Made by a program: the position numbers and the translations under genes. Positions 1 to 34,429 of a stretch of 34,429 bases of DNA are shown here, piece by piece. Where the stretch lies: positions 1 through 34,429 of the forward strand of contig CALMMQ010000067.1 in the NCBI GenBank assembly GCA_937868725.1. Direction: 5' to 3'. This DNA comes from an uncultured Pleomorphomonas sp. (GTDB taxonomy: Bacteria > Pseudomonadota > Alphaproteobacteria > Rhizobiales > Pleomorphomonadaceae). Below the pieces are notes generated by a model. It made no database searches, had not been told where the DNA came from, and was given only the letters and a program-made list of their open reading frames with translations. The first letter of the stretch is position 1; every line of letters begins with the position of its first letter.

Positions 1-2031
<2,031 letters not shown>

Positions 2032-2045
2032 CGACACAAGCCTGG

Positions 2046-2065
2046 CGGGCGGCTGCGGCCGCCCG
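2046..2065. terminator. GC hairpin between convergent clpB and ABC operon
   Basis: Perfect 8-bp stem CGGGCGGC / GCCGCCCG with a TGCG loop. It begins 14 bases after the clpB stop and ends directly against the stop codon of the convergent permease gene. It has no long T-run on either side, so it may be a bidirectional terminator or only a 3'-end stabiliser. Confidence 0.6.
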
Positions 2066-3013
2066 TCAGCGTTCTTCCTTGCGGAACGGCTTTAGCAGCG
2101 CCGCCGGCGCGACGGCGTTGCGCGACACCGAAGCCATGGCGACGATGGTCAGGAGGAACGGCAGGATCAGGAACGCCTCGTAGGGCACGTGCTGGCCGAG
2201 GCCGCTCGCCTGCAGGCGCAGTTGCAGGGCGTCGATGAACGCAAACATCAGCGCGCCGGCGGCGCACCGCCACGGCCGCCACTGGCCGAACACGACGAGG
2301 GCGATGGCCACCCAGCCACGACCGTTGATGACGCCGAAGGTAAAGGCGTTGAACTGGGCCAGCGACAGGAACGCGCCGGCCACCCCCATCAGGCCGCCGC
2401 CGATGACCACCGCCTGCCAGCGCCGGGCAACGACCGAAACGCCGGCCGAGTCGGCGGCGTGCGGGTTCTCGCCCACCATGCGCACCGACAGGCCCCAGGG
2501 CGTGTGGTCGAGGATGAAGGCGCTGAGCGGCACCAGCAGAAAAGCGATGTAGGTGAGCGCGTGCTGGCTGAACAGCGCCGGGCCGATGACCGGCAGCGCC
2601 GACAGGCCGGGCAGGGGCAGCGGCTGGAAGGCGGTGACCGACGGCGGCTGGCCGGGTTGGCCGAACACCAGGCGGTAAATGTAGAAGGCCAGACCCGACG
2701 ACAGCATGGTGACGCCGATGCCGGAGACGTGTTGCGACAGGCCGAAGGAGACGGTGAGCAGGGCGTGCAACGCCGCCATCACCATGCCGACGGCCATGGC
2801 CGCGGCGACGCCCAGCCACAGGTTGCCGCTGAAATAGGCCACCGAAAAGCCGGCCATGGCGCCGATCAGCATGATGCCTTCGATGCCGAGATTGAGAACG
2901 CCGGCCCGTTCGCTCAGCATTTCGCCGAGGGTGGCCAGCAGCAGCGGTGTCGCGATGCGCACCAGCGCCGCCAGAAACCCGACCTGAAACAGTTGATCAA
3001 CGAGCCCCCACAC
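2066..3013 (-). CDS. BMP-type ABC importer, inner-membrane permease 2
   Basis: Integral membrane permease (315 aa) of the branched-chain/ribose permease superfamily (BPD_transp_2), in the subgroup that pairs with BMP-family binding proteins for nucleoside or purine uptake. About eight hydrophobic segments are visible. The diagnostic segment ERAGVLNLGIEGIMLIGA sits near residues 35-52, where this subgroup has its conserved glycine-rich loop. The start is a GTG inside the 3' end of the upstream permease gene (17-bp overlap), so translation is probably coupled. It is the last gene of the operon: binding protein, ATPase, permease 1, permease 2. The substrate cannot be read from sequence; nucleosides or purines are the family norm. 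Confidence 0.9.
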   Translation of the reverse strand: MWGLVDQLFQVGFLAALVRIATPLLLATLGEMLSERAGVLNLGIEGIMLIGAMAGFSVAYFSGNLWLGVAAAMAVGMVMAALHALLTVSFGLSQHVSGIGVTMLSSGLAFYIYRLVFGQPGQPPSVTAFQPLPLPGLSALPVIGPALFSQHALTYIAFLLVPLSAFILDHTPWGLSVRMVGENPHAADSAGVSVVARRWQAVVIGGGLMGVAGAFLSLAQFNAFTFGVINGRGWVAIALVVFGQWRPWRCAAGALMFAFIDALQLRLQASGLGQHVPYEAFLILPFLLTIVAMASVSRNAVAPAALLKPFRKEER

Positions 3014-4076
3014 CGGCCGGCCCTCCTGTGCGACGGATGCGATAGCTGGTGAACAGCAGCGCCACCAGCATGGTGATCAGCGCCGTGCCCTGGATGACGT
3101 CGGCGAGGAACACCGGCACGCCGGTGGCGCGCGACATGGCCTCGGCCCCGGTCATGACGGCGGCGAAGAACAGCGCCGAGGGGATGACGGCGATGGGGTT
3201 GAGGCGGGCCAGCATGGCGATGACGATGCCGGTGTAGCCGAAGCCGGGCGAGATCTCGCCCATCACCTGATAATGGATGCCGGCCACCTCGTTGATGCCG
3301 GCAAGACCGGCGAGACCGCCGGAGATGGCGGCGGCGGTGACGAGCACGCCGGTGACGCCGATGCCGCCGTAGGCCGCCGCCTCGGCGTTCTCGCCGACGG
3401 CGCGGATGGCGAAGCCGAGCGTGGTGCGGCGCAGCAGGAACCAGACGGCCGGCACGGCGAGGAAGGCGACGACGACGCCGAAGTGCAGCCGCGTACCGTC
3501 GATCAGCACCGGGAACCAGGCACTGTCGGCGATGGGCGGCGAGTTAGGGTAGCCCGACAGCGGGTCCTTCCACGGTCCTTCGATCAGCGCCATCATGGCG
3601 TAGTAGGCGATGGAGTTGATGAGCAGCGTCGAGACGACGTCATCGACCTTGAGGCGGACGCGCAGCAGCGCCGGAATGAGGGCGAGAGCGGCGCCGCCGG
3701 CAGCGCCGGCCAGCAGCATCAGGGCGATGGCAAGCGGCGTCGGTATGCCCTCGAAGCCGCCGACCCAGCAGCCGGCGACAGCGCCGGCCAGCAGCTGCCC
3801 CTCGGCGCCGATGTTCCAGAACTTGGCGCGGAAGGCGACGGTGACGGCGAGGCCGGTGAAGATGAGCGGCGCCGCCTTGACCAGCGTTTCGGTGAGGGCG
3901 TAGACGTCGCCGAAGGCGCTCTCGAACATGATGGCATAGGCGGTGCCGACGTCGGCGCCGGCCAGTGCGACCAGTCCGGCGCAGAGGAGCAGGGCCGCCA
4001 GCACGGCGCCGAGCGACAGCGACAGGTTGAGCCAGGCCGAGGCGTGGTCGCGGGGTTCCAGTCGCAGTCCCATCAT
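2997..4076 (-). CDS. BMP-type ABC importer, inner-membrane permease 1
   Basis: Permease (359 aa) of the same BPD_transp_2 superfamily, the longer partner of the pair (COG4603-like). It has an N-terminal cytoplasmic stretch, a first membrane helix at about residues 18-40, and the family motif FWNIGAEGQLLAGAV near residue 90, followed by multiple hydrophobic helices. It likely forms the heterodimeric translocation pore with the downstream permease. The start codon overlaps the stop of the ATPase gene as ATGA (a second in-frame ATG follows at once), and its 3' end overlaps the next permease by 17 bp: a tightly coupled operon. Nothing unusual in length or motifs. Confidence 0.92.
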   Translation of the reverse strand: MMGLRLEPRDHASAWLNLSLSLGAVLAALLLCAGLVALAGADVGTAYAIMFESAFGDVYALTETLVKAAPLIFTGLAVTVAFRAKFWNIGAEGQLLAGAVAGCWVGGFEGIPTPLAIALMLLAGAAGGAALALIPALLRVRLKVDDVVSTLLINSIAYYAMMALIEGPWKDPLSGYPNSPPIADSAWFPVLIDGTRLHFGVVVAFLAVPAVWFLLRRTTLGFAIRAVGENAEAAAYGGIGVTGVLVTAAAISGGLAGLAGINEVAGIHYQVMGEISPGFGYTGIVIAMLARLNPIAVIPSALFFAAVMTGAEAMSRATGVPVFLADVIQGTALITMLVALLFTSYRIRRTGGPAGVGAR

Positions 4077-5590
4077 GCGCTCCTGTCGCTGGCGCCGGTC
4101 ATCATCAGGCCGAGCCGTTCGACGGTGGCCGCCGCGGTCGGCATCTCGCCGGCGATGCGGCCTTCGTACATGACGGCAATGCGGTCGGAGAGGGCCATCA
4201 GTTCCTCAAGGTCTTCGGAAATCAGCAGGATGCCGCGACCAGCGGCCCGCATTTCCAGGAAGCGGTCGTGGACGAAACGGGTGGCGCCGATGTCGAGGCC
4301 GCGCGTCGGCTGGGCGGCGATGAGCACCGCCGGGTCGTGGGCCAGTTCGCGGGCCAGCAGGATTTTCTGGAGATTGCCGCCGGACAGCTTGCCGGTGCGC
4401 GCCGTCGGACCGGGGCAACGGATGTCGAAGGCGGCGATGCGCTCGCGGGCGAAGGCGTCGATGCGGCCGGCGTCGATCAGGCCGCGACGGCTGAACGGCG
4501 CCTCGGTGAGGCGGGGCAGCACCATGTTGTCGGCCACCGTCAGGGCGGTGACGAGACCGGTTTTCATGCGGTCTTCGGGGATGCGGCCGAGGCCGAGGGC
4601 CTGGCTGGCGCGCGGCGAGGGCTGCGACAGCGGCGCGCCGTTGATCCGAATGTCGCCGCTGGTTGGCCGCAGCATGCCGGAGAGGACGTCGGCGAGCGCC
4701 CGCTGACCGTTGCCGGAGACGCCGGCGATGCCGACGATCTCGCCGCCGCGCACCGTCAGCGACAGATCGGCGAGGCCGGCTCCCCCCTTGGGTGGGGTGG
4801 AGACGTGCGCCAGTTCCAGCACCGGCGCGCCGACGGTCACCGGTGCCCGCTCGGGCGGGGTGATGTCGCGGCCGCACATCAGGCGGGCGATGTCGGCGTT
4901 GGAGGCTTCTGCCGGCTTGTCGATGGTGCCGGTGACGCGGCCGTGGCGCAGGATGACGCAGCGGCGGGCGACGGCGCGCACCTCGGCCAGCTTGTGGGAG
5001 ATGAAGACGATGCCGAAGCCGTTGGCCGACATGGCGCGCATGGCGGCGAACAGGCCATCGGTCTCGGTGGGTGTCAGCACGGCCGTCGGTTCGTCGAGGA
5101 TCAGCAGGCGGGCGCCGCGATAGAGCGCCTTGATGATCTCGAGGCGCTGCTGCTCGCCGATCGACAGGCCGCTCACCGGCCGATGGGGATCGAGCCACAG
5201 GCCGAAGTCGTCGCGGATGGCGGCGAGGCGGTGCAGCGCCCGGCGGCGATCGATGAGAAAGCGGCGACCTTTCTCGCCGATCAGGATGTTGTCGAGCACG
5301 CTGAGGCGGGCGGCGAGGTGGAAATGCTGGTGCACCATGCCGATGCCGCTGGCCAGGGCGTCGGCCGAATTGCGGATGCGGACCGGCTGGCCGTTGAAGC
5401 GGATTTCGCCAGCGTCGGCCTGATAGGTGCCGAACAGGATGTTCATCAGCGTCGTCTTGCCGGCGCCGTTCTCGCCGAGCAGGCCGAGCACGTCGCCTGG
5501 CCAGACGGTGAGGTCGATGCCGTCGTTGGCCTTGGTGGCGCCGAACGACTTGCTGACGCCGCGCATTTCCAGAAGGGGGACCGTCGTCAT
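4073..5590 (-). CDS. BMP-type ABC importer, double-domain ATPase
   Basis: Energises the importer; two fused ABC domains in one 505-aa chain, as in sugar and nucleoside importers. N-terminal half: Walker A GENGAGKTT (residues 39-47), signature LSIGEQQR, Walker B RLLILDEPTAVLTPTE. C-terminal half: a degenerate Walker A, GVSGNGQR, without the catalytic lysine, then LSGGNLQK and AAQPTRGLD. One competent and one degenerate site is usual for this family. I chose the ATG at 5590, where homology begins (MTTVPLLEMRG); a GTG 39 bases upstream would add 13 Arg-rich residues with no family resemblance. Neither start has a strong Shine-Dalgarno. The gene is separated from the binding-protein gene by 246 bp holding a structured repeat, and overlaps the next permease by 4 bp. 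Confidence 0.93.
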   Translation of the reverse strand: MTTVPLLEMRGVSKSFGATKANDGIDLTVWPGDVLGLLGENGAGKTTLMNILFGTYQADAGEIRFNGQPVRIRNSADALASGIGMVHQHFHLAARLSVLDNILIGEKGRRFLIDRRRALHRLAAIRDDFGLWLDPHRPVSGLSIGEQQRLEIIKALYRGARLLILDEPTAVLTPTETDGLFAAMRAMSANGFGIVFISHKLAEVRAVARRCVILRHGRVTGTIDKPAEASNADIARLMCGRDITPPERAPVTVGAPVLELAHVSTPPKGGAGLADLSLTVRGGEIVGIAGVSGNGQRALADVLSGMLRPTSGDIRINGAPLSQPSPRASQALGLGRIPEDRMKTGLVTALTVADNMVLPRLTEAPFSRRGLIDAGRIDAFARERIAAFDIRCPGPTARTGKLSGGNLQKILLARELAHDPAVLIAAQPTRGLDIGATRFVHDRFLEMRAAGRGILLISEDLEELMALSDRIAVMYEGRIAGEMPTAAATVERLGLMMTGASDRSA

Positions 5591-5663
5591 CGGATCATCG
5601 CGTGTTCGCCGGTGCCGGGCTGGCCGCACGCCGGCGGCCGGCCTCGGGGCGCCGGACTGGTAG

Positions 5664-5783
5664 GCTTAGAGCATCCGCCGATCATGTTGAAACAACATGA
5701 TCGACAAGCGGCTGCTCAACTTATTGAATCTGGAGCAATTTCTCGTCGACCTGATGATTCCATCAGGTCGGAAAACGCTCTAG
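5664..5783. repeat. Two-hairpin dispersed palindromic element, copy 1 (full)
   Basis: About 120 bp. The outer ends are inverted (TAGAGC at 5667-5672, GCTCTA at 5777-5782). Inside are two perfect 10-bp hairpins: GATCATGTTG / CAACATGATC around AAA (5680-5702), and CGACCTGATG / CATCAGGTCG around ATTC (5747-5770). A shorter, diverged copy in the opposite orientation is at 9560-9639. It lies in the 246-bp gap between the binding-protein gene and the ATPase gene of one operon, where RNA hairpins could protect the upstream message or lower downstream expression, as REP elements do in other importer operons. No coding sequence is seen in the rest of the gap (5591-5836). Confidence 0.75.
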
Positions 5784-5836
5784 GCGGAAGCCGGCCGTGC
5801 GGCGAGCCGGGAGAGGCCCGCCGGTCGGCGGCGGCG

Positions 5837-6859
5837 TCAGTCGGAGGTCGGGGTGCCCTCGTCGACGTCGACACGGAAGTTGCCGTCGAGGATGTCCTGG
5901 CGTCGCTGGGCAACCAGCGCCTTGACGTCGGCCGGCAGCTTGGCATCCCAGTCGTGGTAGGGGGCGAGATCGGAGCCGCCCTTGCCCATGCGCGAGAAGT
6001 CGCCGTAGTCCTGAGCGGTGAAGACGCCGGCCTTGACCAGCTTGACGGCCTGCTCGATGGTCGGGAACATGTCCCAGACCGGGCCGGTGATGACGGTGTC
6101 GGGGGCGATCGACGACTGGTCGGACATGTTGGAAATGGCGTAGACGCCCTTGTCCTTGCACGCCTCGATGACGCCGAAGCGCTCGGCGTAGATGACGTCG
6201 GCCTTGGCCTCGATCTGGGCGATGGCCGCTTCCTTGGCCTTGGGCGGATCGAAGAACGAGCCGATGAAGGCCACCTTCTTCTTGACGTCGGGGTTGACCT
6301 CCTTGGCGCCGGCGAAGAAGGCGTTGACGAGACGATTGACCTCGGGGATGGCCATGGCGGCGACGGCGCCGACGACGCCGGTCTTGGTCATCTTGCCGGC
6401 GATCATGCCCGAGAGGAAGGCCGGCTCCTGGATCCAGTTGTCGAAGACGCCGAAGTTGGGCTCGGCCGGACCGGCGCCGGAGCCGAACAGGAAGGCCACT
6501 TTCGGGAACGACTTGGCGACCTGGCGGGCGATGCGCTCGGCGGCGAAGGCGTCGCCGACGACCAGCTGGAAGCCCTTCTGGGCGTATTCGCGCATGACGC
6601 GGGCGAAGTCGGCTTCCTGGACGTTCTCCGACCATTTGTACTCGATGCCGAGCTGCTTTTCGGCCTTGAGCAGAGCGACGTGGATCTGGTTGTCCCACGG
6701 CTCCTCAATGGGGGTGGCGAACACGGCGGCGACCTTGAGGCCGGCGGCGGAGGCGGGGCCGACCTTGAGGCCGCCGAGGGCCAGGGCGGAAAGACCGCCG
6801 GCGCCGATCAGAAAATGGCGGCGGTTGAAGGTGGGCTGGTCGTCAACAGTATGGCTCAT
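5837..6859 (-). CDS. BMP-family periplasmic substrate-binding protein, Tat-type signal
   Basis: Binding protein (340 aa) of the basic membrane protein/Med family (Bmp domain), the solute receptor of the importer encoded downstream. It starts at the ATG at 6859, preceded by AGGAGA about 6 bases upstream. The open frame continues a further 45 codons upstream, but that part looks non-coding. The N-terminus has FNRRHFLIGAGG (twin arginine at residues 13-14) followed by a hydrophobic stretch and an Ala-rich cleavage region (PASA near 35-38), so Tat export is likely. No lipobox Cys is seen, unlike many Bmp lipoproteins. The mature part has the family pattern, with a PIEEPWDNQIH segment and later FGVIEACKDKGVYAI. 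It is transcribed divergently from the two-component system. Ligand unknown; purines or nucleosides are usual for the family. Confidence 0.9.
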   Translation of the reverse strand: MSHTVDDQPTFNRRHFLIGAGGLSALALGGLKVGPASAAGLKVAAVFATPIEEPWDNQIHVALLKAEKQLGIEYKWSENVQEADFARVMREYAQKGFQLVVGDAFAAERIARQVAKSFPKVAFLFGSGAGPAEPNFGVFDNWIQEPAFLSGMIAGKMTKTGVVGAVAAMAIPEVNRLVNAFFAGAKEVNPDVKKKVAFIGSFFDPPKAKEAAIAQIEAKADVIYAERFGVIEACKDKGVYAISNMSDQSSIAPDTVITGPVWDMFPTIEQAVKLVKAGVFTAQDYGDFSRMGKGGSDLAPYHDWDAKLPADVKALVAQRRQDILDGNFRVDVDEGTPTSD

Positions 6860-6986
6860 GGATGTCTCCTGCGATCGCATGTTCCGTTGGTCGGATGTCC
6901 GGGCGCTTCCGTCTCTGGATCGGGGCTTGTAGCTGGGTTGGGAAAGCGCGCGTGCCGCCGGCATCGTCGGCGGAGTGCCCCGTGGG

Positions 6987-7015
6987 TTGATCAAATATCC
7001 GTTGGACTTTAGGCT
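6987..7015 (+). promoter_or_regulatory. Possible promoter of the sensor kinase gene
   Basis: TTGATC and TAGGCT separated by 17 bases, immediately before the kinase start at 7025. Transcription would begin only a few bases before the ATG, and no Shine-Dalgarno is visible there, so the message may be leaderless. The match to a sigma-70 promoter is modest. Confidence 0.3.
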
Positions 7016-7024
7016 TATTCAATC

Positions 7025-8857
7025 ATGAAATTCTGTCGATTTCTGTCCGTCGTCGTTGCCCTTGCCCTGCTAGCCGCTGCCCTCGCGCCAGCCCGCGCCG
7101 ACGTGGCGGACCGGATCGTCATCCAGCTCAAGTGGCGGCACCAGTTCCAGTTCGCCGGCTACTATGCCGCCATCGAGCAGGGATACTTCCGCGCCGCCGG
7201 GCTCGACGTCAGCCTGATCGAGGCGCACGAGGGCGAGGATCCGGTCGACGTGGTGACGGCCGGCCAGGCGCAATACGGCATCGGCACGTCGGAGCTCGCC
7301 GTGGCCCGGGCCAAAGGCGCCCGCGTGGTGGCGCTGGCGGCGACCTACCAGCATTCGCCCTACGGCATCGCCTCGCTGCGCGGCCACGGCATCGACAGCG
7401 TCCACGACCTCGTCGGCCGCAAGATCATGGTCGAACCGCAGGCGGCGGAAATCTGGGCCTTTCTCAAGACCGAGGGCATCGGGCCGGAGCGGCTGACGCT
7501 GGTGCCGCACTCCTTCGACACCAAGAGCCTGCTGGCTGGCGATGTCGACGCCATGACCGTCTACACCACCGACGAGACCTATGCGCTCAAGGCGGCGGGC
7601 GTCGATTTCCAGCTCTATACGGCGCGTTCGGTCGACATCGACTTCTATAGCGACGTGCTGTTCACCACCGAGGCGGAGGCGCACGGCCATCCCGCCCGCG
7701 TGGCGGCGGTGGTCGAGGCGGTCCGGCGCGGCTGGCACTACGCCATGGCCCACCCCGAGGAGATGGCGCGGCTGATCGCCGAGCGCTATGGCGAGCGCAA
7801 GTCCTACGATCATCTCCTCTATGAAGCCGAGCAGAGCCGACCGCTGATGGCGCTCGACGTCGTCGACTTCGGCTACATGAACGAAGGCCGCTGGCGCCAC
7901 ATCGCCGACACCTACGCCGGGCTCGGCATGATGCCGGCGACGCTTTCTCTCGACGGCTTCCTGTTCCGGCCCGAGCCGGGGCTCAGCCGCGAGGGCGTGT
8001 TGAAGCTGGTGGCCGCCATGGCGCTGGCCGTGCTGGTGGTGGCCGGCGTCGGCGGTCGCTTCTACGCCCTGTCGCGGCGGCTGCGGCACGCCGTGGCGGT
8101 GCGCGAGGCGGCCGAAGGCGAGCTCAGGGCGGCGCTGGCGCAGGAGCGCAACCTGTTGTCCATTCTGGCCCACGATTTCCGCACGCCGCTCAGCGTCATC
8201 TCGGCCTCGGCGCAGCTCATCGGCTTCTGCCTGTCGCCGCACGACAATCGCGGTCAGCGCGAGATCGGCAAGATCGTGGCGGCGGCGCGCCGGCTGTCGG
8301 AGCTGATCGCTTCGTGCCTCGCCAAGGACCGGCTGGAGGGGCTGGCGACGGCGGCCTTCGAACCGGTGGAGCTGGCGCCGCTCATGGAGCGGCTGGTGGC
8401 CGAGTGGCGCAATCTGGCGCCGAGCCGCCGCATCTACCTCGATATCGCCGACCTTGCCGCCGATCCGTCGGCGGCGCGGCGGGTCAGCGGCGATCGCGGC
8501 CTGCTGACGGTGGCCTTCTCCAACCTGATCGACAACGCTCTCAAGTACGCCCCGGTCGAGGGGCGGGTGATCGTGTCGCTGTCGCCGGGGCCGGGAACGC
8601 TGGTGGTGCGCGTGCTCGACGACGGGCCGGGCGTGCGCGAGGAAGACCGCGACCGGGTGTTCGAGAAGTACTATCGCTCGCCGGGAGCGCCGACGACGGG
8701 CGGCGCCGGCATCGGTCTTGCCGTGGTGGCCGGCATCATCCGGGCGCACGGCGGCTCGGCCAGTGCCGTCGCCAGCCAGCGCGGCGAGTTCGTCATCACC
8801 CTGCCGGTCCTCAGGGACGGGCCGGGGGCGGCGCCAGCATGGGAAGGCAGGGCATGA
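7025..8857 (+). CDS. Sensor histidine kinase with THI5/NMT1-type periplasmic domain
   Basis: Membrane histidine kinase (610 aa). Signal peptide at residues 1-25. A periplasmic domain (about 28-315) of the NMT1/THI5-SsuA binding-protein fold opens with LKWRHQFQFAGYYAA, the hallmark of pyrimidine-precursor binding proteins. One membrane helix at about 325-345, a short coiled coil, then the kinase core: H box ILAHDFRTPLS (His383), N box NLIDNALKYAP (500-510), G1 DDGPG (532-536) and G2 GAGIG (560-564). It overlaps the response regulator gene by 4 bp (ATGA), so the two are a cognate pair. It diverges from the BMP importer operon, so regulation of that importer is a reasonable inference. No ribosome-binding site is seen upstream; the start is set by the signal peptide. 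Confidence 0.92.
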   Translation: MKFCRFLSVVVALALLAAALAPARADVADRIVIQLKWRHQFQFAGYYAAIEQGYFRAAGLDVSLIEAHEGEDPVDVVTAGQAQYGIGTSELAVARAKGARVVALAATYQHSPYGIASLRGHGIDSVHDLVGRKIMVEPQAAEIWAFLKTEGIGPERLTLVPHSFDTKSLLAGDVDAMTVYTTDETYALKAAGVDFQLYTARSVDIDFYSDVLFTTEAEAHGHPARVAAVVEAVRRGWHYAMAHPEEMARLIAERYGERKSYDHLLYEAEQSRPLMALDVVDFGYMNEGRWRHIADTYAGLGMMPATLSLDGFLFRPEPGLSREGVLKLVAAMALAVLVVAGVGGRFYALSRRLRHAVAVREAAEGELRAALAQERNLLSILAHDFRTPLSVISASAQLIGFCLSPHDNRGQREIGKIVAAARRLSELIASCLAKDRLEGLATAAFEPVELAPLMERLVAEWRNLAPSRRIYLDIADLAADPSAARRVSGDRGLLTVAFSNLIDNALKYAPVEGRVIVSLSPGPGTLVVRVLDDGPGVREEDRDRVFEKYYRSPGAPTTGGAGIGLAVVAGIIRAHGGSASAVASQRGEFVITLPVLRDGPGAAPAWEGRA

Positions 8858-9561
8858 TCACGGTCATCGTCGTCGAGGATGAAGTCGCCTTTCGCGAAAC
8901 GGTGTGTGATTTCCTGGCCATGCGCGGCTTTCGGGCTTTGGGCGTCGGCTCGGAAAAGGCGCTCGAGGCGACGCTCGCCGGTGTCAGCGGGGCGATCGTG
9001 CTGCTCGACGTCAACCTCGGGCGGGAGAGCGGCTTTGCCATTGCCCGCCGCCTGCGCGGCCGCGATCCCTCGGTCGGCATCATCATGCTGACGGCGCGCG
9101 ACGGCATCGACGACCAGATCACCGGCCTCGGCGCCGGCGCCGACATCTATCTCGCCAAGCCCGTCGATCTCCGGGCCCTCGAGGCCAACGTCGTCAGCCT
9201 GACGCGGCGGCTGAGCCGGGGCGAGGATCACGCCGCCGAAGCGACGGCCGGCTGGTCGCTGGACGCTACCGGCTGGATGCTGCTCGCCCCGAACGGCGCC
9301 CCGGTCAGCCTGACGGCTGGCGAACGGGCGTTCATGGCCCGGCTGCTGCGTTCACCGGGCGAAACGGTGGGCTTTACCGATCTGATCGCGGCCACCGGCG
9401 GCATCGACGATGCCCACGGCGTCGCTCGCCTGGCCGTGCTGGTCAACCGGCTGCGGCGCAAGGTGGAACGCGAGACCGGCTTTCCGCCGCCGGTGCGCTC
9501 GGCCCGGTCGGTCGGCTACGGCTTCGCGGCGACCGTCGAGGCGCCGCCGGTCGATCGCTGA
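8854..9561 (+). CDS. OmpR-type response regulator
   Basis: 235-aa two-domain regulator, partner of the upstream kinase (ATGA overlap). The receiver domain spans residues 1-115, with acidic pair E8/D9, phospho-acceptor Asp52 (VLLDVNLG), Thr80 in IMLTARD and Lys102 in LAKPVDL. The C-terminal winged-helix domain (about 130-228) ends with the usual RSARSVGYGF wing. The output domain is somewhat divergent at its start but of normal length. The likely target is the divergent promoter region 6860-7024 (BMP importer and its own operon); this is inferred from position only. The stop codon lies at the edge of repeat copy 2. Confidence 0.92.
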   Translation: MITVIVVEDEVAFRETVCDFLAMRGFRALGVGSEKALEATLAGVSGAIVLLDVNLGRESGFAIARRLRGRDPSVGIIMLTARDGIDDQITGLGAGADIYLAKPVDLRALEANVVSLTRRLSRGEDHAAEATAGWSLDATGWMLLAPNGAPVSLTAGERAFMARLLRSPGETVGFTDLIAATGGIDDAHGVARLAVLVNRLRRKVERETGFPPPVRSARSVGYGFAATVEAPPVDR

Positions 9562-9639
9562 GAAATCGCTCAAGAGTCAGAGGTTGGATCAGCCGCTTAT
9601 CGATGAGGTTGTTTCAACCTGATCGGCGGCGGCTCTAGC
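9560..9639. repeat. Dispersed palindromic element, copy 2 (shortened, inverted)
   Basis: Reverse-orientation relative of the 5664-5783 element, about three-quarters identical over 80 bases. It shares GAGAAAT, CAGCCGCTT, the GTTGTTTCAAC core, TGATCGGCGG and the terminal GCTCTA. The central hairpin (GATGAGGTTG / CAACCTGATC, one mismatch, TTT loop) is kept, and the second hairpin is absent. It fills the space between the convergent response regulator and ClC genes, and touches both stop codons, so it may double as a terminator. Confidence 0.7.
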
Positions 9640-11422
9640 CTTCGCCGGTCAGGTCGCGGCGGGCCTTGTCGAGTTCCTCGGCGTAGCGGCGCAGCAGGTG
9701 CTGCTCGGTGAGCAGGCCGACGACCTTGCGCGTGAACGGGCTCTCGATGACGGCCAGTTCTTCGGCGCCGGCGGTTTCAAAGATCTTGGCGGCCTGATCG
9801 GCGGTCATGGTCGGCAACAGCACCACGTCGCGGTGGCGCGTCAGGGCGCCGACGTTTATGGCGCTGGATTCGTTGGTCAGCTCCGGCGCGTAGGCGTCGG
9901 CCAGCACCAGCATGCCGGCATAGCGGCCCTCGGCGTCGACGGCGATGACGCGCTGGGTCGAGCCGAGCGGGAAGGCGGCGCGCAGGGAGGCCAGACCGGT
10001 GGTATCCGTCACCGTCTTGGCGTCGGGGCGCATCATGCGGCCGACGGTCAGGTTGCGCATCCAGCCGACGTCGTGGGCGCTGCGGATGGTCTCGCCACGC
10101 AGGTGCAGGCGCCAGGTCGAGAACGAGTAGCCGAAGGTTTCGCGGACAATGACCGATGAGACGATGGAGGCGGCGAGCACGGCGCCGGTGATGGCGAGAT
10201 CGCCGGTGGTTTCCAGCACCAGGAAGGTCATCGTCATCGGGCCGCCGACGATACCGACGGCCAGGGAGGCCATGCCGACCACCGAGGCCAGCACCGGTGG
10301 CAGGCCGGGCAGCCAGCCGGCCGCGATGAAGGCGAGGGCGTAGGCCTTGCCGAGCACGGCGCCGAGGTAGAGGGACGCGAAAAACAGGCCGCCCCGGAAA
10401 CCTGAGCCGAGCGACAGCGCCGAGGCAAGCGATTTCAGCGCGAACAGGGTCAGCAGCGCCTGCCAGGACAGGCTCGAGGCCAGTTCGACGTGCAGGGCAC
10501 CGTGGCCGGACGACAGGATGTGCGGCGAGACGAGGGCGAGACCGCCGACGGCGGCGCCGCCGATCAGCGGCCGCAGCCAGGCCGGACAGCCGGTGCGGCG
10601 GAACAGCCGCTCGACGCGGGTGACCAGCTGCATGACGGCGACGGCGGCGATGCCACCGGCGATACCGATGCCGATGAACGGCATCAGGTCGGCGGTGGTG
10701 CTGGCCGGGACGGCGCCGACCTCGATGGGCGTCTGAATGGCGCCGAGCCCGTGGGCGATCAGGCTGGCGACCAGCGAAGCGGTGAGCACCGGCGCCACCA
10801 GCGAGATGGTATAGGTGCCGATGATCAGCTCGAAGCCGTAGAAGGCGCCGGTGATGGGGGCGCCGAAGGCGGCCGAGATGGCGCCGGCGGCGGCGCAGCC
10901 GACCAGCATGCGCACCTCGCCCCGACGCAGACGCAACATGGTGGCCAGGCGCGAGGCGAGGCTGGCGCTGACCTGGGTGTAGCCGGCTTCGAGACCGACG
11001 GAGGCGCCGAAGCCGCTGGAAATCATGGTCTGGACGGCCAGCAGCAGGCTTTCGCCGACGGCCATGCGGCCGCCGTGCAGGGCGTTGGCCTCGATGGGGT
11101 CGACCGGTGCCCGGAGGCCGCGACGCCGGACGATGATGCCGATGCCGGCCAGGATGGCCCCGCCGGCGACCGGCACCAGCGCCAGCCAGGGTGACATCAG
11201 GGCGCTCTGGCCGCTGAGGCGCTCGCTGTTGGGGATGCCAAACAGCAGCACGTGGGCGGCGTTGGTGAGAAAGCCCATGGCGGCGACCACCAGGCCGGCG
11301 AGGACGCCAACCACCGCGGCCACGCCGATCAAGCCGATCTCGCGGTACCGTTTCGGGTCGAGGAGCCGCCGGACGATCGACGACCCAGAGGCGGCGGCAG
11401 AGTCAAGCACGTCGGGGATCAC
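9635..11422 (-). CDS. ClC-family chloride channel/antiporter with C-terminal CBS pair
   Basis: 595-aa membrane protein. The voltage-gated ClC core (about residues 28-440) has many hydrophobic helices and the characteristic GSGFRGGLFFASLYLG segment at the helix-N position. The C-terminal part (about 460-585) is a tandem CBS domain, often an adenine-nucleotide sensor. The canonical GKEGP is replaced by VGLEAGY, although the gating glutamate (E145) is kept; the GSGIP selectivity motif is seen as SSGFGAS. This divergent subgroup occurs in Proteobacteria. The start is a GTG with no clear Shine-Dalgarno, and the exact N-terminus is uncertain. It is the last gene of a minus-strand run 64 bp after the DUF4405 gene. 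Chloride or another anion may be the substrate. Confidence 0.88.
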   Translation of the reverse strand: MIPDVLDSAAASGSSIVRRLLDPKRYREIGLIGVAAVVGVLAGLVVAAMGFLTNAAHVLLFGIPNSERLSGQSALMSPWLALVPVAGGAILAGIGIIVRRRGLRAPVDPIEANALHGGRMAVGESLLLAVQTMISSGFGASVGLEAGYTQVSASLASRLATMLRLRRGEVRMLVGCAAAGAISAAFGAPITGAFYGFELIIGTYTISLVAPVLTASLVASLIAHGLGAIQTPIEVGAVPASTTADLMPFIGIGIAGGIAAVAVMQLVTRVERLFRRTGCPAWLRPLIGGAAVGGLALVSPHILSSGHGALHVELASSLSWQALLTLFALKSLASALSLGSGFRGGLFFASLYLGAVLGKAYALAFIAAGWLPGLPPVLASVVGMASLAVGIVGGPMTMTFLVLETTGDLAITGAVLAASIVSSVIVRETFGYSFSTWRLHLRGETIRSAHDVGWMRNLTVGRMMRPDAKTVTDTTGLASLRAAFPLGSTQRVIAVDAEGRYAGMLVLADAYAPELTNESSAINVGALTRHRDVVLLPTMTADQAAKIFETAGAEELAVIESPFTRKVVGLLTEQHLLRRYAEELDKARRDLTGEG

Positions 11423-11486
11423 TGGCCAGAGGAAGCCTGGAAGCGCCTGCTATATCCCGGCTGTCGCGCTTCAACAAGCGATGGCG

Positions 11487-12395
11487 TCAGGGCGCGGCGA
11501 GGCGATAGCCGGGCACCAGCACGACCTTGAGGAGTTCGGTCGGCGTCGTGCCGGCGGTGGTTGCCAGGGCCTTGAGGCGATCGTCGGCGCTGGCCTTGAC
11601 GCCGGCCGCCGCCAGCCGCTCGAGTACGAGGGCGCCGTCGAGGTCGAGAGCGACAGCCACCTCGGCGAGGGTCTTGGCGCCGAAGCCGGCGCCTTCGAAG
11701 CGGGCTTCGACCGCCTCGGGCGTCCAGATCGTGGCGCTGTCGCTGACCGGAGCCGGCTGCAGCGCCGGGATGCGCCGGACCACTTCGGTCCAGATGTCGG
11801 CCGGGCTGGCACCGTTGCGGTCGGCGACCTGACGCATGGTCTGGCCGGCGCCGTCGACCATGAAGCCGGCGTCGCGGATAGCGGCGACGATGGCCTCGGC
11901 GTTGCCGGCGGTGCGCAGGGCCAGGGTTTTCAATGTCACTTCCTCCGCGTGACCGAACGGCGGCTCGCGCGTCGGATCGACCGACCACGACGCCTTGATG
12001 GCGGTGCTGAGGTCGAGGACGTAGGTGAAAGGCGGCAGGCCGAGCAGGGTGCCCGACACCAGTCCGATGAGAGCGAGGGCGGCGAGCGGCCCTTCCGGGC
12101 GGATGCTGGTGCGGGTTTCCAGCCGGCGGCGCAGATAGGCAACAAACTGCCGCCAGTTGAACCAGAGGTGAATGATGCCGGCGATCAGGAACAGCAGGCT
12201 GGAGGTGACGTGGATGGCCCCCCACTGAACCTTGGTGAGGCCGCCAAGCGACCAGTCGACCCAATAGGCCAGCCGGCCCTCGGGCGTGACATAGAGCATC
12301 AGGCCGGTGACGCCCATGATCAGAAAGCCGCCGGCCGTCAGCATCGAGGTGAGGGCGCGCCAGCTGAAGGGGCGGGCCTGCGTCGTTTCGGTCAT
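11487..12395 (-). CDS. DUF4405-type membrane protein with C-terminal helical repeats
   Basis: 302-aa protein. N-terminal half: about four hydrophobic helices with the DUF4405 pattern, including His62 (AIHVTSS) and His76 (GIIHLWFNW), which may ligate heme as in cytochrome-b-like domains. Heme binding is inferred, not shown. C-terminal half (from about residue 151): soluble, with four degenerate units of the form T-[LM]-xx-[VL]-A-xxx-G, at about 154-176, 186-208, 242-263 and 272-292. The start is well supported by AGGAGAT seven bases upstream. Neighbours are a NifX-like protein and a DUF134 regulator on the same strand, a combination that suggests a metal- or redox-linked role. Function unknown. 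Confidence 0.75.
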   Translation of the reverse strand: MTETTQARPFSWRALTSMLTAGGFLIMGVTGLMLYVTPEGRLAYWVDWSLGGLTKVQWGAIHVTSSLLFLIAGIIHLWFNWRQFVAYLRRRLETRTSIRPEGPLAALALIGLVSGTLLGLPPFTYVLDLSTAIKASWSVDPTREPPFGHAEEVTLKTLALRTAGNAEAIVAAIRDAGFMVDGAGQTMRQVADRNGASPADIWTEVVRRIPALQPAPVSDSATIWTPEAVEARFEGAGFGAKTLAEVAVALDLDGALVLERLAAAGVKASADDRLKALATTAGTTPTELLKVVLVPGYRLAAP

Positions 12396-12466
12396 GGTGA
12401 TCTCCTACCTGTGACCGGCGGGGCGCCGGTCTCGTCGGGCAGTATGGGAGACATCGCTATTTTAGC

Positions 12467-12484
12467 ATCTGTTAATATACAGAT
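12467..12484. promoter_or_regulatory. AT-rich perfect dyad upstream of DUF4405 gene
   Basis: ATCTGT-TAATAT-ACAGAT, a perfect 6-6-6 palindrome in a strikingly AT-rich pocket of the 179-bp gap 12396-12574. It lies 72 bp upstream of the DUF4405 start and looks like an operator or promoter element. The adjacent DUF134 protein is a candidate binder, by position only. Confidence 0.4.
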
Positions 12485-12527
12485 ATAATGTATCGAGATG
12501 TGCACCATGGTTACACTCGGATACAAA

Positions 12528-12566
12528 TGCCCCGGATCGGCCGGCCAGCCCTGACGATCCGGGGCA
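12528..12566 (-). terminator. Intrinsic terminator after NifX-like gene
   Basis: Perfect 12-bp stem TGCCCCGGATCG / CGATCCGGGGCA with a 15-base loop, starting 8 bases after the stop of the NifX-like gene (minus strand). It is followed on the transcript by the T-rich TTTGTAT. It separates the DUF134/NifX-like unit from DUF4405. Confidence 0.75.
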
Positions 12567-12574
12567 CCATCGGC

Positions 12575-12976
12575 TCAGTGGCCGTGGTCGCAGGTTTCGT
12601 CGTCGTGGTGATGGGCGCAGGTGCGATCGCCGGAGAAGGCCAGCAGTTCACCGGCCAGATAGGCGTTGACGAGATCGCGCACGGCGGTGAGTTCGCCGGC
12701 GAAATACGGCTCGATACCGGCACCGAGGAAGCCGGCCAGCGGCCGGGCCCCCATGCCGCGCGCCACCATGGCGGTGACGCCGTGCTGGGCCAGCAGACCG
12801 ACGGGCACCAGGCAATTGCCATGCTCGTGGGCGCCGAAGGGCAGGACTTCGGTGCCGGTGAGGCGGCCGTCGTCGAGGCGGAGCAGCGTGAAGGTTTCAC
12901 AATGGCCGAAATGCTGGGCAATTTCGGCATCAAGTCCGCCTGGCGCCTCGGTCGGCACGGCGAGAAGTTCAGTCAT
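12575..12976 (-). CDS. NifX/NifB-like dinitrogenase-cofactor domain protein, His-rich tail
   Basis: 133-aa single-domain protein of the Nitro_FeMo-Co family (NifX, NafY, the NifB C-terminus and archaeal MTH1175-like proteins), which bind Fe-S or Fe-Mo clusters. Seen: VPTEAPGGLDAEIAQHFGHC with the conserved HFG-x-C (His22, Cys26), a Gly-rich MGARPLAGF loop, and a metal-binding-looking tail CAHHHDDETCDHGH. I start at the ATG at 12976 because homology begins there, although the open frame continues 11 codons upstream. It follows the DUF134 gene by 29 bp. No nitrogenase structural genes are in the window, so a nitrogenase role is not implied; stand-alone members are often of unknown function. Confidence 0.85.
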   Translation of the reverse strand: MTELLAVPTEAPGGLDAEIAQHFGHCETFTLLRLDDGRLTGTEVLPFGAHEHGNCLVPVGLLAQHGVTAMVARGMGARPLAGFLGAGIEPYFAGELTAVRDLVNAYLAGELLAFSGDRTCAHHHDDETCDHGH

Positions 12977-13005
12977 GATGAAGACGCGTCCTATGGGGTT
13001 GCACG

Positions 13006-13374
13006 TCATTCCCCGACCGGATCGTCGGTGGCTGCCTCATCGCCGAAGCGGGCGCGCGGCCGATGACAGCAGCCGTCGTCCGCAGGTCCGGACACGCTGC
13101 CGCCTTCGATCCGCAAGGCCAGGCCGCGGGTGACGGCCGTTGCCGTGACCTGGCGGGCTTGCGCCAGGATGCGCGACAGCGTCGATCGCGACACGCCCAT
13201 CCGCCGGGCCGCCTCGACCTGATCGTGGCCGTCGACGTCGACGAGGCGCAAGGCCTCGACGCCGTCGAGCGTCAGCACGATCTCGGTGAGTTCGTACATC
13301 GGAATGCCTTGCGGCTTGAAGTAGGTCGACGGGGCGTTCTCGGTGACGACGCGGGGCTTCTGCGGTCTAGCCAT
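13006..13374 (-). CDS. DUF134 (UPF0251) helix-turn-helix protein
   Basis: 122-aa predicted DNA-binding protein. It opens with the family hallmark MARPQKPR, then FKPQGIP, and has a sigma-70-region-4-like helix-turn-helix at about residues 50-75 (DQVEAARRMGVSRSTLSRIL). The C-terminus has a CCH triplet that could bind metal. The start at 13374 has GGAGAG six bases upstream; the open frame extends a further 11 codons but with no family match. DUF134 genes are commonly next to NifX/NifB-like domain genes, as here, so it probably controls that metal-cofactor gene pair. Direct evidence of target or ligand is lacking. Confidence 0.85.
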   Translation of the reverse strand: MARPQKPRVVTENAPSTYFKPQGIPMYELTEIVLTLDGVEALRLVDVDGHDQVEAARRMGVSRSTLSRILAQARQVTATAVTRGLALRIEGGSVSGPADDGCCHRPRARFGDEAATDDPVGE

Positions 13375-13467
13375 CCACTCTCCATTTTGGGAATGCACCC
13401 ATAACATAGACCGTGGATGGGCGCGGTACCAGTCGGTTATGCACGTATGCTCAAAATAACCAAGCCG

Positions 13468-14028
13468 TCAGGCGCCCCAGCGCGTCATCTTGATGCCGGG
13501 GTCGAGGCCAAGCCAGCTGAGCGTGCGGGCGGCGATCTCGCGCACCACGTCGTCGAGGCTGGTCGGCTTGACATAGAACGGCGGCACCGGCGGCGCCACG
13601 ATGGCGCCCATGCGCGTCAGCTTCAGCAGCGCCTCGAGGTGGGCCTCGGTGAGCGGCGCCTCGCGCGGCAGGATGACCAGACGGCGGCGCTCCTTGAGCA
13701 TGACGTCGGCGGCGCGGGTCAAGAGGTTGTCGCCAAGCCCGATGGACAGCGCCGCGCAGGTGCGCATCGACGCCGGCACAATGGCCATGGCGTCGGCGCC
13801 GAACGAACCGGAGGCGATGGGGGCCGACAGCTCGTCGATGGCGTGGACGAAATGGGCAAGCGCGCCCAGGCGGTCGAAACCGTCGGTGCCGAGCTCGTGA
13901 CGCACCGTCATGGCGCCACCGCGCGAAACGACAAGGTGGGTTTCGACGCCCGCCTCCGACAGCTGTTTCAGCACTTCCAGTCCGAGCACGGCACCGGAGG
14001 CGCCCGACAGCCCGACGATGACCTTCAT
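13468..14028 (-). CDS. ubiX: UbiX flavin prenyltransferase
   Basis: 186-aa enzyme that attaches a dimethylallyl group to FMN to make prenyl-FMN, the cofactor of UbiD. It has the N-terminal flavodoxin-like nucleotide loop GLSGASGAVLG, the conserved SMRTCAALSIGLGDNLLTRAADV stretch (in part), LPREAPL and the C-terminal region ending in RWGA. The first ATG of the gene overlaps the stop of ubiD as ATGA, so the two are translationally coupled and co-transcribed. Its role here is to supply UbiD in ubiquinone synthesis, though prenyl-FMN also serves other UbiD-like decarboxylases. Length and motifs are normal. Confidence 0.96.
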   Translation of the reverse strand: MKVIVGLSGASGAVLGLEVLKQLSEAGVETHLVVSRGGAMTVRHELGTDGFDRLGALAHFVHAIDELSAPIASGSFGADAMAIVPASMRTCAALSIGLGDNLLTRAADVMLKERRRLVILPREAPLTEAHLEALLKLTRMGAIVAPPVPPFYVKPTSLDDVVREIAARTLSWLGLDPGIKMTRWGA

Positions 14029-15521
14029 GCCGATGTCCCTTTCCCGAACAGCTTGTCCCAGCGTCCATCGACGCGGCGGCTGACGTCCGCGTCCATGGTC
14101 ATCAGCCGGCCCCAGCTGCGCGAGGTCTCGGCGCCGATCTTGGTGGTGGCGTCGATGCCGAGCTTGCCACCAAGTCCTTCGAGAGGGGAAGCGAAATCGA
14201 GATGGTCGATGGGCGTACGGTCGATGGTGACGAGGTCGCGCGAGGGATCGGCGCGCGTGGCCACCGCCCACATGACGTCCGACCACGAGCGGATGTTGAC
14301 GTCGGGATCGACGACGATGACCATCTTGGTCATGGAAAACTGCGGCAGTAGCGACCAGAAGCCCATCATCACCCGGCGGGCGACGCCGGGGTAGCGCTTG
14401 TCGATGGCCAGCACGGCGACGCGGTAGGAGCAGGTCTCCGGCGGCAGCCACAGGTCGATCACCTCGGGCAGCATCTGCTTGAGCAGCGGCTTGAACACGT
14501 CGGCAAGGGCGTCGCCCATCACCGCCGGTTCGTCCGGCGCCCGGCCGGTGAAGGTGGTGAGATAGACGCCGTTCTGGCGCAGGCGCAGGTCGGTGAGGCG
14601 CATCACCGGGTAGGTCTCGACCGGATTGTAGTAGCCGGTGTGATCGCCGAACGGTCCCTCGACCGCCTCGTCGCCGGGGGTGATGGTGCCTTCGAGGACG
14701 ATTTCCGCCGAGGCGGGCACGTGCAGCGGCACGGTGCGGCAGGGCACCAGCGGCAGGCGCCCGCCGCCGAGCATGCCGGCCAGCATCAGTTCGGAAATGC
14801 CCTCGGGCGCCGGCATGACGGCCGAGAGCATGGTGGCCGGATCGGCGCCGATGACCACGGCCACCGGCATGGGCTCGCCGGTCTTCAGCCATTGGCGATG
14901 GTGCTGGGCGCCGCCGCGCATCGGCAGCCAGCGCATGATGGCCGCGTTCTGGCCGATCACCTGCATGCGGTAGACGCCGATGTTGTAGCTGGCGAAGTCG
15001 TCGGGCCCGGGCGAGCGGGTGATGACCAGCGGCCAGGTGATCAGCGGGCCGGCGTCGTTGGGCCAGCAGGTCTGGATCGGCAGGCGGCCAAGATCGAGCG
15101 GCAGGTCGACCCAGGGCGTGATGTCGCGCGTGGCGCGCGGCCGGGTGTTGAGGGCGGCGCGGGCCACCGGCAGCAGGTCGCGCGCCGCGCCGATCGACTT
15201 CGGCGGCTTGGGCGAGCGCAGGAAGGCCATGAACTCGCCGAGCGCTTCCAGGCCGGCGACGTCGGTGCCAAGGCCCATGGCGACGCGTTCGCGCGTGCCG
15301 AACAGGTTGGTGACGACGGCCATGTCGGCGGGGCCGCGGTTGGTGACGGGATGGCTGACGCGCAGCACCGGACCGCCGCTGGCGATGACGCGGCGGTGGA
15401 TCTCGGTCAGTTCGAGGCGCATGTCCACCGGTTCGGTGATGGTGGCGACCTCGTCATTGCGGCCGAGATGGTCGAGAAAGCCGCCGAGATCGGCAAAACG
15501 CGGCAACGAACGGACAAACAT
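14025..15521 (-). CDS. ubiD: UbiD prenyl-FMN-dependent 4-hydroxy-3-polyprenylbenzoate decarboxylase
   Basis: 498-aa decarboxylase acting on the polyprenyl-4-hydroxybenzoate intermediate of ubiquinone synthesis, with Mn/K and prenyl-FMN. Length matches E. coli UbiD. The active-site region EGPFGDHTGYY is present, as is the N-terminal DLGGFLDHL segment. The start at 15521 (MFVRSLPRF) has GGAG eight bases upstream; a further in-frame codon lies seven codons upstream, within the promoter region. It overlaps ubiX by 4 bp. The gene diverges from ubiTUV, with a 14-base FNR-type palindrome roughly midway between the two starts, so both sides are probably induced together without oxygen. Confidence 0.96.
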   Translation of the reverse strand: MFVRSLPRFADLGGFLDHLGRNDEVATITEPVDMRLELTEIHRRVIASGGPVLRVSHPVTNRGPADMAVVTNLFGTRERVAMGLGTDVAGLEALGEFMAFLRSPKPPKSIGAARDLLPVARAALNTRPRATRDITPWVDLPLDLGRLPIQTCWPNDAGPLITWPLVITRSPGPDDFASYNIGVYRMQVIGQNAAIMRWLPMRGGAQHHRQWLKTGEPMPVAVVIGADPATMLSAVMPAPEGISELMLAGMLGGGRLPLVPCRTVPLHVPASAEIVLEGTITPGDEAVEGPFGDHTGYYNPVETYPVMRLTDLRLRQNGVYLTTFTGRAPDEPAVMGDALADVFKPLLKQMLPEVIDLWLPPETCSYRVAVLAIDKRYPGVARRVMMGFWSLLPQFSMTKMVIVVDPDVNIRSWSDVMWAVATRADPSRDLVTIDRTPIDHLDFASPLEGLGGKLGIDATTKIGAETSRSWGRLMTMDADVSRRVDGRWDKLFGKGTSA

Positions 15522-15570
15522 GGGAAAACTCCGAATCCACACAGCTTCTCATGGATTCTACAGATGTTCT

Positions 15571-15584
15571 TTGAGCTAGGACAA
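15571..15584. promoter_or_regulatory. FNR/CRP-type palindrome between ubiD and ubiT
   Basis: TTGAG-CTAG-GACAA matches the TTG-N8-CAA outer frame of FNR/FixK boxes (consensus TTGAT-N4-ATCAA); flanking bases extend symmetry to TTTG...CAAA. It is 49 bases from the ubiD start and 53 from the ubiT start. The inner positions deviate from consensus, so the cognate regulator is uncertain. No other feature is seen in the 116-bp gap. Confidence 0.5.
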
Positions 15585-15637
15585 AACTAAGAGCCACGAG
15601 TCGGCTTAATGTCCGGCGGAACCAACCGGGGTTGCCC

Positions 15638-16177
15638 ATGGTCGAGCGTTTCAAGGGCGAGTTGCCCGCCATTGTCCGATTCCTTGCCTTTCCGGCGGCT
15701 TTCCTGCCGCTCGGACAAGCGCTGACGTTCGCCGTGCGCCGCTTCGCGCGCCGCAAGCCGGCGATGTTCGATCGGCTCGGCGACTACGGCCGCTGCAGCT
15801 TCCTCATCGCGCCGACCGACCTCGACTTCGCCTTTCTGGTGGTGCCGGACGGCGCCCGCGCCGAGGTGAGGACGCTGACGCGCCGCCACGGCGTCGAGGC
15901 CGACGTGACGGTCAAGGGGCCGCTCCTTGTGCTGCTCGGCCTGCTCGACGGCACTTTCGACGGCGATGCGCTGTTCTTCAACCGCACCATCGATGTCGCC
16001 GGCCGCACCGACGCGCTGGTCGCCTTCCGCAACGCCATCGAGGACGCCGAACTCAAGCCGTCGGATTTCGTCGGGCTCAAGGGCGAGATCGCCGGTCTTC
16101 TCGACAAGTGGGTGTTCCGTGGCCTCGACATGGCGCGGCGGCTGACCGGGGCGCCGATGGGGGGCGAGGCACGATGA
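15638..16177 (+). CDS. ubiT: UbiT, SCP2-domain ubiquinone biosynthesis protein
   Basis: 179-aa protein with a sterol-carrier-2-like lipid-binding fold. In E. coli UbiT is the accessory factor of the oxygen-independent ubiquinone pathway, with UbiU and UbiV, and probably holds the hydrophobic polyprenyl intermediates. Seen: N-terminal amphipathic stretch, a FAFLVVPDGARAEV strand pair, then VTVKGPLLVLLGLLDGTFDGDALFF, the SCP2-type ligand cavity region. The ATG at 15638 is chosen over a TTG two codons upstream. Its stop overlaps the ubiU start (ATGA). First gene of ubiT-ubiU-ubiV-nnrS. Confidence 0.93.
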   Translation: MVERFKGELPAIVRFLAFPAAFLPLGQALTFAVRRFARRKPAMFDRLGDYGRCSFLIAPTDLDFAFLVVPDGARAEVRTLTRRHGVEADVTVKGPLLVLLGLLDGTFDGDALFFNRTIDVAGRTDALVAFRNAIEDAELKPSDFVGLKGEIAGLLDKWVFRGLDMARRLTGAPMGGEAR

Positions 16178-17163
16178 GCATGGAACTGGTCTGTCCGGCC
16201 GGCACGCCCGCCGCCCTGCGCGCCGCCGTCGATGCCGGTGCCGATTCGGTTTACTGCGGCTTCCGCAACGAGACCAACGCCCGCAACTTCCCCGGCCTCA
16301 ACTTTTCCGACGCCGAGATGGCCGAGGGCGTCGCCTACGCTCACGCCCACGGCGCCCGGGTGCTGGTGGCGATCAACACCTTTGCCAAGGCCGGGGCCAT
16401 GAAGAGCTGGGCCGACGCGCTGGCAGTGGCCGATCAGGCCGGCGCCGACGCGGTGATCCTGGCTGATCTCGCCGTGCTTGACCATGCCGCCCGCCATCAC
16501 CCGCGGCTGAAGCTGCACCTGTCGGTGCAGGCGGCGGCGGCGACGCCGGAGGCCATCAAGTTTTACGCCGACACCTTCGGCGTGCGCCGCGTCGTCATGC
16601 CGCGCGTGCTGTCGGTGGAGGAGATCGCCAAGCTCAACGCCGCCATCGACGTCGAGACCGAGGCTTTCGTGTTCGGCGGCCTCTGCCCGATGACCGAGGG
16701 GCGCTGCGCCCTGTCGTCGTATGCCACCGGCAAGTCGCCCAACCTCACCGGCGTCTGTTCGCCGCCCGAACACGTCGCCTATTCCAACGATCGCGACAGC
16801 ACGGCGACGCGGCTCAACGGCTTCACCATCGACCGCTTCGGTCGCGATGAGGCGGCCGGCTACCCGACGCTGTGCAAGGGCCGCTTCGTGGCCGGCGGCA
16901 AGACCTCGTATCTGTTCGAGGATCCGGTGAGCCTCAACGCTGCCAGCCTGATCGCGGCGCTGTCGAAGGCCGGCGTCACGGCGCTGAAGATCGAGGGCCG
17001 CCAGCGCGGCAAGGGCTACGTCGCCGAGGTGGTGAAGACCTTCCGCGCCGCCGTCGAGGCGGTGGAGGCGGGCCGCGACGAAGTTGAGGTCGGGCGCTTG
17101 CTCGCCGGCCTTGTCGAGGGTGGCCGGCAGACGTCGGGCGCCTACAAGAAGACCTGGAGATGA
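16174..17163 (+). CDS. ubiU: UbiU, [4Fe-4S] subunit of O2-independent ubiquinone hydroxylase
   Basis: 329-aa member of the U32 peptidase-like family. With UbiV it hydroxylates the ubiquinone ring using prephenate instead of oxygen. The N-terminus CPAGTPAALRAAVDAGAD is typical of the family. Four cysteines expected to ligate the [4Fe-4S] cluster are at C171, C178, C195 and C234 (in GGLCPMTEGRC, GVCSPP and TLCKGR), matching E. coli UbiU spacing. The start overlaps ubiT by 4 bp and the stop overlaps ubiV by 4 bp. Complete and ordinary. Confidence 0.95.
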   Translation: MSMELVCPAGTPAALRAAVDAGADSVYCGFRNETNARNFPGLNFSDAEMAEGVAYAHAHGARVLVAINTFAKAGAMKSWADALAVADQAGADAVILADLAVLDHAARHHPRLKLHLSVQAAAATPEAIKFYADTFGVRRVVMPRVLSVEEIAKLNAAIDVETEAFVFGGLCPMTEGRCALSSYATGKSPNLTGVCSPPEHVAYSNDRDSTATRLNGFTIDRFGRDEAAGYPTLCKGRFVAGGKTSYLFEDPVSLNAASLIAALSKAGVTALKIEGRQRGKGYVAEVVKTFRAAVEAVEAGRDEVEVGRLLAGLVEGGRQTSGAYKKTWR

Positions 17164-18092
17164 GCGGAGCGCCGCCCTCGGAGAGCATGATCATGACGAC
17201 CATCGGCCTGACGCTCGGCCCGGTGCTGTTCAACTGGAACGCCGACCGCCTCACCGACTTCTACGCGCGGGTCGCCGACGAGGTGGACGTCGATCGCGTC
17301 CATGTCGGCGAGGTGGTGTGCGGCAAGCGTATGCCGTTTACCGACAAGGTGTGGCCCGCCGTCATCGAGCGGCTGCAGGCGGCCGGCAAGGAGGTGGTGC
17401 TGTCGACGCTGGCGCTGCCCTACAATCCGCGCGAACGCCAGTCGGTGCGCGATATCTGCGACATGGGCGTGCTGACCGAGATCAACGACGTGACGGCGCT
17501 GCCGGCGCTGAGCGGCCGGCCGTTCCTGGTCGGGCCGTTCGTCAACGTTTACAACGAGGGGGCGGCGCGCTTCCTGGCCATGCGCGGCGGCGTCGGCATC
17601 TGTGCGCCGGTGGAACTGCCGCTCGCCTCGGTCACCACCATCGCCGGGCTCTGCCCGGATGTGGCCTTCGAGCTGTTCGCCTTCGGCCGGCTGCCGCTGG
17701 CGCTGTCGGGACGGTGCTATCACGCCCGCATCCATGGACTGCACAAGGACAGCTGCCAGTTCATCTGCGACCGCGACCCCGACGGCCTCGCCGTCGACAC
17801 GCTGGACGGGCAGAAGTTCCTGGCCGTCAACGGCATCCAGACCATGTCGCACGGCGTCACCGCATTCTGTCCGACGGCCGAGGAGGCGCGCGCCGCCGGT
17901 CTCGCCCGGCTGCGCCTGTCGCCGCACACGTTCGACATGACGGCGGTGGCCGCCACCTTCCGTCGCCGTTTGGCCGGGGCCATCGACCGAGCCGAGGCGC
18001 ACGCCGCCCTCAAGGCGCTCGGCCTGCCGGGCGAACTGGTCGACGGGTTCACGCGCGGTGTCGCCGGGAGTGCGCTCGCGGAGAGCGCATGA
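17160..18092 (+). CDS. ubiV: UbiV, partner of UbiU in O2-independent ubiquinone synthesis
   Basis: 310-aa U32-family protein forming the heterodimer with UbiU. Cysteines C54, C186, C199 and C203 reproduce the C-(long)-C-x12-C-x3-C cluster spacing of E. coli UbiV. Core motifs are LGPVLFNW near the N-terminus and FGRLPLALSGRCYHAR before the cluster. The ATGA overlap start at 17160 is listed, but the ATG at 17193 (GGAG nine bases upstream) fits the homology better and would shorten the protein by 11 residues. The stop overlaps nnrS by 4 bp. Together with ubiD and ubiX it makes a compact anaerobic ubiquinone module. Confidence 0.94.
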   Translation: MSGAPPSESMIMTTIGLTLGPVLFNWNADRLTDFYARVADEVDVDRVHVGEVVCGKRMPFTDKVWPAVIERLQAAGKEVVLSTLALPYNPRERQSVRDICDMGVLTEINDVTALPALSGRPFLVGPFVNVYNEGAARFLAMRGGVGICAPVELPLASVTTIAGLCPDVAFELFAFGRLPLALSGRCYHARIHGLHKDSCQFICDRDPDGLAVDTLDGQKFLAVNGIQTMSHGVTAFCPTAEEARAAGLARLRLSPHTFDMTAVAATFRRRLAGAIDRAEAHAALKALGLPGELVDGFTRGVAGSALAESA

Positions 18093-19189
18093 GCGCGCCC
18101 GAGCCATTCCGCGTCGCCTTTCTCCTGGCGGCGCTGACGGCGGCGCGGGCCATCGGTCCCTGGTTCGGCGATCCGGCGACGCACGCCGACGAGCTGATCT
18201 TCGGCTTTCTGGTGCTGCAGCTGTTCGGTTTCTTGCTGGTGGCGCTGCCGCGCTGGATCGGCCGGCCGCTCGGTCCCGCCCCGGCCATCTGGCTGGTGCT
18301 GGCGGCGCAGGGGGCCGCCTTCCTCCTCGGCTTCCACGATCTCGAACTGGCGGGACGGCTGCGATCGCTGATCGGCCTTGCCGGGGTGGCGCTGCTGCTG
18401 GCCAACACGCCGGCCGGCAAGACGGCGGCCACCTTTCCGGTGCTGCTGCTGGCCGGGCTGCACGCCGGGCTCGGCGTTGGCCGCTACACCTTCGATTGGG
18501 CGGGCAGCACCATGGCCGGCCTGGCCCTCATTCTGCTCATCTGCCTTGAAGTATCGAACCGGGTCGGGGCGGCGTTGGTGGCGGTGGCGCGCGAGCGGGC
18601 CGGGCGCCCGCCCCGGCCGGCGCTGCCGGGCTGGCTGCGACTGGCCGAGCGGGCATCGGCGGCGCTCGCCCTCGTGCTGTTCGGCCTCGACGGTCCGGCC
18701 GGTCTGCCGGCGCTGATCGCCGGTCTGCTCGGCGGTCATTGGCTGTGGCACCAGCGCGTCTGGCAGATCAAGCCCTATGCCGGCGTGGTGATCATGGTGG
18801 TCGGCATGGTGTGGAAGCGCGTCGGTCTGCTGCTGCTCGCCGCCTGGAGCTTCGGTGTCGGCGACGTGCCGCAGCTCGCCGTCATCCACGTTCTGACCAT
18901 CGGCGGGCTGGCGACGCTGGCCATCGGCATCGCCACGTCGATCGTGCGCAAGCGCGAGAAGCGGTCGCTGACGCCGTCCGGGCTCGCCAACCTCACCTAT
19001 GCCGCCATCATCGCCGCCATGGCCGCCCGGGTCGGCGGCGCGCTCGTGCCGGACTGGCACGACGGTCTGGTGATGACCGGCCGCTGGTTGTGGCTGACGG
19101 CGTTTACCGGCTATTTCGCCTTCGTCATCGCCCACGCCTTTCGCCCGCTTGCCAAGCCGGTCGAGCTGCCGCATCTGCACGAACCCTGA
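18089..19189 (+). CDS. nnrS: NnrS-family multi-helix membrane protein
   Basis: 366-aa inner-membrane protein with about ten to twelve hydrophobic helices and the NnrS hallmark HVLTIGGLATLAIGI (near residue 270). NnrS is a heme- and copper-containing protein tied to nitric oxide tolerance in Rhodobacter and Vibrio; its biochemical activity is not settled. The HxGR segment typical of many members is modified here to SLTPSG. It is coupled by a 4-bp ATGA overlap to ubiV, so it shares the anaerobic ubiquinone operon. The family match is good; the role in this operon is unproven. Confidence 0.82.
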   Translation: MSAPEPFRVAFLLAALTAARAIGPWFGDPATHADELIFGFLVLQLFGFLLVALPRWIGRPLGPAPAIWLVLAAQGAAFLLGFHDLELAGRLRSLIGLAGVALLLANTPAGKTAATFPVLLLAGLHAGLGVGRYTFDWAGSTMAGLALILLICLEVSNRVGAALVAVARERAGRPPRPALPGWLRLAERASAALALVLFGLDGPAGLPALIAGLLGGHWLWHQRVWQIKPYAGVVIMVVGMVWKRVGLLLLAAWSFGVGDVPQLAVIHVLTIGGLATLAIGIATSIVRKREKRSLTPSGLANLTYAAIIAAMAARVGGALVPDWHDGLVMTGRWLWLTAFTGYFAFVIAHAFRPLAKPVELPHLHEP

Positions 19190-19250
19190 TCGTTTGATGT
19201 TCGATCGCGCAGCTAAACCGAGTGAGATGACAAACCCTCCGTAGCAGTAC

Positions 19251-19432
19251 GCAGGGCAATGCATTTCCGTCAACCCTGCCCCTTTGAAACCAAAGGCTTG
19301 CCGGCGGTTTCGCTTCTTGAAAAGCGAGGGGCTGACGAGTATTCTCCAGCTGACTTCCACGTGATTACACGTACGGAGGACCGGCTTTCGAGCCGGGTGG
19401 GGTGTGTTTGGGGCCACCCCGGCTTTCGGCAC
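19251..19432 (+). other. Hairpin-dense leader upstream of cooA
   Basis: The 322-bp gap 19190-19511 has no gene but six consecutive dyads: GCAGGG/CCCTGC (19251-19279); CCTTTG-AAAC-CAAAGG (19281-19296); TCGCTT/AAGCGA (19310-19328); ACGTG-ATTA-CACGT (19360-19373); CCGGCT-TTCG-AGCCGG (19381-19396); and AGCCGGGTGG / CCACCCCGGCT (19391-19424). The last two share the AGCCGG arm, so they exclude each other, as in attenuators. Whether it is transcribed is unknown. Confidence 0.5.
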
Positions 19433-19511
19433 TCGACGCGCTCTGCGTCATGTCGCCCAAGGGCCCGGCTGCGGGTCGGGCGGCGGTACACAACGGCTGG
19501 ATCCGATACCG

Positions 19512-20168
19512 ATGCAAAACGCGCCTTGCCTCAGCGATATCCTCGAACGTCTGGTACGGGACGGGTACGGGCGGCTGATGAACCTGCACCCGGTCAAGGC
19601 GGGCCACATCATCTATTCCGGCGATGCCGAGAGCGACGGCGATGTGCTGGTCGTCCGGTCGGGCCGGCTGCGCTGCTTCGTGTCGTTCGAGGGCAAGGAG
19701 CTGACGCTCTACATGCTGGAGGCCGGCGACGCGCTGCACCTGCACGGCGGGGCCATGCTCGAGGTCAAGAAGGAAGGCGAGGTCGCCATCCTGTCGGCCG
19801 CCTCGCTGCGCCAGCTGTCGGTGGCCGAGCCGGAACTGATGCTGGCCGTGCTGCCGGCCGTCGACCGCATGCTGCAGAAGTCGGTGCGGATGATCGAGGA
19901 CATGGCCTTCCACGGCGTCAAGCATCGACTGATCCGCGCGCTGTGCGACACGGCCGACCGCGTCGGCCGTCACGCCGAGCACGGCGTCGTCATCGACCAG
20001 CTGCCCAACGCCGAAGACTTCGCCATGCAGATCGGCGCCACGCGCCAGTCGGTGTCGACGGTGATCGCCGAACTGGTGCGCTCGGGCCTGCTCTATCGCT
20101 TCGGCACCGGCTCGCTGGTCATCTCCGATCTCGGCCGTCTGCGCCAGGAACTTGTCGGCCTGCGCTGA
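19512..20168 (+). CDS. cooA: CooA-type CO-sensing transcription activator (CRP/FNR family)
   Basis: 218-aa regulator closely patterned on Rhodospirillum rubrum CooA. CooA binds heme; CO displaces a ligand and the dimer then activates coo operons. The N-terminal length matches CooA nearly residue for residue. The heme pocket motif GDALHLHGG aligns with CooA GDMFCMHSG: His78 corresponds to the essential ferrous ligand His77, while His76 replaces the redox-switching Cys75. Long helix SVRMIEDMAFHGVK and recognition helix TRQSVST correspond to the CooA dimerisation and DNA-binding helices. The start is chosen at the ATG matching family length; the ribosome site is weak. It is followed by hypB on the same strand and the hydrogenase operon, with a CooA-type site upstream of cooM. 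Confidence 0.88.
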   Translation: MQNAPCLSDILERLVRDGYGRLMNLHPVKAGHIIYSGDAESDGDVLVVRSGRLRCFVSFEGKELTLYMLEAGDALHLHGGAMLEVKKEGEVAILSAASLRQLSVAEPELMLAVLPAVDRMLQKSVRMIEDMAFHGVKHRLIRALCDTADRVGRHAEHGVVIDQLPNAEDFAMQIGATRQSVSTVIAELVRSGLLYRFGTGSLVISDLGRLRQELVGLR

Positions 20169-20251
20169 AACGGCGTCTGGACAGATCGACCGTCCCGTCG
20201 CAGGATCACGCCCCACCGGCGATCTGGCGGCTTCCCCGTTCATCACGCCCG

Positions 20252-20271
20252 CCGGCCGGGCATCCGGCCGG
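20252..20271 (+). promoter_or_regulatory. Strong hairpin next to hypB ribosome-binding site
   Basis: CCGGCCGG-GCAT-CCGGCCGG, perfect 8-bp stem, three bases before the hypB AAGGA (20274-20278). It sits in the 118-bp cooA-hypB gap and could attenuate read-through or tune hypB translation. No T-run follows, so it is not a clear terminator. Confidence 0.45.
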
Positions 20272-20286
20272 GAAAGGATACGAGCC

Positions 20287-21009
20287 ATGTGTAGCGAATG
20301 CGGCTGCGGCAGCCATACTCACGGCGAAAGCCGCACCATCCCCGTCGTCCAGGATCTTCTGAGCGAGAACGACCGTCTGGCCGCGCACCTGCGCGAGCAT
20401 CTCGACGAGCACGGCGTGCTCTGCCTCAACCTGATGTCCTCGCCGGGCTCGGGCAAGACGCATCTGCTCGAGGCGACCATCGACGCGCTGCCGCCTGGCC
20501 TGCGCGTCGCCGTCATCGAGGGGGACCTCGAGACCGAGAACGACGCCGAGCGTGTGCGCCGTCACGGCGTCGAGGCGGTGCAGATCACCACCGGCGTCAC
20601 CTGCCACCTCGATGCCCAGATGATCCACGATGCCATGCACGTGCTCGATCTGTCGAAGATCGACGTGCTGTTCATCGAGAACGTCGGCAACCTCGTCTGC
20701 CCGGCCGACTTCGACGTCGGCCAGCATCACGACGTGGTACTCCTGTCGGTGACCGAGGGTGACGACAAGCCGGACAAGTATCCTGTCATCTTCCGCAAGG
20801 CCGATCTGGTGCTGATCACCAAGGCCGACCTGCTGCCGTTCATCGAGGAGTTCGACCCGGCCCGGGCGCGGGCGGCCATCGAGCGGGTGCGCGGCACCGG
20901 TCCGGTGTTCGAGGTGTCGGCCAAGAAGGGCGCCGGGCTCGACGCCTGGATCGGCTGGATCGCGGCGCGCCTCGCCGACCATCGCGCCAAGCTCGCCGCC
21001 GGCGCCTGA
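20287..21009 (+). CDS. hypB: HypB, nickel-inserting GTPase for hydrogenase maturation
   Basis: 240-aa GTPase that, with HypA, delivers Ni to the large subunit of [NiFe] hydrogenases. The N-terminal CSECGC is the high-affinity nickel site (CxxCGC). The G domain shows P-loop SSPGSGKT, TTGVTCHLDA and ENVGNLVCP with the GTPase-domain metal cysteines, and KADL as the guanine-specificity motif. There is no long His-rich linker, only HTH near residues 10-12, so nickel storage is probably limited. The start has AAGGA upstream. It is co-directional with cooA and convergent with hypA. The natural client is CooH. Confidence 0.96.
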   Translation: MCSECGCGSHTHGESRTIPVVQDLLSENDRLAAHLREHLDEHGVLCLNLMSSPGSGKTHLLEATIDALPPGLRVAVIEGDLETENDAERVRRHGVEAVQITTGVTCHLDAQMIHDAMHVLDLSKIDVLFIENVGNLVCPADFDVGQHHDVVLLSVTEGDDKPDKYPVIFRKADLVLITKADLLPFIEEFDPARARAAIERVRGTGPVFEVSAKKGAGLDAWIGWIAARLADHRAKLAAGA

Positions 21010-21072
21010 GCGACAAGTGTCTCCCGGCGCCGTCAGGCGTCGGCCAGACCCATCGACCAGACGTGCCGCGGC

Positions 21073-21426
21073 TCAAGCCTCGGGACGGGCTGCCTCGAAG
21101 GATTCGATGTAGAGTTCCCGACCGGCCAGCACGTCGGCGTCGGGGCTGCCGCAATCGGGGCAGTCGAAGCGATAGCGCGGCACGTCGTATTCGCAGCCGC
21201 ATTTCGCGCAGCGGGCGCGCACCTGCACTTCGTCGATGTCGAGCCGGGCGCCATCGGCCACGGTGCCTTCGGCGAAAATCTCGAAACAGCCGCGCAACTG
21301 CCGGACGTCGAGACCGCGCAGGCGGCCGACCTTGAGGCGCACCGACAGGATGCGCTCGACGCCGTTCTGGCGCGCGTGATCGCGCAGGATGCGCATCAGT
21401 CCCTCGACAACGGCCGTTTCGTGCAT
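21073..21426 (-). CDS. hypA: HypA, nickel metallochaperone
   Basis: 117-aa partner of HypB. It starts with the invariant MHE, whose His2 forms the Ni site. The zinc-binding loop has C73, C76, C89 and C92 (CAKC and CPDC), the normal arrangement. It lies on the opposite strand to hypB, the two genes being convergent with 63 bp between stops, and it diverges from the hydrogenase operon, so it shares the 361-bp region with the cooM promoter. Co-induction by CooA from the same region is possible, but no separate site is seen on its side. Confidence 0.96.
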   Translation of the reverse strand: MHETAVVEGLMRILRDHARQNGVERILSVRLKVGRLRGLDVRQLRGCFEIFAEGTVADGARLDIDEVQVRARCAKCGCEYDVPRYRFDCPDCGSPDADVLAGRELYIESFEAARPEA

Positions 21427-21699
21427 CGGCTTTCTCTCTTTCCGGCGGGCGCATCGGCGCCGTGCGACTTCATAACCCGGAATGCAATCCCCAAGGCAAC
21501 ATGCGCGTCAAACCCTAAATAAAATTGCGTAGTCAGGCAGTTAAATCCATTGAGCAACAGCGACAGAGCGGGGTCCGAAAGCGGGTGACTACCGGCAACG
21601 TGCTGCAATCAAAGCAGAACTTGATACTGACGAAACTTGATAACAATTCTCATATAAATCAGGGGGATGACCAAGGTCTGCTGCGTGTGAATGCGTATA

Positions 21700-21715
21700 T
21701 GTCGGCTACCCGACA
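21700..21715 (+). promoter_or_regulatory. CooA-type binding site upstream of cooM
   Basis: TGTCG-GCTACC-CGACA, a perfect inverted repeat matching the published CooA pattern TGTCR-N6-YGACA; symmetry extends one more base into the spacer and two further outward (8-bp arms, 21698-21717). A GTAACT at 21737-21742 could serve as the -10, which would place the site at about -41.5, the class II activator position used by CooA. The rest of 21427-21787 has only a weak FNR-like TTGATACTGACGAA (21621-21634) and no gene. Confidence 0.72.
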
Positions 21716-21787
21716 TACCTTGCCGACCTCAGGGGCGTAACTGCACGCTGACAGCCAAGATGCATGTCAGTGGAAGGATCTTCTCTC

Positions 21788-24700
21788 ATGCTATCCCTCT
21801 CGACGATCGACCCCATGGCCCTGGCCTGGATGGGTGCGATCTTCCTCTTCTTCGGCGAAATCGCCGCCCTCTACAGCCTGCCGAACCTGGTGCGCGTCGT
21901 CGTCTGGTCGACGATCGCCGAGATCGGCTACGTCCTCATCGGCTTCGGTCTGGCCGGTGACGCCGGAACCACCGGTGCCTTCATGCACATCGGCTATCAG
22001 CTGATCATGCGCGGCCTCGTCGTCTCCGCCGGCTGGTATCTGATCGTCCGCACCGGATCGTCAAAGATCGACGATCTGGCCGGCAGCGGCCATCGCATGC
22101 CGGTGGCGGCCACCCTGTTCGGCTTCGGCATGTTCTCGGTGATGGGCCTGTCGCCGTTCAAGGGCTCGTTCTCGAAGTTCCTGATCCTTTACGCTGCCAT
22201 CGAGCAGGGGCATTGGGCGCTCGCCGCCGTTGCCACCGCTGCCACGATCGTCGCCGCCTACTACTACATGGTGGTGATCCAGCGCGTTTGCCTGGAGATG
22301 CCGTCGCGTCGGGTCGAGCTGGTCGAAGGACCGCAGATCGCCCTGCCGATCGCCTACGCCCTCGCCGCGGCGACGGTGCTGATCTCGATCTGGCCGCTGC
22401 CGTTCCAGCACGTCGCCGAACTGCTGGCCGGCGCTACCGGCCAGGTTCCCGAGTTCGAATCGCCGTGGGCCACGCTGGTGCTGGTGCCCTACATCGGCGG
22501 TTTCGTGGTCTACGCCATCGGTCGCTTCGACACCCGGGCCCGTGACATCGCCGCCGTCGTGCTGGCGCTGGCCACGCTGGCCCTGGTCGTCTTCGACGGC
22601 AGCCTCGATCCGGCCTCGCGCGTCTTCGCGCTGGTGTTCGCCACCATCACGGCGGCGATGATCGTCTACTCGGTCGGCTACATGGCCCGGGCCGAATGGA
22701 CGAACCGCTACTACTTCTTCGCCTTCCTGATGATCGGCTCGCTGCTCGGCCTCACCACCGCGCACGAGTTCGGCAACTTCTATGTCTACTGGGAGCTGAT
22801 GACCTGGACGAGCTACTTCCTGGTCATTCACGAACAGACGCAGAAGTCGCTGCGCGCCGGCCTCATCTACTTCATGATGTGCGCTTCCGGCGCCTACGTC
22901 ATGCACTTCGGCATCCTGCTGACGCATGCCCAGGTCGGCTCGTTCGAGTTCGCCGCCCTGGCGGAGAAGGTGTCGTCGATCAGCCCGCTGGCCGGTCTGG
23001 TCATCGCCGCCTGCTTCTTCGTCGGCTTCGCGGTCAAGGCCGGTATCGTGCCGGTGCACTCCTGGCTGCCGATCGCCCATCCGGCGGCGCCGTCGTCGAT
23101 CTCCGGTCCGCTGTCGGGTATCCTGACCAAGGCCGGCATCTTCGGCCTGATCAAGGTGCTCTACCTGGTCATCGGCGTCGGTGCGCTCAATGCCTTCACC
23201 GGCTGGGGTATCAACCTCAACGTCGTGCTGATCACGCTCGGCCTGATCACGCTGCTCTACGGCGAGATCCGGGCGCTCTACGAGACCGAGATCAAGCGCA
23301 TGCTGGCCTTCTCGACGCTGGCCCAGATCGGCGAGATCGTCGCCGTTCTCGGCGTCGGCACGGCGCTCGCCGCCGATGCCAGCCTGCTGCACGTCACCAA
23401 CCACGCGGTCATGAAGACGCTGCTGTTCTTCGCGGCCGGTGCCTTCATCATGCAGACCGGCCGGCGCAACATCGCCGATCTCGCCGGTGTCGGTCGTGTC
23501 ATGCCGTTCACCGCCGGCTGCTACGCCCTCGCCACCGTGGCGATCATGGGCCTGCCGCCGTTCTCCGGCTTCGTGTCGAAGTTCCTGATGGTCTACGCCG
23601 CGGCGGAAGCCGGTCACTACGAAGTGGCCGTCGGCCTGCTGATCGGCGGCATCATCGCCGTGGTCTACTATCTCCGCGTCGTCCGCATGCTGTTCTTCCA
23701 TGCCTGGAAGGGTGAAGCGGGCGTCAAGGAAGCTCCGGTCACCATGCTGGTCGCCGTCGGCGCCCTGGCGGTGCTGATCGTCCTCGGCGGTCTGTTCCCG
23801 ACCTTCCAGCTCGACCTCGTCGGCGCCGTCGGCTCGGCCATCGCCGCCCGTGGCGGTCTGGCGCTCGCCAACCTGCCGGGCCTCGTCATGGTCTGGCCGG
23901 CCTCGGCTACCATCGCCATGATCGGTGCCGTCGTCGTCTGGCTGGTCGGCCGCCGCTCGATCGAGTGGGCCGGCAAGCTGGCCGTCGCCGTGCTGGTGCT
24001 GGCGCTCGTCGCCGTCGTCGCCGAAGCCCCGCGCTACGACACGCTGTCGTTCTGGTTCGCCGTGCTGATCGCCGGCGTCGGCGCGCTCAACATGCTGCAC
24101 GCCACCGCCTACCTGGCCCACAATCATGCGCAGAACCGCTTCTACGCGGCCTTCGGCATCATGATCGCCGGCCTGCTCGGCATGACCGCGGCCAAGGACA
24201 TCTTCACGTTCTTCGGCTTCTGGGAACTGATGTCGAGCTGGGCGCTGTGGGCGGCCATCATCCACGAGGAAAACGACGAGGCGCGGAGGGAAGGCTTCAA
24301 GTACTTCTTCTTCAACACCGTCGGTGCCTCGTTCATGTTCCTCGGCATCGCCATCCTGGCTTCCGGCTCGGGCACCTTCGATCTCGTCGAGATCGGCCAC
24401 AAGGCGCTCACCCTGCCGCTCGGCATCGTGGCGCCCGGCATCGTGCTGGTGTTCATCGGCCTCGTCATGAAGGCGGCCATGCTGCCTGTCCGCATCGACG
24501 TGCAGATGCACCCGGCTCTGGCGCCGACGCCGGTCAGCGGCTACATCTCGGCCGTGCTGCTGAAGTCCGGTCCGTGGGGCGTGCTCAAGCTGTTCACGCT
24601 GTTCGGCGGCGCGGCGGTGTTCACCCGCATCGGCGGCGAAATCGGCGGTCTGCCGGCGCTGATGGACATCATCGCCATCATTGCCGGCATCACCATCGTC

Positions 24701-25588
24701 TACGCCGGTGCCATGGCCGTGGTGCAGAACGGCATCAAGCTGCTGCTGATCTATTCGACGGTCAGCCAGCTCGGCTACGTGCTGATGGCGCTCTGCCTCG
24801 GTACCTCGCTCGGCGTTGCCGGCGGCCTGATGCACTTCGTCAACCACATGTTCCTCAAGGACACGCTGTTCCTCGTGGCCGGCGCCGTCATGGTGCACAG
24901 CCACGCCAGCCTGCTCGACGAACTCGGCGGTCTCGGCCGCAAGATGCCCATCACCTTCGGCATCTTCCTGTTCGCCGGTCTGTCGCTGGCCGGTGTGCCG
25001 CCGCTCAACGGCTTCTCCTCGAAGTGGCTGATCTTCTCGGCTGCCTTCGAGAGCGGTCACTGGGCCCTGGCCGTCGGTGCCATGGTGTCGAGCCTGTTCA
25101 CCCTCGCTGCCGTGCTGAAGTTCGCCCACGCCGCCTTCATGGGCGCCCCGACGCCCAAGGCGCTCGAGGCCCACGAGGCGCCGCTCGCCATGCTGATCCC
25201 CATGGGTCTCTTGACGGCGGCCAGCGTGCTGATCGGCTTCTTCCCCGGCATCCTGCTGGTGCCGATCGCCGGCATCGAGGCGGAGCTTGGCCTGACGCCG
25301 ATCGACGCCAGTCTGTTCGGACCGCTGCCCGGCATGGGTGGCTGGAGCCCGACGCTGCTCAGCATCCTGGTGCTGATCCTGGCGGCCGTGTTCATCCCGT
25401 GGATGCGCCTCGTCTATCGCGGCGCCGGCATCAAGCGCACGGGTCTGCATCTGTCCGGTGCCACGCCTCTCGACTTCCTGCCGGAGACGAGCGGTCGCGT
25501 CGGTACCAACAACCTGTTCGAATCCCCGACGGCTGTCATCCGGGGCGCCCTGGTGCCCAAGAAGACCGGCAAGGCCGAGCAGCTCTAA
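21788..25588 (+). CDS. cooM: CooM, giant antiporter-like subunit of CO-induced hydrogenase
   Basis: 1266-aa polytopic protein, similar in size and architecture to R. rubrum CooM. It is built from NuoL/NuoM/Mrp-type antiporter modules: a partial module (about residues 1-240), then two complete ones (about 245-660 and 740-1150). Seen: GYMARAE and YWELMTWTSYFLV in module 2, with the proton-channel lysine segment FAVKAGIVPVHSWLP; FWELMSSWALW and VMKAAMLPVRI in module 3; and GLSPFKGSFSKF / GLPPFSGFVSKF / GVPPLNGFSSKW, the recurrent helix-12 motif, once per module. It should couple H2 evolution to ion pumping. The start at 21788 has GGAAGGA nine bases upstream; an ATG at 21764 is possible. First gene of cooMKLXUH. 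Confidence 0.93.
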   Translation: MLSLSTIDPMALAWMGAIFLFFGEIAALYSLPNLVRVVVWSTIAEIGYVLIGFGLAGDAGTTGAFMHIGYQLIMRGLVVSAGWYLIVRTGSSKIDDLAGSGHRMPVAATLFGFGMFSVMGLSPFKGSFSKFLILYAAIEQGHWALAAVATAATIVAAYYYMVVIQRVCLEMPSRRVELVEGPQIALPIAYALAAATVLISIWPLPFQHVAELLAGATGQVPEFESPWATLVLVPYIGGFVVYAIGRFDTRARDIAAVVLALATLALVVFDGSLDPASRVFALVFATITAAMIVYSVGYMARAEWTNRYYFFAFLMIGSLLGLTTAHEFGNFYVYWELMTWTSYFLVIHEQTQKSLRAGLIYFMMCASGAYVMHFGILLTHAQVGSFEFAALAEKVSSISPLAGLVIAACFFVGFAVKAGIVPVHSWLPIAHPAAPSSISGPLSGILTKAGIFGLIKVLYLVIGVGALNAFTGWGINLNVVLITLGLITLLYGEIRALYETEIKRMLAFSTLAQIGEIVAVLGVGTALAADASLLHVTNHAVMKTLLFFAAGAFIMQTGRRNIADLAGVGRVMPFTAGCYALATVAIMGLPPFSGFVSKFLMVYAAAEAGHYEVAVGLLIGGIIAVVYYLRVVRMLFFHAWKGEAGVKEAPVTMLVAVGALAVLIVLGGLFPTFQLDLVGAVGSAIAARGGLALANLPGLVMVWPASATIAMIGAVVVWLVGRRSIEWAGKLAVAVLVLALVAVVAEAPRYDTLSFWFAVLIAGVGALNMLHATAYLAHNHAQNRFYAAFGIMIAGLLGMTAAKDIFTFFGFWELMSSWALWAAIIHEENDEARREGFKYFFFNTVGASFMFLGIAILASGSGTFDLVEIGHKALTLPLGIVAPGIVLVFIGLVMKAAMLPVRIDVQMHPALAPTPVSGYISAVLLKSGPWGVLKLFTLFGGAAVFTRIGGEIGGLPALMDIIAIIAGITIVYAGAMAVVQNGIKLLLIYSTVSQLGYVLMALCLGTSLGVAGGLMHFVNHMFLKDTLFLVAGAVMVHSHASLLDELGGLGRKMPITFGIFLFAGLSLAGVPPLNGFSSKWLIFSAAFESGHWALAVGAMVSSLFTLAAVLKFAHAAFMGAPTPKALEAHEAPLAMLIPMGLLTAASVLIGFFPGILLVPIAGIEAELGLTPIDASLFGPLPGMGGWSPTLLSILVLILAAVFIPWMRLVYRGAGIKRTGLHLSGATPLDFLPETSGRVGTNNLFESPTAVIRGALVPKKTGKAEQL

Positions 25589-25609
25589 GGGAGAGGAGAC
25601 TTCTCAAAA

Positions 25610-26569
25610 ATGTCCAACCAACTTGCGATATTGCTGGCGGTTCTCCTCTTCCCCGGTGGAGTGTTCGCCCTCGTCCTGGGTCTGGCGCTGAAAGGCGTCG
25701 ACCGTCGGGTGGCTGCGCGGCTGCAGAGCCGCATCGGCCCGCCGCTGGCCCAGCCGTTCTTCGACGTGATCAAGCTCGGCTTCAAGCGCACCACCGTGCC
25801 TGAGGTCGCCAGCCAGAACGTCTTCCTGTATGCGCCGCTGGTCGGTGTCATCTCGGTGCTGCTGGCCGTGGCGCTGGTGCCGATCACCGGCGTCTACACG
25901 CCGGCGCCGGCCATCGGCAACCTGTTGGTGCTGCTCTACCTGCTGATGATCCCCGGCATCGTGCTGATGATCGCCGGCTCGGCTTCGGGCTCGCCCTACG
26001 GCGCCATCGGTTTTTCGCGCGAAATGGCGCTGATGATCGCCTACGAAGGTCCGCTGGTGCTGATCGCCGCGGCGGTCGCCATCCGCACCGGCGTCGGCAT
26101 GGGCGGCTGGGTGACCTTCTCGCTGTCGGACATCATCGCCTACCAGCGCGAACATGGCTCGTTCCTGTTCGACCCGGTGATGTGGCCGGCGGTCGCCGCC
26201 TTCTGCTGCTTCTACCCGGCCAACCTCGGCATCGTGCCCTTCGACATTCCGGAAGCGGAAACCGAAGTGCTCGAAGGCCCGCTGCTCGAGTACTCCGGTC
26301 CGGTGCTGGCGCTGTTCAAGGTCATGTCGGCGCTGAAGAAGGTGGTGGTGCTGAGCCTCGGTATCGCCATGTTCCTGCCGTTCGCTCCCGACAACTGGGC
26401 GCTGGGGCTGATCGTCTGGCTGATCAAGCTGGTGGTGCTGATGGTGATCGGTGTCACGGCGCTGCGTGTGGCCATCGGCCGCATGCGCATCGACCAGGCC
26501 TTCACCTTTTTCCTGAAGTGGCCGCTGCTGCTCGCTGTTGCGAGCCTGGCGGTCGTGGTCGTGGTCTGA
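25610..26569 (+). CDS. cooK: CooK, NuoH-like membrane subunit
   Basis: 319-aa membrane subunit homologous to complex I NuoH and HyfC/EchB, linking the hydrogenase arm to the ion-pumping arm. It has about eight hydrophobic helices. Conserved segments are QSRIGPP (residues 38-44), GSPYGAIGFSREM and the acidic loop PFDIPEAETEVLEGP, which in NuoH forms the quinone/proton path entrance. The start is preceded by GGGAGAGGAG. It is 21 bp after cooM and 10 bp before cooL. Normal length, no oddities. Confidence 0.95.
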   Translation: MSNQLAILLAVLLFPGGVFALVLGLALKGVDRRVAARLQSRIGPPLAQPFFDVIKLGFKRTTVPEVASQNVFLYAPLVGVISVLLAVALVPITGVYTPAPAIGNLLVLLYLLMIPGIVLMIAGSASGSPYGAIGFSREMALMIAYEGPLVLIAAAVAIRTGVGMGGWVTFSLSDIIAYQREHGSFLFDPVMWPAVAAFCCFYPANLGIVPFDIPEAETEVLEGPLLEYSGPVLALFKVMSALKKVVVLSLGIAMFLPFAPDNWALGLIVWLIKLVVLMVIGVTALRVAIGRMRIDQAFTFFLKWPLLLAVASLAVVVVV

Positions 26570-26579
26570 GGAGGGCAAG

Positions 26580-27017
26580 ATGGGCCTGATACCCGATTTC
26601 AAGAAGATCGCCACCCGCTCGCCCTGGCTCTACCGGATCAACGCCGGCTCGTGCAACGGCTGCGACGTGGAGATGGCCGTCACGGCGCTGATCCCGCGCT
26701 ATGACGTCGAGCGTCTCGGCTGCCAGTACTGCGGCAGCCCCAAGCACGCCGACATCGTGCTGATCTCCGGGCCGCTGACCGTGCGCGTCAAGGACGCGGT
26801 GCTGCGCCTCTATGACGAGATTCCCGATCCCAAGGTGACGGTGGCCGTCGGCGTCTGTCCGATTTCCGGCGGCATCTTCCGCGAGAGCTACGCCGTGCTG
26901 GCGCCGATCGACCAGTACATCCCGGTCGACGTCAACGTGCCGGGCTGCCCGCCGCGGCCGCAGGCGATCATTGCCGGCGTGGCCAAGGCCATCGACATCT
27001 GGCGCGAACGTCTCTGA
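26580..27017 (+). CDS. cooL: CooL, hydrogenase small subunit (NuoB-like)
   Basis: 145-aa small subunit carrying the proximal [4Fe-4S] cluster. Cysteines C25 and C28 in SCNGCDVE (the CxGC-DxE form typical of group 4 hydrogenases rather than the CC of complex I), C93 in GVCPISGG and C123 in PGCPPRP should bind the cluster. Two more cysteines, C48 and C51 (CQYC), lie in a loop. The start at 26580 has TGAGGAGG upstream. It is tightly spaced between cooK and cooX. Confidence 0.95.
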   Translation: MGLIPDFKKIATRSPWLYRINAGSCNGCDVEMAVTALIPRYDVERLGCQYCGSPKHADIVLISGPLTVRVKDAVLRLYDEIPDPKVTVAVGVCPISGGIFRESYAVLAPIDQYIPVDVNVPGCPPRPQAIIAGVAKAIDIWRERL

Positions 27018-27031
27018 GGAAAGGCTGAAAG

Positions 27032-27535
27032 ATGAACTTCCTGTCGCTTTTTGCCCGCAATCTCAAGAGCGGGCCCCAAGTGGAAGCCTTTCCCTTTGGT
27101 CCGGCTTTCACGCCCGATCGCCTGCGCGGTCGTATCGTGTTCAACGCCGATCATTGCGAAGGCTGCCGCATCTGCGAGCGCGTTTGCCCGGCCAACGCCA
27201 TCCGCTTTGCCAAGACGCCCGACGGCATGACTTTCGATTGCTGGCATAACACCTGCGTGTTCTGCGGCAACTGCGAGTTCTATTGCCCGACGGACGCCAT
27301 CCACCAGACCAACGACTGGAATCTTGCCCATACGCAGGCCGAAAAGTTCGATATGGTGGAGCATGGCCTCATTCCGAACCAGAAGTGTGTCGAGTGCGGC
27401 GCCACGGCGCTCAACACGGCGCCGATGGTCAAGAATGCCAAGCCGCCGCTGTCGGAAACCGAGTACGCCGAAGTGCGCGCCCGTTGCCCGAAGTGTCGCG
27501 CCAAGTATCTCAAGAACCGGAAGGTCCCGTCATGA
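27032..27535 (+). CDS. cooX: CooX, two-[4Fe-4S] ferredoxin subunit with C-terminal zinc-ribbon-like motif
   Basis: 167-aa polyferredoxin subunit (NuoI/HyfH-like) passing electrons from the external ferredoxin towards CooL. Two classic cluster motifs: C42-C45-C48-C52 (CEGCRICERVCP) and C75-C78-C81-C85 (CVFCGNCEFYCP). The C-terminal 50 residues have two further CxxC pairs (C119/C122 and C152/C155), which look like a zinc ribbon or rubredoxin-like knuckle. The start is preceded by GAGGAAAGG. Its stop overlaps the cooU start (ATGA). Confidence 0.93.
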   Translation: MNFLSLFARNLKSGPQVEAFPFGPAFTPDRLRGRIVFNADHCEGCRICERVCPANAIRFAKTPDGMTFDCWHNTCVFCGNCEFYCPTDAIHQTNDWNLAHTQAEKFDMVEHGLIPNQKCVECGATALNTAPMVKNAKPPLSETEYAEVRARCPKCRAKYLKNRKVPS

Positions 27536-28164
27536 GCCGTCTACCTGAAGACCTGAAAGTCCGCCTCGACGCCGTGGCGCCGGCCGGCATCGAGTTTTCG
27601 TCGACCGTCGACGCCAATGGCGTCACCGTCGCCTGGGCCGGCCTTGCCAACCATGGCGATCTCAAGTCGGTCGGCCAGCTGATCCATGAGCTGGGCGGTC
27701 GTCTGGCGATGATCACCTGCACGCAGCCGTCGGCTCCGGAAGAAGAAGAGGAAGACGAGGACGAGGAGGCCGAGGAGGGCGCCGAGGCCAAGGCGGCCGA
27801 GCCCAAGGAGACCCCCAAGTCGTTCGGCGGCACGCCGCTCGACGGCACGTCCTACGAGATCGACTATCACTTCGACATTGGCGGCGATGCCCTGACCGTC
27901 ATCGCCTACGTGCCGCAGGGTGGTTCGATCGCCTCGCTGACGCCGCTGTTCCGCAATGCCGACTGGCATGAGCGCGAGATGATGGAACTCTACGCCGTCG
28001 TCGTCACCGAGCATCCGGACCCGCGCCGGCTGTTCCTCGACCAGTCGGTCGACAATGCCGTGCTCGAACGGCTGATTCCGTTCTCGACGCTGGTCAACGC
28101 CGCCAGCACCAAGGGCCTGTGGGAGCGCGTTCTCTCCAATGCCAACAAGAAGGGTGCAGCATGA
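27532..28164 (+). CDS. cooU: CooU, NuoC-like subunit with an acidic insertion
   Basis: 210-aa hydrophilic subunit of the NuoC/HycE-N family, docking the large subunit. The conserved C-terminal motif is WHEREMMELYAVVVTEHPDPRRL (in part, residues about 145-165). Unusual: residues about 66-98 form a low-complexity stretch dominated by Glu and Asp, then Ala/Lys/Glu, sitting between the N-terminal strand region and the NuoC core. Without it the protein would be near the length I recall for R. rubrum CooU (about 173). Overlaps of 4 bp on both sides couple it to cooX and cooH. Confidence 0.92.
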   Translation: MSRLPEDLKVRLDAVAPAGIEFSSTVDANGVTVAWAGLANHGDLKSVGQLIHELGGRLAMITCTQPSAPEEEEEDEDEEAEEGAEAKAAEPKETPKSFGGTPLDGTSYEIDYHFDIGGDALTVIAYVPQGGSIASLTPLFRNADWHEREMMELYAVVVTEHPDPRRLFLDQSVDNAVLERLIPFSTLVNAASTKGLWERVLSNANKKGAA

Positions 28165-29261
28165 GCTCGAACAACGTTCCTGAAACCTTCAGCATTCCCG
28201 TCGGCCCACTGCATGTGGCCCTCGAGGAGCCGATGTATTTCAAGATCGACGTGCAGGGCGAGACCGTCACCCACGTCGACATCAATGCCGGCCACGTGCA
28301 TCGCGGCATCGAGTATCTGACCACCAAGCGGACGATGTATCAGAACGTCGTGCTGACCGAGCGCATCTGTTCGCTGTGCTCCAACAGCCATCCGCAGACC
28401 TTCGCCATGGCGGCCGAACAGATCGCCGGCATCGAGGTTCCCGAGCGTGGCATCTACCTGCGCGTCGTCGCCGACGAGCTGAAGCGCGTCGCCTCGCACC
28501 TGTTCAATACGGCCCTGCTGGTGCACCTCACCGGCTACGAGACGTATTTCATGCACATGATGCAGGTGCGCGAGATCTGCCAGGACACGATCGAATCGAT
28601 CTTCGGCAACCGTCAGGACATCGGTGCCATGTGCATCGGCGGCGTGCGCTACGATCTGGACGAGAAGAGCATCGCCTACATCCTGAGCCAGCTCGACCGC
28701 ATCGAGCCGGAAGTGCACGACATCATCAAGACGTACAAGTCGAACGGCTCGATCCTGCGCCGCACCAAGGGCGTTGGTGTGCTGACCCACGCCGATGCCA
28801 TCGCCACCGGCGTCGTCGGTCCGGTGGCCCGTGCCTCGGGTGTCGACTATGACGTGCGTCGCGAAGCGCCGTACGCCGCCTACGATCGTCTGCCGCTGGT
28901 CGTCCATGGCGCCACCGATGGCGACGTCTGGTCGCGGGCCATGGTGCGCCTGCAGGAGACGCTGACGTCGATCGATCTGCTGCGCGTCTGTCTGCGCGAT
29001 CTGCCGGGCGGCGCCGTCAACATCAACGACCGTCCGGACATCCCGCCCGGTCAGGCGATCGCCCGTTGCGAAGCGCCGCGTGGCGAGGTGCTGTACTATC
29101 TGCGCACCAACGACACGCCGCAGCCCGAGCGCGTCAAGTGGCGCGTGCCGACGTTCATGAACTGGGACGCGGTGTGCTTCATGATGCAGGGCGCCAAGGT
29201 GGCCGACATCGCCATCATCGTCAACAGCATCGATCCTTGCCTCTCCTGCACGGAGCGGTGA
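28161..29261 (+). CDS. cooH: CooH, catalytic [NiFe] large subunit of CO-induced hydrogenase
   Basis: 366-aa group 4 [NiFe] hydrogenase large subunit (NuoD homologue). The Ni-Fe site cysteines are C70 and C73 (ERICSLCSNSH) and C360 and C363 (DPCLSCTER). The protein ends exactly at that Arg, with no C-terminal extension, so no maturation endopeptidase cleavage is expected; this is a known property of CooH/EchE-type subunits. HypA and HypB nearby provide nickel. It starts with an ATGA overlap on cooU. Product: H2 evolution from ferredoxin electrons, coupled to ion translocation through CooM. Complex I NuoD is excluded by the four intact cysteines. Confidence 0.95.
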   Translation: MSSNNVPETFSIPVGPLHVALEEPMYFKIDVQGETVTHVDINAGHVHRGIEYLTTKRTMYQNVVLTERICSLCSNSHPQTFAMAAEQIAGIEVPERGIYLRVVADELKRVASHLFNTALLVHLTGYETYFMHMMQVREICQDTIESIFGNRQDIGAMCIGGVRYDLDEKSIAYILSQLDRIEPEVHDIIKTYKSNGSILRRTKGVGVLTHADAIATGVVGPVARASGVDYDVRREAPYAAYDRLPLVVHGATDGDVWSRAMVRLQETLTSIDLLRVCLRDLPGGAVNINDRPDIPPGQAIARCEAPRGEVLYYLRTNDTPQPERVKWRVPTFMNWDAVCFMMQGAKVADIAIIVNSIDPCLSCTER

Positions 29262-29277
29262 GCGGATCGGCTTCCTT

Positions 29278-29304
29278 GCAAGGTCGGGTTCATCCCGATC
29301 TTGC
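29278..29304 (+). terminator. Hairpin after cooH
   Basis: 11-bp stem GCAAGGTCGGG / CCCGATCTTGC (one G-T wobble), TTCAT loop, 16 bases after the cooH stop. It is followed by CCGGAGC rather than a T-run, so it may terminate partially or protect the operon 3' end. The rest of the 302-bp gap to the ferredoxin gene (29262-29563) holds no gene or clear promoter. Confidence 0.5.
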
Positions 29305-29563
29305 CCGGAGCGGTCCAAATATGCCCATTCTGAGGGCGGAAACGATGCGTCGCGTGCTGTTGCGCCGGATGTGGTAGAACTCCGGTCGTGGCATGCACGG
29401 GTTGGCCATGATGGTTTCCGGCCCAGAACACCAGGAGCACGGCGAGCTTTCGCGACAGCCATGCCCTATGGCACCGACTCTTCGGATTGGACGATCGGAG
29501 GGGACGGGACAAAGCGGGATGCATACGCTGATGCGTTCCGAAACCAAAGAGGAGAGACTGAAA

Positions 29564-29761
29564 ATGGCCTTTATGATCGAAACCTCCACCTGCACCTCCT
29601 GCGGCGCCTGCGAAGACGAATGCCCGAACAAGGCGATCAGCCACAAGGGCAAGGTCTACTCGATCAATGCCAAGAAGTGCACCGAGTGCGAAGGCCACTT
29701 CGACACCCAGCAGTGCGCCGAAGTGTGCCCGTCGGGTTCGTGCATCCCGGCTGCCGCCTGA
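29564..29761 (+). CDS. fdxN: Small 2[4Fe-4S] ferredoxin, FdxN type
   Basis: 65-aa low-potential ferredoxin. First cluster C10-C13-C16-C20 ([11 protein letters not shown]); second C39-C42-C51-C55, with an eight-residue loop between the second and third Cys, the Chromatium/FdxN variant. An extra Cys60 follows. The start has AGAGGAGAG nine bases upstream. It is on the same strand as the coo operon but 302 bp downstream with its own leader, so it may be a separate unit. Such ferredoxins reduce nitrogenase in related bacteria; here it could also carry electrons from CO dehydrogenase to CooX or from CO oxidation to biosynthesis. No cooF-type protein is in the window. Confidence 0.9.
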
Positions 29762-29917
29762 GTTCATGGCGGCAGGCCGTCCAGGCCCACGCCGGCGGGA
29801 CGTTACCGGTCCGGTCGGGGCGTGTGGGACGGAGGCGCGCCAGGCTCCGGGCTGATGGTCCGATGCTCGCGTCGGACCGGCGCGGGGCTGACTGAACAGC
29901 CGCACTGACGATTGCTG

Positions 29918-29946
29918 GAAACGCTCGCGCTTGTCGCGGGCGTTTC
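29918..29946 (+). terminator. Hairpin terminator downstream of ferredoxin gene
   Basis: 12-bp stem GAAACGCTCGCG / CGCGGGCGTTTC (one T-G wobble) with CTTGT loop, about 155 bases after the ferredoxin stop, followed by TGCGTTTTGGG. Plausible rho-independent terminator. Confidence 0.55.
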
Positions 29947-30628
29947 TGCGTTTTGGGGCCCTTGAGGCGGGGAGGTGCCGTTGTCCGCCACCTGGCAGCC
30001 GGCACGGGCTTCGCCGCTATGAAATCAAGGTCAATGCGCCGTCGCCTAGCGTACAAATAGATGTAAAAATACGATTTAGTTATATATTCTGACGCAATGC
30101 AGCGACTCATATCCAATTGAACGAAGAAAAAAAGACTGATGAACCTGGCTGCATTCGCGGAAAGCCCCCCGACAGTTTGTGCAAGTCTGGCAAGCCGCTG
30201 GTGACGATGCGACAGCGCTCGCCAGCCTGAGCAGGCCGTCGCTATTGCGCCGACGATCAGGATATCCACGCGCCAGGTAGAACGATTTAGGTGCCGATAT
30301 CAGGGCAAACCATGCTCGACTTTAGGCGTAGTGGGCCATGTTTTGCCCCTGACAGGCCGGCAAAATGCGTAAAAGCGCGTATGAACTAAGCCATGTCGCT
30401 GTCGCGCTCGTTGCGACAGCGGATTTTCAGTCGACCTGTCCAAACATGCACTCTTATGCGCAGAGTGCGCCATCGCCGTTTCCGACCACGCCGAAGGCTG
30501 TCGTGGCTGCCGCCGATTATTCTGAGTGTCGCAAATTGCAGCAATTGGAAATACATTGAAACGGTTGATGTTTGTACGCATTGCATGAAAACTACCTGAC
30601 GCATATTTTCACTGGCAACAAATCAAGT
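29947..30628. other. Non-coding stretch with AT-rich core and inverted repeats
   Basis: With its flanks (29762-30800) this is the longest gene-free interval. It has an AT-rich section (about 30040-30140), an imperfect inverted repeat CAGGGCAAACCATG / CATGTTTTGCCCCTG (30301-30351) and a perfect 9-bp hairpin CGCTGTCGC / GCGACAGCG (30397-30421). Short open frames exist on both strands but none has a family-like composition or a good ribosome site. It may be decayed mobile DNA or a long regulatory region for the next gene. Confidence 0.4.
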
Positions 30629-30680
30629 GGACTCCGGAAGCGAGTCCGGGTTCGGAAGATGAGAGGAATCGCCGAACCGG
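30629..30680 (+). promoter_or_regulatory. Overlapping hairpins in leader of second CooA-like gene
   Basis: GGACTC / GAGTCC (30629-30647) followed by CCGGGTTCGG / CCGAACCGG (30646-30680), sharing two bases. A GTGTGTTT follows at 30686. This resembles the paired overlapping hairpins and GTGTGTTT in the leader of cooA at 19381-19424, although the sequences have diverged. It starts about 170 bases upstream of the start codon. Confidence 0.4.
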
Positions 30681-30800
30681 AGGAGTGTGTTTCGTCATCG
30701 AGAGCAAGGATCGAAGGCCGCTGCCGAGGCAGACGGTCAACGGCATGTCTTTGTCTTGCGCACTCCGGCCGGCGGTTGCTCTGAATGCCACGAGGTCATG

Positions 30801-31466
30801 ATGTCGGGTGCGACCAGTCCGTTCTGCGCTGCCATCGAACGTCTTGCTTCTGCCAAGGGGCGGGGGCGGCTCGGTACGCGCCGGCTGGCCGAAGGGCAGC
30901 TGATGTGCGCTGCCGACGATCCCGATCTTGAGGACGACGGTCTGCTGGTGGTGCGGTCGGGCCGGCTGCGCTGCTTCACTTCGTTCGAGGGCAAGGAGCT
31001 GACGCTGTTCACGCTCGATCCCAACGACGTGGTGTTCGTCGAAGCCGGGTTCATGCTGGAAGCCCGCCGCGACTGCACCTTCTGGGTGATGAGCCTGTCG
31101 GCTTTCCGCGAGGCGGCGCTCGACGAGCCGCTGCTGGCGCTGTCGGCCGTCGACGTGTTCGAGCGCATGCTGAGGAAGTCGGTGCGCATGGTCGAAGACA
31201 TGGCGTTTTTCGACGTCCGCCGCCGGCTGATCCGCGCCCTGTGCGAAACCGCCGATCGCGACGGCCGCAGCGCCGAGGCTGGTGTCGTCATCGATCGCCT
31301 GCCCAACGCCGAGGCCTTCGCCACGGAAATCGGCGCCACGCGCCAGACCGTCTCCACCGTGTTCGCCGAACTGATGCGGGCCGGGCTGATGGAGCGGGCC
31401 GGGGCGTCGTCGCTGGTGATCGCCGACATCGGGCGGCTCAGGGAAAAGCTGGTGGTGGCGCGCTGA
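30801..31466 (+). CDS. CooA-like CRP/FNR regulator lacking the heme-ligand histidine
   Basis: 221-aa paralogue of the CooA-type protein at 19512. Shared blocks are LLVVRSGRLRCF, SFEGKELTL, KSVRM(V/I)EDMAF, LIRALC-TAD and the recognition helix TRQTVSTVFAEL. In the effector pocket, NDVVFVEAGFMLEA replaces GDALHLHGGAMLEV: the positions of CooA Cys75 and His77 are Phe and Glu, so heme ligation in the CooA manner is not expected. The start at 30801 has GAGG five bases upstream; an ATG three bases earlier is possible. The neighbours downstream, xdhC and mop on the same strand, suggest it controls the molybdenum aldehyde oxidoreductase. Effector unknown. Confidence 0.85.
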   Translation: MSGATSPFCAAIERLASAKGRGRLGTRRLAEGQLMCAADDPDLEDDGLLVVRSGRLRCFTSFEGKELTLFTLDPNDVVFVEAGFMLEARRDCTFWVMSLSAFREAALDEPLLALSAVDVFERMLRKSVRMVEDMAFFDVRRRLIRALCETADRDGRSAEAGVVIDRLPNAEAFATEIGATRQTVSTVFAELMRAGLMERAGASSLVIADIGRLREKLVVAR

Positions 31467-31500
31467 ACGGCCGGGTCCGTCAGGTTTCAGGGAGTTGGAC

Positions 31501-32391
31501 ATGGACGTCTACGAGGAACTCATCGCCGAGCGCAAGGCCGGCCGTCGCGCCGCTCTCGCCACCATCGTCAACGTGGTCGGTTCGGTGCCGTCGTATCAGA
31601 CGGCCAAGATGCTGGTGCGGGAAGATGGCTCGATCGTCGGCACCATCGGCGGCGGCGCCGCCGAAGCCGAGGTGATGATCAAGGCGCGGGAAGTCATCGA
31701 GAGCGGCAGCCCGGCCATGGTGTCGTTCAAGCTGATTGAGAACCCCGACTATGACACTGGCATGGTGTGCGGTGGCAGCCTCGACGTGTTCGTCGAGCCG
31801 ATCATGCCGCAGCCGGTGGTCTACATTTTCGGCGGCGGCCACATCGGCCGGCTGACGGCCCGGGCCGCCAGCATGGTGGGCCTCGCCACTGTGGTGGTCG
31901 ACGACCGGCCGGCCTTCGCCAACCGCGAGCGCTTCCCCGACGTCTCCGAGCTCTATGCCGAGAGCTACGACACGGTGACCGACAAGCTCGCCCCCAACGC
32001 CAACGGCCTGATCTTCATCGCCACGCGCTGCCACGATCTCGACGCCCGCATCCTGAAGTGGGCGGTCGAAACGCCGGCCAGCTACATCGGCATGATCGGT
32101 TCGCGCCGCAAGGTGCTGACGGTCTACGACCGGCTGGTCGCCGAAGGTACCGCCCCCGATCGGTTCAACCGCGTCCGCGCGCCGGTCGGTCTCGATCTCG
32201 GCGCCAAGACGCCGGAAGAAATCGCCTTTTCGGTCGTTGCTGAAATGATCGCCCACATCCGGCGCGGCGCCGCCGCCATTTCGCTCAGCCGCAACATGGC
32301 GGCGCTGGCGCAGAAGTCCAATCGTCCCGCCGGCCATCATGACAGGGAGGAGGTCAGTCCGGACGCGGTCCGGCCAGCCCAGGTCGCCTGA
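31501..32391 (+). CDS. xdhC: XdhC/CoxI-family molybdenum cofactor maturation protein
   Basis: 296-aa protein that in xanthine-dehydrogenase systems binds Moco and helps fit it with its terminal sulfido ligand before insertion into the apoenzyme. N-terminal XdhC_CoxI domain (residues 1-70, with ATIVNVVGSVP and GTIGGGAAE). C-terminal Rossmann-like XdhC_C domain from about 100, with VVYIFGGGHIGRLTARAA and later YIGMIGSRRK. The start at 31501 has GGGAG six bases upstream; an in-frame TTG two codons earlier is less likely. It is 34 bp after the CooA-like gene and 128 bp before mop, its presumed client. Confidence 0.93.
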   Translation: MDVYEELIAERKAGRRAALATIVNVVGSVPSYQTAKMLVREDGSIVGTIGGGAAEAEVMIKAREVIESGSPAMVSFKLIENPDYDTGMVCGGSLDVFVEPIMPQPVVYIFGGGHIGRLTARAASMVGLATVVVDDRPAFANRERFPDVSELYAESYDTVTDKLAPNANGLIFIATRCHDLDARILKWAVETPASYIGMIGSRRKVLTVYDRLVAEGTAPDRFNRVRAPVGLDLGAKTPEEIAFSVVAEMIAHIRRGAAAISLSRNMAALAQKSNRPAGHHDREEVSPDAVRPAQVA

Positions 32392-32451
32392 ACGCCCGAC
32401 CCGGTGGTCTCGGCGCTTCAGACAGGAGCAAGCCAAGACGACGGAACGACG

Positions 32452-32468
32452 CGGGAGCCGAACTCCCG
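32452..32468 (+). promoter_or_regulatory. Small hairpin between xdhC and mop
   Basis: CGGGAG-CCGAA-CTCCCG, perfect 6-bp stem in the 128-bp intergenic space, 52 bases before the mop start. It could be a processing or stability element that raises mop message relative to xdhC. No T-run follows. Confidence 0.35.
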
Positions 32469-32519
32469 GACTGTCCCGCCAGAACAAAACGTCAATCCTG
32501 CCCGCCAAGGAGGAAGACT

Positions 32520-34429
32520 ATGGAACGGATTTGTTTGAATGTGAACGGTGTCGATCGCTGGATCGTCGCCGAGAAGGATACGGATCTCGCCACGGTGCTG
32601 CGTGAGCAGATGCTGCTCACCGGCTGTAAGGTCTGCTGCGCCGACGGCCAGTGCGGTTCGTGCACGGTCGTTCTCGACGGCAAGCCGGTGCGCGCCTGCG
32701 TGACGCCGATGGCCAAGGTGGCCGCCAATTCCCGCATCACCACCATCGAAGGTCTCGGCACGCCGAGCAATCTGCATCCGCTGCAGGTCGCCTGGATGGC
32801 CCACGGCGGCGCCCAGTGCGGCGTCTGTACCCCCGGCTTCATCATGTCGGCCAAGGTTCTGCTCGACCAGAACAAGTCGCCGACCCGCGAACAGGTCCGT
32901 GCCTGGTTCCACCGCAACCGCAATCTCTGCCGCTGCACCGGCTACAAGCCGCTGATCGACGCCGTCATGGATGCCGCCGCCGTGCTGCGCGGCGAGAAGT
33001 CGATCGAGGATCTGACGCCCAAGGCCAAGGACGATGGTTCGATCCTCGGCACGCATTACGTCCGTCCGTCGGCTGTGGCCAAGGTTACCGGCGCCTGGGA
33101 CTTCGGTGCCGACGTCGCCCTGCGCATGCCGCACGGCACGCTGCGCCTCGCCCTCGTGCAGGCCAACGTCAGCCACGCCAACATCAAGGGCATCGACACC
33201 AGCGAAGCCGAGAAGATGCCGGGCGTCGAGAAGGTCATCACCTGGAAGGACGTCAAGGGCCGCAACGCCATCACCGGCCTCATCACCTTCCCGACCAACA
33301 AGGGCGACGGCTGGGACCGTCCGATCCTGTGCAAGGAGAAGATTTTCCAGTTTGGTGACGCCATTGCCATTGTCGCCGCCGACACCGAAGCGCATGCGCG
33401 AGCCGCTGCCGCCAAGGTGAAGGTCGATCTCGAAATGCTGCCGGCCTACCTGTCGGGCTTTGCCGCCCTGGCGCCGGACGCCATAGAGATCCATCCGGGC
33501 GTTCCCAATGCTTATTACGAGCAGGGCATCGTCAAGGGTGGCGACACCAAACCGCTGATGTCGGGCGCCGCCGCGCTGGTTGACATCACCACCTACTGCT
33601 CGCGCCAGCCGCACCTGCACCTTGAGCCGGACTGCGGTGAAGCCTTCGTCGACGAGAATGGCGTGCTGACCATTCTGTCGAAGTCGATCGGCGTGCATCT
33701 GCATCATGCCATGATCTGCCCGGGCCTCGGTGTGGCGCCGGACAAGCTGCGCCTGATCCAGAACCCGACGGGCGGTACCTTCGGCTACAAGTTCTCGCCG
33801 ACCATGGAAGCGCTGCTGGGCGTCGCCGCCCTCGCCACCGGCAAGCCGGTGTCGCTGGTCTACGATCAGTACCAGAACATCACCTACACCGGTAAGCGCA
33901 GCCCGGTGAACTCGAACATCCGCCTCGCCTGCGACAAGGATGGCAAGCTCACCGCCATGGAACTCGACTGGTGGCTCGACCACGGTCCGTACTCCGAGTT
34001 CGGTGACCTCGTGACGCTGCGTCAGGCCCAGTTCACTGGTGCCGGCTATCATCTCGAGAACATCCGCGGTCACGGCCGTACGGTGGCGACCAACCATGCC
34101 TGGGGCTCGGCCTTCCGCGCCTACGGCTCGCCGCAGTCCTTCCTCGCGTCTGAAATCGCCATCGACATGCTGGCCGAGAAGATGGGCGAGGATCCGTTCG
34201 AGTTCCGCTACAAGAACCTCTACAACGAGAACTCGACCTCGCCGACCGGCCAGAAGCCGGAAGTGCATGTGCTGCCGACGCTCTTCGACATGGTGCGTCC
34301 GAAGTACCAGGAAGCCAAGGCGCGCTGCGAGGCCTTCAACAAGGCGCACACCGACAAGAAGCGTGGCATCGGCGTGTCGCTCGGCATCTACGGCTGCGGC
34401 CTCGACGGCCCGGACAGCTCGGAAGCCCG
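32520..34429 (+). CDS. mop: Single-chain molybdenum aldehyde oxidoreductase (Mop type), 3'-truncated by window edge
   Basis: First 636 codons of a xanthine-oxidase-family enzyme; close in sequence to Desulfovibrio gigas Mop (907 aa), oxidising aldehydes to acids. An N-terminal plant-type [2Fe-2S] domain has C40, C45, C48 and C60; the second helical [2Fe-2S] domain has C100, C103, C137 and C139 (QCGVCTPGF, LCRCTGYKPL). These positions are identical to D. gigas Mop. The Moco domains follow directly with no FAD domain, as in that protein: VSHANIKGIDTSEA, ITGLITFPTNKGDGWDRP, GGTFGYKFSPT and GSAFRAYGSPQS. The catalytic Glu near the C-terminus is beyond the window. The start has AAGGAGG seven bases upstream. 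The electron acceptor is not evident. Confidence 0.95.
   Translation, partial: MERICLNVNGVDRWIVAEKDTDLATVLREQMLLTGCKVCCADGQCGSCTVVLDGKPVRACVTPMAKVAANSRITTIEGLGTPSNLHPLQVAWMAHGGAQCGVCTPGFIMSAKVLLDQNKSPTREQVRAWFHRNRNLCRCTGYKPLIDAVMDAAAVLRGEKSIEDLTPKAKDDGSILGTHYVRPSAVAKVTGAWDFGADVALRMPHGTLRLALVQANVSHANIKGIDTSEAEKMPGVEKVITWKDVKGRNAITGLITFPTNKGDGWDRPILCKEKIFQFGDAIAIVAADTEAHARAAAAKVKVDLEMLPAYLSGFAALAPDAIEIHPGVPNAYYEQGIVKGGDTKPLMSGAAALVDITTYCSRQPHLHLEPDCGEAFVDENGVLTILSKSIGVHLHHAMICPGLGVAPDKLRLIQNPTGGTFGYKFSPTMEALLGVAALATGKPVSLVYDQYQNITYTGKRSPVNSNIRLACDKDGKLTAMELDWWLDHGPYSEFGDLVTLRQAQFTGAGYHLENIRGHGRTVATNHAWGSAFRAYGSPQSFLASEIAIDMLAEKMGEDPFEFRYKNLYNENSTSPTGQKPEVHVLPTLFDMVRPKYQEAKARCEAFNKAHTDKKRGIGVSLGIYGCGLDGPDSSEA

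Follow-up and report, generated by a model that had tools for sequence, protein, structure and literature searches.

A Coo-type hydrogenase operon near an aldehyde oxidoreductase gene in Pleomorphomonas: a candidate system for CO-independent, aldehyde-driven H2 evolution

Does a Coo-type hydrogenase operon with a CooA box identify its bearer as a CO oxidiser? The question is raised by a contig of an uncultured Pleomorphomonas sp. (CALMMQ010000067.1), all 34,429 nucleotides of which were analysed here and are called the window. The initial annotation had answered yes. Our analysis points instead to an aldehyde as the probable source of electrons.

The six genes cooMKLXUH are contiguous on one strand (21788-29261), in the published order of the R. 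rubrum operon (PMC4257681), just as first annotated. All genes described below are on the + strand unless stated otherwise. The first, cooM (21788-25588), encodes an antiporter-like membrane subunit; the CooM size and triple-module build claimed for it are confirmed by its 1266 aa and three Proton_antipo_M stretches. It is followed by cooK (25610-26569) for a NuoH-like membrane subunit (NADHdh/NuoH), cooL (26580-27017) for the NuoB-like NiFe-hydrogenase small subunit, cooX (27032-27535) for a 2x[4Fe-4S] subunit, cooU (27532-28164) for a NuoC-like subunit, and cooH (28161-29261) for the NiFe-hydrogenase large subunit, which is NuoD/NiFe-like and lacks a C-terminal extension. CooH keeps both CxxC nickel-ligand pairs (RICSLC and DPCLSC) and ends in ...SCTER; its best PDB matches are formate hydrogenlyase subunit 5 and Mbh alpha, both aligned over the full length. 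As judged from gene order, CxxC pairs and the closeness of CooH, the operon encodes a group 4c (Coo-type) energy-converting NiFe hydrogenase. Genes for the nickel GTPase HypB (20287-21009; TIGR00073) and the nickel metallochaperone HypA (21073-21426, - strand; TIGR00100), both over the model cut-offs, lie upstream. Neither Rfam, at gathering cut-offs, nor a tRNA scan gave any match in the window.

Where CODH-type clusters continue to cooF, the window has a gene for a 65-aa 2[4Fe-4S] ferredoxin (29564-29761). Of the 15 loci compared, all but L031 have this gene 3' of cooH. It falls outside the range covered by the initial annotation (21700-29261), and no gene was called in the ~1 kb between it and the second regulator gene (reg2, below); our gene caller was a simple codon-usage script, which missed genes in L162 and L164-L167.

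The initial annotation had concluded that the organism is a likely hydrogenogenic CO oxidiser, a conclusion that it made dependent on a CO dehydrogenase gene somewhere in the genome. Our search found no gene for the anaerobic enzyme, cooS, and the conclusion is not borne out. In the draft genome (4.1 Mb, 98.87% complete) the best match to the CODH model TIGR01702 scored 27 bits against a cut-off of 478, and the open reading frame behind this match encodes what we take to be hybrid-cluster protein. Nor was cooF found beside the hydrogenase genes, where cooH is followed by the ferredoxin gene, a CooA-like gene, xdhC and mop. We also considered the window mop as an aerobic CO dehydrogenase, and rejected it on a CoxL model score of 98.7 bits (cut-off, 991); a scan of loci L048-L053 for AYxCSFR-like motifs gave a single spurious match, whose frame is interrupted by stops. 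Across our order-wide sample of 397 genomes from 141 genera, 24 genomes carry the same hydrogenase type, and only two of these contain cooS; in both, cooF-cooS adjoins a second, CODH-type coo cluster with a 61%-identical CooH.

Could the hydrogenase be CO-induced all the same, with a partner CO dehydrogenase whose gene is missing from the draft assembly? The Coo subunit order and the conserved CooA-type box would fit such a pairing, cooS is present in the congeneric P. carboxyditropha, and a Pleomorphomonas-like isolate is reported to have made H2 and CO2 from CO (PMC5603099). Given the completeness of the genome and the lack of cooS in 22 of the 24, however, we regard this as highly improbable. 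In P. oryzae and P. diazotrophica, too, no cooS match exceeded the model cut-off. In P. carboxyditropha, moreover, cooS is kept with its own second coo cluster, where CooA has the C-x-H motif.

The hydrogenase itself also differs from its CODH-linked relatives. The window CooH falls in a separate branch of Coo-type hydrogenases (support, 99/99) in a tree from which R. rubrum CooH itself is absent, and shares 57-61% identity with CooH proteins whose genome or cluster has cooS. When the two P. carboxyditropha clusters are compared, identity is lowest for CooX (44%) and CooU (37%); in two comparisons among CODH-free clusters it is 60-62% for CooX and 57-63% for CooU. The group 4c systems of R. 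rubrum and P. carboxyditropha, which come with cooFSC and CooA, have the same six subunits, order and NiFe motifs as the window cluster, and the R. rubrum coo operons likewise have a CooA-type operator (PMC545781). Unlike them, the window cluster has the 65-aa ferredoxin gene in place of cooF-cooS-cooC after cooH, much diverged CooX and CooU, and a regulator that lacks both Cys75 and the PPRF start. The Coo hydrogenase operon of D. vulgaris is separate from cooSC, but D. vulgaris, unlike the window genome, has cooS, and cooF is listed in its hydrogenase operon; the passages of that source available to us do not mention an aldehyde oxidoreductase (PMC545781).

The CooA-type palindrome TGTCGGCTACCCGACA (21700-21715, no strand assigned) resembles the published consensus TGTCGGCNNGCCGACA (PMC545781) and is separated from the cooM ATG by 72 nt, the distance first given. 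Its fit to known CooA half-sites also stands: the commonest form among relatives, TGTCGGCTAGCCGACA, is letter for letter the CooA site of D. vulgaris cooSC (PMC545781, Table 10), and the window's box differs from it at one inner position. TGTCGGCTACCCGACA is the sole exact match within the window; with one mismatch allowed, there are two matches against 4.22 expected. A genome-wide scan for further boxes, which the initial annotation had proposed, did find other sites (18 places in 4.1 Mb; reversed-pattern control, 1 match), but their number is close to the ~16 estimated for a uniform genome, and we rejected this count as evidence. The cooM box stands above chance because it is conserved in place across relatives, not by the number of matches. 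Of 21 upstream regions of cooM of the CODH-free type, 19, the window's among them, have an exact TGTCR-N6-YGACA and two have a copy with one mismatch; the box lies 81-115 bp before cooM (L019, L025 and L029, which lack a cooM start, were left out of the count).

The box does not mark one kind of hydrogenase, an idea that we rejected on the upstream regions of CODH-type cooM: it is exact in L031, whereas the best matches in L103 and L167 have two mismatches. Before the CODH-type cooM of P. carboxyditropha, no box with fewer than two mismatches was found. The L031 genome has cooS-like pieces, and we count its exact box against an aldehyde-driven reading. As to the promoter, GTAACT (21737-21742, + strand) is a weak -10-like element that matches TATAAT at only two of six positions. 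A predicted promoter with the box near -41.5 is nevertheless plausible, because all 11 loci examined share a TA(A/G)(C/G) core, identified by eye 21-22 nt 3' of the box.

R. rubrum CooA has Cys75-x-His77 as haem ligands and a Pro-rich N-terminus. The gene that had been annotated as encoding a CO sensor (reg1, 19512-20168) does lie beside hypB and hypA, and its 218-aa product is a CooA-like regulator of the CRP family according to phmmer matches to CooA (1ft9, 2fmy), alignment and tree, but the hallmarks of a CO sensor are incomplete. His77 is kept, Cys75 is replaced by His (H-x-H), and the PPRF start present in the CooA of cooS clusters is missing. The CooA-type recognition helix and operator are both present, and Cys75-x-His77 and the Pro-rich start are not. 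With no cooS match and Cys75 replaced in reg1, the label 'CO-induced' is unsupported, although reg1, having His at a haem-ligand position, could still sense CO. A second CooA homologue (reg2, 30801-31466), absent from the initial annotation, has F-x-E at the haem position, with Glu at position 77; a regulator of a same-genus relative (L174) has Asn there.

In the tree, regulators of this kind form a branch apart from CooA. We aligned 16 of them (fragments L048 and L154 were dropped, L148, which is the L172 gene, was counted once, and most later-found regulators were left out). Cys75 occurs in none of the 16, ten keep His77 and the other six have Asn, Gln or Glu there, and the recognition motif RQxxS is present in all. 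Outside this set, inspection by eye showed Gln (L205, L207), Arg (L206), Gly (L208) or His (L209) at position 77. The CooA-like row of L031 lacks Cys75 as well, so this residue is not universal. Near mop, GAF-CooA fusions are encoded, one of which weakly resembles the DhaR sensor; these suggest an organic signal. These features bear on the possibility that CO (or NO) is still the signal for the regulators, with that gas inducing the hydrogenase for some other purpose. The retention of His77 in the majority, reg1 included, and the invariant RQxxS are in its favour, but the uniform loss of Cys75, the replacement of His77 in the other six and the signal suggested by the GAF fusions lead us to think it improbable.

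What, then, might the hydrogenase be coupled to? Downstream of reg2 lie a gene for an xdhC-type aldehyde oxidoreductase maturation factor (31501-32391; NF045664, 274 bits, below the cut-off of 350) and mop (32520-34429), for a molybdopterin aldehyde oxidoreductase, a gene truncated at the end of the contig. The encoded part of MOP scores 1108 bits over 636 residues with NF045668 (cut-off, 1100), and its best PDB match is 1sij (917 bits). It belongs to the same family as the D. gigas aldehyde oxidoreductase (MOP; PDB 1sij/1vlb), and its activity is predicted. The window contig (C67) and contig C119 (L058) very likely adjoin, because C119 opens with the mop remainder (89% identical to the L027 protein) and the genes that follow it, homologues of DiclOR-DVU1557-MT1556-CGA1555-NTP1551-TrsS. 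In L027, members of the DVU_1551, 1555, 1556 and 1557 families and a dicluster-binding oxidoreductase follow mop, all over NCBIfam cut-offs; TrsS scores 412 bits (cut-off, 490), its gene being cut by the locus end. The C119 homologues of these genes are 45-64% identical. In the present case these families named after D. vulgaris genes, together with TrsS and the dicluster-binding oxidoreductase, are linked with a Coo-type hydrogenase and with regulators resembling CooA.

Among the 14 mop loci that are separate from the hydrogenase genes, 12 have the box (at most one mismatch) before xdhC (control, 23/426), but in none of six where xdhC comes after hydrogenase genes; L164 and L166, in which xdhC was not called, and L029 are omitted from this count. 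Of the separate mop loci, L172 lacks the box but has a CooA-like gene, and L096 has neither in the stretch examined; we count both against an aldehyde-driven reading. No box was found upstream of the window xdhC (best, three mismatches), and the window xdhC-mop is possibly driven from elsewhere, with cooM or through reg2. CooA-like genes are found near both the hydrogenase and the mop operons.

MOP is present in all 24 genomes with the CODH-free hydrogenase branch, and the branch in 24 of 25 genomes with MOP, the exception (89% complete) having MOP alone; 372 of the 397 have neither. Genome counts are not independent, because 13 of the 24 belong to one genus, but the same 6 of 141 genera make up both lists (Fisher test at genus level, 1e-10). 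In eight of the 24 genomes, the window included and representing four numbered families, mop lies within 10 kb of cooH on one contig. This is not so in the other 16, which again counts against an aldehyde-driven reading; in one of them, the single-contig genome G321, the two genes are ~3 Mb apart. G331 (g74) has one continuous locus, cooM-...-cooH-xdhC-mop-DiclOR-DVU1557-CGA1555-NTP1551-TrsS-ligase-[GAF-CooA-like]-hypB, in which NTP1551, TrsS, the ligase and the GAF-CooA-like fusion were identified by eye from open reading frames. In a class-wide sample (362 genomes, that of the window included), neither MOP (E 1e-200) nor CooH of the CODH-free branch (E 1e-90) was found outside the window's genome, which shows rarity, not linkage. 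Plasmid records gave no CooH at E 1e-90 or better.

Such co-occurrence might arise if the hydrogenase were a general fermentative outlet for ferredoxin (from pyruvate, for example), or ran in reverse to provide nitrogen fixation with reduced ferredoxin, with mop merely travelling along in the same anaerobic life. A small ferredoxin could serve any donor, and a Pleomorphomonas isolate is reported to have nitrogenase genes (PMC13286885). The near one-to-one presence across the sample, the closeness of the genes in a third of the genomes, the boxes before both operons and the CooA-like genes near both together exceed what a shared habitat predicts, and we consider either role, with mop as a mere companion, possible but unlikely.

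We therefore favour, as the probable explanation, a CO-independent system in which aldehyde oxidation drives H2 evolution. It draws on the failure of the model search to find cooS, on co-occurrence, linkage and shared boxes, and on the changed regulator residues. MOP would oxidise an aldehyde to the acid, and its two [2Fe-2S] centres would hand the electrons on to the 65-aa 2[4Fe-4S] ferredoxin whose gene comes after cooH; from there they would reach the NiFe site of CooH through CooX and CooL, forming H2, while CooM and CooK would export protons or sodium ions. CooA-related regulators, in which the haem pocket for CO sensing appears lost or altered while the CooA DNA site is retained, would bind the boxes and switch both operons together. 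Published in vitro work has reconstituted a chain from aldehyde to H2 that includes D. gigas AOR (PMC10223205), with the same overall outcome as proposed here. The carriers of that chain were flavodoxin and cytochrome c3, not ferredoxin (PMC10223205), which counts against our proposal; the proposed system differs from it in having a membrane-bound energy-converting hydrogenase, a ferredoxin and CooA-type boxes before both operons. The titles, abstract beginnings and passages covered by our literature search contain no statement of a link between Coo hydrogenase and MOP.

A more specific formulation, for which we see an even chance, is an 'aldehyde hydrogenlyase': the CO-independent Coo branch, MOP, a dedicated ferredoxin and Trs-cluster genes would carry out proton respiration, coupled to the membrane and fed by aldehyde oxidation, under a CooA regulon re-tooled from CO to an organic signal, with haem ligands lost and GAF domains fused. 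Genes of the coo type and CooA boxes are easily taken as marks of CO oxidation, and for such genomes that label would be wrong, because the branch comes without CODH in 22 of 24 genomes and with the aldehyde oxidoreductase in all. The proposed system would offer a physiological electron sink for MOP-type enzymes and a new energy-conserving route from aldehyde to H2 in alphaproteobacteria, and it may be a natural case of a gas-sensing regulon that was retained while its signal apparently changed.

The window carries cooMKLXUH at 21788-29261, and an exact CooA-type palindrome (TGTCR-N6-YGACA) lies at 21700-21715, 72 nt from the cooM ATG, so that the operon and box recognised in the initial annotation are borne out. 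CooM contains three antiporter-type stretches, and CooH retains both CxxC pairs and lacks a C-terminal extension. After cooH come a gene for a 65-aa 2[4Fe-4S] ferredoxin (29564-29761), a second CooA-like regulator gene (reg2, 30801-31466), xdhC (31501-32391) and mop, which runs from 32520 to the contig end. The mop product scores over the cut-off of NF045668, a molybdopterin aldehyde oxidoreductase model, despite its truncation. Its best PDB matches are the aldehyde oxidoreductases 1sij and 1dgj, which we take to be from D. gigas and D. desulfuricans, respectively. Contig C119 of the same assembly opens with the remainder of mop and continues with genes homologous to DiclOR, DVU1557, MT1556, CGA1555, NTP1551 and TrsS of the R. 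tepidamans locus L027.

Upstream of the first CooA-like regulator gene (reg1, 19512-20168), ubiT/ubiU/ubiV-like genes for oxygen-independent ubiquinone synthesis occupy 15632-18092; UbiU is over the cut-off, the second gene encodes a U32 protein and ubiT was named by eye. Homologues of these genes adjoin the cluster in L174, and a ubiV homologue does so in L026; in L020 and L022 ubiV is found at the edge of the locus. A ubiX-/ubiD-like pair on the minus strand (13468-15542) was named by eye from translations, without a model match. Between ubiV and reg1, a membrane protein gene (18089-19189) has homologues in the Pleomorphomonas loci extending that far and in Oryzibacter L026; its longer frame gave no NCBIfam match, and the product is possibly NnrS-like.

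The operon had also been read as the mark of a likely hydrogenogenic CO oxidiser. This CO interpretation of the cluster fails: in the organism's own genome, a 4.13-Mb draft of 98.87% completeness whose 128 contigs include the window as C67, the best match to the cooS model TIGR01702 scores 27 bits against a cut-off of 478. The ORF behind this match presumably encodes a hybrid-cluster protein. The closest named relatives by CooH are Pleomorphomonas species (88-89% identity). Of the 15 genomes with the nearest CooH relatives, those of P. carboxyditropha and G013 contain a cooS match over the cut-off; in G015 there are two partial matches, each on a different contig. In both cooS-positive genomes the gene sits in a second cluster, cooMKLXUH-cooF-cooS-cooC-...-CooA (L103 and L104; the contig of L104 does not reach cooM). 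The CooH of this second cluster shares 61% identity with that of the window.

In a tree of 29 CooH rows, R. rubrum CooH not among them, a single branch with support of 99/99 divides 24 rows of the CODH-free kind from 4 of the CODH-linked kind; the outgroup is too distant to tell which kind is older. When the two P. carboxyditropha hydrogenases are compared, identity is lowest in CooX (44%) and CooU (37%); CooM, CooK, CooL and CooH are 53-74% identical. CooX and CooU are presumably the donor-facing subunits, and their divergence is as expected if the electron donor changed.

MOP is over the cut-off in 12 of the 15 relatives' genomes, split over contig ends in G003 and G009, and absent from G015. 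We then consider an even sample of the order (397 genomes, own included), with CODH-free CooH defined by an identity of 65% or more. CODH-free CooH occurs in 24 genomes, MOP in 25 and both in 24, the sole MOP-only genome (G361) being 89% complete. The same 6 of 141 genera have both (Fisher 1e-10); the p-values assume more independence than the sample has, as 13 of the 24 genomes belong to a single genus. CooS matches at E 1e-60 or better were found in four of the 397 genomes, three of them over the cut-off and two of the four among the 24 genomes with CODH-free CooH. G317 has a CODH-type CooH (56%) and cooS, and MOP is absent. A diverged cooS-like gene in G045 (contig C12, L173) scores 474 bits against the cut-off of 478 and is 34% identical to P. 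carboxyditropha CooS; no coo hydrogenase is among the called genes of the fetched stretch.

In 8 of the 24 genomes (own, five of genome group g74, G227 and G339), cooH and mop share a contig and are no more than 10 kb apart; in the other 16 the distance is larger or the two genes are on separate contigs. They are also within 10 kb in L027, found by a separate search outside the 24. A single locus of G331 (g74) holds cooMKLXUH, xdhC, mop, Trs-cluster genes, a ligase-like gene, a GAF-CooA-like fusion and hypB, several of them identified by eye from ORFs. The ferredoxin gene was called in G164 and not in G331.

The box upstream of cooM is exact in 19 of 21 CODH-free loci and has one mismatch in the other two. 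Its commonest form, TGTCGGCTAGCCGACA, is identical to the CooA site of D. vulgaris cooSC as listed in Table 10 of PMC545781. Where mop is apart from the hydrogenase, a box with at most one mismatch precedes xdhC in 12 of 14 loci (exact in two of the 12), and one genome has the same box before cooM and before xdhC (loci L030 and L098). Where xdhC follows the hydrogenase genes, none of six loci has an xdhC box; in the window, reg2 intervenes. As a control, the remaining genes called in these loci gave a box in 23 of 426 cases, the five exact ones being the same cooM/xdhC boxes viewed from the neighbouring gene. Against a shared operator count L096 and L172, which lack the xdhC box (in L172 a CooA-like gene is directly upstream of xdhC), and the CODH-type relative L031, whose cooM is also preceded by an exact box. 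All five fetched g74 loci (L162-L166) have two CooA-type boxes upstream of cooM, 33 bp or about three helical turns apart, one of them mismatched (L162:3503-3551).

The 16 distinct cluster regulators are separated from five CooA rows by one branch (100/100) in a midpoint-rooted tree, in which long branches meet at the root, as the program warned. Cys75 is present in none of the 16; His77 is present in 10, and the other six have Asn, Gln or Glu there. The RQxxS motif occurs in all 16. CooA of the two cooS clusters has C-x-H and, close to the N-terminus, a PPRF stretch; L031 CooA has S-x-H. At least one CooA-like gene was found in 25 of 26 genomes searched, lying within 15 kb of mop in 18 of 25 MOP genomes and of cooH in 15 of 24; both distance counts are limited by contig ends, and the match limit also lets in true CooA, the only CooA-like match in G339. 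The only such regulators in the own genome are reg1 and reg2, neither of which matches GAF in Pfam. Several regulators near mop are fusions of 533-568 aa, with GAF assigned by Pfam (L205:3176-4777, plus strand; L207:2032-3636, minus) or by eye (L206:8285-9991, plus). The L207 fusion has weak similarity to the DhaR sensor (27.8 bits). A further GAF-CooA fusion gene, in L208 (1684-3522, minus; GAF by eye), has a moeA-like gene and a pair of ABC-transporter genes as neighbours, all named by eye, suggesting that molybdate or tungstate supply is under the same control too.

Gene presence, absence by search, linkage, boxes and residues are established directly. From these we infer a route in which MOP would pass electrons from aldehydes to ferredoxin, CooX, CooL and CooH would use them to form H2, and CooM and CooK would conserve energy. 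For the overall reaction, aldehydes to H2, the reconstituted D. gigas chain described in PMC10223205 offers a precedent. The genome evidence ties the CODH-free branch of Coo-type hydrogenases to an aldehyde oxidoreductase.
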